A stretch of 64,000 nucleotides of DNA from Silvimonas terrae. GTDB lineage: Bacteria; Pseudomonadota; Gammaproteobacteria; Burkholderiales; Chitinibacteraceae. A program made the translations under genes and the position numbers. The notes beneath the pieces were generated by a model that saw only the letters and a list, made by a program, of their open reading frames with translations, was not told the DNA's origin and made no database searches. Where the stretch lies: assembly GCF_014202765.1 (NCBI RefSeq), contig NZ_JACHHN010000002.1:558001-622000 (forward strand), in the 5' to 3' direction. Every line of letters starts with the position of its first letter. The first letter of the stretch is position 1. This document shows positions 1 through 64,000 of this stretch, in pieces.

Positions 1-233
1 AAATCGCCAGCTTGCGTGGTGCTAAAGGCACTCCAGTCATCCACGCCGTAATCCAGAATGGACAAACCCTGCTTGCTCGTCAGCGTGGCACGACGTGTAT
101 TGAGCAGGCGTGAGAGTTCGTCACGAATAGAAGCCGCCGCTGCGCCAGCGTCGTGCCAGCGCAGCGGCAGGGTCTCGGTGGACAGGTCTGGCTCGTCGTC
201 GGCCAGCCTGTCCAGTAGCGGTACACGCAACAT
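1..233 (-). CDS. tssE: TssE, T6SS baseplate protein (gp25-like), C-terminus outside window
   Basis: Reading the minus strand from the ATG at 233 gives about 77 residues with the motif ELSRLLNTRR followed by SILDYGVDDW, which is the signature N-terminal part of the gp25/TssE family. TssE is a wedge component of the T6SS baseplate in the cytoplasm. The frame is open to the window edge, so the gene is partial only because the window cuts it. It starts 8 bases after the hcp stop and is in line with tssB, tssC and hcp, so it belongs to the same operon. The expected remaining baseplate genes (tssF, tssG, tssH, vgrG) would lie to the left of the window. Confidence 0.9.
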   Translation of the reverse strand, partial: MLRVPLLDRLADDEPDLSTETLPLRWHDAGAAAASIRDELSRLLNTRRATLTSKQGLSILDYGVDDWSAFSTTQAGD

Positions 234-241
234 GAAAAGAC

Positions 242-742
242 TCAGGCTTTAACCAGCTTGTTGGCTGCCAGATCCCACTGCGTGGCTGCCGCGCCTTCTT
301 TGGTGCCGTCGTCTTTCTGGCTGGTGAGGTCCCACTTGATCTTGGTGAAGTTCAGCGAGAGGGTCTCCACCGGTTTGCCACCTGCACCGCCACTGACCGA
401 AATATTGGAAAGAATGACGTTGGTCAGGGTGTAGGTAATGAACGGCAGGATTTTGCCATCCTGATCCGCCGCATTACGGCCAACCGTGATGATGGCCGTG
501 ACGATGTTCTTGCCCGCGCAGCAGTACTCGTTCAGCGTCGGGGTCGAGGCATCGACAAACTTGGTCAGTGTGAACTCGCCAATGTGCGGCTTGCCGGAGG
601 TACGCTCCGTGTTGCTCACGTCGTTGGTCACTTGCATGGCCACGTTATGGCTGTACGACATGATTTCGATCTTGTCGGCATAGCCTTCGATCTTGCAATC
701 GCCTTTGATGTCGGCGCCAAGATCCAGAATGATTGAATCCAT
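242..742 (-). CDS. hcp: Hcp, T6SS tube protein
   Basis: A 166-aa protein of the usual Hcp length, beginning MDSIILDLGADIKGDCKIEG and including the family pattern GEFTLTKFVDASTP and a C-terminal NFTKIKWDL. Hcp forms hexameric rings that stack into the inner tube expelled by the contracting TssBC sheath and can carry small effectors. It lies 30 bases after tssC on the same strand. It is typically the most abundantly made T6SS protein. Nothing suggests an extended Hcp with a C-terminal toxin: the protein ends shortly after the core fold. Confidence 0.95.
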   Translation of the reverse strand: MDSIILDLGADIKGDCKIEGYADKIEIMSYSHNVAMQVTNDVSNTERTSGKPHIGEFTLTKFVDASTPTLNEYCCAGKNIVTAIITVGRNAADQDGKILPFITYTLTNVILSNISVSGGAGGKPVETLSLNFTKIKWDLTSQKDDGTKEGAAATQWDLAANKLVKA

Positions 743-772
743 GATTTTCGGGTTCCGTATACGTTATCGGGA

Positions 773-2260
773 TCAGGCGGCGGCCGGGGCGGGCAGGGCA
801 GCAACGAGGCGGATGGATGCGGTCAGCTCTTCCAGCTGGAAGTGCGGCCGCAAGAACACCGTGGCCCGATACGAGCCCGGGCGGCCGGCGACCTCCGTCA
901 CATCGACCCGCGCTTCCCGCAGCGGGTATTGCGCCTTGATCTCTTGCGGGGCGTTGTCGTTGATCAGCACGTAATCGGCAATCCAGTTGTTCAGATAGGT
1001 TTGCACGTTGTCGCGCGTGGCAAAGCTACCGATCTTGTCGCGCATGATCACCTTGATGTAATGCGCAAAACGGGACGCGGCCAGCACATACGGCAACATG
1101 CCGGAAATCCGCGCATTGGCATTGGCCTCAGGCAGGTTGTACAGCTTGGGCTGGTTGGTGGTCTGACCACCAAAGAACACCGCCAGATCGCTGTTTTTCT
1201 TGTGGCACAAGGCAATGAAACCCAGTGTGTCGAGCTCTTTCTCACGCCGATCAGTGATCGGCACTTCGGTCGGGCATTTGAGCGCGATATCGCCAGAAGC
1301 AGTGGCAAACGTGTGGGCCGGCAAGCCTTCTACCGCACCGCCACCCTCCACGCCGCGAATGGCGGCGCACCAGCCATAGTGGGCAAAGGCATCGGTAATG
1401 CGCTGACCCAAGGCCCACGCGGCGTTGCCCCACAGGTACTTGCTGTGATCCGAGCCATCCACGTCTTCCACATAGCCAATACCTTCCACCGGGCGGGTGG
1501 CCGGGCCGTACGGCAGGCGCAGCAGCACGTGCGGCAACACCAGCGACACATAGCGGGAGTCTTCACTGGCCCGGAAACTGCGCCACTTGATCAGTTCGGT
1601 GCTTTCAAAGGCCTTGGACAAATCACGCGGCTGGGCCAGTTCGGTGAAGTTGCTCATGTCGAACAGGCGCGGGCTGGCGGCGGCAATAAACGGCGCATGC
1701 GCGGCAGCGGCCACGTTGGAGAGTTTTTCCAGCAGCGCCACATCTTGCGGATGACGGCCAAATTCGTAATCGCCAATCAGCACGCTGAACGGGTTGCCGC
1801 CAAAGGTGCCGTACTCTTCTTCGTAAATCTTTTTGAAGAGGGCGCTCTGGTCAAACTCCACGGCTTTTTCCAGATCGTTCTGCAGTTCTTGTTGCGACAC
1901 GTTCAGCAGACGCAGTTTCAGACGCGTGCTGGTCTCCGTGTTCATGACCAGGTAATGCAGGCCGCGCCAGGAGGCTTCCAGCTTCTGCACTTCCGGGTGA
2001 TGCAGGATTTCGTTGAGTTGATTGCTGATCAACTCGTCAATCTCTGCAATACGGTGGTTGATCATGGCCACCGTGTCTTTGTCGAGTTTGGACATCCCCT
2101 CGTCCAGCACTTGTGTCGCAAATTCAGACAACAAGTCTTTGGCGTAGGCTTTCTGCAGATCGTCGTGAGCCATGCGGCCCTCGGCAATGATGCGATCGAG
2201 CAAGGGCAGGTCAACGGTACTTTGCGCGCCGCCAGCGGCGGCAGTCTGGGTCTGTGCCAT
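773..2260 (-). CDS. tssC: TssC, T6SS sheath large subunit
   Basis: The 495-aa product has the family length. It begins with a region rich in Ala and Gln, then the conserved N-terminal segment KLEASWRGLHYLV, the core GDYEFGRHPQDVALL, and FAHYIKVIMRDKIGSF near the C-terminus, all typical of VipB/TssC (EvpB family). With TssB it forms the cytoplasmic contractile sheath. The gene follows tssB by 20 bases, so the two subunits are translated from one message, as in most T6SS loci. The long open frame on the opposite strand at 842-2284 is a shadow of this gene. Confidence 0.96.
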   Translation of the reverse strand: MAQTQTAAAGGAQSTVDLPLLDRIIAEGRMAHDDLQKAYAKDLLSEFATQVLDEGMSKLDKDTVAMINHRIAEIDELISNQLNEILHHPEVQKLEASWRGLHYLVMNTETSTRLKLRLLNVSQQELQNDLEKAVEFDQSALFKKIYEEEYGTFGGNPFSVLIGDYEFGRHPQDVALLEKLSNVAAAAHAPFIAAASPRLFDMSNFTELAQPRDLSKAFESTELIKWRSFRASEDSRYVSLVLPHVLLRLPYGPATRPVEGIGYVEDVDGSDHSKYLWGNAAWALGQRITDAFAHYGWCAAIRGVEGGGAVEGLPAHTFATASGDIALKCPTEVPITDRREKELDTLGFIALCHKKNSDLAVFFGGQTTNQPKLYNLPEANANARISGMLPYVLAASRFAHYIKVIMRDKIGSFATRDNVQTYLNNWIADYVLINDNAPQEIKAQYPLREARVDVTEVAGRPGSYRATVFLRPHFQLEELTASIRLVAALPAPAAA

Positions 2261-2280
2261 GAACGTCTCCGGTCGGCAGG

Positions 2281-2856
2281 TTAGTTGGCTTCAGGTGCAG
2301 CAGGGGCTTCTGGTTCTGCTTTGCCCTTACCCTTGGCGGGCGCTTCGGCGGCGGCGGCCGGCGCCGCAGTTGCATCGCCTTGCAGGGATTTCAGGTCCTG
2401 CGTATTGGCCACCACTTCTTGCAGCAATTGATCCAGTTCGTCATTGCCATCCAGCTTGGTCAGCAAGTCCCGCAGACGCTGGCGTGCCTCGTAAAGGCGA
2501 TTGAGCGCACTGACCTGTTTGACGATATTGACCGGATCAAAATCATCAAACCGGTTGAATTTGAGTTCGATATTGAATTTGCTGCCATCAGCGGCAATGG
2601 CGTTATCCACCTGTACCGCCAGACGCGGGGCGACGGCGGCCAGCACGTCATTGAAATTATCCCGATCTACATCCACAAAGCGGCGCTCTGAGAGTTTCGC
2701 CGGGGCGTTTTCCGGTTTGCCGGCCAGATCGGCCAGGATACCCACCACCAGCGGCAATTCTTTTTTCTCGATGGCGTTGCCAATTTCAACGTCGTACGTA
2801 ATTTGCACGCGCGGCGGACGAATGCGGTCCAGCTTGTGCTGTGTGCTTTCAGCCAT
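2281..2856 (-). CDS. tssB: TssB, T6SS sheath small subunit
   Basis: A 191-aa protein starting MAESTQHKLDRIRPPRVQIT and containing KKELPLVVGILADLAG, which is the VipA/TssB signature. Residues after about 160 are a low-complexity Ala/Pro/Glu/Lys tail (AAEAPAKGKGKAEPEAPA), longer than in many TssB proteins. It is the first gene of the minus-strand arm and has a good ribosome site (gaggag about 7 bases before the ATG). It faces the tssJ arm across about 280 bases that must hold both promoters. Confidence 0.95.
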   Translation of the reverse strand: MAESTQHKLDRIRPPRVQITYDVEIGNAIEKKELPLVVGILADLAGKPENAPAKLSERRFVDVDRDNFNDVLAAVAPRLAVQVDNAIAADGSKFNIELKFNRFDDFDPVNIVKQVSALNRLYEARQRLRDLLTKLDGNDELDQLLQEVVANTQDLKSLQGDATAAPAAAAEAPAKGKGKAEPEAPAAPEAN

Positions 2857-2901
2857 GGTGACTCCTCACGCGGCGGTGTGCCCGCCGTTATGGTCCGGAT
2901 G

Positions 2902-2921
2902 AAAAAAACCCCGCTACGGGG
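2902..2921 (-). terminator. Intrinsic terminator-like hairpin in the tssB leader
   Basis: On the minus strand CCCCG, TAG, CGGGG is followed at once by seven T residues. It lies about 45 bases upstream of the tssB start and in the same direction. No minus-strand gene ends just upstream of it, so it could be an attenuator in the tssB leader or simply insulate the divergent region. The shape is seen directly; the role is inferred. Confidence 0.5.
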
Positions 2922-3139
2922 TCTGTTTCGGTTCTGCACTGCCCTCAGGAATCCCTAAACCAGACTGTGCGCTGCGTGACTTTAGTAAATGGAAAATTTA
3001 AAGCAAGTATGTTTACAAAATTAAAGACTGTTACTTATGACAGAATTTCATCATCTGTATGTAAAGAGCGACGCTACGTTTGAATTTTCAGTCATCGTTG
3101 GTATAGAGTGGCGCCACCGTGAGGAGCGAGAAGAGAACA

Positions 3140-3610
3140 GTGCGGCAAAAAACAATTCTCAAGCACCTGATATTGATGAGTTTATTTTTATTGAGTGCTT
3201 GTTCTCTGTTTCATCCATCGGTGAAATTACGCTCACTGACGATGGAAGTAATGCCAATGGCAAATGACAATGCACCCATTGCCGTTGATTTTGTCGTGAT
3301 CAATGATCCAGAACTTTTAAAAACATTACTTACACTTTCGTCAGCACAATGGTTTACCCAGCGCGATCAATTTATTCGCGATTACCCGCAGGCGCTGAAT
3401 GTGTGGGGACATGAACTGGTGCCGGGGCAAAAACTCACCTTCCAGAAAGTACCCATCGGCGGGCTGGCTGCGGTGGGTTTGCTGGTGTTCGCCGGCTATA
3501 ACAGCCCCGGAGTACACCGCTTGCGGCTGGACCAGAGCCACGATGTACTGATCCGGCTGGATAACAAAGACCTGCAAGCAATCACCACCAATCGACCGAC
3601 AGGCTTTTGA
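3140..3610 (+). CDS. tssJ: TssJ, T6SS outer-membrane lipoprotein
   Basis: A lipoprotein signal with positive residues (RQKTILK), a hydrophobic stretch and the lipobox LLSAC, followed by about 130 residues ending with a beta-rich segment (HRLRLDQSHDVLIRLDN). This matches TssJ in size and place: first gene of the arm, just before tssK. TssJ anchors the TssLM membrane complex to the outer membrane. I chose the GTG at 3140, which has an AGAAGAG stretch before it; a GTG at 3119 in the same frame is the alternative. TssJ is weakly conserved, so identity leans on lipobox plus context. Confidence 0.8.
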   Translation: MRQKTILKHLILMSLFLLSACSLFHPSVKLRSLTMEVMPMANDNAPIAVDFVVINDPELLKTLLTLSSAQWFTQRDQFIRDYPQALNVWGHELVPGQKLTFQKVPIGGLAAVGLLVFAGYNSPGVHRLRLDQSHDVLIRLDNKDLQAITTNRPTGF

Positions 3611-3655
3611 AAATGTCAGCGCAATCTGACAGCAACGCAGAAACGAGGGGGCGGC

Positions 3656-5005
3656 TTGAATTCGATTCCGGAGGCCATTTGCTGGCATGAGGGCATGCAG
3701 TTGCTGCCCCAGCATTTTCAGCAACAATCCCTGCGTGCCGAGGGCGTTGCCGCATTGCATGCCGGCGCCGCGCACCCCTGGTTCTGGGGCGTACACCAGC
3801 TTGAGCTGGATGAATCCGCCCTGAGTCAGGGGGTGGTGCGCGTGTTATCACTGATTGCAGTGCTGCCTGACGGCTTGCCCGTGCATCTGGAGCCGGGCGG
3901 CGGCACGCCATTGCAACTGAATCTGGCCGAGGTCATGGCCAGCGCCCAGCGTCAGGACCTGATGGTCTATCTGGCCGTTGCGCCGCTGTGGCGTGGCGGC
4001 CGGCTTGATCCGCATTCTGGCCGTTATGTATCAGAAGCGGGCGAAGCGGTGCCTGATCTGGCCAGTGGCGAATCGCCGGAGCCCCTGGTGCGCTGGCGGC
4101 CGGATTTGCGCCTGGCGACCGATGAGAGCCGCGCTGATTCGGTATGCATTCCACTGGTGCGCATGGGCCAGCAAGGCGGCGGCTTTGCGCGCTTGCCCTA
4201 TGTACCGCCATCCCCCCGGCTGACCCCGGAATCCCCGCTGGGCCGCAAGATCGCCGCCTTATGCGCGCGGGTGCGGGAAAAAAGTGCATTTCTGTCTGGC
4301 CGGGTGAAGTTGGCGCGCCAGACTGGCCACACGGAAGACGTGGTCGAGATCTCCCGCCAGTTACGCTCGCTCTGGTCCCGTCTGCCGGAAGTAGAGGCCG
4401 CATTGTTCAGTCGCATCGCCCACCCGGCACAAGTGTATTTGTTGCTGGCCGGCATGGCCGGATCGCTGGCAACGCTGGACCCCGCACGCGGCATGCCAGC
4501 GTTTGCGCCACTGGTGTACGAGAACCTGCTGGGCGGGTTCGACGCCATGATCAACTGGCTGTTATCCACACTGGAAACCGTGCGCATGGGTTATCGCACG
4601 GTGGCCTTTGCGCACGACGCGCAGGGCTTCTGGATTGTGCTGCCCGAAGCCCTTGGCGCCGAAGACAAGCTGGTGATCGGACTACGCATGCCCGGCGGCA
4701 CCAGCGAGAGCGCCGCCGCACAATGGCTGCAACGCACCATCATTGCCAGCGAAGCGCACATTGAAACCCTGTCATTGCGCCGCATGCGCGGCATGACCTG
4801 GCAACCCCTGGATCGGGGCTCGCAAGTGTCTTACAGCGTGGGCGATGACACGCGTCTGTTTGTGCTCTCCACGCAAAGCGAGTGGTTTGATGCCGTCCAG
4901 CACTTGCGTATCAATGCCAGCAGCGCGGGCGGCTATGTCGCGCCGTGGGAAATGGTGCTGTTTGTGCCGGAACAAGATGCTGAGGGCGCGCCAGATCATG
5001 GCTGA
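3656..5005 (+). CDS. tssK: TssK, T6SS baseplate-membrane adaptor, probable TTG start
   Basis: The 449-aa product begins with the TssK hallmark ICWHEGMQLLPQHFQQQ and has family length. TssK trimers join the baseplate wedges to the TssLM complex. The hallmark begins a few residues after a TTG at 3656 that has a strong AGGGGG ribosome site; the next ATG (3687) would cut into the conserved N-terminal segment, so TTG is the better start. The stop overlaps the tssL start by 8 bases, which implies coupled translation. Confidence 0.93.
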   Translation: MNSIPEAICWHEGMQLLPQHFQQQSLRAEGVAALHAGAAHPWFWGVHQLELDESALSQGVVRVLSLIAVLPDGLPVHLEPGGGTPLQLNLAEVMASAQRQDLMVYLAVAPLWRGGRLDPHSGRYVSEAGEAVPDLASGESPEPLVRWRPDLRLATDESRADSVCIPLVRMGQQGGGFARLPYVPPSPRLTPESPLGRKIAALCARVREKSAFLSGRVKLARQTGHTEDVVEISRQLRSLWSRLPEVEAALFSRIAHPAQVYLLLAGMAGSLATLDPARGMPAFAPLVYENLLGGFDAMINWLLSTLETVRMGYRTVAFAHDAQGFWIVLPEALGAEDKLVIGLRMPGGTSESAAAQWLQRTIIASEAHIETLSLRRMRGMTWQPLDRGSQVSYSVGDDTRLFVLSTQSEWFDAVQHLRINASSAGGYVAPWEMVLFVPEQDAEGAPDHG

Positions 5006-5756
5006 TTTTGCCGGTGGGCGGGCAGGGACATTGCGGGAAGCGCCACTGAGCAGCGCCTTTGATGAGGTCTGGGTGGAGTGGCTTGCCCTGTGGCACAGCC
5101 TGCAAGAGGGCGCCGTACCTGAAACAGAGGCAGTACGCCGTGCGGCAGAAGAAGCCGCCATTCTGGTACGGCGACTAGCGCGGGTGGCGCTGGCACGGGC
5201 CGGGGCAGCGGCCACCGCCCAGGTGGATGCCGCGCAATTCGCCCTGATCGCATTGATCGATGAAACACTGCTGTTTAATACCTGGGCCGGCCAAAGCGCC
5301 TGGCAAGCCGCGCCACTGGAATACCGGCTCTCCGGCACCCGTACCGCAGGCGAACAAATCCCGGACCGGATCGAAGCACTATTGCGGGAGCGCGACCCGG
5401 CCAGCCGCGATCTGGCCAATGTCTATCTGCAATGTCTGCTACTGGGTTTTCGGGGGCGATTGCGGGATGGCGCAGGCATGGTGCAACACGAAGAATGGCG
5501 CCGCGCCTTGTTTGCCTTTGCCTGGCAGCGCGACCCGGATTATCGCCGCATTGCCGCCGTACTGGAGAAACCGGCCGCCATTCAACCCGCACGCCAGCAG
5601 GCACGCCGGCTATTGCCGGACGGCTTTCGCCTGGGACTCATTCTGCTGCTGATTGTGTTGGGCATGAGCGTGGTCGGGCATTTTTTCTGGCTGGACATCG
5701 CCCATCAACTTAAACCTGGCCTGTATATCAAAGGCGCGGACGAGGTGCGGCCATGA
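4998..5756 (+). CDS. tssL: TssL, T6SS inner-membrane protein (DotU/IcmH family)
   Basis: Starting at the ATG at 4998 the protein has 252 residues: a cytoplasmic hook domain with the DotU-type pattern AALIDETLLFNTWAGQ and YLQCLLLGFRGRLRDG, then a single C-terminal membrane span near residues 212-232 (LGLILLLIVLGMSVVGHFF) and a short periplasmic tail. There is no C-terminal OmpA-like peptidoglycan-binding domain, so this is the short TssL type. It overlaps tssK by 8 bases and tssM by 4 (ATGA). Confidence 0.93.
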   Translation: MADFAGGRAGTLREAPLSSAFDEVWVEWLALWHSLQEGAVPETEAVRRAAEEAAILVRRLARVALARAGAAATAQVDAAQFALIALIDETLLFNTWAGQSAWQAAPLEYRLSGTRTAGEQIPDRIEALLRERDPASRDLANVYLQCLLLGFRGRLRDGAGMVQHEEWRRALFAFAWQRDPDYRRIAAVLEKPAAIQPARQQARRLLPDGFRLGLILLLIVLGMSVVGHFFWLDIAHQLKPGLYIKGADEVRP

Positions 5757-8700
5757 GCGGCGGCTGGGGCGTGATTGGCACGCTACTCCTGTTGCTGATT
5801 CTGTTTGTGCTCATCGCCGTGGTGGTGTGGTGGCTGCGGACCCGGCTGGATCGGCCTGCCCGCAGTTTCAGAACCATCTTGCGGCAGATGGAAAAAGACA
5901 TCGGCATCAATGATCGCTACCAGACCCCCTGGGTACTGCTGGTGGGCGAAGACGCCGACGCCGCCAACGCACTCTGCCGTAGCTGGCGACTCACTCCGGT
6001 CAGCAAGCGCCACTGGTTTGGCCAATGGTGGTTTGGCAGTGACGGCGCGGTACTGGTGGCGCCCAGCGAAATGTTCACCCACGCCGAAGGCGCGCTACCG
6101 CAACTATCGGCCTGGCGCAGATTGCTGGGTGTGTTGCTGCGGGTACGTGCCAACCGCCCGCTGGACGCCGTCATCTGGACAGTGAGCGCGGATACCGTCT
6201 GGTCCAGCGATGACGCCAACGCCGCCGGCACTGCGGCCTGGCGCAAGTTTGCCGACCTGCAACAGCGGCTGGGTTTGTCTTTGCCGGTGTACCTGGTGGT
6301 CACTGGTATGGAAAGCGTGCCTGGCATGCTGGAATTTGCGCAGAACCTGCCCGACGACGCGCAGGAAATCATGCTGGGCTGGTCATCCCCGTTTATTCCA
6401 GGCACCGCCTGGCGGGGTGACTGGACCGACATGGCCATGGAGCACGTCTGCGCCACGCTGGCCGAAGGCGTGACCGAACTGGGCTCTCTGGCTGGCGGCA
6501 CCAGCGAGGCCATGTATTTGCTGCCCCGCCAGTTCGATAGCATCCGCAGCAATCTGCACGCCCTGTGTGAGCCGGTATTCCGCGGCAATGCCCTGGGTGA
6601 GGCACCGGCATTCCGGGGACTGTACTTCACCGGCAGTTGGTCCACCGGCGACGCCTCGGCGGACCCGTTTACGCCTGCGCTGGCCAGCGGCAGCACCTCG
6701 CCCATGTTTATGGGACGCTTGCTGCGTCAGCGGGTACTGGCGGAACAAGGGCTGGCGCAACCGGTGCCGCGCATTCTGGCCATGCGCCAACGGTGGCATC
6801 GACTGGCAGAAATCGCGGCGGTGGTGCTGGCCGGTTTATGGTTTGCCGGCATGGTCTGGGTCTGGCATTCAGAGCGGGCCGATGCGCTCCACCTGGCCAA
6901 TGCCCTGCGCGTGGTCAAAGATGATCAGCGCACCACGCGGGACGCCCTCAAGAGCAACGAAGCTGCCGCCCATGCAATTGATGACTGGTGGGCCGCCCTG
7001 GCCGCCGTGCCGCGCTGGCGATTTGCCACGCCGGTATTCCCCTCATCCTTGTTTTCAGAGATTGACGGCCGGATCGCCACTGTAGCCCAGGGCATTACCC
7101 GCGATCATGTGTTGCTACCCTTGCGCAATGTCCTGCAACGCAATATCGCCCAATTGCGGGCGGCCGGGGTAAGCAGGGATGAAGAGTCGGATGTCGAATC
7201 CGCCCCCGACACCTGGTCCAGCTATGCCAGCGCCAAACAACTGGTGGAAGACGCAGGCCGGCTGGAGCGGGCGGTGAACACCTGGAACCGGGCAACCAGC
7301 AACGGCATCACGCCCTTTGACGACTTGCTTGACCTGTCTAACCAGACCCTCAAATCTGACCTGCATGGCAACCGCGCAATCGAACGCGCGTACTTGAACA
7401 ATGTCCTTAGCCAGGCCCCGCAGCCGCTGGCGGACCCGGTAGATTTGCTGGTCGCCAAAGACGATGTCTCCACCCACTTTGACGGACTGATGAAGGCCTG
7501 GTTAGACCGGCTTTACACCAACACCACCTTCAACCATGCGGCAGATGCCATCAAGCGCAAACTATCCGACCTGAGTGCCGGGCGCGGACTACCGGCCTCT
7601 GACTTGAGCCAGATGCACAGCAATATTGGCACCTTGCGCAATTTGCTGGCCGTATCGGACACCGCCTGGAGTCGCAACGCCAACCAGGACCTGGTACCAG
7701 GCTACGCCGCCATGATGAATGCCGCCCGCACCAGCCCACTGATTGGCGCACCCCAGGTCATTGAACTGGCCGACTACGCCACCAGCGCGCGCGAGCGCTT
7801 CCGGGACAACTGGATAGGCAATGATCGCGAGGGCTTTGGCGTACTGGAACAAAGCGGCAACACCATCCGCGTATCCGATGATGTGGTGAAGCTGGACGCC
7901 GCCGTGGTGCAATTACTCGGCCAGGATTTTATGGCGCGCTTGCTGGCGGGCGGCGACAAATCCGGCAATACCGCCGCAGGGGTGGGGCAGGGTGACGGTC
8001 TGGCGAATGCGCTGCGGTTCTACAACAGTTATCTGAAATACAGCGACCAGAACGCGCAACAAGTGCCGGGCCAATTCCGGCCGGGCGTGCTGGCCTCCGC
8101 CCAGCAAGGGGCGGCGCAATCCATGTGGGATATGGTCGGCAGCAGCGACCCGCAACTGAACGGCGATGATCCGGGCGAAGCCCAACTACTCACCACGCTC
8201 TCCCGCGAGGCCAATGAAGTGATTGCAGACCTGGATGCGCTGGGTCAGCATGATTTGTCCCAGTTGCTGACCCAGCGCATCAATCGCATTGCCATCGGCC
8301 AGCTACGCAGCGCGCAGGCCAGCCTGAAACAACTGCGTTTGTACGACCCACTCAAAGGCACCTTTGTCTGGTGGAACGGCAACAAGAACGCCAGCCTGCA
8401 AGTCTGGCGCGTGTCCTCGCCGCTGCAATTGCAGCAATACCTGACAGGCCAACTGGAAGATGTCTCGCGGCTAACGACCAACGTCGGCCCGGCGCTGGCC
8501 TGGCTGCAAAATCACAGCACATCGCTCAACGCCGATGAAACCGGCCTCGTGCAGCGCTGGATCTCGGTCTCCCAGGAACTGCAGAAATACAAGGATAAAA
8601 ACAGCACCAGTGCGCCCGCGCTGATTGAACATTTGATCAGCAAGGACATGAACGAGATGGATATCTCGACCTGCGCCAATGTACTGGCCAGCGCCGGCCT

Positions 8701-9598
8701 GCCCGACGGGGACAACGAATTCGCCTTCCGGGCCCGGGAACTGGTGCATCTGGCCGCGCAGCGTTGTGACGGCCTGCGTGAGCAACTGGCCGCCACCGCC
8801 TGGGAAAAACTGGGCAGCTATTTCAATCAGTACATTGCGGGCCGTTTTCCGTTTACCAACGACCTGGCCGCGCCAGACGTAGACCCCGAGCGCGTGGCGG
8901 GCTTGTTACGACTGGTCGATGACAATCAGGTTGCCATTCAGGCCGGCTTGCAGGGCAACGCCTCACCCTATGCCGGCGCCGCCTTGCAGTTCTTGCAGGG
9001 CATGCAGCAATCACGCGCATGGCTGGCGCCACTGGTCCTGCGGGAGGGCGGCGTAGCGGGGCTGGACATCAGCGTTGCCTGGCGCACAGACAGAAGCAGC
9101 GAGGAGGGCGCGGATCAGGTCATCAACTGGTCTGTCGGCACAGGCAATCAGGCGCTGCAGTTCCCGCCGGCCGCGGCCGATCATGTGCGCTGGAGTATTG
9201 GCCAGCCTGTCAGCATGGGCTTGCGCTGGGCCAAAGACAGCCCGCAAGCCCCGCAAGGCGACCCGGACCAACCCGCACTCTCGATCGTGGACCGGCAAGC
9301 CCGCTGGGCCTATGGCGGGGACTGGGCCATGCTGCGCGCCTTGCGAGCGCACCTGGCCCCAGAAGCACTCGACGAATACCAGGACGGCACCACCCCCATG
9401 ATGCTGGCCGTACCAATCTCCGCCTTGCCCGGCAAACCCGCGTACGCCCGCATGTTCCTGCGGGTTACCCTGACCAGCGCGGGCGGCAAAACGCCGGTAC
9501 TGCTCAGCCCCCTGCCGGGCAAAGCCCCACCCACGCCATTCCGGGCCATTGCGCTGCCGGAAGGGAGCAACAACCGGATACAGGCTTTGCTGCAATGA
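5753..9598 (+). CDS. tssM: TssM, T6SS inner-membrane protein (IcmF family) without a Walker A motif
   Basis: A 1281-aa protein with an N-terminal span at about residues 6-28 and another near 350-370, then a very long periplasmic part that ends in the beta-rich region which contacts TssJ. With TssL and TssJ it forms the trans-envelope complex. In many TssM proteins the cytoplasmic domain has a Walker A loop; here the matching place reads LVGEDADAANALCRS, with no GKT/GKS, so nucleotide binding is probably lost. Start and stop overlap tssL and tssA by 4 bases each. Confidence 0.95.
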   Translation: MSGGWGVIGTLLLLLILFVLIAVVVWWLRTRLDRPARSFRTILRQMEKDIGINDRYQTPWVLLVGEDADAANALCRSWRLTPVSKRHWFGQWWFGSDGAVLVAPSEMFTHAEGALPQLSAWRRLLGVLLRVRANRPLDAVIWTVSADTVWSSDDANAAGTAAWRKFADLQQRLGLSLPVYLVVTGMESVPGMLEFAQNLPDDAQEIMLGWSSPFIPGTAWRGDWTDMAMEHVCATLAEGVTELGSLAGGTSEAMYLLPRQFDSIRSNLHALCEPVFRGNALGEAPAFRGLYFTGSWSTGDASADPFTPALASGSTSPMFMGRLLRQRVLAEQGLAQPVPRILAMRQRWHRLAEIAAVVLAGLWFAGMVWVWHSERADALHLANALRVVKDDQRTTRDALKSNEAAAHAIDDWWAALAAVPRWRFATPVFPSSLFSEIDGRIATVAQGITRDHVLLPLRNVLQRNIAQLRAAGVSRDEESDVESAPDTWSSYASAKQLVEDAGRLERAVNTWNRATSNGITPFDDLLDLSNQTLKSDLHGNRAIERAYLNNVLSQAPQPLADPVDLLVAKDDVSTHFDGLMKAWLDRLYTNTTFNHAADAIKRKLSDLSAGRGLPASDLSQMHSNIGTLRNLLAVSDTAWSRNANQDLVPGYAAMMNAARTSPLIGAPQVIELADYATSARERFRDNWIGNDREGFGVLEQSGNTIRVSDDVVKLDAAVVQLLGQDFMARLLAGGDKSGNTAAGVGQGDGLANALRFYNSYLKYSDQNAQQVPGQFRPGVLASAQQGAAQSMWDMVGSSDPQLNGDDPGEAQLLTTLSREANEVIADLDALGQHDLSQLLTQRINRIAIGQLRSAQASLKQLRLYDPLKGTFVWWNGNKNASLQVWRVSSPLQLQQYLTGQLEDVSRLTTNVGPALAWLQNHSTSLNADETGLVQRWISVSQELQKYKDKNSTSAPALIEHLISKDMNEMDISTCANVLASAGLPDGDNEFAFRARELVHLAAQRCDGLREQLAATAWEKLGSYFNQYIAGRFPFTNDLAAPDVDPERVAGLLRLVDDNQVAIQAGLQGNASPYAGAALQFLQGMQQSRAWLAPLVLREGGVAGLDISVAWRTDRSSEEGADQVINWSVGTGNQALQFPPAAADHVRWSIGQPVSMGLRWAKDSPQAPQGDPDQPALSIVDRQARWAYGGDWAMLRALRAHLAPEALDEYQDGTTPMMLAVPISALPGKPAYARMFLRVTLTSAGGKTPVLLSPLPGKAPPTPFRAIALPEGSNNRIQALLQ

Positions 9599-10728
9599 CC
9601 ACGAATCGCTCTCATGCGTTGAATGACCAGCAAACCGACTGGCTGGACGAGTTGCTGGCGCAATTGCCCGCGTTGCTGGTCCCGGTAGCAGAATCCGCCC
9701 CGGCCGGACCAAGCATCCGCCATCAGCCGGCGTATGACGCCATCCGTGAAGCACGGCGCGAGGACGACGCAAATATCCCCACCGGCGTCTGGCAAAGCGA
9801 TCTGAAAACCGCAGACTGGTCTAGCGTGGAACAGCAAAGCAGCGCACTACTACTGCAAAGCAAAGACCTGATGCTGGCTGCCTGGCTGGGTGAAGCCTGG
9901 CTGCACCGCTTTGGCCTGGCCGGCCTTGCGGCTGCGCTGAGCCTGCTGGAACAATTCTCGCAAGCCTTCTGGGCCGATCTGCACCCGCAAGCCACAGACG
10001 GCGACGAATCCTGGCGCACCGGCCCGCTGGAGTGGATCATCCGCACCTACACAGAATTTTTGCTGGTGCGCCTGCCCCTGCCAGGACTGGGGGTCGATGG
10101 CGACGCCAGCCACCCAGCCCTCAACCAATACCAGCAGTGGTTACGCCAGGCCAGTATCACCAGCGACAACAAAGCCGTGCGCGCCGCCACGGAAACCGCC
10201 AACAACGCCCTCAAAGCCTTGCGCCAGAACCTGCAACAGCCCGGCACCGTACCGCCGGTCATTCACGCGCTGAATCATCTCGCTCACGCCCAAGCCACGC
10301 TGGGGCGCTGGCACGACATCTGTAACGCGCGAGCCGGCGAACACGCACCTTCTTTTGCGCCCCTTGAACGAGTCATGACCCAGCTCAACCAGGTGCTGCA
10401 TGATTTCCAGCAACTGCAGCCCGCACCCGAGTTGGCGCCCGAACCGCTCACACCCCCCACAGACCCGGAGCAAAGCGGGATGACAGAAGCCACCGCCCCC
10501 ACGCCAGACCTGCCACGCACCGGCGCCACCAGCCGTGAAGACGCGTACCGGCAACTCAAGACCATTGCCGATTACCTGGCCCGCACCGAGCCTCACAGCC
10601 CGGTGCCTTATCTGATTTACCGCGCTGTGGAGTGGGGCAACAAACCGCTGCCCGCACTGTTGTCGGAACTGATTTCCAGCGACGCAGAAGCCCGTCGGCT
10701 GTGGGTGCTTCTTGGCGTATTGCCATGA
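9595..10728 (+). CDS. tssA: TssA, T6SS baseplate/cap protein (ImpA N-terminal domain)
   Basis: From the ATG at 9595 (ATGA overlap with tssM) the protein has 377 residues. The N-terminal half carries the ImpA-type pattern with ESAPAGPSIRH and LLEQFSQAFWADLHPQ, followed by a Pro/Thr-rich linker at about residues 275-310 and a C-terminal segment SREDAYRQLKTIADYLARTEPHSPVPYLIYRAVEWG that is typical of TssA proteins with a short C-terminal domain. TssA helps prime assembly and polymerise the sheath. It is the last recognisable structural gene of this arm. Confidence 0.92.
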   Translation: MTTNRSHALNDQQTDWLDELLAQLPALLVPVAESAPAGPSIRHQPAYDAIREARREDDANIPTGVWQSDLKTADWSSVEQQSSALLLQSKDLMLAAWLGEAWLHRFGLAGLAAALSLLEQFSQAFWADLHPQATDGDESWRTGPLEWIIRTYTEFLLVRLPLPGLGVDGDASHPALNQYQQWLRQASITSDNKAVRAATETANNALKALRQNLQQPGTVPPVIHALNHLAHAQATLGRWHDICNARAGEHAPSFAPLERVMTQLNQVLHDFQQLQPAPELAPEPLTPPTDPEQSGMTEATAPTPDLPRTGATSREDAYRQLKTIADYLARTEPHSPVPYLIYRAVEWGNKPLPALLSELISSDAEARRLWVLLGVLP

Positions 10729-10844
10729 TTGAGGGCTGATTGGGGGCCAGGCATCAGACCTACCCACTCGATGCACCGCAGAGCAAACCCAGACCCTGAG
10801 TCCGGATCAAGGGCGGGGTCTACATTCCTTTCAAGTGAGCCCAA

Positions 10845-11603
10845 ATGGATGACTTTGATCCCTATGACCCCTTGGGTTTGGGTCTAACCAATGACGCCGC
10901 AGATGAAAAACCCACAGCATCAGGCCCATCGGAGAAACTGGGCGTCTCCACTTTTTGGGAACAACTGCACGCCCAGCAAGCGGGGAAGGTGAAGTCGGTG
11001 CAGGGCGTATCTTTAGAAGGACTATTGCTAAAGTCCTACGACGAACTTAAATCATTAAAAACGGATTTTCGCACGGGAAATGACGGGTCAGATGGCCGCC
11101 CCGCACGACCGGCAAGGCATTTAAGTCCGGGCGTGATTTACGTTCGTGCCATTCCGTTCTGGGGCGGAAGCGGCCACGCGCTCATCGGCTCACTGGAACC
11201 CGGCCCAGGGCACTCTGAAAGGGTCTATTTTGTGCCCTGGAAGAAATACGAGACGGTGCATGCCGACCGCAACTGGTTCGAAAACTCGAACTGCAATTAC
11301 TTCATGACCACCCCGCTATCTGGCTGCCGGTTTGTTTTGACGCACAACCAGGTCCTCCACGTTGCCGCCGACGCCAGCTACTCCCCGGAACCGCCCTATG
11401 GCACGGGCGACAGAACCAAAGCCGAGCACGCCGTAACAGGTGGGGCTCCATCCAGGAGACTGTCGCAGACCAGCAGTTCTGGCGGATTTCGCTACAAAAA
11501 AACGTCTGTGGTTTTTGGCATGAGAACCCCGACAGGGTGGGTTTACAAAGCATACCGACACGCTGAGGACGATTGGGTCATCTTCGACGAGCCTCCGCCG
11601 TAA
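10845..11603 (+). CDS. Putative T6SS effector with CNF1/BLF1-like LSGC deamidase signature
   Basis: A 252-aa protein with no signal peptide or membrane span, 117 bases after tssA. Residues 1-90 are polar and probably disordered or targeting. The C-terminal part contains TTPLSGCRFVLTHNQVLH (residues 155-172): Cys161 in an LSGC motif and His172 eleven residues later. The glutamine deamidases CNF1 and Burkholderia lethal factor 1 share exactly an LSGC catalytic Cys followed 12-15 residues on by the catalytic His. The identification as a deamidase is therefore an inference from a short motif plus T6SS context. No immunity gene is visible beside it, which would fit a eukaryotic target. It could also be an unrelated orphan. 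Confidence 0.55.
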   Translation: MDDFDPYDPLGLGLTNDAADEKPTASGPSEKLGVSTFWEQLHAQQAGKVKSVQGVSLEGLLLKSYDELKSLKTDFRTGNDGSDGRPARPARHLSPGVIYVRAIPFWGGSGHALIGSLEPGPGHSERVYFVPWKKYETVHADRNWFENSNCNYFMTTPLSGCRFVLTHNQVLHVAADASYSPEPPYGTGDRTKAEHAVTGGAPSRRLSQTSSSGGFRYKKTSVVFGMRTPTGWVYKAYRHAEDDWVIFDEPPP

Positions 11604-11644
11604 CCACAACCTGCAACTGCGCCGAATCTCAACAATGATGTTTG

Positions 11645-11667
11645 CACTATCGCCGCTGGCGATAGTG
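11645..11667. repeat. Perfect 10-bp inverted repeat at the left edge of the prophage remnant
   Basis: CACTATCGCC and its exact complement GGCGATAGTG are separated by three bases. The hairpin lies precisely where similarity to the intact prophage begins (next bases match 18330 onward), so it may mark a deletion junction. No T run follows, so it is not an obvious intrinsic terminator. Confidence 0.5.
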
Positions 11668-11760
11668 GCTGTGCCCGTTGCGCTGGAAACCGTGAAGGCC
11701 ACCCGCCACGACACCGTGGAACGCGAAGCCAACAACGAAGCCGCAGCAGAGGCGGAGCGA

Positions 11761-12429
11761 ATGGCGAAGGGACGTAAACCACGGGCGAGTGGGGCGCCTG
11801 CGTCCCCACAAGTCAGCAGGGCGAACAAAGCCGACATTCGGGCCATTCTCGGGGCGTCCGGCTCCGGTAAAACCACGTATGTCATGCAACAGCTACGCGA
11901 GGACAAACCTGATCGGCTGTTGATCTGGGATACCAAGGGGGAGTTTTCGCAGGAGGGCTACGCCGCGCCGGTTCGGTCCATCTCTGAACTGGTGGCCGCC
12001 GTGCGCAAATCGGAAAAGTGGAAACTGGCCCTGATTCCGTACGGCTCCCCGAACGAGCGCCGCAAACTGTTCGATATGTTCGCCGCGCTGGCCTTTGCGG
12101 CAGGGCGCTGCACCGTGGTGGCGGAGGAGATATCTGGCGTAGCGGTGGGCGGAAAAATCAACGCCCCCGGCTGGCAGGACATCATCAACCGGGGGCGTAC
12201 CTACGGGCTTACTGTTTATGCGCTGTCTCAAAGACCGGCGCTCATGGACAAGGAAACGCTGGGCAACGCATCCCTGATCCGCTGCGGCCGCCCGGCTTGG
12301 AAAGCAGACGCCAAGATTATGGCCGATTGTCTTTTTGTGGGGTCGGATGAACTGCTGTCTTTGCAGGATCTTGAATTTGTACAGAGACAGAAGGGGTTGA
12401 CGCTACGAGGGGTTGTGCACCCTGAATAA
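11761..12429 (+). CDS. Packaging ATPase (P9-like), copy 1
   Basis: A 222-aa P-loop ATPase with Walker A GASGSGKTT near residue 31 and Walker B CTVVAEE near residue 117, almost identical to the product at 18447-19118 up to MADCLF, after which the last 30 residues diverge. Genes of this kind next to a double jelly-roll capsid gene are the genome-packaging ATPases of PM2/PRD1-type viruses. In this copy the upstream ORF is fused in frame (open from 11635), because the stop that separates the two frames in the intact prophage is gone. I chose the ATG at 11761 by analogy with copy 2. The 3' end overlaps the minus-strand gene at 12317 by about 110 bases. Confidence 0.8.
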   Translation: MAKGRKPRASGAPASPQVSRANKADIRAILGASGSGKTTYVMQQLREDKPDRLLIWDTKGEFSQEGYAAPVRSISELVAAVRKSEKWKLALIPYGSPNERRKLFDMFAALAFAAGRCTVVAEEISGVAVGGKINAPGWQDIINRGRTYGLTVYALSQRPALMDKETLGNASLIRCGRPAWKADAKIMADCLFVGSDELLSLQDLEFVQRQKGLTLRGVVHPE

Positions 12430-13117
12430 TGGTCACAGTCTGCACCGGGGCGGAGGAAGGCGTATTTGATGGACTACCTTCCTTGTCACTTTTCTCTCCC
12501 GCAATGGCGGCAACAATTCCCCAAATGATTGCGCCAAAAAACAAAACAGCAGAGAAAACTAGCACGGCATAAGCAATTTTTTGCGTCCGAACGTGGGCGG
12601 GCTCGCCGACTTTAATGCGCTTCCACTCAAAATCAATAATTGCACGACCAACTGTCATTATCTCGGCATGCCAAATAGCAAGAGCTTCTTTGTCAGACCA
12701 AAGTTCAGTCTGCTGATAAACACGATCAAGCAACTGATTCAGGGCGACATGCTCAGGTCTGTCGTTTAATCTCAGACTCAGTTTCATAACACTAAGTGCG
12801 ATTTTATTGAGCGCAGCCATTTTATTGTCTGAGAATCGGGCTACGTGTGCTTCGTGCAGGGCACGGTTCGTATTTTGTTCTGCCTCGCTTAGGTCAGCAA
12901 ACTCTCGAGTGATTCTTTGCTCTTGTTCAAACAGAGTGCTAGTCATCGTAAACACGGCTGTTAGCTCTGCCAGTTCCGCCCGCAAGCCATCCACCCACGC
13001 CTGACGAAATTCCGAGATTTTTTGTTCTTTAGATACCGTAGAAACCAAGAGAGCCACGCCGCCGCCCGCAGCAGCAGTCATTGCCCCGGCAAATACATTC
13101 ATTACGTCGGCACTCAT
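12317..13117 (-). CDS. Cargo membrane protein with two spans and a coiled-coil region (unknown)
   Basis: A 266-aa protein: an N-terminal hydrophobic segment (residues 5-27, MNVFAGAMTAAAGGGVALLV), a long alpha-helical, probably coiled-coil part (about 30-180), a second span at about 190-212 (AVLVFSAVLFFGAIIWGIVA) and a Ser/Thr/Pro-rich tail. I do not recognise the family. It is on the strand opposite to the phage genes, is visibly less GC-rich than them, and follows the 13159-13830 gene by 41 bases, so the two form a small operon. It occupies the slot where the other prophage carries an FRG-domain gene. A role in superinfection exclusion or defence is inferred from position only. Confidence 0.75.
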   Translation of the reverse strand: MSADVMNVFAGAMTAAAGGGVALLVSTVSKEQKISEFRQAWVDGLRAELAELTAVFTMTSTLFEQEQRITREFADLSEAEQNTNRALHEAHVARFSDNKMAALNKIALSVMKLSLRLNDRPEHVALNQLLDRVYQQTELWSDKEALAIWHAEIMTVGRAIIDFEWKRIKVGEPAHVRTQKIAYAVLVFSAVLFFGAIIWGIVAAIAGEKSDKEGSPSNTPSSAPVQTVTIIQGAQPLVASTPSVSVQIQDPAKTAVHPTPQKDNRP

Positions 13118-13158
13118 AATCTTCCTCGGTTCATTTATATTGAGCTAGTGAAAACGTA

Positions 13159-13830
13159 TCAAAGGGAGTCGGCTGTATCGTCTAATATTTTCCGCAATAT
13201 CCGGGCAAATTCTTCAACCTTGTTTTCAAGGGTCTCTCGTTCTTGGCCGTTAAGCTGAATCCAAGCCCTGAATTGCTCCGCTCTTGTAACTCCCACTTCA
13301 TTGCGGACATAGCCTAAATATGAGTTCACCATACTGACGATTTGTTGATGCATATCCGAAAAATGCACCTCTACATCAGAATCAAAGTAGATGGCGATTT
13401 TTTGCCATTCTGATCTAAGTGTGGCAACTGCCTTCTCAACCTTTTCTTTGCTCGGTGCAACGTCCCCCGCCGTGCCATGCCTTAGCAGGGCATATAGCCC
13501 GTCACGTGCGACAAGCAATATGCAATAAGCTTGCGCTGCTGCGTCCACCCTCTTTTCCCGAACCTTTAGGTAGGCAGCAACCGCTCTCTGCGACCGGACG
13601 GAGATATTTCCCGTCAATTCGGCAAGGGCAACCGCATGCTGATTTCTCAGCTCGGCAAGCTCCCGTTCTTGCGCTGCTCTCAGCTTGCTTTCAAAGGTGG
13701 AGAAACGCTCTTTGATTTTTAAGTCATATTCCCGCGCAACAACGAATTTGACTATGCCCCAAACGATTAAACCAAAAGCAGCCACACCGCCGAATACCTG
13801 AAAAAGCAGCCCGATAATCTCCTGCGCCAT
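13159..13830 (-). CDS. Cargo membrane-anchored coiled-coil protein (unknown)
   Basis: A 223-aa protein with one N-terminal span (about residues 8-31, VFGGVAAFGLIVWGIVKFVV) and a helical cytoplasmic part rich in Glu, Arg and Ala (ESKLRAAQERELAELRNQHA) that looks like coiled coil. It is first in a two-gene minus-strand operon with the 12317-13117 gene. Both proteins share the plan of N-terminal anchor plus helical domain, so they may act together at the inner membrane. No enzyme motif is visible and I do not recognise the family. Its start lies about 20 bases from the conserved phage leader, so the cargo has been inserted very tightly. Confidence 0.75.
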   Translation of the reverse strand: MAQEIIGLLFQVFGGVAAFGLIVWGIVKFVVAREYDLKIKERFSTFESKLRAAQERELAELRNQHAVALAELTGNISVRSQRAVAAYLKVREKRVDAAAQAYCILLVARDGLYALLRHGTAGDVAPSKEKVEKAVATLRSEWQKIAIYFDSDVEVHFSDMHQQIVSMVNSYLGYVRNEVGVTRAEQFRAWIQLNGQERETLENKVEEFARILRKILDDTADSL

Positions 13831-13861
13831 GCCACGATCCTTTCATAATCAGACGAGCGGG

Positions 13862-14000
13862 AAGGGGCATATTAGACGGGTGACCGTTACCCCACCAACT
13901 CCTAGATGACGCCCCTTTGCGGTGCGTTACTTTTTTGCCGATTCTTCGGGCTTGCAAGTTGTGTCTCACACATCAACCAAGCCCAAGGGAGGGCAACTCT
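13862..14000 (+). promoter_or_regulatory. Conserved two-hairpin leader before the 31-aa membrane gene, copy 1
   Basis: The stretch is conserved between the two prophages even though the cargo before it is unrelated. It contains AAGGGGC (13862) pairing with GCCCCTT (13911), then GGGCTTG pairing with CAAGCCC, with a small TGTG/CACA pairing inside the second loop, and ends in a strong AAGGGAGGG ribosome site. Likely a late-gene promoter/leader; the role is inferred. Confidence 0.5.
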
Positions 14001-14001
14001 G

Positions 14002-14097
14002 ATGAATTCCTATTTGAAAACCGCACTGGTGGCCATTGTTGCCGTCGCCGTTGTGATGCGTGTTGATCCGCTCAAAAAGGTCGTGATCGGCGCTTAA
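14002..14097 (+). CDS. 31-aa one-span membrane protein, copy 1
   Basis: The product begins MNSYLKTALVAIVAVAVVMR and ends with a basic segment (DPLKKVVIGA), so it is a single membrane span with a short positive tail. It differs from the copy at 19974 by only two residues, while the DNA has several silent differences, which shows selection on the protein. It precedes the capsid gene in both prophages and probably is a virion membrane protein. It has a strong ribosome site (GGGAGGG). Confidence 0.8.
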   Translation: MNSYLKTALVAIVAVAVVMRVDPLKKVVIGA

Positions 14098-14149
14098 GCC
14101 GGCCCATTTTTTCCGACAACAACAAAGAACAACAAAGGATCAATCGCAC

Positions 14150-14202
14150 ATGGGCATGCGCACGACAAAGTGCAGCCAGTAGTCGACATCGAGACTGGAG
14201 AC
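14150..14202 (+). pseudogene. Deletion scar: capsid gene start joined to a piece of the last prophage gene
   Basis: ATGGGCATGC at 14150 matches the start of the capsid gene (20111). From about 14161 the sequence instead matches 47892-47930, the minus-strand gene near the right end; in that frame it reads SLDVDYWLHFVV against ALDIDYWLHFVV. About 5.5 kb of prophage was thus lost in a single step. Confidence 0.7.
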
Positions 14203-14238
14203 ATTTTCGCCTTATCATCGCACCATCTTAGTTCTTTT

Positions 14239-14266
14239 AGTTCGTATAATGTATATTGCGAATTCT
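14239..14266. repeat. dif-like XerCD site A, between the two PM2-like prophages
   Basis: Arm AGTTCGTATAA, centre TGTATA and arm TTGCGAATTCT. The first 19 bases are identical to the site at 48214-48241, while the outer XerD-side arm differs. This is the pattern expected of a hybrid attachment site made by Xer recombination between host dif and a phage attP. Confidence 0.75.
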
Positions 14267-14292
14267 AAAGGGCCTTTTTTGGCCCTTTTTTA
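14267..14292. terminator. Bidirectional intrinsic terminator next to dif-like site A
   Basis: AAAGGGCC and GGCCCTTT form an 8-bp stem around a six-T loop, with T runs on one side and A residues on the other. It ends the minus-strand repressor transcript and insulates the dif site. Confidence 0.7.
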
Positions 14293-14325
14293 TTGCCAGT
14301 TGTAAGGGCAGGGGATTGGTCTTTT

Positions 14326-14655
14326 TTAAGCGACTGCCCGCTCCCATCGAAAGCAAGTTTTCCTAATAAATTCCTCCACTTCCGGCCCGCCGACCATTTC
14401 ATAAATCTGCATCCATGCAAAGCGACTTGCATCGTTTTGTGCTCGCTCGACCATCATTGCAACGTAAATAGGATGTAATGGGACATTCAGTAATCTTGCA
14501 ACCATGGTGGATGCATGTTCACCCAAATTGATGTTGCGGTGACGGTACGCAGAAACAGTGTTCTTATTGATCTCCAAAGCCTTGGCAAGACGGTAGTCGC
14601 TATCTATGCAAAGCTTTGATTTAACTGCGGAAAGAAGGAACTCTGTTGTCATCAT
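14326..14655 (-). CDS. Cro/CI-like prophage repressor
   Basis: A 109-aa protein whose first 60 residues contain a helix-turn-helix pattern: DYRLAKALEINKNTVSAYRHRNINLGE. The C-terminal half (LHPIYVAMMVERAQND) resembles small regulators that are common in filamentous and other dif-using phages. It is transcribed away from the early genes, with a 170-base divergent region that contains a large inverted repeat. It is the best candidate for the lysogeny repressor. The start could be Met1 or Met2. Confidence 0.75.
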   Translation of the reverse strand: MMTTEFLLSAVKSKLCIDSDYRLAKALEINKNTVSAYRHRNINLGEHASTMVARLLNVPLHPIYVAMMVERAQNDASRFAWMQIYEMVGGPEVEEFIRKTCFRWERAVA

Positions 14656-14765
14656 AACCGCCTACTCCGTTCGCGATGTTATGTAGTAATACGACATTTA
14701 TCGTCTAAAAAAAGGCTGCTTGCAACAGCCCAAAGCTCTTATGCAGCCCAATGGTCTGAGACTAC

Positions 14766-14826
14766 ATTACGCCCCGTAACACCCCTACCTGACGGGTGTT
14801 TATACCTCTTACTTACGGGGCGTAAT
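14766..14826. promoter_or_regulatory. Perfect 14-bp inverted repeat ending at the first early gene start codon
   Basis: ATTACGCCCCGTAA (14766-14779) is the exact complement of TTACGGGGCGTAAT (14813-14826). Inside the loop CACCC and GGGTG form a second small stem. The right arm ends one base before the ATG at 14828 and contains the only GGGG that could serve as ribosome site, so pairing would hide it. It may be an operator, a translational switch or an origin structure; the sequence alone does not decide. Confidence 0.65.
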
Positions 14827-14827
14827 C

Positions 14828-15028
14828 ATGGCGCAAGATGCCGCATCAATAGCAATGAAGCGCAACACTCTGGAATGCCGAATTGATGAAACCCGCGTTC
14901 GTCTTTTGGTTGCAATTGAATTGCAATCCATAGTCGCAAAGCTTCAAAAACTCAATTCCAGCGAGGCAATGCGGATTGGGGACGAATTGCTTGATTTGGC
15001 CGATGTGTATTTGAAGGGGAACGAATAA
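14828..15028 (+). CDS. Small early phage protein, 66 aa (unknown)
   Basis: A helical, charged 66-aa protein (RIDETRVRLLVAIELQSIVA ... RIGDELLDLADVYLKGNE) with no recognised motif. It is the first plus-strand gene after the repressor and overlaps the next start (TAATG), so it is co-translated with the 124-aa protein and Rep. It could be a regulator or replication helper. The start is directly beside a large inverted repeat. Confidence 0.7.
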   Translation: MAQDAASIAMKRNTLECRIDETRVRLLVAIELQSIVAKLQKLNSSEAMRIGDELLDLADVYLKGNE

Positions 15029-15402
15029 TGCGCCCCGACGATATGCCCCTGGTCGAAACCTCGCGCCTTGCCGCTCTGGCTCTGGTGAACCACATCAACC
15101 AACCTCAAGACACCGGCCCACGCCGCGCCTTCGTGCAAATGGAAGTGCCGGGCGCCCTCAAGGCTGAGGACCGGGATTTTCTTGTTCGCTACGCCCACCA
15201 ACTGACCGAATACGGCGGCCAACTGGAACGGATGGCCCGTGGTGTGGACCTGCGCGGCATTGACGGCGTTACCCAGGCGGAACTGTTTGCAGTGGGCCGG
15301 GCCTGCGGCACGCTCCTGCACAAAATCGGCGTGCGCCTTGAACAAGACAAGGCCGCCCGCATGGTCGGCAAGCGCAACACCCAACTGAAACGCGCCGCAT
15401 GA
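15028..15402 (+). CDS. Early phage protein, 124 aa (unknown)
   Basis: Second gene of the early operon; its start overlaps the stop of the first and its stop overlaps the Rep start (ATGA). The protein is soluble and mainly helical (DFLVRYAHQLTEYGGQLERM, ELFAVGRACGTLLHKIGVRLE). I do not recognise the family. Tight translational coupling to rep suggests a role in replication or its control. Confidence 0.75.
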   Translation: MRPDDMPLVETSRLAALALVNHINQPQDTGPRRAFVQMEVPGALKAEDRDFLVRYAHQLTEYGGQLERMARGVDLRGIDGVTQAELFAVGRACGTLLHKIGVRLEQDKAARMVGKRNTQLKRAA

Positions 15403-17207
15403 CTCCCTATCACGAACAGGTGCGGGCGCGTCAGGACTGGCGCGAAAACGCGGACCTTGACCGCCTACTGTCCGGGCTCCCGCAATCGCTTAAATCCAGT
15501 CTCCGCCGTCACTGGAAACAACTACGCGGCGAGAGCCGCGACGGCACCGCACTGAGCGAAGCAAACACCTTTGTCCGCGAGTTTGCAGAGCAAATGAAGG
15601 CGCGTGGCCTGCCCATCGCAAGCGATGATTTCGACCTTGGCCAACTGGCAAAGCGTCAATCACAGCGACTGGCCGTCATGTACAAACACGGCGCCCCGGT
15701 GCTTGACGTTCTGGCTGAGGCAGGGCGCTTTGGCATCGACCTTTACCCGGCCAACATGGAAGAAGCGCGGGCGCTGGCCCTGCGCGTATGTGATGAAGCA
15801 TGGTGGCGTGGGCGCCTTAAACGCAAAGTGACGGCCACCGTTGAACACGCCCATATACGCCTGCGCGACGTGTCGCGGATGGCTGATGCGTACATCACCG
15901 ACGAAACCAACACCCTGATCCGGAAGCGCCGCGAACGCTCCGCCAAGGCGCTGGCACTGGCGGAAGCAACAAACGAAACCGGCTACACCGCCACGCTGGC
16001 GGAACTGGCCGCCAAGGGCATGGCCAACCGGTCAAACCGTCGCACTGAACTCATGGTGCGCGTGCGTGGCATGGAAGAAATCGCCAAGGATTTGGCGTGG
16101 TCCGGGGTATTCCTGACCATTACCGCGCCGTCCTCTTTCCATTCGGTCAAAAGCAACGGCAGGGCCAACCCGAAATACAGCGGCGCATCGCCACGTGACG
16201 CCCAGGCGCACCTGTGCGGCGTATGGGCGCGTACCCGTGCGCAATGGAAGAAAGGCAACGTTGCGCCGTTTGGTGTGCGCGTGGTCGAGCCGCACCACGA
16301 CGGCACGCCGCACTGGCACGTGCTGCTGTGGGCGCCGGCTGACCGCATCACGGAAGTGGTGGATGTGGTCCACGCTCAGGCGCTGACCGTGGATGGCGAC
16401 GAAAAGGGCGCGGACAAATACCGCTTCAAGGTCGAACACATCGACCCGAAAAAGGGTTCTGCCGTTGGCTACATCGCAAAGTACATCGCCAAGAACATCG
16501 ACGGCTTTCGCGTCGGTGATGATCTGGAATCCGGCCTGAGCGCAGAAGAGGGCGCGGCGCGGGTTTCCGCCTGGGCAACCTGCTGGCGTCTGCGTCAATT
16601 CCAGACCATTGGCCAACCCCCGGTCACCATCTGGCGCCAGTTGCGCCGCGTGCCGGTTGAGGATTCCGCCGACTCCCTGCTGATCAACGACATGCACCGG
16701 GCCGCCGACATTGGCGACTGGTCCGCTTTCTACAAGGCCCATGCCGCACTGCGTAAAGCCGGCGTGTTCAAGGTCGGGTTTGAAAACGCCAACGACGTGG
16801 ATAAATCCACGGGCGAGCACATCACGCCCCTGAACAAGTACGGCGAAGCCAAGCGCGTCATAGCCGCGGTTGTCGTGCGTGACGCTGCCGGCCAGATCAT
16901 CGAGCGCGTACAGACCCGCGTGCATGAATGGTCTGTGAAATGGGGCCGGGCCGATCTGGTTTCCAAGACGCTGGCCCGCATTGAGGCCGGGTTTTCGGGT
17001 TTGGGTTTTGAGCGCAGCGGCGAAGCCGCGAGCACTCGGACCCGTGTGAATAACTGTAACCGCTCACCAGAACTGGAACGGTTGCAGGGGGAAGTTGCGG
17101 CGGCTAACGCCGCTTGGGAGGCGTCTTTGCACATCGTGCAGGCGCATTACGAAAAAATAAGGGGAAAACATGAAAACACTGGAAGCCTTGCAACAGGCGA
17201 TTGCTGA
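15399..17207 (+). CDS. Rolling-circle replication initiator (superfamily I, phage GPA type)
   Basis: A 602-aa protein. The metal-binding HUH motif is HDGTPHWHVLLW (His305-Trp-His307), followed by the two-tyrosine motif YIAKYIAKN with Tyr358 and Tyr362. A two-Tyr motif is the mark of superfamily I initiators, as in phage P2 gpA, phiX174 A and PM2 P12. Such enzymes nick the double-stranded origin and stay bound to the 5' end. The N-terminal 190 residues are helical and charged; the C-terminal end has another helical region (LERLQGEVAAANAAWEA). It is the replication gene of the prophage and its strongest link to corticoviruses after the capsid. Confidence 0.88.
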   Translation: MTPYHEQVRARQDWRENADLDRLLSGLPQSLKSSLRRHWKQLRGESRDGTALSEANTFVREFAEQMKARGLPIASDDFDLGQLAKRQSQRLAVMYKHGAPVLDVLAEAGRFGIDLYPANMEEARALALRVCDEAWWRGRLKRKVTATVEHAHIRLRDVSRMADAYITDETNTLIRKRRERSAKALALAEATNETGYTATLAELAAKGMANRSNRRTELMVRVRGMEEIAKDLAWSGVFLTITAPSSFHSVKSNGRANPKYSGASPRDAQAHLCGVWARTRAQWKKGNVAPFGVRVVEPHHDGTPHWHVLLWAPADRITEVVDVVHAQALTVDGDEKGADKYRFKVEHIDPKKGSAVGYIAKYIAKNIDGFRVGDDLESGLSAEEGAARVSAWATCWRLRQFQTIGQPPVTIWRQLRRVPVEDSADSLLINDMHRAADIGDWSAFYKAHAALRKAGVFKVGFENANDVDKSTGEHITPLNKYGEAKRVIAAVVVRDAAGQIIERVQTRVHEWSVKWGRADLVSKTLARIEAGFSGLGFERSGEAASTRTRVNNCNRSPELERLQGEVAAANAAWEASLHIVQAHYEKIRGKHENTGSLATGDC

Positions 17208-17370
17208 CGTTGAGTCGGCCAACATGATCAACGCCAAGGACCGGGCCGCCGCCGCATTGCGCGCCGTGTACGCCGTAGGCGCCGATCTGGCCGCGCAAGT
17301 GGCCAACGTCAACACCCGCCTTGCCGTGCTGGAGCGTCGCGCCGGCATCCTGCAACACACTGAGGGCTGA
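17170..17370 (+). CDS. Small helical phage protein, 66 aa (unknown)
   Basis: The 66-aa product is almost entirely predicted helix with an Ala-rich heptad-like pattern (KDRAAAALRAVYAVGADLAA). It starts inside the end of rep (38-base overlap) with a good AGGGG ribosome site. The family is unknown to me. Its position between rep and a zinc-ribbon gene places it in the early operon. Confidence 0.65.
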   Translation: MKTLEALQQAIADVESANMINAKDRAAAALRAVYAVGADLAAQVANVNTRLAVLERRAGILQHTEG

Positions 17371-17372
17371 CC

Positions 17373-17642
17373 ATGGCCACCGCTCGCGCAATGCTGGGTG
17401 AAGCGCCGTGCCTGTGCTGCGGCAAACCGACGCCGGTCAAGGAACAAGCCAACGGGCTGGCCATCATGACTTGCAACTGGTGTGACGTGAAAGTGCAGTC
17501 ATTCAGCAAGATTTCCGATGCCAAAATGCGCGCCCGCATCATCGGCGGCGCACCGGTCAAACCCGCCAGCCCCTCCCCGGCGCCAGCCGCTGCACCGGCA
17601 CCGGCAGCAGAGCCAGCGCGGCGAGGCGGGCTGATTCTCTAA
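17373..17642 (+). CDS. Small zinc-ribbon phage protein, 89 aa
   Basis: Two CxxC pairs, CLCCGK (residues 13-18) and TCNWC (34-38), are spaced as in a zinc ribbon, followed by a Pro/Ala-rich tail. Such small proteins often act as transcription regulators; PM2 has two small regulators between rep and the structural genes, and this could be an equivalent, which is inference. It starts two bases after the previous stop and overlaps the convergent gene at 17639 by four bases. Confidence 0.7.
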   Translation: MATARAMLGEAPCLCCGKPTPVKEQANGLAIMTCNWCDVKVQSFSKISDAKMRARIIGGAPVKPASPSPAPAAAPAPAAEPARRGGLIL

Positions 17643-17884
17643 TCGGCGGCGCCTTCGGTGTAAATCACACTGGCGATGCCTTTTTTGTCGGCAGTGTCGT
17701 AATAAATCCAGTCAAAGCCGCCCAACTGATCACGCGTAAGTGGGGCTGAAGCAAGAATTACGAGGCCGGGAACATCGAAAAACACACGCTTGAACATCAG
17801 TTCAGCGTCTGATGCCTGATCTTCCCGAACGATGGCCATGAGGATGGCGGGCAAGGGCACTTCTGAGCGGAAAAGGTCCGCCAT
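17639..17884 (-). CDS. Small minus-strand prophage protein, 81 aa (unknown)
   Basis: The ATG at 17884 has a clear ribosome site (GCAGGAGCG, seven bases before). The protein begins MADLFRSEVPLPAILMAIVR and ends TADKKGIASVIYTEGAAD. It is soluble and has no recognised domain. The frame stays open far upstream, but only because of GC bias; the ribosome site fixes the start. It lies against the phage transcription direction, so it may be expressed in the lysogen. Confidence 0.6.
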   Translation of the reverse strand: MADLFRSEVPLPAILMAIVREDQASDAELMFKRVFFDVPGLVILASAPLTRDQLGGFDWIYYDTADKKGIASVIYTEGAAD

Positions 17885-17962
17885 ATGCGCTCCTGCCCTG
17901 ATGGCATAACCAATGCTGCCCGCTGGCACGCGGGCAAATATTCTGAACATATAGGAAGAAAG

Positions 17963-18463
17963 ATGAGCAACGTTAATCAGACCAATTATGCGAATGGCGA
18001 GGAAATTAGCAACCCGTCTGTAGACGGTGGGCTTGATCCGTTTCTCGTACTGGAACATCAAGCCAGCCTGCACGATGCCGGCATTGCTGCGCAATACGCC
18101 GTGGCCACGGGCGAACCCGAACCCCTGCCGGCAGACCCTGCCGCCGAATTCGGCATTGTGCTGACCATGGCCCGCGCCGTGCTGGCGCCGCTTTATCCGT
18201 CCCTGAGCAAGGTTTACACCGACGACGTCATTGCCAATCTTAGCCGCGCTGCCGCGCCTGTCATGGGCAAATACGGTTTCACGTCCAACGGCTTCCTTGA
18301 AAAGTTTGGGCCAGAAATTACGCTGGCTGTGGTGGCTGTTCCCGTGGCGCTGGAAACCGTAAAGGCCATTCGCCACGACACCGCCGAACGCAAGGCAGCG
18401 CAAGAGCGCGAGGCCGCCAACGAGGAAGCAGCGAAGGCGGTAGCCAATGGCGAAGGGGCGTAA
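17963..18463 (+). CDS. Phage protein of 166 aa with a hydrophobic segment, upstream of the ATPase
   Basis: I chose the ATG at 17963 (AGGAAG ribosome site) over the upstream start. The protein has an acidic N-terminal part, then a weak hydrophobic segment near residues 118-135 (EITLAVVAVPVALETV) and a charged, helical tail (ERKAAQEREAANEEAAKA). It overlaps the ATPase start by 17 bases. A fragment of it is fused to the ATPase in the remnant prophage. Probably a virion or assembly protein. Confidence 0.7.
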   Translation: MSNVNQTNYANGEEISNPSVDGGLDPFLVLEHQASLHDAGIAAQYAVATGEPEPLPADPAAEFGIVLTMARAVLAPLYPSLSKVYTDDVIANLSRAAAPVMGKYGFTSNGFLEKFGPEITLAVVAVPVALETVKAIRHDTAERKAAQEREAANEEAAKAVANGEGA

Positions 18464-19118
18464 ACCACGGGCGGGCGGGGCGTCTGCCTCCCCGCAAGTC
18501 AGCCGGGCGAACAAGGCCGACATTCGGGCCATTCTCGGGGCGTCCGGCTCGGGCAAAACCACCTATGTCATGCAACAGCTACGCCAGGACAAACCTGACC
18601 GGCTGTTGATTTGGGATACCAAGGGCGAGTTTTCGCAAGAGGGCTACGCGGCGCCGGTTCGGTCGATTTCTGAACTGGTGGCCGCCGTGCGCAAGTCGGA
18701 AAAGTGGAAACTGGCCCTGATCCCGTATGGCACGCCCAACGAACGGCGCAAGCTGTTCGATATGTTCGCCGCGCTGGCTTTTGCGGCAGGGCGCTGCACG
18801 GTGGTGGCTGAGGAAATTTCAGGTGTGGCGGTGGGCGGAAAGATCAACGCCCCCGGCTGGCAGGACATCATCAACCGGGGGCGCACATATGGCCTGACTG
18901 TTTACGCCCTGTCACAGCGGCCCGCGCTCATGGACAAGGAGACGTTAGGCAACGCTTCCGTAATCCGGTGCGGGCGACTAGCCTGGAAGGCTGATGCCAA
19001 AATCATGGCTGATTGCCTCTTTATCCCGCAAGACGCACTTTTGCAGTTACACGATCTCGAATTTTACGAACGAGAAAAGGGCACTACGACACACGGTCAG
19101 ATCGTAATTAATCCCTGA
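18447..19118 (+). CDS. Packaging ATPase (P9-like), copy 2
   Basis: A 223-aa P-loop protein: Walker A GASGSGKTT at residues 31-39 and Walker B CTVVAEE at 117-123, followed by GRTYGLTVYALSQRPALMD, a sensor-like pattern found in FtsK/HerA-type packaging ATPases. Next to a jelly-roll capsid gene this is the genome-packaging ATPase of PM2-type phages. The N-terminal basic stretch KGRKPR may bind DNA. It overlaps the gene before it by 17 bases and the convergent FRG gene by 11. Zot-type assembly ATPases are a more distant alternative, but there is no membrane span here. Confidence 0.83.
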   Translation: MAKGRKPRAGGASASPQVSRANKADIRAILGASGSGKTTYVMQQLRQDKPDRLLIWDTKGEFSQEGYAAPVRSISELVAAVRKSEKWKLALIPYGTPNERRKLFDMFAALAFAAGRCTVVAEEISGVAVGGKINAPGWQDIINRGRTYGLTVYALSQRPALMDKETLGNASVIRCGRLAWKADAKIMADCLFIPQDALLQLHDLEFYEREKGTTTHGQIVINP

Positions 19119-19812
19119 CAGTGTCGTTTAAATGTGAGCACAGACCGTTCAGATCAGGGAATAGGGTCTTGGTGTTTATTCCCATTAATCGTAGCGATTC
19201 AATCATGTACCCCCTTTGTTTTTCCGGGATAACGAGCTCCGTAAGTCTGCCTTTAAGTTCTGTATTTTTGTCTAGAGGGACGTAGGTTTTTGTTCGACTG
19301 GAAAAACGGTGCAAGGTAAACCAACCTTGTTGGGCGTTTACCCGTGCATTGTTGTTTTTGGGCTGAACAAAAATCGTCTTCCCGGCGCCAAATGGATCGA
19401 AGTCGGGGGCGTGTGCGCGGGTCTCCGTTGGAGGGTCACTAAACATATAGACGTAGACATCGCCTTCTTTCGCATCTGCGCATGCGAACCACAAAGCGAC
19501 AAGAGGACTGGAGGTCCAGTCCAGCAGCCGTGTTTTCATTCCATGATGCTGAGCCACCACCATTAAATCCAAATCGCTTAAATTCGGGTTTGTGAGCAAG
19601 TGCGCTCCTTGAAGGCGAAACTGTTCAAGTAGTTTTTTTTCTCTTTCAATGGTGTCTTTCTTTGGATTGTCTCGGGCTATGTTGGGCACGAGATTTCCTC
19701 TTACAGCCTGTCCTCGAAAAAAAGCCAACTCGCCCAAAACAATAGGCCATTGAATTACTTCAATAAATTTTGAAAAACTCCCAACTTCATGGGATTCCAT
19801 TTCTTTTGCCAT
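19108..19812 (-). CDS. FRG-domain protein, prophage cargo
   Basis: A 234-aa protein with FFRGQ near residue 31 and the pattern AQHHGMKTRLLDWTSSPLVA (about residues 79-98), the two blocks that name the FRG domain (Phe-Arg-Gly). FRG proteins are found in phages and defence islands; their chemistry is not settled. It lies on the minus strand in the same slot that holds two membrane proteins in the remnant prophage, and is less GC-rich than the phage genes around it. I chose the ATG at 19812; the frame is open to 19863, inside the conserved leader. An anti-phage role is inferred. Confidence 0.82.
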   Translation of the reverse strand: MAKEMESHEVGSFSKFIEVIQWPIVLGELAFFRGQAVRGNLVPNIARDNPKKDTIEREKKLLEQFRLQGAHLLTNPNLSDLDLMVVAQHHGMKTRLLDWTSSPLVALWFACADAKEGDVYVYMFSDPPTETRAHAPDFDPFGAGKTIFVQPKNNNARVNAQQGWFTLHRFSSRTKTYVPLDKNTELKGRLTELVIPEKQRGYMIESLRLMGINTKTLFPDLNGLCSHLNDTVRD

Positions 19813-19833
19813 TTTCTTCTTTTCGACGAACGG

Positions 19834-19972
19834 AAAGGGGCATATTAGACGGGTGACCGGCACCCCACCAACTCCTGGATGACGCCCCTTTGCCGGGCGT
19901 TTCTTTTTTGCCGATTCTTCGGGCTTGCAAGCTGTGTCTCACACATCAACCAAGCCCAAGGGAGGGCAAAAC
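19834..19972 (+). promoter_or_regulatory. Conserved two-hairpin leader before the 31-aa membrane gene, copy 2
   Basis: AAAGGGGC (19834-19841) pairs with GCCCCTTT (19884-19891) with an inner GGGTG/CACCC pair. A second stem GGGCTTG/CAAGCCC surrounds TGTG/CACA, just before the GGGAGGG ribosome site. The inner pair of the first hairpin differs between copies (GGGT/ACCC against GGGTG/CACCC) but remains paired. Probably the late promoter region or a structured RNA leader. Confidence 0.55.
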
Positions 19973-19973
19973 A

Positions 19974-20069
19974 ATGAATTCGTATCTCAAGACCGCACTG
20001 GTGGCGATTGTTGCCGTTGCTGTTGTCATGCGCGTTGACCCGCTGAAAAAGATCGTGATTGGCGGCTAA
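19974..20069 (+). CDS. 31-aa one-span membrane protein, copy 2
   Basis: A 31-aa protein, MNSYLKTALVAIVAVAVVMR plus a basic tail DPLKKIVIGG, with one membrane span. It is followed 41 bases later by the capsid gene. PM2 virions have an internal membrane with several such tiny proteins, so a virion membrane role is likely. It is too short for routine gene calling but is conserved in both prophages. Confidence 0.8.
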   Translation: MNSYLKTALVAIVAVAVVMRVDPLKKIVIGG

Positions 20070-20110
20070 GCCGTCCCGTCTTTTCCGACAACAACAGAGG
20101 ATCAATCGCA

Positions 20111-20295
20111 ATGGGCATGCTCAAGAAACAACTGAGCTTTATGAACGTGGCGCCGGGCGTGACGGCTACCGTCAATTTGCCGCTCGGCCCGACTTACGAA
20201 CGCTGGATTTTCAATTTCGGCGGCACCACGTTCAACAAGTCTCACCTGACCGATATTCGCCTGCGGGTGAATGGTCGCGTCATCCACCAGTGCAG
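20111..20295 (+). pseudogene. Major capsid protein gene, 5' part, broken by the transposon
   Basis: The first 61 codons, with the pattern GVTATVNLPLGPTYERWIFN that resembles the beginning of PM2-type P2 capsid proteins. The frame continues into the transposon end and is lost. Joining base 20295 to 42187 restores a 264-codon gene reading VIHQC|SGADLESLNAF, close to the approximately 270 residues of PM2 P2. Double jelly-roll capsid proteins form the icosahedral shell of tailless phages. Identification rests on length, N-terminal pattern and gene context. Confidence 0.75.
20291..20295 (+). repeat. Target-site duplication TGCAG, left copy
   Basis: TGCAG stands directly before the left transposon end and again directly after the right end (42182-42186). 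Five bases is the duplication length of the Tn3 family. The match is perfect. Confidence 0.95.
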
Positions 20296-20329
20296 GGGGT
20301 CATGCCGGGATGAAGCGGAATTTTACCCA
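20296..20329 (+). repeat. Left terminal inverted repeat of the transposon
   Basis: 34 bases that match the right end with two mismatches: the first 17 are identical (GGGGTCATGCCGGGATG), then AA against TG, then GCGGAATTTTACCCA in both. GGGG at the outer edge is typical for Tn3-family ends. Confidence 0.93.
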
Positions 20330-20512
20330 AATCCATTGCATCATATTGTATTTAAAAGAATAAAATTCCAGCCCCACTCTTCAGTGGATGCGTGGACTCA
20401 ACCGATACGAGGAGCAAGGCAACCTTGAATGATCGCGAAGTAACCCGAAGGGGTCGGGTTCTGCGTGATGTTTTTAGGCTCGACCAAGGACTTCCCCCCT
20501 CTGAAGTTCAGG

Positions 20513-20830
20513 CTATAGATGCCCTGCCAGCCCACTTGCGTACCGCTTGCGTAAAAACCGAAGTGCGGCCGGAGGATGTCGGTTCGCTGGATAACACAGG
20601 CAAGTCCCTAACGCAGAAGGACTCCCCTCCGGCAGCAAGTGGATCAGCTGGCCCTCTTTCAGATGATGGGCGACGTAATACTCCGGCACCCAGACAATGC
20701 CCACCTCCGCAAGTACAACATCCACCATTAACGCCGGATTTCCACGAAGCGCATGTCTGCAACCATTTCCACATGAATGTCCGGGTATGCAACCAGCCCG
20801 ATCACACTCAGGTCATGTTGCGTCCGAGGC
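20513..20830 (-). pseudogene. LysR-type regulator remnant (effector-domain C-terminus)
   Basis: On the minus strand the frame ending at 20513 reads LAEVGIVWVPEYYVAHHLKEGQL and later LCYPANRHPPAALRFL, the usual C-terminal pattern of LysR effector domains. Further upstream in another frame is YPDIHVEMVADMRFVE, which matches the middle of such a domain. The DNA-binding half is missing and the frames are broken, so this is a dead fragment at the left transposon end. The plus-strand open frame here (20392-20859) is its shadow. Confidence 0.6.
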
Positions 20831-20912
20831 AGGAATGGGCGGTCACCGCTCGTCCCTGAGCGGTCAACTGACGTAAAATATTGCCTCCCTTACACCAAAC
20901 AAGGCGGGCTAC

Positions 20913-21842
20913 GTGATCACACTGAATCCGGATCGTGAAGTTGTTCAGATCAATAACTGGGAGGACGTGCTGGCACTGCCCGCGTTTAACCCACGGCTTG
21001 ACCCCGGGGCACACAAACTCAAGGAAATCATTGCCGGGTACACGATGCCGGAGAACGTGAATTGCGGTCTGTCCAACTGCCGGACGCCCCATCAACAGGG
21101 GTATGTCGTTCAGACCGAAGATGGCATGGTCACAAACATTGGCAGCGTATGTGGCAAGAACTACTTTGGGGTGGATTTCACCCGGATGTCCCGAGATTTC
21201 GAGCAGAAGGTCAAGGACAAGGATAATCGGGAGCGGCTGGAAAAGCATCAGCACCGGGTGTCCGGTTACCACTCGAGAATCAAGACCCTCCGGGCTGGTG
21301 ACCGCGGCGGCGATTGGGTCTATCAGATGCAGGCCGCCCTGACGACTCCGAACAAGGGCGTACCCGTATTGATCATCCGGCAGCTCCGCGATCTGCAACG
21401 CACCGGCATTCGTGATGTGATGATGTCCCGCCCGGCGACGGAAGAAGAGATCAAGCTGGATGAAATCCGGCTGGGCGATGAGATCAAACAGCGGCCGTAT
21501 TTCATCAGCGCGGTGATCGGTACCGTGGTGGGTGCCGAAGTGCTCGGGTCGGAAGATAACATCAAGAAACTACTGATCGACGATCTCACGCTGAAGCTCG
21601 AAGAGTTCAAGCGGGTGAAAATCCTGGAACTGTCGTCCACGCAACTCACCCGCTGGAACAAATACTTTTCCGACGTGGAGCTCAAGCTGACCACAGCCGG
21701 GCGGATTATTGCGGGTATGCAGACGCTGGCCACGCGGGAGAATCTGGGGTTTCTGGAAGCGCTGCTGAAGGAAGACAAAGAGAAAGCAGAGTTTGAGCGC
21801 TTTCTTATCCGGCTGGATTCGCCACCAGCTTCGGTCGAATAA
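20913..21842 (+). CDS. Unknown transposon cargo protein, 309 aa
   Basis: A soluble protein with a Cys-containing region at about residues 50-82: NCGLSNCRTPHQQGYVV and later GSVCGKNYFG, which could bind a metal. The rest is helical and charged, with a possible coiled coil after about residue 95 and a helical C-terminal half (ELSSTQLTRWNKYFSDVELK). I do not recognise the family. It is the only plus-strand gene of the left cargo block and stands alone. Confidence 0.7.
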   Translation: MITLNPDREVVQINNWEDVLALPAFNPRLDPGAHKLKEIIAGYTMPENVNCGLSNCRTPHQQGYVVQTEDGMVTNIGSVCGKNYFGVDFTRMSRDFEQKVKDKDNRERLEKHQHRVSGYHSRIKTLRAGDRGGDWVYQMQAALTTPNKGVPVLIIRQLRDLQRTGIRDVMMSRPATEEEIKLDEIRLGDEIKQRPYFISAVIGTVVGAEVLGSEDNIKKLLIDDLTLKLEEFKRVKILELSSTQLTRWNKYFSDVELKLTTAGRIIAGMQTLATRENLGFLEALLKEDKEKAEFERFLIRLDSPPASVE

Positions 21843-22048
21843 CTGGCCGCAACTGCTCTCATAAATTACGCCCGAAAAGTCCACTTGTTCTCGGATCATA
21901 CTCACTGAGCTTTGAATTGTAAGCAAGGTGTGGATTGCATCCCGGCCAGCACCGCCCCCTTGGACGAGAGTGAGGGTCGGCAGGGATTTGCGTGAAAAAT
22001 AGCCACTTCAAAGTCAAGTCGTTGAGCACTGCCGGCAGTTGCTCGAAA

Positions 22049-22624
22049 TCAGCGTGAGGGCTCACATTGCCCTGATGGGTATTGTGTTTCATGGCGGCCT
22101 AGCACATCGGCGCTAGTTATGGAACAGAACAGGTTGTCGAACTCGGTCAAAATTCGACGGGCGGAGACATTTGCCCTTTCTTCCGGGTCGTTGACTAGCA
22201 AATCGCGGCCAGGGACGTCCCAGCCTGCCGGGCTGCGATCTGAGCCCACTGGCCTCTTCACACCTGGTTTTTCCATTTTGGCAGCAGGCATTCTGACGAT
22301 TGCCAATTGGTTCTTCAGCCTTTGCAGGTCCCCACCCAGCCGCTCGCTAAAACATTGCTTTGCCTGATGCATAGTTCTGACGACTTCATACGCTCCGAGA
22401 AGCCAAAGCCACATGAGAGACTCTGCCCTGTCAATGCGTCCGCCGTTGATGCACACGGCGGAGAAGCCTTGGTCCAGATTCTCTATAATTTCGTCCGCTA
22501 TTGTGCAAAGTACGTTCACCCGGCCTGAAAGGTAGAACGAGAATGCGCTGAGCGGGTCGCGCTCGAAAATCTGCTCTTCCGTTGGATTGAAAAGACAAGA
22601 CTGAAATCGCTCGCGATATTTCAT
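22049..22624 (-). CDS. Unknown transposon cargo protein, 191 aa
   Basis: Soluble protein beginning MKYRERFQSCLFNPTEEQIF, with a helical central part (MWLWLLGAYEVVRTMHQAKQC) and a Pro/Arg-rich C-terminal half. No known motif was seen. A shorter open frame (21859-22092) overlaps its end on the same strand but looks doubtful; the remaining 200 bases before the 309-aa gene hold nothing else I can name. Confidence 0.55.
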   Translation of the reverse strand: MKYRERFQSCLFNPTEEQIFERDPLSAFSFYLSGRVNVLCTIADEIIENLDQGFSAVCINGGRIDRAESLMWLWLLGAYEVVRTMHQAKQCFSERLGGDLQRLKNQLAIVRMPAAKMEKPGVKRPVGSDRSPAGWDVPGRDLLVNDPEERANVSARRILTEFDNLFCSITSADVLGRHETQYPSGQCEPSR

Positions 22625-22728
22625 GTCGGCGTTACCTTTGATCGGTGCTGGAGGCGGCTATTTTTGCCCACCCCCTCGGAAAGGTAAAAGTTTTCACATG
22701 ACGCTGATTTGTAGGTGACTGTCAGCCC

Positions 22729-23490
22729 TCAAAGGGCCCGGATAAATATGTGTAAAACCTGCCCTGCGCCTACAGGAGCCTCTTTGACTTCCAGGTATGG
22801 TTGCCGGCGGACGAGTTCACCAAGCTTTTTGCATCCATAATAGCGTGCGTCAAACGACGAATGATTCGTCAGGATGAATGACCCCACCGAAGCCAGAGGC
22901 GCCCAGCCGTCCTCGCCCGCCTTGGCGTCAACTGCGCCACGCAGAAGTTCTTCCAGCGGCGGCAGATTGGTGGACAGCCTCGACTCGATCGCCTTTGATT
23001 CCTGGATCTTCTGTGCCTTTGGGTCCGACGCGACCACGAGTGGTCGCAGTATCTCTGTAAAAACAAACTTGTCGCAGGCAGCAACAAAAGGCGCGGGAGT
23101 CTTCTGCTCTCCAAAGCCAAATACCGTCAGCCCAGACTCCCTGAGCCGGGTGGCGAGGCGCGTATAGTCGCTGTCTGACGAGACAATGCAAAAGCCGCCC
23201 ATATCGCCCATGTGCAGCAAATCCATCGCATCGATGATCAGGGCGGAGTCCGTTGCATTCTTGCCGGACGTGTATGCAAATTGCTGGATCGGCTGAATGG
23301 CTTGCGTATGCAAGACCTCTTTCCATCCCTTGAGGTTGGTGGTGGTCCAGTCACCGTAAGCGCGCTTGACATTGGTTGTGCCATATTTCGCTATTTCGGC
23401 AAGCAACTCCTGAACAATGGACGCTTGCGCGTTGTCGGCATCAATGAGGACGGCAAGCTTGAGAGTGGGGGCGGTTGCCGGGTAGGTCAT
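22729..23490 (-). CDS. NYN-domain (LabA/DUF88) nuclease-like protein
   Basis: From the ATG at 23490 the protein has 253 residues. The N-terminal 140 residues show the NYN/PIN pattern: LAVLIDADNAQ (first acidic pair), KNATDSALIIDAMDLL (second), CIVSSDSDYTRLATRLRESG (third). These Asp residues bind metal in NYN ribonucleases. The C-terminal part (residues 175-250) resembles the OST-HTH/LOTUS RNA-binding domain that often accompanies NYN in bacterial LabA-type proteins. So a role in RNA cleavage or processing is likely. It stands alone on the minus strand in the left cargo block. Confidence 0.85.
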   Translation of the reverse strand: MTYPATAPTLKLAVLIDADNAQASIVQELLAEIAKYGTTNVKRAYGDWTTTNLKGWKEVLHTQAIQPIQQFAYTSGKNATDSALIIDAMDLLHMGDMGGFCIVSSDSDYTRLATRLRESGLTVFGFGEQKTPAPFVAACDKFVFTEILRPLVVASDPKAQKIQESKAIESRLSTNLPPLEELLRGAVDAKAGEDGWAPLASVGSFILTNHSSFDARYYGCKKLGELVRRQPYLEVKEAPVGAGQVLHIFIRAL

Positions 23491-23680
23491 GGCATTCCTT
23501 GTTATGTACGGTTTTGCTTGTGCGTGGTTAATCGACTTGGCTTGCCGATACAGAGAAACCGGTGGCAATCAATCCACCTCGGGAATGGGGCCGACTCATA
23601 ACACGATTGCGGGCAGAAAAATAAGACCCGCATGCCCGCCAAAATTGAAGTCACAAACCCCTCCGAACGCTCCTGGAATA

Positions 23681-24535
23681 CTAGTGGAATTCCCTTTTGG
23701 CCAAAATCTCACCCGTCTTTTTCACGTAGTACACAACCTCTTTTACTTCGAACGGAATTGCCTGCCGCAGAACCACAACATCATAGGGCTGGTCTATAGT
23801 CGGGCTAATGATGGTTGGCGATCCCTCAATGAAGCTTGCTCCGATAATTTTTCCCACAAAAAGCACCGAAATCGGCTCCTTTGGCAGGGCCTTAGCTCGT
23901 GCTAAAGGGATGCTAAAACTGTCTTGGAATCCAGCCCCGTTTGACGTCATTAGCTGACCATACCAAGGACTGGTAATGTCAATGGCCAAGGCAAACTCTG
24001 TGGCACGGGTTCGACTGACGTCACGGCTTGAACCAAACGCGTTGCGGCCCGTGTAGGCGTCATACTTGCCAACGATTTCGTCGACCTCACATATCGTCCA
24101 CTGGTTATAAGGGCCTTTCGTGGTGCCGCATCCATAGCCATAGCGCGGGGTGTGGAAGACCTCTTGATCAGGATCATATTCGAATCTGGAAAGGCGCTCG
24201 AACTTCTTAATTTGAAATGCGTAGAGTGCACCAGGATTCAAAGGTGCTATCGCACGGGGCAAGTCCAACGTTCGCGCCTCATACTCATCCGAAGTTTCGA
24301 ATTCGCCCTTTCGCATGGATTCAGTTTTCTTCTCAAAAAACCTGTAAAAGGCGGTGGGGTTATTGCCTGAATAACCTGGCGGCAATCTCTCGGCCGTTGC
24401 ATCAAATGGGGTCGGCGGCCAGCCTTCCTTGTTTACTGACTTGCCTACACTTGAACTGGGTTTTGTCGCCTCGACACATGGTGTGATTGCTGTCGCAATG
24501 AGAGATGCAATAAGGAGGGTTGCTCCGGGTTTCAT
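23681..24535 (-). CDS. Secreted protein of unknown function, 284 aa
   Basis: An N-terminal signal peptide (MKPGATLLIASLIATAITPC, probable cleavage after VEA) leads to a periplasmic or extracellular domain. The segment MRKGEFETSDEYEAR is a recurrent motif of periplasmic proteins of unknown function. There are two Cys residues (CGTTKGPYNQWTIC) near each other that could form a disulfide. The cellular role is unknown. It is separated by about 160 bases from the DUF2971 gene on the same strand. Confidence 0.65.
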   Translation of the reverse strand: MKPGATLLIASLIATAITPCVEATKPSSSVGKSVNKEGWPPTPFDATAERLPPGYSGNNPTAFYRFFEKKTESMRKGEFETSDEYEARTLDLPRAIAPLNPGALYAFQIKKFERLSRFEYDPDQEVFHTPRYGYGCGTTKGPYNQWTICEVDEIVGKYDAYTGRNAFGSSRDVSRTRATEFALAIDITSPWYGQLMTSNGAGFQDSFSIPLARAKALPKEPISVLFVGKIIGASFIEGSPTIISPTIDQPYDVVVLRQAIPFEVKEVVYYVKKTGEILAKREFH

Positions 24536-24693
24536 GGCTGAGTTCCTGTATTTTTGGTTTATTTAATTTTTATTACTTTTACCAGCAAGCCCTGTTTTTA
24601 ACCGGATGTATTGCTATGGAGACAAGGGAAAAGTCCACGACGGCGGCATAAAATTTGTTCCTGTACTTACTTTTTATTGATAAAGATCGCACT

Positions 24694-25869
24694 TTACCAG
24701 CTTCGATAAGGCGTCCCGGAGGTGCTAACAAGATCGTGACCGATGGGTACATTTCTTGAAATGCAAAGCGAATAAACAGCATCCCTTGCAAGTAATGGGT
24801 GCTGATTCGGTCCAACAGTGATGCTCTTCAGCAAGGAGCCAGCCTCATGCTGAGCACCCAGTTGGAACTCGACATAAGGAACGATGCCTGAGCGCCCGGG
24901 TCGGTATTTTATTCCTTGGGCTTGGTGTACCTCGTGATGCATTTCTGGAAACGCTTCAATTGTTTTAGCGAGCATGACTTCATCACTTACAAGTGGCCAC
25001 GGAGATATCAGGCGCCATTCCTTTTCCTCCTGAAAGCCCTTGTGTTTGAAGATGGCCGCATAGCGCCTTATCGTAGCCCTCATAATTAATATTACGGCGT
25101 TGAACTGCATTTCCTCAGTTAAACCCGGCTGCAGTTCAAGCAAGTCTCGGAGAGCTCCACCAGGGTGCAAAATTTCATCCAGGTAATGAAGCAAAAAACC
25201 TGTCATTGCCTTGCGCTGGGTATCTTGGTCATAAATGCATTTGGCAAGCAGCCATTGCTGTTGTTTTTGATTTGCTTGATTCTTCAAAGCATCGAAGTCC
25301 CAACCCAGCGAATATCCGGTCTCGCCACCATAAGCACGCCATTGACTGAGCGTGTCATCTTGTTCTGAGAACGAAATCACAAATACGGGATCATCAAGTT
25401 TTTCAATGTTCTCATGAATGGCATGAAACACCCTCTTTCGGGTTTCATCTATTTCCGCTACCCACAATTCTTTCGCTACCTCTTTGGCCAGTTCCAGACC
25501 CAATTGAAATTCAGAGGTGTCGTTAAGGTAACGAATGGCAGTTGCCCACAGTGACAGCCCCTTCTCCGGTGGCGAGCCAAGAATGCCCATCAGTCCTGCA
25601 ACCGTCGTGTAGTGAAATAGCCGGCCTTTTTCTGGGTATTCGCTCTGTATTGCTTGAACAGCCTGACTTGACATGACTCGCAAAGAGAGCATGTCCGCCT
25701 CAGCGTGAAAAGCGTGCTCCTCGGCAAGAAGCTGTTGCCACTTACTGTCCGTTGGGTCGGCATTCATCTGTTCCAGTTTGTGCCGTCTTTTTTTTAAAAT
25801 GCCAGCGCTCAGTTTCAATTGCTCAAGTTGTTCTGATTTTGTCAGCGAGATCATTTTTATCAGCTTCAC
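24694..25869 (-). CDS. DUF2971-family protein
   Basis: A 391-aa protein. After a helical N-terminal region come the DUF2971 blocks: FHYTTVAGLMGIL, LWATAIRYLNDTSEFQLG, VISFSEQDDTLSQWRAYG and FQEEKEWRLI. The family is widespread, often in mobile and defence regions, and its activity is not known. The N-terminal 70 residues (SEQLEQLKLSAGILKKRRHKLEQM) look like coiled coil. Start could also be the Met six codons in. Confidence 0.8.
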   Translation of the reverse strand: MKLIKMISLTKSEQLEQLKLSAGILKKRRHKLEQMNADPTDSKWQQLLAEEHAFHAEADMLSLRVMSSQAVQAIQSEYPEKGRLFHYTTVAGLMGILGSPPEKGLSLWATAIRYLNDTSEFQLGLELAKEVAKELWVAEIDETRKRVFHAIHENIEKLDDPVFVISFSEQDDTLSQWRAYGGETGYSLGWDFDALKNQANQKQQQWLLAKCIYDQDTQRKAMTGFLLHYLDEILHPGGALRDLLELQPGLTEEMQFNAVILIMRATIRRYAAIFKHKGFQEEKEWRLISPWPLVSDEVMLAKTIEAFPEMHHEVHQAQGIKYRPGRSGIVPYVEFQLGAQHEAGSLLKSITVGPNQHPLLARDAVYSLCISRNVPIGHDLVSTSGTPYRSW

Positions 25870-25955
25870 GATATTGGTTGCACCTCAAAGGGGTCGACTT
25901 CGGCTCGGTCGCACAAAAGGCGACAGCATCCAGACGAGTCATAAAACCCAAAGGC

Positions 25956-26558
25956 CTACGGCACTTCGCACCCGATATCGGGCATGTCATCCCAGCCTTC
26001 AACCGTTGGCAGCACACCCGGTGGCATTTCCGCCAACAGGTGCTCAATGGTGTCAGCTGCTGACTGGGTCTTGCTCCGGGGCTCCTGCGTGATCTTCCAT
26101 GCCAACCAGCCGACGCGATGCGCCTGCGCATCATAGAGTGCGTGATGCCAAGGCTTTTCGGGTGTGTGGTGCGCCGCCATTGCCCTGCCGAACTCGGTTG
26201 ATGCCATGGCGCATCGCAAATCCAGCCAGTCGGCGAAATTGGGTGGCCATTCTCCGTCGAGCGCATCCGCCAGCAGGTCGCGATCATGCTGCGAGTCGCA
26301 CGCGATGGTCACGTTGTCTGGAAGTATGGCAAACCAGATGCGCAATCTGGCCTGTATTTCGGTTTTGCGCACCACTGCGCCGTCAATCTGACCCAGATGC
26401 GCCCAGACTGCCGATTGCACAAAGGCATTGCAGATCGAGCGATCGAAGTTCTGCACCTCCAGGTAGAGTTCGTGCAGACCATCCTCGCTCACTAGGCCAA
26501 TGCTGATCAGCTCGCAATCAATGAAATCGGTAAATTCCGTGTCCAGAAAAAGGATCAT
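25956..26558 (-). CDS. 3'-5' exonuclease-like protein (DEDD family)
   Basis: I chose the ATG at 26558, which overlaps the stop of the 78-aa gene by four bases. The 200-aa protein begins MILFLDTEFTDFIDCELISI, where Asp and Glu of the DTEFTDF box are the first DEDD catalytic pair, then SQHDRDLLADAL holds the next Asp and HHALYDAQAHRVG the last His/Asp. This matches RNase T/DnaQ-fold exonucleases, especially small exoribonuclease-like proteins of phages and plasmids. It is third in an operon with the KfrA-like/TnpT gene. Confidence 0.8.
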   Translation of the reverse strand: MILFLDTEFTDFIDCELISIGLVSEDGLHELYLEVQNFDRSICNAFVQSAVWAHLGQIDGAVVRKTEIQARLRIWFAILPDNVTIACDSQHDRDLLADALDGEWPPNFADWLDLRCAMASTEFGRAMAAHHTPEKPWHHALYDAQAHRVGWLAWKITQEPRSKTQSAADTIEHLLAEMPPGVLPTVEGWDDMPDIGCEVP

Positions 26559-26791
26559 TGCACCTCCGGACTGGATATTCTGATCCACTGGCCAAGCACC
26601 TCTTTGACACACTCAGGACAAAGGTCGAGGCTGATCGCATTGCCATCACCAAACACGGAAGCGTAGCCAGCGATCCGGAACAGGCTAAGGCCTTCATGCC
26701 AGTCCATATCTTCCGGCGTCAGCCGCCGCTGACAGCGATCACAGACGGAGGCGGCAACTTTGAGTGTGGTCTGCGTGGTGTATTCAAGCAT
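26555..26791 (-). CDS. Small Cys-rich (zinc-ribbon-like) protein, 78 aa
   Basis: The pairs CDRC (residues 17-20) and CPEC (58-61) could hold one zinc. It lies between tnpT (stop four bases before its start) and the exonuclease gene (ATGA overlap), so it belongs to the same transcript. Function unknown. Confidence 0.7.
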   Translation of the reverse strand: MLEYTTQTTLKVAASVCDRCQRRLTPEDMDWHEGLSLFRIAGYASVFGDGNAISLDLCPECVKEVLGQWIRISSPEVQ

Positions 26792-26794
26792 GCT

Positions 26795-27811
26795 TTACGT
26801 GCCTCCGTGATTGCGAGTTGCCGGCTCAAGGTCCGGCACACTGGCTGATTGCAATGCAACCAGTTTGCCGTTAGCGGTAGCCAGTTCGAGCTCAAGGGCG
26901 TGGTGCCTGGCTTGCTGTTCCTGCAGTCCTTGGCGAGCGCCCTCCAGTGAGTTTAGCAAACCGCCGATCTGTGCATTGCCGGCGTCCCGTTGCTGTTGTA
27001 TCTCGGTCAGTTGTTGCGGTAGTGCCCGCAATGGCTCTATTTCCTGCCGGAGTTGTCGTACCATCGCCTCCAGTTTATGCACCTTCCGCCCGGCCTCGGC
27101 TACGTCGGCGGACAATCGACCATTCTGGCGATTGAGCTGGATGATCTCTTCGTTTTTGCCGGTTAATGCATCGCGCACCTGGCGCAATTCGACCTGCAGT
27201 TGCTGTACCTGGTGCTCATGGCGGCTATTTTCCTGCTCTCGCTGCGCCTTGGCCGATTCGCGGAAGTGTTCCAGCGCCTCTCGGGCGTGCCGGTGCTTGT
27301 CTTCCAGCGACTGGCGGTGGGCTTCATTGTCCCGCAGGCGGTCATTCAGGTCATTGACCTGCTGGGTGAACCGCTCGTTGGTCGTATTTGCACCGGCCAG
27401 CGCCAGGCGGGCGACGGCAAGGTCGTGTTTTTCTGCATTCAGTGTCACTTCCGTGCGCTGGAGTTGCGTGCTCAACCCCTCAATCTCGGCGCGTTGCTGG
27501 GCAAGCAGTGTCTCTTTCTCCTGCAATTTTCCCTCGTGCTGCGCTTGCAATTCAGAAATGCGCGTTTCTGCCTCTTCGTGCAGGCGTGCGGCAAGCCTGT
27601 CGACCAGATCCTGAATGGCCTCGCTGACGGCAACGGTATGGCCTTCGCCTTCCTCTTCGGCGAGCTCACGCAGATAGCGGTGGATCGTGGTTTTGGATCC
27701 GGTATTGCCCATTTCGGCACGTACGGCGTCGATGGAGGGGTGTTTGCCCTGAGCGATCAAGGCATCCCGCGCTTTTCTGACTTCCGATTTGTAGACACCG
27801 CTTCTGGCCAT
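26795..27811 (-). CDS. tnpT: TnpT-like cointegrate-resolution protein (KfrA N-terminal domain, coiled coil)
   Basis: 338 residues. The first 60 carry the KfrA-type DNA-binding pattern VYKSEVRKARDALIAQGKHP ... GSKTTIHRYLRELAEE; the rest, to about residue 320, is one long coiled coil rich in Gln, Glu and Arg. In Tn4651-type transposons the TnpT accessory protein has this plan and works with the tyrosine recombinase TnpS to resolve cointegrates. The presence of TnpS in the same element supports this. A KfrA-like plasmid protein is the alternative name for the same fold. Here an OLD gene separates the pair, which is unusual. Confidence 0.75.
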   Translation of the reverse strand: MARSGVYKSEVRKARDALIAQGKHPSIDAVRAEMGNTGSKTTIHRYLRELAEEEGEGHTVAVSEAIQDLVDRLAARLHEEAETRISELQAQHEGKLQEKETLLAQQRAEIEGLSTQLQRTEVTLNAEKHDLAVARLALAGANTTNERFTQQVNDLNDRLRDNEAHRQSLEDKHRHAREALEHFRESAKAQREQENSRHEHQVQQLQVELRQVRDALTGKNEEIIQLNRQNGRLSADVAEAGRKVHKLEAMVRQLRQEIEPLRALPQQLTEIQQQRDAGNAQIGGLLNSLEGARQGLQEQQARHHALELELATANGKLVALQSASVPDLEPATRNHGGT

Positions 27812-27851
27812 CATGGTCTCCGAGACACGAATTTCATACTGGAATACGTAA

Positions 27852-27865
27852 TATGTAATTACATA
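27852..27865. promoter_or_regulatory. 14-bp palindrome upstream of tnpT
   Basis: TATGTAATTACATA is a perfect palindrome in an AT-rich stretch about 40 bases upstream of the tnpT start. KfrA-like proteins bind palindromic operators in front of their own genes, so it is a candidate operator or part of the resolution site. Confidence 0.45.
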
Positions 27866-27979
27866 CTATTTTTCCTGAAAATAAATTTCAAAATCACCAA
27901 TTAATGAGGCGTGATAATGAATGATTATCAAGGGTGATGCCCTTGGTTGAGCACAATCACCCTCGACCACCTGAAAAAT

Positions 27980-29923
27980 TCAAGCTACCGGCACATTGTC
28001 CATGTCGAGAATTCGGGCACAAAGCTGCTCAAGCACTGGAATTCTTATACCCTCCTCAAAGGCCATAGCCAGCCTCGTACCAATGAGAAGTGTATTTTTG
28101 TTCAAGTCGCCGTCATGTCCATAGAATGCGTTGACCTTGTTCGACAGATCATCGTAGCCAGCTACCCCGAGTACCGCTTTAAGTTCACCGTTGACTGCAT
28201 CACCCAGGTTATTCACCCAGACAGTATGGGTTGGCGTATCAATGTGAACCGCGGGAAAAGGGTCTACAGGATTCACCCCCAAGAGATTGAGCAAGGTTCT
28301 GTTGTCGAACTCATGCTTAGGCCGCTCATGCTGTTTGGTTCTGTCTCCATCCGCGTCAAAGATGACAAAAACCGGAATTTTCAGGTCTTGAGCCACGATC
28401 AATGGTCTCGCCATCAATGATTTGCCCTGAGTGGCAACGATGTGAATGCCCTTGCGCCGGTATTGCTCGATCTGGCCAGTCAGCGCCAGCCAGGTATGGA
28501 TGTAGGCAATATCTTCGAGCCCTTCAACAAGAACAAGTCGCTGGGTGAAGAACATTTCGCAAAGTGACGTCTGAAGTGCCTGATGTGCTCTGGCAATAGG
28601 TGCTGAGCGCTTGGGCAATGGCTCGCCGGATGCGGCAGCAAAGCGGGCAGCCAGATCGCCGGGAGTCATGGCGTGAATGGTACTGCCGCGAGTGGCAGCA
28701 TCCATTCGCACCATGCGCACGTTCTCAAAATGCTCGCCGGAAACAAAATAGGGGCTGTGCGTTGTCACCATGATCTGCGCATTGCCCTCCGCCAATGACG
28801 ACAGGACACTGGCGAGATGCCGAGCTTGGGGAGGATGCTGATATAGCTCAGGCTCCTCGCATCCGAGCAGCAACGTCGGGGCCTCTGCCTGATCAGCGCC
28901 GGCAAGCTCTTGCAACAAAGCCAGCAAATAAGAGCGCTGGAATCCATGGCCAAAGCGGGCAAGATCTCCCTCGAAGCCCGCTTCGCCCGCAACAACCCGT
29001 GCAAAAGGTTCGTCGACCTTTACGGCCTTGCTCACATCTTGCTGCCACGACAATTTGATTTCGGCTTCCGGATGGGCCCATTGAGAGATTCGGCTAGAAA
29101 GCGACCTTGAGATGGCTCCCAGCGTCTCCTGCTGCTGCGCTAACAATTCGGAGTAGCGAGCGCGGGTTTCATGCAGTAGCGCTCCCACCGAATCAGCGAA
29201 ATTAACTTGGGTCCGGACCGTTCGGGCCAACAGCTTTCCAAGCGCAGTATTTTTGCTTTCCTGTTGTTCCTGCGAGGCATCCTTGACTGCAGGGACATAA
29301 ATCCACTGGACGTACCTGGCTAACAAGTTCGAGCCTTTGCTGGCCCCGTAGAACTGATCCTCGCTATCAAGAGGTTCGCAGAGCTCAGGTCGAGCGCCTT
29401 CGTAGTCATGCAAGGCGCCGGCCATCGCGTCTTTGGTGGTGGCGGAAGGCAGATCACCAAATTGTGCTCGTATACCTGCATAAAGCGCCTTGAGTTCAGC
29501 GGCGGAGGCGGAATCCCCAAGTGCCTTGAAAAATGGTGAAAAAGCAGCCATTGCCATGCGCTGCCCATAATGCTTAACGGTGGCACGTCCCGTCGACACA
29601 TCAAAAGTAGCCACGGCTTTAATGGTTAGCTCCCCGTGCCGGAAATAGTCGCTGAAGTCGGCCTGAGCTGCGTCGTTAAGCTGGTGAAACGTGACCGTCA
29701 CCCTGATTGGCTCAGATGTATCGCACAGGTGAAAGTCCTCCTCGGTCAAGGAGGTCAGGTCCGTTGTGGCATTTTCCGTTTCCCTGAAAAACAGGTTCAG
29801 TGCGCACAGTACGGTTGACTTGCCAGCGCCGTTGGGACCAACGAGGCAAATATAAGGGTCAAAAGTGATGGCGGCTGATTTAATAGAGCGCAGGTTTTCA
29901 ATGGCGATTGTTTTGATTCGCAT
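27980..29923 (-). CDS. OLD-family ATP-dependent nuclease
   Basis: A 647-aa protein. It begins MRIKTIAIENLRSIKSAAIT and has Walker A GPNGAGKST near residue 29, an ABC-type signature region, LLLGCEEPELYQHP (Walker B) and TTHSPYFVS (H-loop). The C-terminal third is a TOPRIM domain with LVEGLEDIAYIHTW and VFVIFDADGDR. This is the plan of OLD nucleases (P2 Old, GajA). No UvrD-like GajB partner is next to it, so it is a single-gene type. It lies between tnpT and tnpS and probably is an acquired defence gene. Confidence 0.9.
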   Translation of the reverse strand: MRIKTIAIENLRSIKSAAITFDPYICLVGPNGAGKSTVLCALNLFFRETENATTDLTSLTEEDFHLCDTSEPIRVTVTFHQLNDAAQADFSDYFRHGELTIKAVATFDVSTGRATVKHYGQRMAMAAFSPFFKALGDSASAAELKALYAGIRAQFGDLPSATTKDAMAGALHDYEGARPELCEPLDSEDQFYGASKGSNLLARYVQWIYVPAVKDASQEQQESKNTALGKLLARTVRTQVNFADSVGALLHETRARYSELLAQQQETLGAISRSLSSRISQWAHPEAEIKLSWQQDVSKAVKVDEPFARVVAGEAGFEGDLARFGHGFQRSYLLALLQELAGADQAEAPTLLLGCEEPELYQHPPQARHLASVLSSLAEGNAQIMVTTHSPYFVSGEHFENVRMVRMDAATRGSTIHAMTPGDLAARFAAASGEPLPKRSAPIARAHQALQTSLCEMFFTQRLVLVEGLEDIAYIHTWLALTGQIEQYRRKGIHIVATQGKSLMARPLIVAQDLKIPVFVIFDADGDRTKQHERPKHEFDNRTLLNLLGVNPVDPFPAVHIDTPTHTVWVNNLGDAVNGELKAVLGVAGYDDLSNKVNAFYGHDGDLNKNTLLIGTRLAMAFEEGIRIPVLEQLCARILDMDNVPVA

Positions 29924-29999
29924 GGTGTAACCTCAAATCATTGTTATGAATTGGCCTTGCGCGGCTTCATTGCGGGGACCAATGCCAATCAGGTGCCCA

Positions 30000-30944
30000 A
30001 TGAGTAACGTAGACCAGTACCTCGAAGCAGCAACAAGAGAGAATACCCGACGTAGCTATAAGTCTGCGTTGGCTCACTTTGAAGTTGAATGGGGTGGTTT
30101 TTTACCCGCCTCAGCGGAATCGGTTGCCCAGTACCTTGCAAATTATGGAGGCGTGCTGGCTATCAGCACATTGCGCCACAGACTCGCTGCACTGGCGCAG
30201 TGGCATCAAGAGAATGGTTTTGCCGACCCCACGCGCGCGCATCGAGTTCGCAAGACTTTGCGGGGCATTCAGGCTCTACACCCGAGTGCGATAAAGCAAG
30301 CCGTTCCGGTCCAAATCGAACAATTGGCTAGACTGAATGATGCGCTATTGGTCATTGCCGCAGGCCCCACAACCGGAAGAAAACAAGGCGAGCGCGAGCG
30401 CGCTACTCGGGATCGCGCCCTTATCTTGCTTGGATTCTGGCGTGCCTTTCGTAGCGATGAAATTACCCGGCTACGGGTGGAGCACCTGAAGATAGAGAGT
30501 GGCGTGGCAATGGAATGCTTTCTTCCTAGATCCAAGGGTGATCGCACTTCTCAGGGGCGAACCTTTACAGTACCTGCACTGTCACGGCTATGCCCTGTGG
30601 CAGCGTGTGAGGCATGGTTATCCCTTTCAGGCCTTTCTTCCGGGCCAGTATTCAGAAGCGTGGATCGATGGGGGCATATTGGCAAAACAGGCTTGCACGT
30701 CAGCAGTATCACGCCTTTACTACGGCGCGCGTTCTACGCCGCCGGTATCGGAGATGGCGTGGCGCTGGGCAGCCACTCTTTACGTCGCGGATTCGCCGGG
30801 TGGGCTGCGACCAACGGTTGGGACGTAAGATCCTTGATGGAATATGTGGGCTGGCAGGATATGAAGTCTGCTGTTCGTTACCTTGATGGCCACGCTCACG
30901 AAATCAAGGAACGCATGGAAGCGGGTCTGGCGGCGAAAAGTTAG
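30000..30944 (+). CDS. tnpS: TnpS-like tyrosine recombinase (cointegrate resolution)
   Basis: I chose the ATG at 30000 (MSNVDQYLEAATRENTRRSY), 314 residues; an upstream ATG at 29946 is possible. The catalytic domain has RAFRSDEITRL (first Arg), the HSLRRGFAGWAATNG box (His and second Arg) and GWQDMKSAVRYLDGH with the nucleophile Tyr near residue 294. TnpS of Tn4651-type transposons is such a recombinase and acts at a res-type site beside its gene. The 76 bases between it and the OLD gene are a possible place for that site. It is divergent from the OLD/tnpT side. Confidence 0.87.
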   Translation: MSNVDQYLEAATRENTRRSYKSALAHFEVEWGGFLPASAESVAQYLANYGGVLAISTLRHRLAALAQWHQENGFADPTRAHRVRKTLRGIQALHPSAIKQAVPVQIEQLARLNDALLVIAAGPTTGRKQGERERATRDRALILLGFWRAFRSDEITRLRVEHLKIESGVAMECFLPRSKGDRTSQGRTFTVPALSRLCPVAACEAWLSLSGLSSGPVFRSVDRWGHIGKTGLHVSSITPLLRRAFYAAGIGDGVALGSHSLRRGFAGWAATNGWDVRSLMEYVGWQDMKSAVRYLDGHAHEIKERMEAGLAAKS

Positions 30945-31099
30945 CGCTCGTCGACATGCTCCCGGCGATCCTGCCGCCGAGGATGAAGTGCCAACTTACT
31001 TATGTGATTTTGGTATCAGTCCTATTCCACTATCTACCTTTATCGCCCTAATGGTTGAGCAGTACATTGCCCCTTGTGAATTCAGGCCAAGGGCAACCC

Positions 31100-32191
31100 A
31101 TGTACCAACGCAACTTTCCCTCATTCGGGTCCGCAATTAAAGCTGGCATATTTTGTTCCGCTTTGATTGCCTGCACTTTCGCGAGTGCGGCAGAACAAAC
31201 TCCGCTGATTATCAAGGAACAGGGAAGCTTCGCGGCTGGTGGCTCCGTGGCTACGGCACCAGGCGCCTTTGATCCACGCAAGCCAATGGATCCGGCTGGC
31301 CAGAGTTATCACGGCGATCATGCCTACGCTTTCTATGAGATTCCTGCCAACGCCCGGAAATATCCGATCGTCATGCTGCATGGTGCTGGCCAGTTTTCCA
31401 AGACCTGGGAAACGACCAGCGATGGCCGTGAAGGCTTCCAGACCATCTTCTTGCGCCGGGGCTTTGGTGTGTATCTGGTCGACCAACCCCGTCGCGGTGA
31501 TGCCGGTCGTAGCATGGTCGAAACGACCATCAAACCAACGCCCGACGAGCAACTCTGGTTCAACCAGTTCCGGATTGGTCTTTGGCCGACCTGTTTCCCG
31601 AAAGTGCAGTTTTCTTGCGATCCGGAGACGCTGAACCAGTTTTTCCGCGCGATGACGCCGAACACCGGCCCATACGATGAAAACGTCATCTCGGATGGCA
31701 TTGCGGCCATATTCAAGAAGACCGGTCCTGGCATCCTGTTCACGCATTCCCAAGGCGGGGGGCCAGGCTGGCTCATCGCCATCAAGAACGCAAATGTCAA
31801 AGCCATCGTGGCTTTCGAGCCAGGCAGCAGCTTCGTTTTTCCTGAGGGTGAAGTGCCGCCGCCGATCCCGAGTGCATTCGACACCGTCAAGGGCGCGGCC
31901 GTGCCCTTGGACCGTTTCCTCGCACTGACGAAGATCCCCATTCTGGTCATCTACGGCGACAACATTCCCGATCACCCGGTCGATCTGCCGGCACAGGATA
32001 GCTGGCGTGCACGGCTGGAGATGGCGCAGTTGTGGCGCGACACCGTGAACAAGCACGGTGGCAATGTCACCTTGATCCACCTGCCGGATATTGGCATCCG
32101 GGGCAACACGCATTTCGCATTTTCTGACTTGAACAACGTCCAGATCGCCGACCTGGTGTCGACGTTCCTTGCGGAAAAACATCTTGATTAA
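31100..32191 (+). CDS. Secreted alpha/beta hydrolase (esterase-like)
   Basis: From the ATG at 31100 (AAGGGC ribosome site) the protein has 363 residues and a signal peptide ending near FASAA. The fold pattern is clear: VMLHGAGQFSKTWE (oxyanion region), ILFTHSQGGGPGWL with the nucleophile Ser in SQG, IPILVIYGDNIPDHP (acid region), and a late His in RGNTHFAF. It would hydrolyse an ester or amide in the periplasm. First gene of the right cargo block, followed 75 bases later by another hydrolase. Confidence 0.82.
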   Translation: MYQRNFPSFGSAIKAGIFCSALIACTFASAAEQTPLIIKEQGSFAAGGSVATAPGAFDPRKPMDPAGQSYHGDHAYAFYEIPANARKYPIVMLHGAGQFSKTWETTSDGREGFQTIFLRRGFGVYLVDQPRRGDAGRSMVETTIKPTPDEQLWFNQFRIGLWPTCFPKVQFSCDPETLNQFFRAMTPNTGPYDENVISDGIAAIFKKTGPGILFTHSQGGGPGWLIAIKNANVKAIVAFEPGSSFVFPEGEVPPPIPSAFDTVKGAAVPLDRFLALTKIPILVIYGDNIPDHPVDLPAQDSWRARLEMAQLWRDTVNKHGGNVTLIHLPDIGIRGNTHFAFSDLNNVQIADLVSTFLAEKHLD

Positions 32192-32266
32192 AGCGCTTCG
32201 CCCGAACTGCCGCGAAGTCCCGCAACCCTATCAATCGCAACGAACAAGACAGGAGTTCAAGCTCAA

Positions 32267-33370
32267 ATGAGCGATGAAATCGTCAACAAAAAACGGCGTG
32301 AGTTCCTCGGAAAGTCCGCGCTTGCTTTCTCATATGCATTTATCGGAGTTCCGGCCATGGCTACCACTTCCGCAGCAGCAGCCACCTTCGACTACAAGAA
32401 GACCCCGTTCACTCTGGTCTATGAAGGTGCGATCACCAGGAATGAGCCGGGCAAGGTCAACATCCACCCGGTCAATTACGACCTCAATGGCCTGAACATT
32501 GTCGCCAACGTCTACACGCCGGCCAACTACGATCCGAAGAAGAAATATGCAGCGATCGTGGTCGCTCACCCCAACGGTGGGGTAAAGGAGCAGACAGCAG
32601 GCCTGCATGCACAACGTCTGGCCGAACAGGGCTACGTCACGATCGCCTTCGATGCAGCTTATCAAGGTGGCAGTGCCGGTGAACCGCGCAGTGTGGACAA
32701 GCCCCAGTTCCGCACCGAAGACATCCACGGCGCAGCGGACTTCCTCACCCGTTATCCAGGTGTCGATCCAGAACGCCTCGGACTGCTCGGTATTTGCGGT
32801 GGCGGTGGTTATGCCTTGAATGCGGCCAAAGCAGACAAGCGCTTCAAGTCAGTGGCCACACTCAGCATGTTCAACTCCGGTCGGGTTCGTCGTAACGGCT
32901 ATGCCGACTCGCAATTGAGCACCATTCATCAGCGCTTGCAGCAGGCGTCTGCCGCACGCGCCCAGGAAAAAGCCGGCGGAAAAATTCTCTATGCAGGCGA
33001 TGCGGACATGACGGACGAACAGATCGCGGCCTTACCGTTCGATCTCTACCGTCAGGGCTACGAGTACTACTGGAGAACGCATGCGCATCCCGGTTCGACC
33101 TTCAAGTACACCCAGAGCAGTTTGCTCGACCTGATGCGCTGGGATGCGACTGACCAGATCGAACTGATCGAGCAACCCCTGCTGATGATTGCCGGCAGCA
33201 AGGCCGACAGCCTCTACATGACGCAGGATGCGTTCCCCAAGGCCACAGGCACCAGGGACAAGGAGCTGTTCATCATCGACGGTGCTACGCACATTGAAAC
33301 GTACTGGGTGGAGAAATATGTGGACGCCACCATTGGCAAGCTGACGCCGTTCTATGCGAGAACTTTGTGA
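32267..33370 (+). CDS. Tat-exported alpha/beta hydrolase with a nucleophilic Cys
   Basis: 367 residues. The N-terminus KKRREFLGKSALAFS is a twin-arginine signal. The nucleophile elbow is LGLLGICGGGGYALNAA, with Cys where most relatives have Ser; Cys is known in dienelactone hydrolase and in YcjY-type proteins. The acid region is PLLMIAGSKADS and the His is in IDGATHIETYW. It has a good AGGAG ribosome site. It probably acts with the upstream hydrolase on the same kind of periplasmic substrate, which cannot be named from sequence. Confidence 0.82.
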   Translation: MSDEIVNKKRREFLGKSALAFSYAFIGVPAMATTSAAAATFDYKKTPFTLVYEGAITRNEPGKVNIHPVNYDLNGLNIVANVYTPANYDPKKKYAAIVVAHPNGGVKEQTAGLHAQRLAEQGYVTIAFDAAYQGGSAGEPRSVDKPQFRTEDIHGAADFLTRYPGVDPERLGLLGICGGGGYALNAAKADKRFKSVATLSMFNSGRVRRNGYADSQLSTIHQRLQQASAARAQEKAGGKILYAGDADMTDEQIAALPFDLYRQGYEYYWRTHAHPGSTFKYTQSSLLDLMRWDATDQIELIEQPLLMIAGSKADSLYMTQDAFPKATGTRDKELFIIDGATHIETYWVEKYVDATIGKLTPFYARTL

Positions 33371-33422
33371 TCACTAGCGACATGCCTGGATTCGCTTTGC
33401 TGTTGCCAACAGGGGAATGTTG

Positions 33423-34256
33423 ATGACGAAGCAAGTTATAACGGACCGAAATGCCACGGTGGTTGCTCCTCCCGCGACCGTGCTGGTTGTGGGTGCCACT
33501 GGCAGCATTGGCCGCCTGGTGGTGGCTGAGGCCTTGCGAGCGGGTTACGCCGTTCGGGCATGGGTCCGGGATGAAACAAAGGCTCGACGTGTCTTGCCAC
33601 CCGGGGCGCAGTTGATCGTTGGGGAACTCACCCACCGTGACGCTTTGTCCCGGGCAGTTGAGGGTATCGACGCCATTGTCTTTACCCTGGGCGCGGGAAG
33701 TGTGCGCGGTGAGCGTGCTGAGGCGGTTGATTATGACGGTGTACGCACCGTGCTGATGGGCCTCGGCAATCTCAAGCCACGAATTTCACTCATGACGGCC
33801 ATTGGCGTGACGAAGCGCGAAGAGCCCCGCATGGGTGTGCTTGGTGGTCATGACTGGAAACGGCGATCGGAGCGGCTGGTTCGCAGTAGCGGGCTCGCTT
33901 ATACGATCGTTCGGCCCGGTTGGTTTGACTACAACGAGCCGGATCAGCAGCGGTTGGTATTGCTTCAAGGGGATACCCGGTGGGCAAGTGATTCCAGCGA
34001 TGGCGTGGTCGCTCGAAAGCAAATTGCCGAAGTGCTGGTCCACAGTCTGGCTACGTCCTCTGCCACCTTCAAGACAGTCGAACTGGTCGCCGAGTACGGG
34101 CCGGCAACGCGGGATTTTGAGGCGCTGTTCGCGCCGCTGACCTCGGATCCACCCGGCACCCTGGATGCGGTGCGTGACGTTGACAACATGCCGCTCAACA
34201 AAGAGCCCACGCGGGTTCGCGAGCAACTTGCCGCGCTCCACGCCGCCAGCCGCTGA
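33423..34256 (+). CDS. NAD(P)-binding atypical short-chain dehydrogenase (NmrA-like)
   Basis: 277 residues from the ATG at 33423 (another ATG lies two codons before). The Rossmann nucleotide-binding loop is VLVVGATGSIGRLVV, with the GATGxxG pattern of atypical SDRs, and the next strand holds RAWVRDETKARRV. The classic YxxxK pair is not evident, so it may bind NAD(P) as a sensor or act on a special substrate. Transcribed with the hydrolases and the decarboxylase-cupin gene. Confidence 0.82.
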   Translation: MTKQVITDRNATVVAPPATVLVVGATGSIGRLVVAEALRAGYAVRAWVRDETKARRVLPPGAQLIVGELTHRDALSRAVEGIDAIVFTLGAGSVRGERAEAVDYDGVRTVLMGLGNLKPRISLMTAIGVTKREEPRMGVLGGHDWKRRSERLVRSSGLAYTIVRPGWFDYNEPDQQRLVLLQGDTRWASDSSDGVVARKQIAEVLVHSLATSSATFKTVELVAEYGPATRDFEALFAPLTSDPPGTLDAVRDVDNMPLNKEPTRVREQLAALHAASR

Positions 34257-34402
34257 CTTCATTTGTTCCGAACGCGCTACAGCCAATCCCTGGCAAATGT
34301 CTTGCCGGGGGCGGGTTGGCTTCAGGCAGCGCCCGGATGCACAACGCGGGTCGGCCTCAGATTTCAGTTGAGAACGCCGTACCCATAACACGAAGGGACA
34401 TC

Positions 34403-35280
34403 ATGAAACGCCACACATGGTTTTTGGTGTTGTCGGGCGCGGTTTGGGCTCAAGTCGAGACCGTCCCTCTTTATGCTCAAGAAAAGGTATCACCCATGTC
34501 TGAAGCCTCTCCAACCACCACCAGCCCGCAACCAAGTCGGGCCCAGCAATTGATGGGCGACATCGACCCCAAGCTGGCTGAGCTGACCGACAAAGTACTT
34601 TTCGGCGATATCTGGGAGCGTAAACAGCTTTCCAGACGTGACCGCAGCCTTGTCACCGTTGCCGCACTTATCGCGCTCAATCGCCCCGATCAGCTCCGTT
34701 CGCACATGGCGCTCGCATTGCAGAACGGCGTCACCAAAGACGAACTGGTCGAGACGATCACCCAGCTCGCCTTCTATTCGGGGTGGCCCAATGCTGTTTC
34801 AGCAGTGTCAATCGCACGTGAGGTATTCCGGATGGCAGACGCTACAGCAGGCCCGCCCAGTACCGCTGAACATGAGGGAAAAATGATCACCGTGATTCAC
34901 GCTGCTTCACAACCGTCCGTCCAGGGCTCTGCTGACTATTTCACCGGCTCGGTCCAGGTGGATTCACGGTTCCAGGCGGAGGCACCAGCACGCAGCGCGG
35001 GCGGAATCGTGACGTTTGAGCCGGGTGCACGTACTGCCTGGCACACCCATCCATTGGGACAGACATTGATTGTCACTTCCGGCACTGGTCTGGTTCAGCA
35101 GTGGGGTGGCCCGGTTCAGGTCATCAAACCGGGCGATATCGTCTGGATTCCGCCTGGGGTGAAGCACTGGCATGGTGCTACTGCGACGTCGAGCATGACA
35201 CACATCGCAATCGCGGAAGCCCAGGACGGAAAGTCAGTCGACTGGATGGAACAGGTGTCGAATGCCCAGTATCAGGCGAC

Positions 35281-35293
<13 letters not shown>
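34403..35293 (+). CDS. Exported carboxymuconolactone decarboxylase-cupin fusion
   Basis: From the ATG at 34403 (AAGGGA ribosome site) 296 residues: a probable signal peptide ([18 protein letters not shown]), a carboxymuconolactone decarboxylase domain at about 55-140 ([20 protein letters not shown] and [20 protein letters not shown]), then a cupin at about 185-270 with the metal-binding pattern [14 protein letters not shown] and [17 protein letters not shown]. Fusions of this kind are common beside aldo/keto reductases and LysR regulators. There is no Cys pair of the AhpD type in the first domain, so peroxidase activity is doubtful. Confidence 0.85.
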
Positions 35294-37253
<1,960 letters not shown>

Positions 37254-37269
37254 GCTGGGACGAATCACG

Positions 37270-37863
37270 ATGTCATCCTCCCCGGACACGCTTCGTCGCA
37301 CGCTCTTGACTGCGCTTGCAGTACTCCCACTCAACGGGGGTGCCGCAGCACATGACACCATGGGTGAGCAACGACGCACTGGATCGCGGAGCCTGGTGGC
37401 CTACTTTTCCCGCTCAGGAAACACACGGGTGGTGGCCGGGCTGATCCATCGCACGCTTCACACCGACCTGTTCGAGATTCGACCGGCCACGGCTTACCCC
37501 GAGGACTATCTGGAGACGGTCGAACAGGCGCGTCAGGAGCGCGATAGCGGTCGCGAGCGCCCGCTGGAAACCCGGGTTTCAAACATGTCGGACTACGACA
37601 CCGTATTCCTTGGCTTCCCCATCTGGGGTGAAACCGCGCCGCCGGTGATCCGCGCCTTCCTCTCTGCGCACGATCTGGCCGGGAAAGCGCTGACCCCCTT
37701 TATCACCCACGGCGGCTATGGGACAGGAAACAGCCTGGCCGTACTCGCCAGCCACGCACCGAAAGCCCGGCTAATCCCAGGATTTGTGATGGAGGCCGAT
37801 CAGGAACGGCGAACCATGAATCAAGTGAACGACTGGTTGAACGGCATCAAGATCAACAGCTAA
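37270..37863 (+). CDS. Exported flavodoxin-like protein
   Basis: 197 residues. The first 30 (TLRRTLLTALAVLPLNGGAA) look like an export signal with RR, and the mature part starts with the flavodoxin phosphate loop YFSRSGNTRVVA, followed by VFLGFPIWGETAPPVIRAFL, the loop near the flavin ring. So it is an FMN-binding flavodoxin likely placed in the periplasm, or an NADPH-dependent reductase partner for the aldo/keto reductases on both sides. It starts 16 bases after the first reductase gene. Confidence 0.87.
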   Translation: MSSSPDTLRRTLLTALAVLPLNGGAAAHDTMGEQRRTGSRSLVAYFSRSGNTRVVAGLIHRTLHTDLFEIRPATAYPEDYLETVEQARQERDSGRERPLETRVSNMSDYDTVFLGFPIWGETAPPVIRAFLSAHDLAGKALTPFITHGGYGTGNSLAVLASHAPKARLIPGFVMEADQERRTMNQVNDWLNGIKINS

Positions 37864-37916
37864 CCAACCTGTATTGCAGGCGGCTTTTTCCGGCCGGCAG
37901 AACCCATATCACCTTA

Positions 37917-39056
<1,140 letters not shown>

Positions 39057-39061
39057 TCAGC

Positions 39062-42058
39062 TTAAATCTCGGCCGTGGCCCTTGCCGCTTTTTCATACGC
39101 ATGGCGGAAGGTGTCGCTGCGGATCCAGGGCTCGGGGGCGCGACGCAACCTGACCGAATATTCGCCAAAGCGCTTGATGTGCCCTGACAAGTACGGACTG
39201 AGAAAGCTCAGGTCCTCAGGGCGGATCTCATGTCCTTCGGTTTTAAGTTGCTCCAGCAATCTGGTCATGTCTACAGCATTTTGAAGAATGAGCGAAGTGG
39301 CGATCAGATCATTATAGCGGAGCCGTTTTTGCTGTTCGTTTGGCTCGTTGACCGGAATGACATCACCTCCAAATGACAGCCACTTGGCAAACCCGTTGTA
39401 CGCTTCGGTTTTGTTGGTGCCGGCGGTAATGTCTTGCCGCAACTCCCGATCACCAATCCAGTCGAGCAGGAAGCAAGTTCTGACAATGCCGCCCAACTCC
39501 TGGGCCGCCGCATAGAGACGGTTGCGGCGACTGTACGAGCCCAGTTTGCGCAGTAGCACGGGGGACGAGATTTTTCCTGCGTGGATGGACAGGGCGACCT
39601 GCATCAGGTCCTGCCAATGCCTATGTACCAGGTCCCAATCCACCGTGCCGTCAAACAGGCGGCCGATATGTTTGTATTTCACGCCTTTATCAGGACGATA
39701 AAGCCGCAAGTTGCGCCAATTACGAATACGAGGCATCAGCTTGATGCCCAGCAGGTGAGTAAAAGCAAAGACGGTTGCAGACTGACCCTGAGTATCTGAA
39801 TGCACCGTATCGGCTTGCACACTCAATCCTGATTTTAGTAGCCCCTCAATGACATAGACCGCTTCCCATACGCCTGGTGGAATAAAGTGCCGAAACACCG
39901 CCACGTAGTTATTGGCCACATGCCGATATGCGACCGCCCCGACCTTGCGGTAGCGGAAGTGGTAGTCGACCAGCAAGTTCTGGTCATAGAAATCGTACTG
40001 AGTGCCGTCTGCTGCAACGGTTTTGCCGTCACCCCATGCGCCTGGCAAATCCAGACGCAGATACACTTCATTCAGAAGCCGGTGCGCAGCCTCAAGGTTG
40101 TCTACTGAAAAATGGCGCCTGTTGGTGTATGAGAGGGTATGGGCTGTAGTTCCGGCTTTGGCGATATGGCGCGCTGTCTGGGTCGGACCCAGATTGCAGC
40201 CCATGGCAAATACAGTCAGCAAATAACGCTCAGCAGGTTCCCGGAGCTTTTGTTCGTTGCCAGACAGAGGCCCGAAAAACCGTGTAAACGACAACCAATG
40301 CTCAATGTTGGCCAATACATCCAGCAAGTGCCGTTGCGGCATCCGCTGTACGAGAAGGTTTTGCAGCTTGATTGCCGATTCGGGAATCTCCCTTGCCAAA
40401 GTGCGACGAATAACTGGTTCGCCAGTTGCACCCCAGCTGACATCGTCCGCGCAGTCCGGAAATCGTTCGTCCAGCGCATTGGCCTTGTCGGTCAGCCAGC
40501 TTCGCAATTCATCAACAAACTCGTCGGCATTGGTGGGGAGCCCGATTTTTTCACAGTACGCAGGTAGTATCTGCTCGCATTGCTCCCACGGCAAAAGTTG
40601 CTTCCGGTAGTCCGCAAAATCCTCTGAACCGGCAATGCACAAGTCACCCGAGCGAAGGTCATCAGCCAGATGAGAGAAAACACATATCTCAAGTGTACGG
40701 CGATCAAGGCCGTGCCCCGTGCGGCTGAAAAGCAGTTTTCTCCAGCGCTCTGAGACAAAAGAGAGATCCAGAGACTCTTCGATGATTTCGATGCGGTGCC
40801 GATCCTGGTAAATCTTGATGATGTCCAATGCATCAAGGAGCGCAACATCCTGAGTGGTCGGTTCTACGCGCAGTAAATGCACAAGCCTGAAGAGAATGGA
40901 TCTATGACTTTTGTAAAAGGCCCAGATCCTGGGCAAATAGTTGAGTCCGCTGTTGGCTTGAATCTGCTCGCAGGTTTCAAGTAGTTCATCCGCGGACCCC
41001 TCCGAGACGTAATCGCGGATAGCGCGCCCTGCGCGCAAGTCGTCTGGTTCGTGTTTGATGATGCCAAGGACACCAGCGAAGGTGGCGGCAAGCCGTTCCA
41101 CTTTGTCCCGCTGGCGTAATTGGGCCTGCTCCAGATCCTCGCGAGCCCGTTTGTGAATACTGTAAACCCTTCGCATGAACATCTCGGCCAGTTGATCCCT
41201 GGCGCGGATCTGCATGCAATGAATGAGCGCCAACAGGAGGGTTAGCCGGCGCGGCTGCGCGCACTCCTTTAGTTCAGATACGTCATAGCTGTAGGCCTGT
41301 TCGGCTAGATGCCGGATTTTGGCATGCGGAATGTCATGGAACGCGTCTTCGACATCCCCCAGACTTTCCAGCCATTCCAAATGTTCAACCAGCATTTCGA
41401 GGTGTTTTTTGGTTGGCTTCCGGGCGGACCGCTTCAGTGTGTTGTAGGTGTTTTGGCGGTTTTCGTAATTGCCACCTTCAAGCAGATGGCTTAGCGCCTG
41501 AATATGTGGCAACGAGATGCGTTCCAGAACAGTAGCGTAGAGTTCTGATTGCGAGCGGGCATGGGCCTTTTCCGCAATTTCATCCAGGGTTGAGAAGGCG
41601 GGGAGCTCATATTTTTGCTCGATCAACCCATCAACGACCCCATTAATGATGTCCAGCTTTTGATCCATAAGCCGAGCTGCGCCTATGGCCAGCTGTTCTG
41701 CAAGCGCGGTTGACGCGCCGCCGTGGGCGGGGTGCAAGCCTAGCCACTCACGCACCATCTTCATTTGCCGGTACAGCGTATTGTTTCCTGAGTAGCTCAG
41801 ATTAATCCGCTCACCGTAACCCAGCACCCCACGAATGTGAGAAACGATCTGAGTTGGTATTTTTTCCACCGAAGGGAAGTAGTGAAGCTGTTGGCAGCAC
41901 TTCAGAAGTGTAGCCAGCCCAAGGCGCAACGGCAGGGATGTGCTGCTTTTCTTGATCCAGGCGATCTCTTCCTCGGACGGGGTAAAAAAGCGAGTTAGCT
42001 CCTGGGTGCTATAGGAAGGTGCGAGGGCGGGGTAAGCGGTGCGACCAACTGAAGCCAT
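39062..42058 (-). CDS. tnpA: Tn3-family transposase TnpA
   Basis: A 998-aa protein of full family length. The N-terminus LAPSYSTQELTRFFTPSEEE is the DUF4158-type DNA-binding part. In the catalytic part an Asp lies in VAADGTQYDFY (about residue 683), another in TVHSDTQGQSATVFAF (about 753), and Glu in TNKTEAYNGFAKWLSFGGDV (about 886), the DDE set of the family. It cuts at the terminal repeats and duplicates five bases of target. It ends the element at the right side, reading inward, about 90 bases from the right repeat. No frameshift is visible, so it is probably active. Confidence 0.97.
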   Translation of the reverse strand: MASVGRTAYPALAPSYSTQELTRFFTPSEEEIAWIKKSSTSLPLRLGLATLLKCCQQLHYFPSVEKIPTQIVSHIRGVLGYGERINLSYSGNNTLYRQMKMVREWLGLHPAHGGASTALAEQLAIGAARLMDQKLDIINGVVDGLIEQKYELPAFSTLDEIAEKAHARSQSELYATVLERISLPHIQALSHLLEGGNYENRQNTYNTLKRSARKPTKKHLEMLVEHLEWLESLGDVEDAFHDIPHAKIRHLAEQAYSYDVSELKECAQPRRLTLLLALIHCMQIRARDQLAEMFMRRVYSIHKRAREDLEQAQLRQRDKVERLAATFAGVLGIIKHEPDDLRAGRAIRDYVSEGSADELLETCEQIQANSGLNYLPRIWAFYKSHRSILFRLVHLLRVEPTTQDVALLDALDIIKIYQDRHRIEIIEESLDLSFVSERWRKLLFSRTGHGLDRRTLEICVFSHLADDLRSGDLCIAGSEDFADYRKQLLPWEQCEQILPAYCEKIGLPTNADEFVDELRSWLTDKANALDERFPDCADDVSWGATGEPVIRRTLAREIPESAIKLQNLLVQRMPQRHLLDVLANIEHWLSFTRFFGPLSGNEQKLREPAERYLLTVFAMGCNLGPTQTARHIAKAGTTAHTLSYTNRRHFSVDNLEAAHRLLNEVYLRLDLPGAWGDGKTVAADGTQYDFYDQNLLVDYHFRYRKVGAVAYRHVANNYVAVFRHFIPPGVWEAVYVIEGLLKSGLSVQADTVHSDTQGQSATVFAFTHLLGIKLMPRIRNWRNLRLYRPDKGVKYKHIGRLFDGTVDWDLVHRHWQDLMQVALSIHAGKISSPVLLRKLGSYSRRNRLYAAAQELGGIVRTCFLLDWIGDRELRQDITAGTNKTEAYNGFAKWLSFGGDVIPVNEPNEQQKRLRYNDLIATSLILQNAVDMTRLLEQLKTEGHEIRPEDLSFLSPYLSGHIKRFGEYSVRLRRAPEPWIRSDTFRHAYEKAARATAEI

Positions 42059-42147
42059 GCTGCCTCCGGTTTGAAGTAAGGGCAGCGTAGCAGATTGCCA
42101 GAGACTTTGAATTTCAGTTCAATGAAATCATGTGGTTAGCGCTCGAA

Positions 42148-42181
42148 TGGGTAAAATTCCGCCACATCCCGGCATGACCCC
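42148..42181 (-). repeat. Right terminal inverted repeat of the transposon
   Basis: The complement of the left end with two mismatches in 34 bases; it ends in CCCC at 42181, directly followed by the TGCAG duplication. The bases between it and tnpA hold a possible promoter but nothing else. Confidence 0.93.
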
Positions 42182-42186
42182 TGCAG
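42182..42186 (+). repeat. Target-site duplication TGCAG, right copy
   Basis: Identical to 20291-20295 and directly beside the right terminal repeat. Confidence 0.95.
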
Positions 42187-42796
42187 CGGCGCCGATCTGG
42201 AAAGCCTGAACGCCTTTACCGGCATGGTGACCGATCCGGCCTTGCTGACGCTGGACCTGACCGAAATCTATTCCCGTGATGCCACGGGCCAGAAAATCGG
42301 CGCGCTTTCCACCGCGTCCGGCGTGTCCGCTGTGGTGCTGGAAGTGGACATCGCCGCCACTGCCGTGGCGCCGACGCTCGCGCTGTTTGCCATTGAATCG
42401 GCGCCGCAAGCGCTGTCTGTGGTCAACAAGCTGATTCGCTACTCCACCAACATCGGCGCGGCGGGCAAGTTCGCCCTGACCATCCCGTTTGGTGTGGTCG
42501 GCGGCTCCATGCTCAAGCGTTTGTGGATCAAGTCGGCCAACCTGACCGCGCTGGAAATCAAGGGCAACGGTCTGACCATCCACGACAGCACCAAGGCGTC
42601 TAACGAGTTCTGGCAGAAAGAGAACCGCAAGACCCCGCAAACCGGCTGGTATGTGGTCGATTTCGTGGTTGATAACAACCAGGAAGACCACCTGAACACC
42701 ACGGCGCTGGCCTCCATGGAAATCAACGGCACGTTTAGTGCGGCGGAATCCGTCGTCTATTTCGGGGAATACACCGACCTGCTGGGCAACCTGTAA
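42187..42796 (+). pseudogene. Major capsid protein gene, 3' part
   Basis: The remaining 202 codons of the broken capsid gene, in the same frame as the 5' part once the transposon and one TGCAG are removed. The region is rich in beta-type residues (KFALTIPFGVVGGSMLKRLW, GWYVVDFVVDNNQEDHL) and has the length expected for two jelly-roll domains when joined. An ATG at 42224 could produce a truncated product without the first jelly-roll strands, which is unlikely to form a shell. Followed after 12 bases by the next structural gene. Confidence 0.75.
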
Positions 42797-42808
42797 CAAG
42801 GGGGCGCC

Positions 42809-43087
42809 ATGGATGAAAACGGAAACCCGGTAACCAGTGGCCGCCAGTCTGCGGACTGGACCGACACGCTCATGAATGTGCTGGGCGGGCTGGGTAGCAC
42901 CTACCTGAAAGGCAAGTACGGCCAGAACGACACGCAATACGTGGTCGGCCAGGACGGCAAGCTGTATCCGGCAGGTGTGCCGACAACCATCGTCGGCAAT
43001 ACCGGCACCAGCACCGGCAGCACCATGACCATTGTGGTTGTGGTGGCCGTGGTTGGCGTGCTGGCTCTGGTTCTGCTCAAGGACTGA
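42809..43087 (+). CDS. Virion membrane protein, 92 aa
   Basis: A polar, Gly/Thr-rich N-terminal part followed by one C-terminal membrane span (TIVVVVAVVGVLALVLL) and a short KD tail. PM2-type virions contain several such one-span proteins in the internal membrane. It follows the capsid gene directly and has a GGGGG ribosome site. Unique family; role inferred from place and shape. Confidence 0.75.
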   Translation: MDENGNPVTSGRQSADWTDTLMNVLGGLGSTYLKGKYGQNDTQYVVGQDGKLYPAGVPTTIVGNTGTSTGSTMTIVVVVAVVGVLALVLLKD

Positions 43088-43088
43088 T

Positions 43089-43382
43089 ATGGACCCAACA
43101 CTCGCGGCAGGTTTGATCAGCGGTATTGGCAGCGCGGCGGGCGGTGGCCCGTCCTCCGCGCAAAGCTCCATGTCGTCCACGCTCAATCACTCGTTTGGTG
43201 ACAACTGGGCAGTGAATTTCAGTGGCACGCAAACCACGGCACAGACCTCTGGCATTCCCGGTTCTTCGGATTCGGGCGGCATGGGTTCGCTGGGCGCTTC
43301 GCTCATGTCCCCGATGAACATTGCGCTGATTGGTGGCGCTCTGGTGCTGGTCGTCGTGCTGGCCAAGAAGTTCAAGAAATGA
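43089..43382 (+). CDS. Virion membrane protein, 97 aa
   Basis: A Gly/Ser-rich N-terminal part (SGIGSAAGGGPSSAQSSMSS), then a C-terminal span (MNIALIGGALVLVVVLA) with a KKFKK tail. The start at 43089 overlaps the previous stop (TGATATG spacing of two bases) and the stop overlaps the next start (ATGA). Same plan as the 92-aa protein before it, so both probably sit in the virion membrane. Confidence 0.72.
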   Translation: MDPTLAAGLISGIGSAAGGGPSSAQSSMSSTLNHSFGDNWAVNFSGTQTTAQTSGIPGSSDSGGMGSLGASLMSPMNIALIGGALVLVVVLAKKFKK

Positions 43383-43777
43383 AACTGATCTGCAAGCGGG
43401 AGGACTGGTCCGAGTGGCACGCGCAACAACTGGCGCGCTCGGTTGGTGATGACCCGCTGTGCGATCTGGCGTTGTATCGCGGCATGGTTGAGGACGGCTC
43501 CGCCAATCTCTACACATTTCGCGACGCTCAAAACAATCCGGTCGCCTGCTACCTGCTCACGGTTGAGCGCTACGGCAGCAAGCGGGAGGCCGTGATTGTC
43601 GCGGCGGCCAGCGTAGGGCAGGGGCTCACTACCCCCGTTCTGGAACACATCAAGGCGCAATGCGTCGGGTGCGATTCCATCCGGGCACACACGTGGCGGC
43701 CCGGCATGGTGAAGCGATTAAAAGAGGCCGGATTCATGCCGGCTGAAACGGTTCTGAGGTGGACCAATGGGAAGTAG
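43379..43777 (+). CDS. Phage protein of 132 aa, GNAT-like pattern
   Basis: A soluble protein with NPVACYLLTVERYGSKREAV ... LEHIKAQCVGCDSIRAHTWR ... KRLKEAGFMPAETVLRW, the strand-helix order and the typical ending (KEAGF) of GNAT-fold proteins. The acetyl-CoA loop is not clearly kept, so it may be a structural relative. The gene overlaps both neighbours (ATGA before, 11 bases after), which places it in the structural operon. Confidence 0.6.
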   Translation: MKLICKREDWSEWHAQQLARSVGDDPLCDLALYRGMVEDGSANLYTFRDAQNNPVACYLLTVERYGSKREAVIVAAASVGQGLTTPVLEHIKAQCVGCDSIRAHTWRPGMVKRLKEAGFMPAETVLRWTNGK

Positions 43778-44258
43778 TAGCAGCAACAAAACGTCGAACA
43801 CGGCAACGAGCGTTGACCGCCGACAGGCTTTGCAGGACTCCATCGGCGTCAGCGGCGATAACAGTTCTATCGACCTGAGTAACCGCAGCACCAACAACAT
43901 TGATGCCAGCGATCACAGCATCACTCAGAACATTACAACCGACGGCGGCGCCATCGCCTCGGCGGCGGCCACGGCGCAAGCCGCCATTGCTGCCAACAAG
44001 GACGCGTTTACGTCCTTCGGTAACAACCTGCTGGATTCGCAGAAAAACGCCCTGGACTTCGGCGTGCATGTGACGGATTCGGCTTTTGATGCGGTAAAGG
44101 CAAGCAACGACAGCACGGCAGACATTGCCCGCATCGCCATGGCCAACAACGCGGACGCATGGAACAACGCCAAGACCGGTAACGGGCTGGGCGATCTCAA
44201 ATACGTGCTGTACGCCTTCGCGGGCGTGTTCGCACTGATGATGTGGAAAAGGGGTTAA
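43767..44258 (+). CDS. Phage structural protein with C-terminal membrane span, 163 aa
   Basis: The N-terminal 60 residues are Ser/Asn/Thr-rich, the middle is helical and Ala-rich (AIASAAATAQAAIAANKDAF), and a span near the C-terminus (LKYVLYAFAGVFALMMW) ends with KRG. No family recognised. Likely a membrane-anchored virion protein, perhaps at the vertices. Confidence 0.7.
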   Translation: MGSSSSNKTSNTATSVDRRQALQDSIGVSGDNSSIDLSNRSTNNIDASDHSITQNITTDGGAIASAAATAQAAIAANKDAFTSFGNNLLDSQKNALDFGVHVTDSAFDAVKASNDSTADIARIAMANNADAWNNAKTGNGLGDLKYVLYAFAGVFALMMWKRG

Positions 44259-44261
44259 GCG

Positions 44262-44834
44262 ATGCAGACATTGCGCCAGTCGTTCACCACGGGCGGCACC
44301 TGGAATCAGGCCACGTTTGCCCGCCTGTTTGTGCTGATCGATACACCCAACCCCATCAACGTCCGCCTGTACAACACGGGCGGAAAAATGATCTACGAGG
44401 CAACCGGCGTAGAAGCGGGTTTCTACACCGTGCCGGAAGAAAATTTCGCCCGGTTTGAGATCGATAACGCCTATGCGGGCGGCTCGGTCAAGGTGGGCGT
44501 CAGCCAGTCTGACAAGGCCGGTTACAACCGCGTCGGTGGCAAGATCGACGCCAAGATGATCGGCGCCACATCGGTGGTAAACGTGCCTTTCAAAACGGTC
44601 GGCACGACAGAAACCGCGCTGGCGGCGGCCAATCAGGGCCGGGCCTCGCTGCGTATCTGGAACAACAGCAGCAGTGACGTGTTTATCGGTGCGCCCGGCC
44701 TGAACATCAATGATGCCGCCATCAAGCTGGCACCGGGCGGCCTCTGGATCGAAACCGATGCGCCCGGCGCGGCATGGGTGGCGCTTGTTGCTGCTGGCAC
44801 TGCGCCCGTCAAGGTGCAGGAAATCATCTGGTAA
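44262..44834 (+). CDS. Phage structural protein, 190 aa (unknown)
   Basis: A beta-rich, soluble protein with no span. The segments FARLFVLIDTPNPINVRLYN and WNNSSSDVFIGAPGLNINDA suggest two small beta domains, as in penton or spike-base proteins. It lies directly before the collar-domain gene (three bases between). Function is inferred from context only. Confidence 0.68.
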   Translation: MQTLRQSFTTGGTWNQATFARLFVLIDTPNPINVRLYNTGGKMIYEATGVEAGFYTVPEENFARFEIDNAYAGGSVKVGVSQSDKAGYNRVGGKIDAKMIGATSVVNVPFKTVGTTETALAAANQGRASLRIWNNSSSDVFIGAPGLNINDAAIKLAPGGLWIETDAPGAAWVALVAAGTAPVKVQEIIW

Positions 44835-44837
44835 CGC

Positions 44838-45359
44838 ATGCGCCGCCGCACGCACATCCTCAATAGCCCGATCAATGGATCGGTCAACAGCTACGGAAGC
44901 CAAAGGCGAAAGATGGCCGGAGAAATCATTTATCACGCGGGCAACCTGCCGCCAGCCGGCGCACTGGTCGCCAATGGTCAACGGGTCAGCCAGACCACCT
45001 ATGCGGCGCTGTATAGCGCAATCGGCTTTATCCATGGCCCGAATCTTGGTGACGGGACATTCCCGGTTCCTGATCTGCGCGGCGAATTCGTGCGCGGCAC
45101 TGACTTGGGCCGCGACGTGGATTCAGGCCGGGTTATGGGCTCGCATCAGGGCGCAACTGCCTTCGGCAAGTATCTGGAGCGTGACGCATCGGTGGGCGCA
45201 AAGATCACCATTCTCAACGGCGAAAGCGCCGGCGACAGCACGTCCGATCACGGTTTGACCACGACGGCCCTGTCTGGCGCCAGCAATACGTCTATCGACT
45301 CGCCGCTGCTTGAGGTCCGCCCGCGCAACGTCGCGCTGCTGCCCTGCATCGTTTACTAA
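44838..45359 (+). CDS. Collar-domain (spike/receptor-binding) protein, 173 aa
   Basis: The central region shows the phage tail-collar pattern: GNLPPAGALVANGQRVSQTT, GDGTFPVPDLRGEFVRG and the final RPRNVALLPCIVY, seen in many receptor-binding fibres. In a tailless phage this is likely the vertex spike (counterpart of PM2 P1). The first 25 residues before MAGEIIYHAG may be a vertex anchor or not translated, since a second ATG lies at 44913. Confidence 0.78.
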   Translation: MRRRTHILNSPINGSVNSYGSQRRKMAGEIIYHAGNLPPAGALVANGQRVSQTTYAALYSAIGFIHGPNLGDGTFPVPDLRGEFVRGTDLGRDVDSGRVMGSHQGATAFGKYLERDASVGAKITILNGESAGDSTSDHGLTTTALSGASNTSIDSPLLEVRPRNVALLPCIVY

Positions 45360-45368
45360 GGATTCGAC

Positions 45369-45584
45369 ATGCCAAAGATTTATACGAAAACCTGCTTTTC
45401 CTACAACCCGGCCAGCGGTGAATTCCAGGGCGAAACCATCGCATACCTTGATCCGTCCACGCCCGGCCAATACAACCTGCCGGCGTCCGCGACTTGGGCG
45501 GACCCGTACGAATTGGGTGATTGGGGCGGCCAGTGGCCGGTTTGGCAGGGTGACCGCTGGGCGCTGGTGCTGGTGGCGCAGTAA
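45369..45584 (+). CDS. Small phage protein, 71 aa, fibre-assembly-like
   Basis: A Trp/Tyr-rich protein (WADPYELGDWGGQWPVWQGD). Its position directly after the collar-domain gene and its composition resemble small fibre-assembly or fibre-tip proteins. It overlaps the next start by one base (TAATG). Family not certain. Confidence 0.62.
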   Translation: MPKIYTKTCFSYNPASGEFQGETIAYLDPSTPGQYNLPASATWADPYELGDWGGQWPVWQGDRWALVLVAQ

Positions 45585-46225
45585 TGGCGATCAACACCAC
45601 GCGGCTGGCCGTGCTGGCAGCGGCGGGGTTGGGTATCTGGTGGGTGCTCCAGATCCGCACGCAAAGCGCGGGCGAAAGCCAGGACGAAAACGGCTTTTTC
45701 ATTCCCGATGTGTTCGGGTTCATCAAGACGGGGCTGACCAGTGTCGGCAACGCAATCAGCGACATGACCGACATGGCAAATAGCGACTTTAAAACGAGCC
45801 TCACGCAAGGCCGTGGAAATCAATACGCCTCCGCATTGGAAGCGATCAACAGCAAATATGGAATGCCGCCATACCTGCTTTCACGCATCGCATATCAGGA
45901 AAGCCGGTTCAGGGATGACATTGTGTCGGGCAAGACGAAATCCAGTGCTGGCGCAGCCGGGATGTTCCAGTTAATGCCCATGCACTGGAAATACGTTGAT
46001 CCCTACAACTGGCAGGCGGCGGGTGACTACGCAGCGAAAAACATGCTTTGCGTGTTCTACAAGCAGTTTGGCAATAGCTGGGTGAATGCCATTGCGGCAT
46101 ACAACGGCTATCCGTCGGTATTGAAAAGCTGGAACAAAAACGGGCGTGTGGTGCTGGATGAACTGGCCACACAAACTCAGGAATATGTGGCCAGTGTGAT
46201 TGCAGATTTGGGCTGGGATTACTGA
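45584..46225 (+). CDS. Membrane-anchored lytic transglycosylase (SLT)
   Basis: 213 residues: an N-terminal span (about 6-22), then an SLT domain with the catalytic Glu106 in IAYQESRFR, SAGAAGMFQLMP (about 121-132) and AYNGYP. This is the goose-lysozyme/SLT arrangement. The enzyme cuts peptidoglycan during entry or exit; PM2 P7 is a virion membrane protein of the same class. The N-terminal span fits a place in the virion membrane. It overlaps the convergent 46219 gene by seven bases. Confidence 0.88.
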   Translation: MAINTTRLAVLAAAGLGIWWVLQIRTQSAGESQDENGFFIPDVFGFIKTGLTSVGNAISDMTDMANSDFKTSLTQGRGNQYASALEAINSKYGMPPYLLSRIAYQESRFRDDIVSGKTKSSAGAAGMFQLMPMHWKYVDPYNWQAAGDYAAKNMLCVFYKQFGNSWVNAIAAYNGYPSVLKSWNKNGRVVLDELATQTQEYVASVIADLGWDY

Positions 46226-46620
46226 GCGAAGCGAGTTAGTTGCTGGACTCTGGTATTGCGCGAATTTGCCTCACACAGCAGCACAGCTTCACCGGCGCCG
46301 CTACCTGACGACCACGCCGCTCCAGTGAGCGTTTCGCAATCCAACTGAACAAGTTTTTCGTAGGTTGCAGCAGATTTCGCAACCGGATCAGAGAGAGAAA
46401 ACAGCTTTTTGCTCTGCGGAAGTTGCTTCAAAAGATTCCGCTGTTCATCAGAGAGCTGCGTGATTGCTTTCTTTTCATCGGCAATAACGCCAAGCAGGCA
46501 CTTTTCGACGTCCACATGAAAAGAGAGCTTTTGGCACTCTGCGATTGGCTGGGAAAAATCGCTGGCAAAACCGGTTGCAGCAGCAGTGGACAAGAGCAGG
46601 GCGGTGACAAGTTTTTTCAT
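46219..46620 (-). CDS. Secreted LprI-like (lysozyme inhibitor-like) protein, minus-strand prophage cargo
   Basis: From the ATG at 46620 it has 133 residues: signal peptide (MKKLVTALLLSTAAATGFAS), then a four-Cys helical domain with KLVQLDCETLTGAAWSSGSG and EAVLLCEANSRNTRVQQL. The end resembles the DUF1311/LprI pattern, where an acidic-Cys segment is followed by a Gly/Ser stretch, Cys and a final TxxRxxxL. LprI proteins inhibit lysozyme; here the gene faces a phage transglycosylase gene. It is opposite to the phage operon and probably expressed in the lysogen. The family match is moderate. Confidence 0.6.
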   Translation of the reverse strand: MKKLVTALLLSTAAATGFASDFSQPIAECQKLSFHVDVEKCLLGVIADEKKAITQLSDEQRNLLKQLPQSKKLFSLSDPVAKSAATYEKLVQLDCETLTGAAWSSGSGAGEAVLLCEANSRNTRVQQLTRFAQ

Positions 46621-46701
46621 TTTTATAGTCCGGGGTGTGTTTGCGCGAAGCATAGCACGCCGGAAAAACGGTAAGGGGCAGGTGTGGTGTTTCTCACGGC
46701 C

Positions 46702-47151
46702 ATGAAAAACAAGTACGTCTGGTACGGCGCGGGCGGCCTTTTGCTGCTGTTGTGGCTCAAGGCGCAAGCCAGTGGCAAATCCATGGTGACCGAAGCCGCA
46801 ATCACCATCGGCGGGGCTGTGGCTGACGTTGCCGTGGCAACCGGTCAGGACTTGTACGACGCGGCAAAGCCGATTGTTGAGTATCCGCTAGCGGCGGCCA
46901 GATCGGCAGCGCAAACAGAGTTCATTGGTGATGTCTGGGGCGTGGCCGGCGTCATTCCGCAAGGGCCGGTTGAGGAAGCCATCATTCTGGATTACATGCC
47001 GACCGGGCAACTGGTGATGGATGGCCTGCCGCTGCTGGGTACGTATGTGGGTGTAAAGGCGATGCTGGCCGGTCGGGCCGTGCATCAATATCGCCAGGCG
47101 GTCGGCATTGAGCCCAAAGACCCGCCCGGCTTTCTGTCGAAGCTGTTTTAA
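46702..47151 (+). CDS. Phage membrane protein, 149 aa
   Basis: From the ATG at 46702 the protein starts with a span (YVWYGAGGLLLLLWLKAQA) and continues with a helical, Ala-rich part that contains a second hydrophobic segment (AAITIGGAVADVAVATG). The family is unknown. It resumes the plus-strand operon after the LprI-like cargo gene. Confidence 0.68.
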   Translation: MKNKYVWYGAGGLLLLLWLKAQASGKSMVTEAAITIGGAVADVAVATGQDLYDAAKPIVEYPLAAARSAAQTEFIGDVWGVAGVIPQGPVEEAIILDYMPTGQLVMDGLPLLGTYVGVKAMLAGRAVHQYRQAVGIEPKDPPGFLSKLF

Positions 47152-47160
47152 GGGGAAACA

Positions 47161-47361
47161 ATGAGTAGCAAAATCGAAGCGCTGTTGCGCCGTTTCAAAG
47201 AGCCGTCCACTTGGGCGGGCATTGCCGCGCTGGGTGCGCTTGCTGGCGTCAATCCGGCTGCACTGACTCAGATCGGCACGGCTGGTCCTGCGGTGGCCGC
47301 TCTGCTGGCTATCTTTCTTCCGGAAGCCAAGCACGCGCCGCAAGACGCATCGGTGGAATAA
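47161..47361 (+). CDS. Small holin-like membrane protein, 66 aa
   Basis: Begins with a basic helical stretch (IEALLRRFKEPSTWAGIAAL), followed by two hydrophobic segments separated by a Pro/Gly turn (GALAGVNPAAL, AGPAVAALLAIFLPEAK). The size and two-span plan match small phage holins, and the PEA-K end is common in holin-type pfam members. It has an AGGGG ribosome site and overlaps the next start (TAATG). Confidence 0.65.
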   Translation: MSSKIEALLRRFKEPSTWAGIAALGALAGVNPAALTQIGTAGPAVAALLAIFLPEAKHAPQDASVE

Positions 47362-47618
47362 TGACAGCGGCAGCGACGATCAAGAATCTGGCGGTGGCCG
47401 TTGTTGCCGGTGTGGCAGCGATGCTGATCTATGACAGCATCAAAAAACGGGCTGCGACGGCATCGCAACCCGTTGTCGGTTCACCGTCTGGCCCGCAACA
47501 GACGTTTACGGGCGGCATTATCAGTATCAATCCGGGATCGGCCAGCGCGGTACTGAATGCATCAATGCCAGACTCGGCCCGGATCGGGCCAACGGCACCA
47601 CTGATTTACAACCTCTAG
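47361..47618 (+). CDS. Phage membrane protein, 85 aa
   Basis: From the ATG at 47361 a one-span N-terminus (NLAVAVVAGVAAMLIYDSI), basic KKRAAT, then a beta-type, Gly/Ser-rich part. Last gene of the operon; a strong terminator follows 65 bases later. Possibly a lysis or virion membrane protein. Confidence 0.68.
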   Translation: MTAAATIKNLAVAVVAGVAAMLIYDSIKKRAATASQPVVGSPSGPQQTFTGGIISINPGSASAVLNASMPDSARIGPTAPLIYNL

Positions 47619-47683
47619 CTTGTAAAAGCGTGTTGATTGACTAGGTTGAGAGCGTCCCTTGTTGCCCCCTGCAACAGGACGCT

Positions 47684-47721
47684 GCCACCAGACTCACTCC
47701 CTGAAGTCTGGTGGCTTTTTT
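47684..47721 (+). terminator. Strong intrinsic terminator of the late operon
   Basis: GCCACCAGACT and AGTCTGGTGGC form an 11-pair stem with a 10-base loop, followed by six T. It closes the plus-strand late operon; the convergent gene ends just beyond. Confidence 0.93.
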
Positions 47722-47722
47722 G

Positions 47723-48085
47723 TTAGCCTCGCCAGTTGTAGGCCCTGCAGAACATCTCAAAGAACTGCTGGTTGTACATCACGGGCGGCGGCCAGTTGCC
47801 TTCGTGTTTGCAACGCTGGATTTTCTCGATGACGCCACTGGTCCGTATGAATGCCTCGCGGCGCTCCACGGACAGGAAATAATGGTTCACAACGAAGTGC
47901 AGCCAGTAGTCGATGTCCAGCGCGGTGACCGATTCGGTTTTCCATCGCTTCTGATAAGCTGCCGACGCGACGCGCCCACGGCGCACGGCGAGATTGAATG
48001 CGAAGTTCTTTTCACGCCGCAGTTTGGCCAGCGTGGCAGGATGGATGTGTGGCGCCCGGGGATTCTGCTTTTGTTTTTGTTGCAT
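47723..48085 (-). CDS. Minus-strand prophage protein, 120 aa (unknown), next to dif
   Basis: A basic, soluble protein (LAKLRREKNFAFNLAVRRGR, ALDIDYWLHFVVNHYFLSVE). A fragment is kept in the remnant prophage, so the gene is old in this phage group. Its place beside the attachment site and opposite to the late operon suggests expression in the lysogen, perhaps as a regulator or recombination helper. The family is not recognised. Confidence 0.68.
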   Translation of the reverse strand: MQQKQKQNPRAPHIHPATLAKLRREKNFAFNLAVRRGRVASAAYQKRWKTESVTALDIDYWLHFVVNHYFLSVERREAFIRTSGVIEKIQRCKHEGNWPPPVMYNQQFFEMFCRAYNWRG

Positions 48086-48213
48086 GTATCACCTGAAGTT
48101 GTGCGGTTTTGTTGTTGTTTTACAAGGCGTTACAAAGAAGTGGGTTTTGTAGTTATCCTACGAAATGAGGGGCCCGGATCGTAGCTTTTTCGGGTTACCG
48201 GGATGTGACCATC

Positions 48214-48241
48214 AGTTCGTATAATGTATATTATGTTAAGT
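48214..48241. repeat. dif-like XerCD site B, between the PM2-like and filamentous prophages
   Basis: Arm AGTTCGTATAA, centre TGTATA and arm TTATGTTAAGT. It matches the proteobacterial dif consensus almost completely (E. coli has GCGCATAA TGTATA TTATGTTAAA in the same places). It is the most complete of the sites and may be the functional chromosomal dif. The 140 bases to the next gene show nothing else. Confidence 0.88.
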
Positions 48242-48384
48242 TACTAATGCGTCTGTTGTCATTCCTGGGGGTTCTGCGCAAGGTCAAGTCAGACAGGTTT
48301 TGCGCCCCTCTCGCAGTCTGAAAAGAAACCGATACTCCTTGAACCCGCCGACGAACGGCGGGTTTTTCGTTTCAAGGGCGCTAC

Positions 48385-48837
48385 ATGGATAACAACAGAA
48401 AATTTCCCCACACCGACTTTAAATCGAATCCGAACGACCTCATGCACGCGATGTTTTCCGTTTCCATGACGGAAATCGCACAGACATGCAAAGTCAGCCT
48501 GGACACCGTGCACGCATGGAAAAACGGCATAGAGCCCGTTCCGTACATGGCCTACCAGTTGCTGGTGTTCAAAGCATTGGGACGTATTCCAGAAGGTTTT
48601 GGCAGCTGGTCTGGCTGGACGCTGATTGAAGACCGAATCTATCCGCCCGGCGCAACCTACAAAGGCGCGGCTAGGCAGATTGAACTGATGTTTATTGATC
48701 ACTACCGGATCGACCGACAGCTATGTGAGAACCAGGCGTCGCACATCGAGGGACTCCAACGCCGGCATGACTTTTACAAGCGCCAGTGCGGGCTTGAATC
48801 ACGCTTGGGCATGATGGTTCTCAACCTGTTTGGATAA
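48385..48837 (+). CDS. XafT-like (DUF3653) HTH protein, possible Xer recombination activator
   Basis: 150 residues. The N-terminal part has a helix-turn-helix pattern MTEIAQTCKVSLDTVHAWKN, then the DUF3653-type segment FGSWSGWTLIEDRIYPPGATY and a charged helical tail. XafT of the Vibrio TLC satellite phage and XafG of the gonococcal island share such a region and activate XerD at dif. The gene begins 143 bases from dif-like site B, which fits. Two decayed copies lie at 56.95 and 57.8 kb. The functional assignment is inference from this family memory and position. Confidence 0.62.
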   Translation: MDNNRKFPHTDFKSNPNDLMHAMFSVSMTEIAQTCKVSLDTVHAWKNGIEPVPYMAYQLLVFKALGRIPEGFGSWSGWTLIEDRIYPPGATYKGAARQIELMFIDHYRIDRQLCENQASHIEGLQRRHDFYKRQCGLESRLGMMVLNLFG

Positions 48838-49197
48838 CTACTTCTTGGCGCACGGCGTGTCTTGAAAAAGCACGCCACCGGAAGCATCACGACATTTATA
48901 GATCACGGTATTAGCCGGTTGGGGCTCTGAGAGCAACTGATCCATCGTAGGGCCAGCTTTCTTTAGCGGGGGCGCTGTGGAGCCCGCCGGCGCTATGTTG
49001 ATTGGCGACATTGAAGCCGCTTCAGGAAGATAAACCTTTACGACCGGTGGCGCGTCCGGATGTGTCTGTTTTTGCCATGGCAATGCAAGCGTGGCGACAC
49101 GACCATCTCCAAGAGAAAAATGAAATGGCCCCCAATGATCCAGCGCCGAAAATACGAGCAGATCGACCAGCAGAAACATAAAGATCGCGAGTTTCAT
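48838..49197 (-). CDS. Membrane-anchored DUF4124-like protein
   Basis: 119 residues: N-terminal signal or anchor (LAIFMFLLVDLLVFSAL), a Pro-rich linker, and a C-terminal YKCRDASGGVLFQDTPCAKK, the short two-Cys pattern of DUF4124 proteins. It is periplasmic. It lies convergent to the XafT-like gene (adjacent stops). Probably a cargo or host gene trapped in the phage; the function is unknown. Confidence 0.68.
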   Translation of the reverse strand: MKLAIFMFLLVDLLVFSALDHWGPFHFSLGDGRVATLALPWQKQTHPDAPPVVKVYLPEAASMSPINIAPAGSTAPPLKKAGPTMDQLLSEPQPANTVIYKCRDASGGVLFQDTPCAKK

Positions 49198-49349
49198 TGT
49201 TTTTATGATCGGTTAACGTGACGCGATCATAGTCGAAAACCCGGTTCAGCAATAAGGGGGTCGCGGCACAGAATCCGGGCGGGACGCCCCGCCCTACTTC
49301 GCCGCTCGCACCCCGCAAGCGGGGCCCCAGTCGCGGCTCTCCAGATATT

Positions 49350-49436
49350 CGTAACAGTTACGATATATCCGACAGACGGTCTATTTATCGTCACTGTTAC
49401 GCTAATGTATTTGTTATAATTATCGTAACAGTTACG
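49350..49436. promoter_or_regulatory. Three copies of a 13-bp operator-like palindrome
   Basis: CGTAACAGTTACG at 49350-49362 and 49424-49436, and the variant CGTCACTGTTACG at 49389-49401, just before the 93-aa gene at 49450. The stretch between is AT-rich with a possible -10 (TATAAT at 49415). Further copies are at 49727 and 54108. Most likely operators for a phage regulator. Confidence 0.75.
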
Positions 49437-49449
49437 TTAATGGTGCGAC

Positions 49450-49731
49450 ATGGCAAAGCAACCGGAAGACAAGAAAACTCTCGATCTGATCGAAGCCCCG
49501 AAGAAGCGCGGCAGGCCATCCACCGGCAATGCCAAGAGCGCCGCAGAGCGCATGCGAGCAATGAGGATGCGCGACAAGATTGATGGCGGCGCTACCGTAA
49601 AGCTGGATCACGAGGAAATTGCACTGATCTTGGCGGCGTTAAAAGCCCAATGGGGGAAAAGCTCCGCAAAAAATGCAACCTGGGATAACGGTGTGGCACA
49701 GTTACTGTATGAAAGAATAAAAACGTCGTAA
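49450..49731 (+). CDS. Small basic DNA-binding-like regulator, 93 aa
   Basis: The N-terminal part contains KKRGRPSTG, an AT-hook-like GRP core, then a basic helix (AKSAAERMRAMRMRDKI) and a C-terminal helical region that could mediate dimerisation. The gene is flanked by the 13-bp operator-like palindromes, three before and one overlapping its stop, so it is the best candidate for the protein that binds them. The function is inferred. Preceded by no strong ribosome site. Confidence 0.68.
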   Translation: MAKQPEDKKTLDLIEAPKKRGRPSTGNAKSAAERMRAMRMRDKIDGGATVKLDHEEIALILAALKAQWGKSSAKNATWDNGVAQLLYERIKTS

Positions 49732-49739
49732 CTGTTACG
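49727..49739. promoter_or_regulatory. Fourth operator-like palindrome, overlapping the 93-aa gene stop
   Basis: CGTAACTGTTACG; it includes the TAA stop. Its place behind the gene suggests looping or a role on the minus-strand transcript. Confidence 0.65.
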
Positions 49740-49748
49740 CAAAACAAA

Positions 49749-49774
49749 GCCCCGCACATTGTTGCGGGGCTTTT
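49749..49774. terminator. Bidirectional terminator after zot
   Basis: GCCCCGCA and TGCGGGGC form an eight-pair stem with a six-base loop, with T on the right and A on the left side. It separates the convergent 93-aa gene and zot. Confidence 0.88.
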
Positions 49775-49775
49775 A

Positions 49776-50945
49776 TCATGAGTTGCCCTGGGGCTGGTCT
49801 TTCAACTGAGGGTCACGCTGTGCGTAGTCTGAGGTGCGGCCAAATGGGTCAATTGGCCATTGAGTCACCAAGTAGCGCAAACCGTCAGAACGCCGGGTCA
49901 GAAAAACGCCCCGCTCGGTTTCTGCAACGCCCCAACCCATTGCGCGAAGCTGGGCAAAGGTGAACTCCTCTTTCAGGTGAAAAGAGTCATCCAGCACCTC
50001 AATCCGGCCTTCAATGTGGTTATGGCCAGAAATCATGGCCGAGAGCCGCGGGCGATATTTACTGAACAAATCTACCGGATATTGCTCTGGAGAATAGGCC
50101 TTGCTTGTGTCCGCCACGGCAGGCGCAGAAGCCGCCGCAGACGCCACCGGATGAAGTTGTGCCGGCTGAACCGACTGAGGCACCACAGTAGGATTTTGTG
50201 GCACCTGATACGCAACGCTTTGCTTTGGTTTCTCTGGCACCTTGACTGGTGACGCATGAAAGAAATGCCAGAGATAGCTGATCGCCAATACCCCGCCCAC
50301 AGCGGCCAGTGGCAGCCAGAACCTAAACGCCTTGGTCTTGAGAATGTTGGCGCGATCATCTGCATAGTGCGCCACGTTCTCAGCATCATCTCGTTTGGTC
50401 TTGTAGACGCCGAAGTACTTGGGGTCATATTTGCGCGTGCCACCGTTCACCTTGATGAATTTCTCAGGCTGTTTGGCTACCCACATTTCCCACTTGTAGT
50501 GGGTATCCCGCCCAATGGCCGTTTGCTTAACAAACAGCACCTTGTTCTCAACGCGGCGTTTCCAGATCGCGTGACAGTCACGCAAATCCTGGCCCATACA
50601 AACAATGTCCAAGCCACGATGACGATGCTGGGTTACAAACTCAGTCACCTTGTCAAGGATGTGACCCTTGGCTGGCCAGAAGTCCTGCAGCTCGTCAATA
50701 AGCACCAGTGAATCGTTGTCTACGAGCTCGTGGATGCGCGGTGTGTCATCCCATGCAATTGACGTCACCAACATGTCGACTTCGGCCAGTGGGCGGCCGG
50801 TCAGCTCCGCAATTTTTTCATGGTTCAGGCCCCGGATATTGGCAAAAACTCGACGGCCAGCCTTGACGGCAGGTAATAGGTGATAAATGACGGCTTCCCA
50901 CGTCTTGCCGTGCCCCGGCAAACCTTCATGAAAAGTAATGGCCAT
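49776..50945 (-). CDS. Zot-like/pI assembly ATPase of the filamentous phage
   Basis: From the ATG at 50945 (TAATG overlap with the pVI-like gene) 389 residues. Walker A is GLPGHGKT near residue 8-15; Walker B is SLVLIDELQDFWPAKG; a membrane span follows at about 214-232 (LPLAAVGGVLAISYLWHFF); the C-terminal periplasmic part is Pro/Val-rich then globular (FAQLRAMGWGVAETERGVFL). This is the pI/Zot plan: an inner-membrane motor that extrudes the phage. Two further Met codons upstream are possible. Confidence 0.93.
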   Translation of the reverse strand: MAITFHEGLPGHGKTWEAVIYHLLPAVKAGRRVFANIRGLNHEKIAELTGRPLAEVDMLVTSIAWDDTPRIHELVDNDSLVLIDELQDFWPAKGHILDKVTEFVTQHRHRGLDIVCMGQDLRDCHAIWKRRVENKVLFVKQTAIGRDTHYKWEMWVAKQPEKFIKVNGGTRKYDPKYFGVYKTKRDDAENVAHYADDRANILKTKAFRFWLPLAAVGGVLAISYLWHFFHASPVKVPEKPKQSVAYQVPQNPTVVPQSVQPAQLHPVASAAASAPAVADTSKAYSPEQYPVDLFSKYRPRLSAMISGHNHIEGRIEVLDDSFHLKEEFTFAQLRAMGWGVAETERGVFLTRRSDGLRYLVTQWPIDPFGRTSDYAQRDPQLKDQPQGNS

Positions 50946-51274
50946 TACCACTGCCCCAGCGTTGCAAGTTTGCGAAGAAGCCGGAAACCCACCCCGGCGC
51001 CAATGAGCGCAAGAGCCGGGCCAAAGCCTGTGGCAGACATAAAAAACAACATCCAGCCCGGCATTGACGAAGTCAGCGCATCAATACCACCGGACATGAA
51101 GTCCGGAACCGTAATCAGGTTCAGCAGTGTCAGCAGCGCATTGAAAAACATCTCAATCAACGCAACAAACAAGTCTGTAACCATGTCCCAGACCGCGCCA
51201 AAAGCAGCCTTCACCAGACCCAAAAACCATGCAACTACGCTGTCAAAGTATTTCGTCAGCCAAGACCAATCCAT
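50945..51274 (-). CDS. pVI-like minor coat protein (DUF2523 type)
   Basis: A 109-aa protein that is mostly membrane segments: VVAWFLGLVKAAFGAVWDM, LFVALIEMFFNALLTLLNLI and FFMSATGFGPALALIGAGVG. A protein of this size and shape between pIII and Zot is the pVI equivalent (DUF2523 in CTX-type phages), which ends the particle together with pIII. It overlaps zot by one base. Confidence 0.87.
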   Translation of the reverse strand: MDWSWLTKYFDSVVAWFLGLVKAAFGAVWDMVTDLFVALIEMFFNALLTLLNLITVPDFMSGGIDALTSSMPGWMLFFMSATGFGPALALIGAGVGFRLLRKLATLGQW

Positions 51275-51283
51275 GATTGCCCC

Positions 51284-52693
51284 TTAAAAAACAATCGCGA
51301 TCTTGAAGGCGTAAACAGCAGCCACGGCCAGAAGCACGGCCTTGATCAGCGGATAGATATTCATGGCTGTCGTTGAGCAAAACATATCGACATGCAGTGA
51401 CGGGAAAACGCCTCCAAGCGGCATGGGCATGGAAGGCGTATCCCAAACGGGGCAAGAGCCAGAGCCATTGAAAGTGAAGAAGTTTTTGCCGGCTGAGAAA
51501 ATCGGAAGCTTTGAGGCGGCCGTATAAAAGTTGTTGAACACATCGCTGAGTTTTTCACCGGTGGGCGTGTACAGATCACCCTTGCTCACTGCGCCAGTGC
51601 CTGTTTTGTCAGAGCCCGGGGTGTCCTGGCATGTCTGATTGGCCGGGCAAGGGGTCGGCGTCGGATTGCCGGTCGGTGCGGGTGTAGGTGTGCCCGTAGG
51701 AATGGTTCCGCCGGGAAGATTCGAGCACTTGGACAAGCACCCATCCGTATTGCTGGGCAATGAGGAGGTGGAATTGGTGCCTGTTTTTCCTCCACCCCCA
51801 TCCAGTTGGCCAGGGCCGGTTGTGTCAGCCGGATTGGGGGTCGGAGTGACGCCACCGGGATCGGGGGTAGGTGTCGGCGTGGGGTTTGTCTGGGACGGAA
51901 GATGTGCGTTGTTAACGCAGACATTCTGACCTTGAACCTGCCCAAAGGTGGTATTTGCAGGGCAATCGGAGGGGCTGTTCGGGTTGTTGTTGCTGTTGGT
52001 GGAGGATGCGGATTTGGCAGTATCAGAACCACTGCAAGTTGCACCGGTTGTAGTCAACGTGCCATTAAAGGTGGCTGGCTGGCCATCGGTCGTAGATGCA
52101 GTAACGTCAATGCCACGATCAGCGCCGCTCAAATTACTTAACGTGGCAGTGCAGCCCTGATAACAGGCAGTCATCGTGCCAGCGCGGGCAGCGGCAGTGG
52201 CGCCTTTCGCGAGATTGTAATTGTTGATTAATGCAGAGCCCCCGGAGGATGTGGTACCAGGAACGGGGACATCAAAAGTGCCAAGATTTGAACCTGCCTG
52301 ACACTTGCTGGGAGTCGGTGTGGGGGTGGGTGTAGGTGTCACGGAGGTGAAATGGGGCGAAATGCCGAGGCGATAACCTGCTTTTTGGCTCTGATCCGCA
52401 TACCACGTGCATTCCCAGTACAGAATCTGGTGTGCAGGTGTGCCGTCGTCGTAATAAGCATCTGGCGTAATAGTGTTCTGAGCGCCGGGCCACGGAGCAG
52501 TGGAAGTGCATTTGGATGCGATAGCCAGAAGGTCGGACGGAGAGCCTTGAATCGCGTTGACGTCATCGCCAACCCAATAATCAAGAACGCCAGGTGGGCG
52601 GGGCCCAGCCAAAGCGGTGTTGCTATACGCAATGGTCAGCAGAAAAGTAAGTGCAAGCCAGATGGCGCGAATCCCACTGCAACCAAGTTTCAT
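51284..52693 (-). CDS. pIII-like adsorption protein with Thr-Pro repeats
   Basis: From the ATG at 52693 about 469 residues; a start three codons upstream is possible. Signal peptide (LALTFLLTIAYSNTALAG), N-terminal receptor-binding domain with paired Cys, a run of Thr-Pro repeats (TPTPTPTPTPSK), a second Cys-rich domain, several further Pro/Thr/Gly-rich linkers, and a C-terminal domain that ends in a span (IKAVLLAVAAVYAFKIAIVF). This modular plan is that of filamentous phage pIII, which binds the pilus and TolA. The Thr-Pro linkers replace the Gly-rich linkers of Ff phages. Confidence 0.87.
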   Translation of the reverse strand: MKLGCSGIRAIWLALTFLLTIAYSNTALAGPRPPGVLDYWVGDDVNAIQGSPSDLLAIASKCTSTAPWPGAQNTITPDAYYDDGTPAHQILYWECTWYADQSQKAGYRLGISPHFTSVTPTPTPTPTPSKCQAGSNLGTFDVPVPGTTSSGGSALINNYNLAKGATAAARAGTMTACYQGCTATLSNLSGADRGIDVTASTTDGQPATFNGTLTTTGATCSGSDTAKSASSTNSNNNPNSPSDCPANTTFGQVQGQNVCVNNAHLPSQTNPTPTPTPDPGGVTPTPNPADTTGPGQLDGGGGKTGTNSTSSLPSNTDGCLSKCSNLPGGTIPTGTPTPAPTGNPTPTPCPANQTCQDTPGSDKTGTGAVSKGDLYTPTGEKLSDVFNNFYTAASKLPIFSAGKNFFTFNGSGSCPVWDTPSMPMPLGGVFPSLHVDMFCSTTAMNIYPLIKAVLLAVAAVYAFKIAIVF

Positions 52694-52754
52694 GTTTGTC
52701 ATCCACCGAGAGGGGCGCACCGGAGCAACCAGTCAGCGCCAGAACCAGAATCAA
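52623..52754 (-). CDS. Possible tiny lipoprotein overlapping the pIII gene start
   Basis: A TTG at 52754 overlaps the stop of the 24-aa gene (TTGA) and opens 43 codons with a lipobox LALTGC after a hydrophobic start. It runs in another frame into the pIII signal region. The arrangement resembles nested Rz1-type lipoproteins, but it has no independent ribosome site and may be chance. Confidence 0.3.
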   Translation of the reverse strand: MILVLALTGCSGAPLSVDDKHETWLQWDSRHLACTYFSADHCV

Positions 52755-52825
52755 CGCTTGAAGCCCATGACAACTGCGCCAGCTACGCAGATGCCCAGGA
52801 GAAAAAAGAGAGCAAACCAAATCAC
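52751..52825 (-). CDS. 24-aa membrane protein (pVII/pIX-like)
   Basis: A GTG at 52825, preceded by TTTGGGGGTCAC as ribosome site, opens 24 codons that are almost all one hydrophobic span (VIWFALFFLLGICVAGAVVM) and end with GFKR. It lies between the coat-gene terminator and pIII. The size fits the small end-cap proteins of filamentous phages. Confidence 0.5.
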   Translation of the reverse strand: MIWFALFFLLGICVAGAVVMGFKR

Positions 52826-52838
52826 GTGACCCCCAAAT

Positions 52839-52862
52839 AAAAAAAGGGGCCGAAGCCCCTTT
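52839..52862 (-). terminator. Intrinsic terminator behind the coat protein gene
   Basis: On the minus strand GGGGC-TTCG-GCCCC (a stable tetraloop) followed by seven T. It allows high expression of the coat and lower expression of pIII downstream, as in other filamentous phages. Confidence 0.92.
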
Positions 52863-52873
52863 CGGCACGCAGA

Positions 52874-53101
52874 TTAGGCGAACCAGCCAATCAGCTTGTT
52901 GTAGCCCCAGCGTGCAAAGCCCGGCAGCACCTTGATTGCAGCTACAGCGGTGATGGCTGCAACAACAGAAGTTGCATCAATCGCGCCAGAAACACCGGAA
53001 AAATCCAGCCCGCCAGCGGCAAAGGTAGGCGCAGCCAAAGCAGCGGCAGCAGTGGCAATACCAGCACGTACAAACAGCTTTTTCATCAGATTCGATTTCA
53101 T
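52874..53101 (-). CDS. pVIII-like major coat protein
   Basis: 75 residues: signal peptide with the cleavage site APTFAA|GG, a short amphipathic helix, one membrane span (VVAAITAVAAIKVLPGFA) and a C-terminal region with basic residues (RWGYNKLIGWFA) that would contact the DNA. This is the typical coat plan. A second Met five codons on could also start it. It is followed by a terminator with UUCG loop. Confidence 0.9.
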   Translation of the reverse strand: MKSNLMKKLFVRAGIATAAAALAAPTFAAGGLDFSGVSGAIDATSVVAAITAVAAIKVLPGFARWGYNKLIGWFA

Positions 53102-53111
53102 GATTCAGTCC

Positions 53112-53357
53112 TTATGGGAACATTTTGATAACAGAGCCAAAGGCCCACGACACGAGGTAGCAGATCAAGACCAGGCTAAGACCGGTCATGAACGCTTGCT
53201 GCAACACGCTGGAATCTGGAACGGTCCAAAGGTCCATAGCGGGCTGCAAACTCTGGTATTCCGTGCCCGTCATGAGCACGTAGCCGGTACATACATCCGG
53301 CGTATCGGTTGTGATTGAAGTGGGTTGCGAAGCAACCACCTGGAGGCAGGCGGGCAT
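53112..53357 (-). CDS. Small filamentous-phage membrane protein, 81 aa
   Basis: A soluble N-terminal part with two Cys and one C-terminal span (FMTGLSLVLICYLVSWAFGSV). It overlaps the 41-aa gene at the start (TGATG). Located directly before the coat gene, as are pVII/pIX-type proteins; exact role unknown. Confidence 0.68.
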   Translation of the reverse strand: MPACLQVVASQPTSITTDTPDVCTGYVLMTGTEYQSLQPAMDLWTVPDSSVLQQAFMTGLSLVLICYLVSWAFGSVIKMFP

Positions 53358-53482
53358 CAGTCCTGGTCCCAGCGCTCACGTTCTTCTGAGCCATCAGCAA
53401 AGCCATCGCTGTAACCCTCGTCGTATTCGGTTTCACCTTCATCATCACCAATGCCGAACAAGTCTCTGAGCCACTCAAGCAT
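53357..53482 (-). CDS. Acidic 41-aa phage protein
   Basis: ATG at 53482; begins MLEWLRDLFGIGDDEGETEY and is strongly acidic throughout. It overlaps both neighbours by a few bases, which supports translation. No family recognised; the acidic character might allow binding to basic coat parts. Confidence 0.6.
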   Translation of the reverse strand: MLEWLRDLFGIGDDEGETEYDEGYSDGFADGSEERERWDQD

Positions 53483-53582
53483 GACGAACCCCTTTCAATT
53501 CACGGATTACGTAGTAGGCGGCCAGAATCCCGACATCAAAGCCGAAGACAAGAACGCCCCAAAGAAGCCAGTACGAGTCCAT
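53475..53582 (-). CDS. 35-aa membrane protein
   Basis: ATG at 53582 overlaps the stop of the 65-aa gene (TAATGG). The product is one span (YWLLWGVLVFGFDVGILAAY) with a basic end (RELKGVRHA), similar to the tiny end-cap proteins pVII and pIX of filamentous phages. Confidence 0.6.
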   Translation of the reverse strand: MDSYWLLWGVLVFGFDVGILAAYYVIRELKGVRHA

Positions 53583-53779
53583 TAATTGGCCTCCCTGTAG
53601 AAACGAAACACGACCCAACGATTGAGGTTGTCCCGAGCGGTTTCTTCCGCGACGTCGAAAGCGTCAAAATGATCGGCTTGAGTAACGAGTGGGCGATAGT
53701 CGATACCACCCTCCCCGTCAGCCGCCATGAACAGCCCCGACTCGATGTCTTGAACAATGAAAGCCGGAACCATTGCCAT
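53582..53779 (-). CDS. 65-aa phage protein (unknown)
   Basis: A soluble, acidic protein (FIVQDIESGLFMAADGEGGI, DNLNRWVVFRFYREAN). It lies two bases after the ssDNA-binding-like gene and overlaps the next. Its end resembles small phage DNA-replication helpers, but no clear family is visible. Confidence 0.6.
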   Translation of the reverse strand: MAMVPAFIVQDIESGLFMAADGEGGIDYRPLVTQADHFDAFDVAEETARDNLNRWVVFRFYREAN

Positions 53780-53781
53780 GG

Positions 53782-54099
53782 TTAAACGGCCTTGTTAGCC
53801 ACCTGCGGCGCAGCAGCACCCAGCGGCGTGAAATCAACCAGTTGGAATTTGGTGACCTTGCCGTTGGTGACCATGTCGAGCACCAGCTCGCAATCGCAAG
53901 GAAACTTCACGTCCTTGCGCGTATGGAACAGGTCGGAGGTTGTGGACTTGTACTCAGCACAACCAAGACCCCGAGCCTGCCCGCGCGAATTATCCAGATC
54001 GACAGCCGCGTAAATGGTCGTACTGTCATAAGCCTTGCCATCTACGGTGTCTTTGAAATACTTCATGCCAAGCACCTTGGCGTTTTGTCGAATAATCAT
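53782..54099 (-). CDS. Filamentous-phage ssDNA-binding-like protein (gV/RstB position)
   Basis: 105 residues from the ATG at 54099. A beta-rich protein with KVLGMKYFKDTVDGKAYDST and VTKFQLVDFTP, in the place where gV-type or RstB-type proteins lie, directly after Rep. These coat the single-stranded phage genome. The ribosome site GGAG overlaps the fifth operator-like palindrome (54108-54120), so this gene is probably under its control. Confidence 0.7.
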   Translation of the reverse strand: MIIRQNAKVLGMKYFKDTVDGKAYDSTTIYAAVDLDNSRGQARGLGCAEYKSTTSDLFHTRKDVKFPCDCELVLDMVTNGKVTKFQLVDFTPLGAAAPQVANKAV

Positions 54100-54107
54100 G
54101 TTTTCTC

Positions 54108-54120
54108 CGTAACAGTTACG
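54108..54120. promoter_or_regulatory. Fifth operator-like palindrome, between rep and the ssDNA-binding-like gene
   Basis: CGTAACAGTTACG overlaps the rep stop and is 9 bases before the next start. It is identical to the copies near the 93-aa regulator gene. Confidence 0.75.
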
Positions 54121-55531
54121 ATAATTGAGCGCCGTCAGAAGCCCTGATCCACCAAGGCGCAATTGTGGCGGGAGCGTTAAAGGGGATTTCTTCCGCCCAG
54201 ATCGGAGCGCCTGTATTGACGTCACAGTTGGGCATGCGCCAACGGTCAGCGAGCGTCATCGGCTTCGGTGCGAGGCGGTAATCGGGCATTTTGAGACGCT
54301 TGGGAACGGCCTCGATTTCGACCAGTTTCAGAAACTGTTCAGTGCCAAACACATTGCGAAGCGTCCAAACATATTTGCCGAACTGATGGCGGAAAATTTT
54401 TACTGCAGCCTGAACCGAGATTTCTGCCTGTTTGCGGGCAGTTTCAATGCGGGATTGTTTGTTTTTGACCCAGGCTAGCGCTGGATAGGCACCCGCTAGG
54501 TATTGGCCGGGGGCCAGAAGCATGTCAAAGGGGAGTACGCGACCGCGATTTTTGAACTCAACTTCTGCCCGGAACCATGGGGAGGACTCGCAGCCCTCCT
54601 TCTTGCCGCGTTCATAGCCACGGAAGAATTTACCGGACGTGCGTTGACCTACGCAGAAAGTACGGCCTTTGCCAGACGGGTTAATCCAGTTACCGAGTTG
54701 CTGAACTTCGGGTGCATTGCCCCGATAGCACTGATACAGGCCTGCGTGAAAGTCAGCCAGAGCACGGTCTACCGTGTACTCCTCACCCATAAAGTCGTCA
54801 TAAGCAAGGTCAACGCGAGTTAAAGCCGGTTGTTCAGCCTGATCTTCAAGAAAATTGACGAGACGTTGTTCCCAGCCCGGTTTTGCAGCAGCACAGCCAG
54901 CGCCGGAAATCTGAACCATCATGCGGTCGTGCTGCTGTTGACCGCCAATGGCTACAAAGCCATAGTTGTCGCCCAGAATCCATGCGTTCTTGAAAAACTG
55001 AACACCGGCATGGCGCTTGCCAGTAATGCCGTAGCCGAAAATCGCGTCGAGCTTGAGACTCATAGAGAGCGCGTAATCGTCATCGTCTTGCAAAAAGTCG
55101 CCGAACACGTCGCAGGTCGACTTGTGGAAGGTGAACGTAACCCAGTCAACGAAAGCAGCATCACCCGCATTGCCGTAGCGAATCGGGTATTCAACAAGCT
55201 TTCCCTTGCCCTTGCCGGAAGTGAGCACCAGCTTGAAGGTCTGAGGTGGCTCCGTTTCGGTAGTTACCCCCATGTTATCAGTAGGGGTCTCAATGGCTGC
55301 GCCCTCTGCCTGTCCGGCCTGAGCGGCCGCTGGCGCGTCCGCAGCAGGCCCGAACAGGCGACGGACTCGCCCTTCTGAATCGGAAAGGCGATCAAGGCGT
55401 TCAATATTTTCGGGGGAAAGCGCACGTGCCACTTTGGCGTCAATCTGAACGAGTTGCTCAGTTGTAAGCCTCGCGTCAGCAATTTTCTGTGCGGGCGTCA
55501 CTGCGGGCGATTGCGTGCGTTTACGGGGCAT
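54116..55531 (-). CDS. RstA-like phage replication initiator (Rep_trans-type)
   Basis: 471 residues from the ATG at 55531 (MPRKRTQSPA); an ATG 12 codons upstream is possible but lies inside an operator-like repeat. After a charged, Ala-rich N-terminus the catalytic region contains DAAFVDWVTFTFHKS, ALTRVDLAYDDF and FRGYERGKKEG...WFRAEVEFKNRG, the typical pattern of replication initiation factors of CTX-type phages and plasmids. It nicks the origin for rolling-circle replication. First gene of the main operon. Confidence 0.9.
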   Translation of the reverse strand: MPRKRTQSPAVTPAQKIADARLTTEQLVQIDAKVARALSPENIERLDRLSDSEGRVRRLFGPAADAPAAAQAGQAEGAAIETPTDNMGVTTETEPPQTFKLVLTSGKGKGKLVEYPIRYGNAGDAAFVDWVTFTFHKSTCDVFGDFLQDDDDYALSMSLKLDAIFGYGITGKRHAGVQFFKNAWILGDNYGFVAIGGQQQHDRMMVQISGAGCAAAKPGWEQRLVNFLEDQAEQPALTRVDLAYDDFMGEEYTVDRALADFHAGLYQCYRGNAPEVQQLGNWINPSGKGRTFCVGQRTSGKFFRGYERGKKEGCESSPWFRAEVEFKNRGRVLPFDMLLAPGQYLAGAYPALAWVKNKQSRIETARKQAEISVQAAVKIFRHQFGKYVWTLRNVFGTEQFLKLVEIEAVPKRLKMPDYRLAPKPMTLADRWRMPNCDVNTGAPIWAEEIPFNAPATIAPWWIRASDGAQLS

Positions 55532-55547
55532 GTTTTGCGGTGCTATC

Positions 55548-55606
55548 GTGTCAATAGTTGTTGACACGCTAACATCAATAATCGTTTACATCAACGATCG
55601 TTTACA
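55548..55606. promoter_or_regulatory. Divergent operator region between rep and the RstR-like gene
   Basis: GTGTCAA and TTGACAC form an inverted repeat with a six-base gap (55548-55567). Two direct repeats ATCGTTTACA follow at 55581 and 55597. This is the expected position of the repressor operators and both promoters. Confidence 0.65.
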
Positions 55607-55617
55607 CGGAGAGAAGC

Positions 55618-56109
55618 ATGAACACGCTGGACGAAATTCTGGACGAGGCCGTCAAAATGCTCGGGAAGGAAAGCGACCGGCAACTGGCAATCCACATGGG
55701 CGTTACGCCTCAGTCTGTAAGCCAGTGGCGGAAGAAAATCAGCGCGCCTGATATGTATGCGTTAATGCAGTTGCAGCAAATCTTGCAACGAGATGCCCGA
55801 GAATTGTCCGCAATCATTGAGGCAGAACGAGCTAAAACTGAGGAAAAACGCGGGTTCTGGGAAGGTATTAAACGCGATTTCTCTAAAAACACCCTTCCGG
55901 TTGCCCTGGTTGTGGCGACGACGCTAGCCCTCTCCGGCTTGGGTGAAAAGTCATACGCAAATGATATGGCTTACAGGGAGGCTCAAAAGGCCAATGTATA
56001 TTATGTAAAGCAATACACCAGACAAGCAGTAAGCAATCACAGCCTCCGCAACATCCCCTTTACTGCCGTACGGGCGGCCAGCCCGGCTTATCCCGGCCCG
56101 ACGACATGA
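55618..56109 (+). CDS. HTH regulator (RstR-position) with a C-terminal membrane segment
   Basis: 163 residues with a helix-turn-helix pattern DRQLAIHMGVTPQSVSQWRK, a charged linker and a hydrophobic segment near 95-115 (LPVALVVATTLALSGLG). It is divergent from rep, as phage repressors are, with operator-like repeats between them and a GGAGAG ribosome site. Codons for NVYYVKQ coincide with the dif-like site C, so the last part of the gene may come from the integration junction and not from the phage itself. Confidence 0.75.
   Translation: MNTLDEILDEAVKMLGKESDRQLAIHMGVTPQSVSQWRKKISAPDMYALMQLQQILQRDARELSAIIEAERAKTEEKRGFWEGIKRDFSKNTLPVALVVATTLALSGLGEKSYANDMAYREAQKANVYYVKQYTRQAVSNHSLRNIPFTAVRAASPAYPGPTT
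55984..56011. repeat. dif-like XerCD site C at the right end of the filamentous prophage
   Basis: Centre TGTATA and right arm TTATGTAAAGC match site B at all but a few places, while the left arm (CAAAAGGCCAA) differs except its last two bases. One conserved arm and one diverged arm is the pattern of a hybrid site. The site lies inside a reading frame. Confidence 0.55.
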
Positions 56110-56151
56110 CGCGAACCACGGCCGGATGCATGCAGCAACTCCGGTTTGCAG

Positions 56152-56652
56152 TTAAACGGCAGCCAGGACTGGCTCGGCACTGCCAAGCACACGCAATTTG
56201 ATGACATCAAGATTGATTACTTCCCGTGCATGGAATCGAACTAGTTTGATGCCTGCGTCTTCAAAAACCGCCTCCACAAAAACGTCTCTGGCTTGCCGGT
56301 CTTTCCGCGCATGGGTTGCGTCATCCAGTTCGATCACGGCCACAATCTGGTGTTTTGCATCGCAGACCACAAAATCTGCGCTTTTCCGGTCAATCCTGCT
56401 CCGCCACTGCTGGCTTTTCTGTTTGTCAGTGACATCCACAATCCGGCTGATTTGGACCTGGGCAAAGATGTGGTGCTCTGGCAGCGCAGCTCTAAGCTTT
56501 TCAAAGAACACCACCTCTCCAGCGCTGCATAGTGTTGCCTTCTTTTTGTAGGGATATGGCCGGTCTTTCAGGCTGGTTTTGCCACCTTTCTTTTTGCTCA
56601 ACACGGCCCCGGCAATGACCACCAGAACGATCAGAACTATTAGTGCTTTCAT
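56152..56652 (-). CDS. DUF2726 (restriction-endonuclease-like) membrane-anchored protein
   Basis: 166 residues: an N-terminal span (ALIVLIVLVVIAGAVLS), a basic linker and the DUF2726 domain with SAGEVVFFEKLRAALPEHHI, DFVVCDAKHQIVAVIELDDA (a D-x(n)-E-x-D core as in nuclease folds) and AVFEDAGIKLVRFHA. The family has a restriction-endonuclease-like fold. It begins directly outside the filamentous prophage; possibly cargo of an older dif-integrated element. Confidence 0.82.
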   Translation of the reverse strand: MKALIVLIVLVVIAGAVLSKKKGGKTSLKDRPYPYKKKATLCSAGEVVFFEKLRAALPEHHIFAQVQISRIVDVTDKQKSQQWRSRIDRKSADFVVCDAKHQIVAVIELDDATHARKDRQARDVFVEAVFEDAGIKLVRFHAREVINLDVIKLRVLGSAEPVLAAV

Positions 56653-56947
56653 GCTTGCGGTTCCTTGTTATTGGTGGCCGCAAGTTACCACGAGCACTGC
56701 CTTTCTTGTGCATTTGTAAGGTTTTCTGTTGATCTAACGCCTGCGCATGTGCGGGTAGTAGTAACACCCGCACTTTGTCTCATGGGTGAGATTTTTACCC
56801 ATTCCCACCCCCAACCGGTACGCTCCATCTCCCGGCAAAACTTACGTGCCGGCATCAGTTTTCACAGCTCAAGTAGTTTAAGCCACCCTTTGTCTAACAG
56901 ACTGAAGTAAAAGGCAATTATTTCAAGTTACACCATAGTCATGATAC

Positions 56948-57155
56948 TGCACGCAATGTTTTTGGTTTCAGCGATGGAAATTGCACTGATATACAAAGTT
57001 AGCCTGGAATAGATCATTACCGGATTGACCGGCAACTATGCGAGAACTAATCCTCACACATTGAGGGGTTACAGCGCAGGCATGATTTCCACAAACGCCA
57101 GTGTGGGATTGAAAGCCGCTGGGGAATGATGCTTAACTTAGACCGTTTTTACAGA
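56948..57155 (+). pseudogene. Decayed copy 1 of the XafT-like gene
   Basis: The DNA matches 48440-48500 (for example GCACGCAATG, AAAGTTAGCCTGGA) and then, after a loss of about 190 bases, 48697-48835 (TCATTACCGGATTGACCGGC). Stops and changes interrupt the frame. The 300 bases to its left (56653-56947) hold no gene that I can support. Confidence 0.75.
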
Positions 57156-57208
57156 TTCCGGAGAGCCTGATGGTTGGTTTTAGACTAAGTGTAAAAATGC
57201 ACTCGGAT

Positions 57209-57643
57209 TCAAGCCATCGTTCTAGATAACCTTCGCGCGAGATGACGTCCAAATACCACAATCAGCACCCACACAAGAAAGAAGAAAATAAAGCCAACCA
57301 CGACGAGGAAAAACAACTGTGTCCTATCGAGGCTCTTGTAGCGATCATCAAGAATTACAAATAGAACAGGGATCAGCGCATACACGGCAGGAATGGATAG
57401 AGAAAATGATAACTTCATCCGTCGAAAAGAAAACCACCCCCAAAGCAAACTCAATATTGCAGTAAATAGTAAATTTACCCAGTCAGCCAACGCATGATCT
57501 CCTGCAGCACTCCAGATCGCAAGATGCAGTAGCGAGTTCAACACCTCCAAAACAACAAAAGCAAAGAACATCACTTTCGTTGAGATTTCCATTAATTTTC
57601 CGAGCGCCTTATTCACACGCCGTCCATTAAGAAGTGCGTTCAT
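57209..57643 (-). CDS. Membrane protein, 144 aa, four spans (unknown)
   Basis: Hydrophobic segments lie at about residues 25-50, 54-72, 80-100 and 112-135 (FFLVVVGFIFFFLVWVLIVV). The gene is clearly less GC-rich than the host genes. It lies between two decayed XafT-like copies, so it probably is leftover cargo of a lost element. No family is recognised. Confidence 0.65.
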   Translation of the reverse strand: MNALLNGRRVNKALGKLMEISTKVMFFAFVVLEVLNSLLHLAIWSAAGDHALADWVNLLFTAILSLLWGWFSFRRMKLSFSLSIPAVYALIPVLFVILDDRYKSLDRTQLFFLVVVGFIFFFLVWVLIVVFGRHLARRLSRTMA

Positions 57644-57799
57644 TAATTATTGGCCTGAAAATAGATTCAATTATATTAAGTTGCAATGCTGCAATCTTGC
57701 ACCTCAGTCGTCGCCCGAACTCCCGCCGCTGCCTGCTCTCCATTAGCACCCTCGACTGAGGATTCCCCAATACTTTCAAATCAGACCTCTGCGGCCTCA

Positions 57800-57900
57800 T
57801 ACATGCAGTGCCTTCCGTTTCTATAACGGAAACCGCACTGATCATTGAAGGGCTGCAATGTCGGCACGGCTTTTTCGATTCCTGTGCAGGTTAGCTGATT
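57800..57900 (+). pseudogene. Decayed copy 2 of the XafT-like gene
   Basis: ATGCAGTGCCTTCCGTTTCT and ACGGAAACCGCACTG match 48440-48487, and TTGAAGGGCTGCAATGTCGG continues as 48745-48790, with a deletion of about 250 bases. No long frame. The rest of 57644-58131 holds no gene I can support; the open frame at 57858 is chance. Confidence 0.6.
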
Positions 57901-58131
57901 CTAGCCGTAAGCCGTACGAATATATGGCGCAGGGCCGTCACGGTTCACGGCCAGGCGTTTGGCCGAGCGATGCCGCCGCAGACTCTTGCCTTGCCATCCG
58001 CATCTCGCGTCCAGGCCCGCTGCAACCAGCTTATATCGATTACAACAAATGAACGCGCCCTGGTTTTGCGTTTGCACCCTTTCCCGGCTAGTCTGTAAAC
58101 ACTAAAAAATCAGCCCGGTTCCCCGCCATCC

Positions 58132-60492
58132 ATGGGTAAAGCTTCCCGCCGTAAACAGCCGCTGCCGCAGGCCGCAGCTGAGTCCGTCAGCACACCTGTG
58201 TCCACCCCTGCCTCACCCGTCCGCCGCTGGTTGATCGCCGGGGCCTTGTTGCTGCTGGGGGCGCTGGTGGTGTTCTGGCTGTATCAGTTTCACCTGCTGG
58301 GTCGTAACGCGCCGGTCGGTTTGTCTGCGGTGCATGCCACGTTTGTCGATGAGCAGCGCTGTGCCTCCTGTCATTCCGCCGAGTTTGCGTCCTGGAAAAA
58401 CGCGCATCACGCCAAAGCGATGGCACTGCCGACGGCAGACACGGTGGCGGGTAATTTTGAAAACGCCCGCTTTGACTACAACGGCATCACCAGCCGTTTC
58501 TACCGCAAAGGCAGTGAATATTGGGTGGATACCGATGGTGCGGGTGGCAAGGTGGGTAGTTATAAAGTGGCGTTCACCTTCGGGGTGGCGCCGCTGCAGC
58601 AATACCTGATTGCCATGCCGGGTGGGCGCTTGCAGGCACTGGGCATTGCGTGGGATGTCCAGCGCAAAACCTGGTTTCATCTGCACCCCAAAGAACAAGT
58701 CACGGCGGCGGATGAGTTGCACTGGACCAAACCGGCGCAGAACGCCAATTTCATGTGCGCGGAATGCCATGTCACCAACATGAAGCGCAACTACAACCCG
58801 GCGGATGATACGTTCAAGTCAACCTGGCACGCGCTGGGCGTGGGTTGCCAGGCGTGTCACGGACCCGCATCCAGCCATGTAACGTGGGAGACGGGCGACA
58901 AGTCCCAGCCACTGGCCGGGTTCGGGTTTGAAACGCCACTTAAAAACGCGCCTCAACAGACTGTGCTGGAAACCTGTGCGCGCTGTCATAGCCGGCGGGC
59001 GCCGCTGGGCGATGGCTTTGTACACGGGCAACGCCTGGCAGATGATTACTCACTCAGCCTGTTAACCGACGCCCTGTACGAGGTGGATGGTCATTTCAAG
59101 GAAGAAGACTTTGAATATGGTTCGTTCGCCCAAAGCAAGATGTTCATGAAGGGCGTGACCTGTGTGGATTGCCATAATCCACACACCGGCAAGACGCGCC
59201 TGCAGGGCAACGCCTTGTGCGTGCAATGCCACAACGCCACGGCGCCATTGCAGCGCACCGGACTGGATACCAGCACCTTGCAGCGCAAGGATTACGATAC
59301 GCCCGCGCATACCCACCATCCGCAAGGCAGCGCGGGTTCGTCCTGCGTGGCCTGCCACATGCCGGGCAAGTTCTATATGGAAGTGGATTTCCGTCACGAT
59401 CATGCGCTGAGCATTCCACGCCCGGATCTGGCACGGGAACTGGGCACGCCAGATGCCTGCACTACCTGCCACAAAGACAAAACGCCGGAATGGGCCGCCG
59501 CAAAACTGCAAACCTGGTTTGGCAAACAAACCCGGCCGGCCAGCTACGGCCAGATGATGCATAGCCTGCGCAATGGAGGCATCGGCGCGGCCGACGTACT
59601 CAATGTGCTGGTGCTTGATCCGTCGATTCCGCCCATTCGCCGTGCCACGGCACTGGAGGAAGCTGGCCGCTACCCCAGCGAGGCCATGGTGAAAACAGTC
59701 ATCGTCGCCCTCAAGGATGCGGACCCCACCGTACGCATTGCGGCAATTCACGCCTTGGGTGTCTTGCCCCCGGACACCCGCCGCCCGTTACTGGTCCCGC
59801 TGCTGGCCGATACCGTGCGTGGTGTGCGGATAGAAGCCGCCCGGGCGCTGGTTGATGCGCGGGATCAACTAGGCACGGACCGGCCGCGCTGGGACCAGGT
59901 CATTGCTGAATACCGCCAGGTACAAGCCAGCCTGGCAGAACGCCCCGAGTCCCACCTCAATCTGGCCGGACTGGATCGCGAGCTGGGCCAGCACGACGCG
60001 GCGCGGGCAGAGATCAACAAGACCCTAGCGCTTAATCCGGACTTTTTGCCGGCCATCACCATGAAGGCAGAATACCTCTCTGCCGCAGACGATACTGCGG
60101 GCGGCATCGACCTCTTGCGTGCCGCCATTGCGCGCCACCCGGATGCGGGTCTGTTGTATCACGCGCTGGGGCTGGCGCAGATCCGGGCTGGTGATCGTCC
60201 CGGGGCGCTGCAATCATTGAAAATGGCATGGCAAAAAATGCCAGCGGATGCCAGTTTTGGTTATGTATACGCGGTGGCGCAGCACGATACCGGTGATCCT
60301 GCCGGAGCCATCAAGACCCTCGACGCTGTCATCAAGGCCCATCCGGAAAGCCGGGATGCCGCAATGACGGCCGTGCGGTACCGTATTGAAGCCAATGATG
60401 CCGCCGGGGCACAGGCCATTGCGGCGCGCTGGCTCAAGATCAATCCGGGCGAGCCTTCGCTGGGCCGGGCACCTGCCAGCAATGGGGGTTAA
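58132..60492 (+). CDS. Membrane-anchored multihaem cytochrome c with HEAT and TPR regions
   Basis: 786 residues: a span at about 32-52, then eight CxxCH haem sites (CASCH, CAECH, CQACH, CARCH, CVDCH, CVQCH, CVACH, CTTCH) up to about residue 450, then HEAT-like repeats (DPTVRIAAIHALGVLPPDTR) and TPR-like repeats toward the end. The haem part faces the periplasm. Such proteins resemble the cytochrome c554/doxx-type decahaem families and may pass electrons to periplasmic partners. No cytochrome maturation genes are near. The exact electron partner cannot be told. Confidence 0.9.
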   Translation: MGKASRRKQPLPQAAAESVSTPVSTPASPVRRWLIAGALLLLGALVVFWLYQFHLLGRNAPVGLSAVHATFVDEQRCASCHSAEFASWKNAHHAKAMALPTADTVAGNFENARFDYNGITSRFYRKGSEYWVDTDGAGGKVGSYKVAFTFGVAPLQQYLIAMPGGRLQALGIAWDVQRKTWFHLHPKEQVTAADELHWTKPAQNANFMCAECHVTNMKRNYNPADDTFKSTWHALGVGCQACHGPASSHVTWETGDKSQPLAGFGFETPLKNAPQQTVLETCARCHSRRAPLGDGFVHGQRLADDYSLSLLTDALYEVDGHFKEEDFEYGSFAQSKMFMKGVTCVDCHNPHTGKTRLQGNALCVQCHNATAPLQRTGLDTSTLQRKDYDTPAHTHHPQGSAGSSCVACHMPGKFYMEVDFRHDHALSIPRPDLARELGTPDACTTCHKDKTPEWAAAKLQTWFGKQTRPASYGQMMHSLRNGGIGAADVLNVLVLDPSIPPIRRATALEEAGRYPSEAMVKTVIVALKDADPTVRIAAIHALGVLPPDTRRPLLVPLLADTVRGVRIEAARALVDARDQLGTDRPRWDQVIAEYRQVQASLAERPESHLNLAGLDRELGQHDAARAEINKTLALNPDFLPAITMKAEYLSAADDTAGGIDLLRAAIARHPDAGLLYHALGLAQIRAGDRPGALQSLKMAWQKMPADASFGYVYAVAQHDTGDPAGAIKTLDAVIKAHPESRDAAMTAVRYRIEANDAAGAQAIAARWLKINPGEPSLGRAPASNGG

Positions 60493-60589
60493 GCCGCCGG
60501 AACACACGAAGTCAGAACATTGATGCTGGCACACGAGCCGGGTTAGCCGGCAACAGTTTTGTAATCGCAAATTGTGAGGATGTTCCGCG

Positions 60590-61567
60590 ATGCGTACTCA
60601 ACTCATCTCCGCCTTTTTTGCCCTGCTGATCAGCGTCAGTGCCAACGCGGCTGAGCCGCTATCACTCTGGCAAGACAGCCCTGCCCGCACTGCGATCATC
60701 AAGTTTGTTACGGCCACCACCACAAGTGGCTCTCCGGACTACCTGCCGCCAGCGCAGCGTGTTGCCGTGTTCGATAACGATGGCACGTTGTGGAGCGAGC
60801 AGCCCATGTATTTTCAGGGGTTCTTCCTGTTTGACCGCCTGCGCGAGCTGGCGCCCCAGCACCCTGAGTGGGCCACGCAGGAACCCTACGCTTCTGCCCT
60901 CAAGGGTGATTACAAGAAGGTGCTGGCCGGTGGTGAGAAATCGGTCACCACCCTGTTAATGGCTACGCACGCAGGCATGACGGCGGACGAGTTTTCTGCC
61001 ATTGTTGATCGCTGGATTCACACCGCCAGCCACCCCACGCTGAAGCACCATTACAACGAACTTGTCTACGCCCCCATGCTGGAAGTCATGACGTACTTGC
61101 GCGCCAATGGCTACAAGACGTTTATTGTGTCGGGCGGCGGCGTGGAATTCATGCGGGTGTTCGCGGAGGAGACTTATGGCGTGCCGCCAGAACAGGTGAT
61201 CGGCAGCAGCATCAAGACCCGGTTTGAAATGCGTGATGGCAAACCGGTGATTGAACGCTTGCCAGAGATCGACTTTATTGACGACGGTCCCGGCAAGCCG
61301 GTGGGCATTGCCCGGTACATTGGCCGCAAACCGGTCATTGCCTTTGGTAATTCAGACGGTGACCTGCAAATGCTGCAATACACCACGGGCGGCAATGGTC
61401 CGCATCTGGGATTGATTGTGCATCACACCGATGCGGTGAGAGAGTTTATCTATGATCGGCAATCGCCGGTAGGCAAACTGGATAAGGCACTGGATGCCGC
61501 GCCAGCCAATGGCTGGATTCTCATCGATATGAAAACAGACTGGAAGAAAATTTACCCTTTCCAGTAA
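60590..61567 (+). CDS. Secreted HAD-family phosphatase
   Basis: 325 residues: signal peptide (LISAFFALLISVSANAAE), then HAD motif I AVFDNDGTLW (nucleophile Asp and acid Asp), motif II FIVSGGGVEF, a Lys in SSIKTRF, and motif III FGNSDGDLQM. It is similar to phosphoserine-phosphatase-like HAD proteins and would remove phosphate from a substrate in the periplasm. It follows the cytochrome by about 100 bases and precedes the spermidine-synthase-like gene by 14. Confidence 0.9.
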   Translation: MRTQLISAFFALLISVSANAAEPLSLWQDSPARTAIIKFVTATTTSGSPDYLPPAQRVAVFDNDGTLWSEQPMYFQGFFLFDRLRELAPQHPEWATQEPYASALKGDYKKVLAGGEKSVTTLLMATHAGMTADEFSAIVDRWIHTASHPTLKHHYNELVYAPMLEVMTYLRANGYKTFIVSGGGVEFMRVFAEETYGVPPEQVIGSSIKTRFEMRDGKPVIERLPEIDFIDDGPGKPVGIARYIGRKPVIAFGNSDGDLQMLQYTTGGNGPHLGLIVHHTDAVREFIYDRQSPVGKLDKALDAAPANGWILIDMKTDWKKIYPFQ

Positions 61568-61580
61568 AACCAGAGCCTTC

Positions 61581-64000
61581 ATGAGCCACCGCCGCAAACC
61601 TGCGCCACCAGCCCCCTCGCCGTCTGCCACTGTCCGTGCCGCAGCGGCAACTGAAAAAACCAAACCAAAGCGCAGCGCCAGTGTGCCGTGGCGGCAGTCC
61701 GCGTTGCTGTTTGTATCCGGTGCTGCATCCCTGGTGTATCAGGTCATCTGGGTCAAGCAGTTGGGGTTGATCGTCGGGGTGGATGTCTACGCCGTCACCA
61801 CGGCCATCAGTGCGTTTTTTCTGGGGTTAGCCCTGGGAGGCTGGTGGCTGGGGCGCTGGGCAGACCGCGTAGCGCAGCCGCTACAGTTTTACGGCACTCT
61901 GGAAGTCGCCGTCGCCGTGAGTGGCCTGGCGGGGAGCTTGTTACTGGCCCATGCCGCACCCTGGTTTGCGATAGCCCAGGACCATATTGGTCTGCTGGCG
62001 TGGTTACCCTTGTTTTTGTTGATCGGACTGCCCGCGTTTTTTATGGGCGGCACCCTGCCCGCCTTGCTCCGTGATCGGGCCCCGGCGGACGGGCGGGTCG
62101 GCGGTACTGGCGGCGTATTGTATGCAGCCAATACCCTGGGGGCCATTGCCGGCGCGCTGATTGCCACATTCTGGCTGATTCCGTTACTTGGCCTGCAAGG
62201 CACCATCCTCGCCGCGGCAACACTGAATGTGGTGCTGGCGCTCGGCAGTTTCCTGCTATCTGGCGCACCACCTACCCGCGCACCTGCGATCATCGCGCCC
62301 GAGCTTGCGCCGGCACGTCGGGCCATTTTGCTGTACGCCGCGGCCGGGGGTATTGCGCTGGGTTACGAGGTGATCTGGACGCAAAGCGTGGTGCAGTTCA
62401 TGAGCACGCGTACCTTTGCTTTTACCATGGTCTTGGTCACCTACCTGTTCGGCATCATGCTGGGCAGCGCACTCTATGCCCGTCATGCCGATCGCCTGCG
62501 CGATCCGTGGGGCGTATTTGGCGGGCTGATTGCCGCAGCCGGTGCGGTGGCGTTATTGCAGGTTGGCTTACTGGGGCCATGGTTACCTGCCACCCAAAGC
62601 AAACTGGCCAGCCTGGTGCTTGACGCAGGCGGCGGCAACCTGCTGGCCTTGTGCCTGCGCTTTGCCCTGGCGGGAGGCTATATGGTGCTGCTACCCACTG
62701 TACTGCTGGGCGCGGCATTTCCTGTCGTGTTGCGGTTAGCCGCCAATCCGGCACAGGTGGGACGCGATACCGGCAAGGTGCTGGCCCTCAATACAGCGGG
62801 CGGCATTCTGGGCACGGCGCTGACCGGCTTTGTACTGATCCCTTTGCTGGGGCTGGTTCATGCATTGTGGGTGCTGGCCCTGGCAGCTTGTGCGGTCGGC
62901 CTTGCTGCCGTCTGGCGCGGAGCCACACCGTTATCGCGCAAGGCCGTCTGGGCCATCACCCTGTTTGCCTTGATTCTGGGTTTTGTGGTGCCGGCAGACC
63001 GTTACGTGCGCCTGCTGGCGCGCACGCGCGGTGGCACATTGGTGCAGTGGGAAGAAACCGCCGCCGGTACCGTCGCCGTGCTGGAGCAAGGTCGGGGAGC
63101 GCAGCGTTTCCGGCGGTTATATATCCAGGGAGTATCCAATTCCGGCGACACCATGGCCTCGCTGCGCTATATGCGATTGCAGGCGCTGTTGCCGCTGATC
63201 ATCCATCAGGGTGAACCCCGTTCTGCCATGGTGATTGCGCTGGGCACCGGAATTACGGCCGGGGCGCTGACTCAATATCCCGGTCTGACCCACCGCGTCA
63301 CCGCTGAACTCCTGCCCGCCGTGGTCCGCGCCGTACCCGCATTCAATGGCAATTTTGATGTAGCCCATAATCCGGCCATGCAGATTCGGGTACATGACGG
63401 CCGGCAAGAACTACTGCGAAACCCGCAAAAATATGACCTGATCACCCTGGAGCCGCCACCTCCGTCGGCAGCAGGCGTAGTCAATTTGTACTCGCAGGAT
63501 TTTTACGAACTGGCGCGCAATCGCCTGCAACCTGGCGGCCTGTTTGCGCAGTGGCTACCGCTGGCAACCCAGAACGATGAAGACAGCCGCGCACTGGTGC
63601 GCAGTTTTTTGAATGCCTTCCCCTATGCCACCTTGTGGACGACCGAGCTGCATGAAATGCTGCTGGTCGGATCGGCCCAACCCATTGTGCTGAACGCTGC
63701 CAGCATCAACGCCCACTTTGCCGCGCCTGCGGTGCGCAAGGCACTGACAGAAGTGGGCATACCCTCGCCCGCTGCGCTGCTGGCCACCTGGATTACCGAC
63801 CACGCCGGGCTGGAACGTTACGCGGCACAGGCATTGCCCGTCACCGATGACCACCCGCGCATTGAATACGCCGACTGGTTGCGTCCGGGCGAATTTGCAC
63901 GTGTTTTGCCGCAATTACTCAACGTGCGCTCCCCCCTCCCTCTGATGGGTGCCGATGCAGACCTGCTTGCCCGGATAGAAACGCAGCAACAGGCCTTGAT
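61581..64000 (+). CDS. Fused membrane/spermidine synthase-like protein, 3' end outside window
   Basis: From the ATG at 61581 the frame is open to the window edge (over 800 residues). The first 40 residues are polar and basic. About ten spans follow, in two halves that each contain the repeat-like pattern YQVIWVKQLG or YEVIWTQSVV and GLALGGWWLGRWAD or GIMLGSALYARHAD. The C-terminal part is a methyltransferase-like fold of the spermidine synthase family with MVIALGTGITAGAL and YDLITLEPPPPSAAG. The family often accompanies cytochromes; activity as polyamine synthase is not certain. Confidence 0.88.
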   Translation, partial: MSHRRKPAPPAPSPSATVRAAAATEKTKPKRSASVPWRQSALLFVSGAASLVYQVIWVKQLGLIVGVDVYAVTTAISAFFLGLALGGWWLGRWADRVAQPLQFYGTLEVAVAVSGLAGSLLLAHAAPWFAIAQDHIGLLAWLPLFLLIGLPAFFMGGTLPALLRDRAPADGRVGGTGGVLYAANTLGAIAGALIATFWLIPLLGLQGTILAAATLNVVLALGSFLLSGAPPTRAPAIIAPELAPARRAILLYAAAGGIALGYEVIWTQSVVQFMSTRTFAFTMVLVTYLFGIMLGSALYARHADRLRDPWGVFGGLIAAAGAVALLQVGLLGPWLPATQSKLASLVLDAGGGNLLALCLRFALAGGYMVLLPTVLLGAAFPVVLRLAANPAQVGRDTGKVLALNTAGGILGTALTGFVLIPLLGLVHALWVLALAACAVGLAAVWRGATPLSRKAVWAITLFALILGFVVPADRYVRLLARTRGGTLVQWEETAAGTVAVLEQGRGAQRFRRLYIQGVSNSGDTMASLRYMRLQALLPLIIHQGEPRSAMVIALGTGITAGALTQYPGLTHRVTAELLPAVVRAVPAFNGNFDVAHNPAMQIRVHDGRQELLRNPQKYDLITLEPPPPSAAGVVNLYSQDFYELARNRLQPGGLFAQWLPLATQNDEDSRALVRSFLNAFPYATLWTTELHEMLLVGSAQPIVLNAASINAHFAAPAVRKALTEVGIPSPAALLATWITDHAGLERYAAQALPVTDDHPRIEYADWLRPGEFARVLPQLLNVRSPLPLMGADADLLARIETQQQAL

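What the first reader, a model, noticed from the sequence alone, without database searches (positions are those of the whole stretch)
12430..19830. A cargo slot in PM2-like prophages: unrelated minus-strand genes at the same place in two copies
Seen: between the ATPase 3' end and a conserved two-hairpin leader, one prophage holds a two-gene membrane/coiled-coil operon (about 1.4 kb) and the other an FRG-domain gene (about 0.7 kb). The flanks are nearly identical, the insides share nothing, and both are opposite in strand and lower in GC. This is the layout of phage-encoded defence hotspots (as in P2/P4). Inference: the slot carries genes expressed by the lysogen to block other phages.
Basis: partly seen in the sequence, partly recalled or inferred. 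Interest (0 to 1): 0.82.

Follow-up and report, generated by a model that had tools for sequence, protein, structure and literature searches.

The report
Swappable cargo slot in PM2-like prophages
Small tailless (PM2-like) prophages in this bacterium and some of its relatives carry different, reversed, foreign-looking genes at one fixed spot between the packaging-motor gene and the capsid genes; two of these genes resemble candidate anti-phage genes, but no defence has been shown.

Summary
At 12.4-13.8 and 19.1-19.8 kb, unrelated low-GC minus-strand genes (a 266+223-aa membrane/coiled-coil pair; an FRG-domain gene) sit between a PM2-type packaging ATPase (gene IX) and the late leader plus a 31-aa gene, the PM2 gene VII (P7) homologue. 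Corrections: copy 1 is a remnant beside a dif-like site; copy 2 is a fuller PM2-like prophage whose capsid gene is split by a 21.9-kb Tn3-family transposon. I delimited the interval in 39 elements: 7 hold a minus-strand cargo gene, 2 only a plus-strand gene, 30 none. In the window's genus 4 of 4 elements are filled, with unrelated contents. A genome from another family of the same class repeats the pattern in two elements (DUF2971 gene versus an orphan, plus YafO-type toxin genes). The slot is real and exchangeable but clade-restricted. Beside it lie a reverse promoter-like block (3 elements) and an intrinsic terminator (17 of 39; 0.4 expected). I read it as a lysogen-expressed accessory slot, plausibly inter-phage defence (FRG = PADLOC PDC-S15; DUF2971 = PDC-S31); function is unproven and the PADLOC enrichment is not significant. 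Such hotspots are published for Vibrio tailless prophages; this position inside the PM2 'self' block appears to be a new variant.

The parts
11654..12336 (+). left conserved flank of copy 1: end of the gene-h homologue and most of the packaging ATPase (gene IX homologue, ORF about 11761-12429)
   Evidence: 84.8% identical to 18321-19022; ATPase profile match
12317..13117 (-). cargo gene 1a, 266 aa, hydrophobic at residues 8-26 and 179-209; its end overlaps the ATPase 3' end
   Evidence: ORF list, hydropathy; no Pfam match above a cut-off, no PADLOC or NCBIfam match
13159..13830 (-). cargo gene 1b, 223 aa, hydrophobic N-terminus (4-34)
   Evidence: no Pfam match above a cut-off, no PADLOC or NCBIfam match
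13869..13898 (-). promoter-like block reading into cargo 1 (TTGGTG-16-TCTAAT or TTGGTG-18-TAATAT)
   Evidence: conserved in copy 1, copy 2 and G003; not reported by the consensus scan
13852..14001 (+). conserved leader upstream of P7 in copy 1; terminator hairpin weakened, not found by the terminator scan
14002..14097 (+). 31-aa P7 (gene VII) homologue, copy 1
   Evidence: translation; order as in PM2
14150..14165 (+). stub of the major capsid gene, copy 1
   Evidence: match to copy 2 ends at 14165
14239..14264 (+). dif-like (Xer-type) site between copy 1 and copy 2
   Evidence: 19-nt identity with the site at 48214
14326..14655 (-). regulator of prophage 2 (HTH DNA-binding/transcriptional regulator PHROGs)
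   Evidence: phrog_4441 4e-15, phrog_638 5e-11
15399..17207 (+). rolling-circle type replication initiator (Phage_GPA)
   Evidence: PF05840 3e-81
17373..17642 (+). small CxxC...CxxC gene, in the position of PM2 gene XIV
   Evidence: sequence, order as in the PM2 record; homology not tested
18447..19118 (+). packaging ATPase (gene IX homologue), copy 2
   Evidence: tblastn to PM2 P9 1e-10 and NO16 7e-19; profile
19108..19812 (-). cargo gene 2: FRG-domain protein, 234 aa from the ATG at 19812 (251 aa if the GTG at 19863 is used)
   Evidence: PF08867 4e-23; PADLOC PDC-S15 8e-82; FRGQ, QHHG and DWT present; ORF list
19842..19871 (-). promoter-like block reading into cargo 2 (meaningful only if the ATG start is right)
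   Evidence: not reported by the consensus scan
19825..19973 (+). conserved leader, copy 2: terminator hairpin 19881-19901 plus T-run, then a second long hairpin
19974..20069 (+). 31-aa P7 (gene VII) homologue, copy 2
20111..20295 (+). 5' part of the major capsid gene (PM2 P2 type), copy 2
   Evidence: profile match
20296..42181 (.). Tn3-family transposon that splits the capsid gene; TSD TGCAG on both sides
   Evidence: inverted repeats and TSD; transposase PF01526 5e-136 at 39062-42058
42187..42796 (+). 3' part of the same capsid gene; late genes follow to about 47.6 kb
   Evidence: sequence and ORFs
48214..48241 (+). dif site at the right end of prophage 2 (4 mismatches to E. coli dif, whose sequence is recalled)

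Best explanation
An accessory (moron-type) gene slot of a PM2-like (corticovirus-type) prophage lineage. It lies between the packaging ATPase gene (end of the early operon, by analogy with PM2) and the terminator/late leader in front of P7 and the capsid gene. Shown: unrelated genes occupy the same interval, reversed and lower in GC, between homologous flanks. Inferred: contents are exchanged by homologous recombination through the flanks (ATPase body on one side, leader on the other). Inferred: the cargo is read in the lysogen from a reverse promoter block kept in the phage leader, and is switched off on induction when early transcription runs over it from the opposite side up to the terminator. 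Inferred: the products mostly serve competition with other phages (FRG as an ART-superfamily, possibly NAD-consuming, effector; the membrane pair as an exclusion or abortive-infection type system) and so benefit both lysogen and prophage.
For: Swap between matched flanks with sharp edges: right edge at 13849/13852, 19825/19831 and 9805/9814 in three elements, left edge inside the ATPase 3' end. 4 of 4 elements of the genus filled, each differently; DUF6680 in G003. Independent repeat in G1121: flanks 77% and 86% identical, unrelated minus-strand genes, lower GC. In 7 of 9 filled slots the gene next to the ATPase is reversed. Terminator between slot and late genes in 17 of 39 against 0.38 expected. 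Promoter block conserved in 3 elements. FRG = PDC-S15, DUF2971 = PDC-S31; YafO toxin family in both G1121 slots. FRG genes reversed among late genes of P2-like SEN8 and at the right end of P22H1. Published precedent in Vibrio tailless prophages (PMC11630473, section 35 read).
Against: Most relatives are empty: 30 of 39. PADLOC matches at E <= 1e-20 in 2 of 8 minus-strand cargo proteins or 2 of 15 slot proteins, against at most 4 of 90 host ORFs; p = 0.07 and 0.20. The promoter block scores below the scan's cut-off in both copies, is not seen in G002, and for FRG depends on the ATG start. 22 of 39 elements, copy 1 among them, have no terminator by the rule used. All four elements of the genus look defective: remnant, Tn3-split capsid gene, truncated ATPase (G002), frameshifted ATPase (G003). 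The FRG neighbours on the two plasmids read show no clear defence island. No expression or phage data.
Confidence: 0.57

Rival explanations
1. A permissive intergenic site that accumulates arbitrary foreign genes (neutral morons or general lysogenic-conversion genes) because it is a place where an insertion breaks no operon; no defence function.
For: Position at the early/late operon boundary (PMC1950889 passages); most cargo has no defence match; a weak phospholipase A2-like gene in G770; most relatives empty.
Against: Reverse orientation in 7 of 9 filled slots, turnover in two lineages, PDC or toxin families in three of nine filled elements.
Confidence: 0.28
2. The reversed genes regulate the phage itself: antisense to the ATPase 3' end or maintenance of lysogeny, rather than acting on other phages.
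For: Convergent with the ATPase, overlap of 113 nt (copy 1) and 11 nt (copy 2); placed beside the late leader.
Against: The genes are unrelated between copies and absent in most relatives examined, PM2 and NO16 included, unlike a regulatory part.
Confidence: 0.08
3. Decay artefact: independent insertions and deletions in dying prophages happen to give different fillings.
For: All four elements of the genus look defective; in G002 homology to the ATPase and to the leader stops earlier than in the others.
Against: Edges coincide within about 10 nt in three elements, the cargo ORFs of copies 1 and 2 and G003 are open, and the same site is filled in G068 and G1121, where ATPase and capsid frames are open.
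Confidence: 0.07

Closest known systems
Accessory gene hotspot of tailless (Vinavirales) prophages in Vibrionaceae (PMC11630473; section 35 and passages read)
   Same: PM2-like prophages, one variable locus between core genes, contents rarely shared, partly defence genes
   Different: There the loci are often near prophage borders and one flanking gene is frequently a regulator; here the slot is internal, between ATPase and P7. Their Table S5 and Figure 5 were not seen, so the same position in some Vibrio cluster is not excluded.
P2/P4 antiviral hotspots (PMC9122126, PMC9519451; passages read)
   Same: Small loci of high turnover between conserved phage genes; FRG genes occur reversed in two P2-like phages, one of them in the region beyond the replication gene
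   Different: Phages of another realm with larger genomes, and defence was tested there, not here
Extra ORF in the IX-VII-II block of Photobacterium profundum SS9/3TCK prophages (PMC1950889; passages read)
   Same: Same block interrupted by an additional ORF
   Different: Named as the exception among thirteen elements; content, strand and turnover not described in the passages read; those prophages were not examined here
NO16 / PM2 corticovirus-type phages
   Same: Gene order ATPase-VII-capsid and ATPase homology; XerCD/dif integration proposed for NO16 (PMC9966536, passages)
   Different: Slot without a cargo gene (PM2 134 nt, NO16 192 nt)

Membership tests
PM2-like (Corticoviridae/Vinavirales) prophage | double-jelly-roll type capsid gene next to packaging ATPase and P7 | tested here: met
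   profiles and order in copy 2; capsid gene split by a transposon
PM2-like (Corticoviridae/Vinavirales) prophage | rolling-circle initiator and early operon order | tested here: met
   PF05840 3e-81; order as in PM2
PM2-like (Corticoviridae/Vinavirales) prophage | infectious virions | not testable with these tools
   both copies look defective by sequence
Prophage accessory/defence hotspot | different genes at one place between conserved phage genes in close relatives | tested here: met
   4 of 4 in the genus, 2 of 2 in G1121
Prophage accessory/defence hotspot | filled in most members | tested here: not met
   9 of 39 filled
Prophage accessory/defence hotspot | contents enriched in defence families | tested here: inconclusive
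   2 of 8 minus-strand, or 2 of 15 slot proteins, against at most 4 of 90; p = 0.07 and 0.20
Prophage accessory/defence hotspot | contents protect against phages | not testable with these tools
   needs bench work
FRG-domain protein (PADLOC PDC-S15) | profile match and FRG motif | tested here: met
   4e-23, 8e-82, FRGQ present
FRG-domain protein (PADLOC PDC-S15) | ART fold / NAD-consuming activity | not tested
   structure prediction switched off; activity proposed, not shown, in PMC9503650 (passages)
Tn3-family transposon (20296-42181) | Tn3 transposase, terminal inverted repeats, 5-bp TSD | tested here: met

The most novel reading that the evidence does not exclude
The ATPase-P7 junction is a purpose-built plug-in site: the phage keeps its own reverse promoter up to about the cargo's transcription start and a terminator beyond it, so any cassette dropped in is expressed only in the lysogen and is silenced by convergent early transcription on induction. 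Defective prophages at dif may then be trimmed to the cargo core: copy 1 and the G002 element both retain only end of gene h - ATPase - cargo - leader - P7 - capsid start beside a dif-type site.
Probability: 0.25. Interest if true: 0.7.

Novelty: new variant of a known kind. Interest (0 to 1): 0.5.

Why it matters
PM2-like prophages were described as keeping the IX-VII-II 'self' block intact with few exceptions. A swappable slot inside it would show that even about 12-kb tailless phages trade accessory genes there, and gives a short, easily extracted interval (anchor genes: ATPase and P7) from which to mine candidate defence genes such as FRG, DUF2971 and DUF6680 proteins and the orphan membrane pair.

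Tried and rejected
The 223-aa cargo has no plasmid relative; the 266-aa one has two weak ones, of which one was read, in ordinary plasmid surroundings. The 266+223 query matched 2 genomes besides the window's own among 399, with the 266-aa part only; their neighbourhoods were fetched but not analysed.

Rejected: 'nearly identical flanks' (85-86% over their length); two simple intact prophages (one remnant, one transposon-split); slot general to PM2-like phages (30 of 39 empty). A first terminator scan found 10 of 34, 0.66 expected, because it over-extended stems and looked at only part of long intervals; I changed the rule, and the later scan on 39 is the one cited. Leader covariation is uninformative: 1 of 35 pairs with a double change. 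The thought that the small remnants are functional satellites was dropped because G002's ATPase is truncated. The 266-aa protein and DUF6680 give only a 46-residue match at E 0.98.

Dropped before the count of 39: the duplicates L014, L033 and L084; L102/G1247 (no capsid match). Not examined: 10 further NO16-like records, one duplicate PM2 record, both Cr39582 records, phiG2 and phiKo. The filled/empty calls are my reading of ORF lists: shadow ORFs over P7 were excluded, small 30-45-aa membrane ORFs not counted, and the G002 content counted at about 70 aa; without it 8 of 39 are filled. The PADLOC control used 90 of 102 candidate ORFs of 130-320 aa from 15 stretches; it lists families, so 4 is an upper bound on members. 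The large genome searches scored only a few candidates per genome, so elements may have been missed. On re-checking I added the 2-of-15 figure and lowered confidence in the best explanation from 0.60 to 0.57.
Full report
WHAT IS THERE. Copy 1 (11654-14165) and copy 2 share homologous flanks around unrelated insides. The left flank is a packaging ATPase related to NO16 (31.6%, 7e-19) and PM2 P9 (30.2%, 1e-10). The right flank is a leader and a 31-aa gene that takes the place of PM2 gene VII (P7) directly before the capsid gene. Inside copy 1 lie two minus-strand genes (266 and 223 aa) with hydrophobic stretches and no Pfam match above a curated cut-off, nor a PADLOC or NCBIfam match. Inside copy 2 lies one FRG-domain gene (PF08867 4e-23; PADLOC PDC-S15 8e-82). 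I take its start as the ATG at 19812; the ORF list extends it to a GTG at 19863. GC is 48.5 and 45.8% against about 60% for the ATPases.

THE ELEMENTS. A capsid profile found the first part of copy 2's capsid gene from 20111 and the rest at 42176-42793. Between them is a Tn3-family transposon, 20296-42181, with matching ends, a TGCAG duplication and a Tn3 transposase (5e-136). Prophage 2 therefore runs from about 14.25 to 48.24 kb, roughly 12 kb without the transposon, between a dif-like site at 14239 and a dif site at 48214. It has a regulator, a Phage_GPA initiator and late genes. Copy 1 is a remnant ending beside the 14239 site; a 26-nt match (92%) of 14161-14186 to 47888-47913 just before that site fits a deletion from the capsid start to near the right end. 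Read between its flanks, the capsid frame is continuous across the transposon site.

SURVEY. ATPase searches gave matches in 3 of 4 genomes of the genus, 7 of 43 of the family, 9 of 399 of the order, 4 of 369 of the class, and in families around other hits 4 of 61, 1 of 5, 13 of 245, 1 of 22, 1 of 20 and 6 of 246. These sets overlap, all but the small families are samples, and the window's own genome is counted in the first four. The family contains Andreprevotia lacus, Chitinibacteraceae. I delimited the ATPase-stop-to-P7 interval in 39 elements (list). Seven hold a minus-strand cargo gene: copies 1 and 2, G002 (about 70 aa before it runs into the ATPase), G003 (DUF6680, 7e-41), G068 (131 aa), G1121a (DUF2971, 2e-10) and G1121b (187-aa orphan). 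Two hold only a plus-strand gene: G073 (about 93 aa) and G770 (119 aa, weak phospholipase A2 match). Thirty, including PM2 and NO16, hold none of about 70 aa or more.

REPEAT IN A SECOND LINEAGE. G1121, of another family in the same class, carries two related elements. Their ATPases are 90% identical over 200 aa and the DNA beyond the slot is 86% identical over 391 nt, yet the minus-strand genes next to the ATPase are unrelated, at 35-37% GC against 46-48% for the ATPases. Both slots also hold plus-strand genes with a YafO-family toxin, 37% identical between the two.

EDGES AND SIGNALS. In copy 1, copy 2 and G003 the right edge of homology falls within about 10 nt of the same leader position, and the left edge lies within the last about 100 nt of the ATPase. 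Just inside the right edge a minus-strand block TTGGTG-16-TCTAAT (or TTGGTG-18-TAATAT) is kept in all three while its spacer varies. In G002 homology to the leader begins only beyond this block. A + strand terminator-like hairpin lies between slot and P7 in 17 of 39 elements; shuffles predict 0.38. It is absent by this rule in copy 1 (hairpin weakened) and in 21 others, among them 12 of 14 elements of the G140 family. The leader's second hairpin is conserved in sequence but gives no covariation support.

HOW IT LIKELY WORKS. PM2 has two early operons and one late operon, with the late promoter region between IX and VII (PMC1950889, passages). By analogy the slot sits at the early/late boundary, reversed. 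The simplest model: the repressed prophage expresses the cargo from the leader's reverse promoter; on induction early transcription runs into the cargo from the other side and stops at the terminator before the late genes. Exchange would go by recombination in the ATPase and leader. All of this paragraph after the first sentence is inference.

FUNCTION. For defence: PDC-S15 and PDC-S31 matches; FRG genes reversed in P2-like phages, between gpS- and gpV-like genes in SEN8 and beyond the replication region near the right end in P22H1, the latter consistent with the hotspot between replication endonuclease and portal genes described in PMC9519451 (passages; the P22H1 protein is 454 aa long and aligns over 44% of the query); the FRG/ART proposal (PMC9503650, passages). 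Against: at E 1e-20, 2 of 8 minus-strand cargo proteins or 2 of all 15 slot proteins scanned match PADLOC, against at most 4 of 90 host ORFs: p = 0.07 and 0.20. The PDC names are, as I recall them, computational candidates.

KNOWN OR NEW. Steensen et al. 2024 (PMC11630473; section 35 read; author name recalled) report one variable locus in tailless prophages of Vibrionaceae (identified in 76.7% of unique tailless prophages), 18.6% of loci with putatively complete defence systems, often near prophage borders. Krupovic and Bamford 2007 (PMC1950889, passages; author names recalled) found the II/IX block as in PM2 in thirteen prophages except for an additional ORF in two of Photobacterium profundum. 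My literature searches (listings, except for the papers cited and PMC9502842, of which passages were read) did not show this slot described. I call it a new variant of a known kind.

Noticed in passing
20296-42181: 21.9-kb Tn3-family transposon inside the capsid gene, carrying an OLD-like ATPase (27980-29923, PADLOC Old 4.8e-53), a DUF2971 gene (24694-25869), a recombinase-like gene (29946-30944, by eye) and an oxidoreductase/hydrolase-like block (by eye).
   Followed up: partly
48214-52720: Beyond the dif site lie a Zot-like gene (49776-50951, -) and a coat-type gene, as of a filamentous prophage; dif appears to hold an array of phages. Judged by eye only.
   Followed up: no
46222-46626: Second minus-strand accessory gene of prophage 2, beside the SLT lysozyme (45584-46225); weak match to a spackle periplasmic protein family (0.005).
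   Followed up: no
L015 (G002), oriented 8807-10015: Remnant with almost the same left break as copy 1 (copy 2 coordinates 18338 and 18321), cut in the capsid start and followed closely by a dif site.
   Followed up: partly
L038, L039, L072-L076: In these elements of the G140 family one or two extra small membrane-type genes lie between ATPase and capsid gene.
   Followed up: no
10845-11603: 252-aa orphan ORF between type VI secretion-type genes (named by eye) and the copy 1 remnant; no Pfam or PADLOC match and only a weak PHROG.
   Followed up: no
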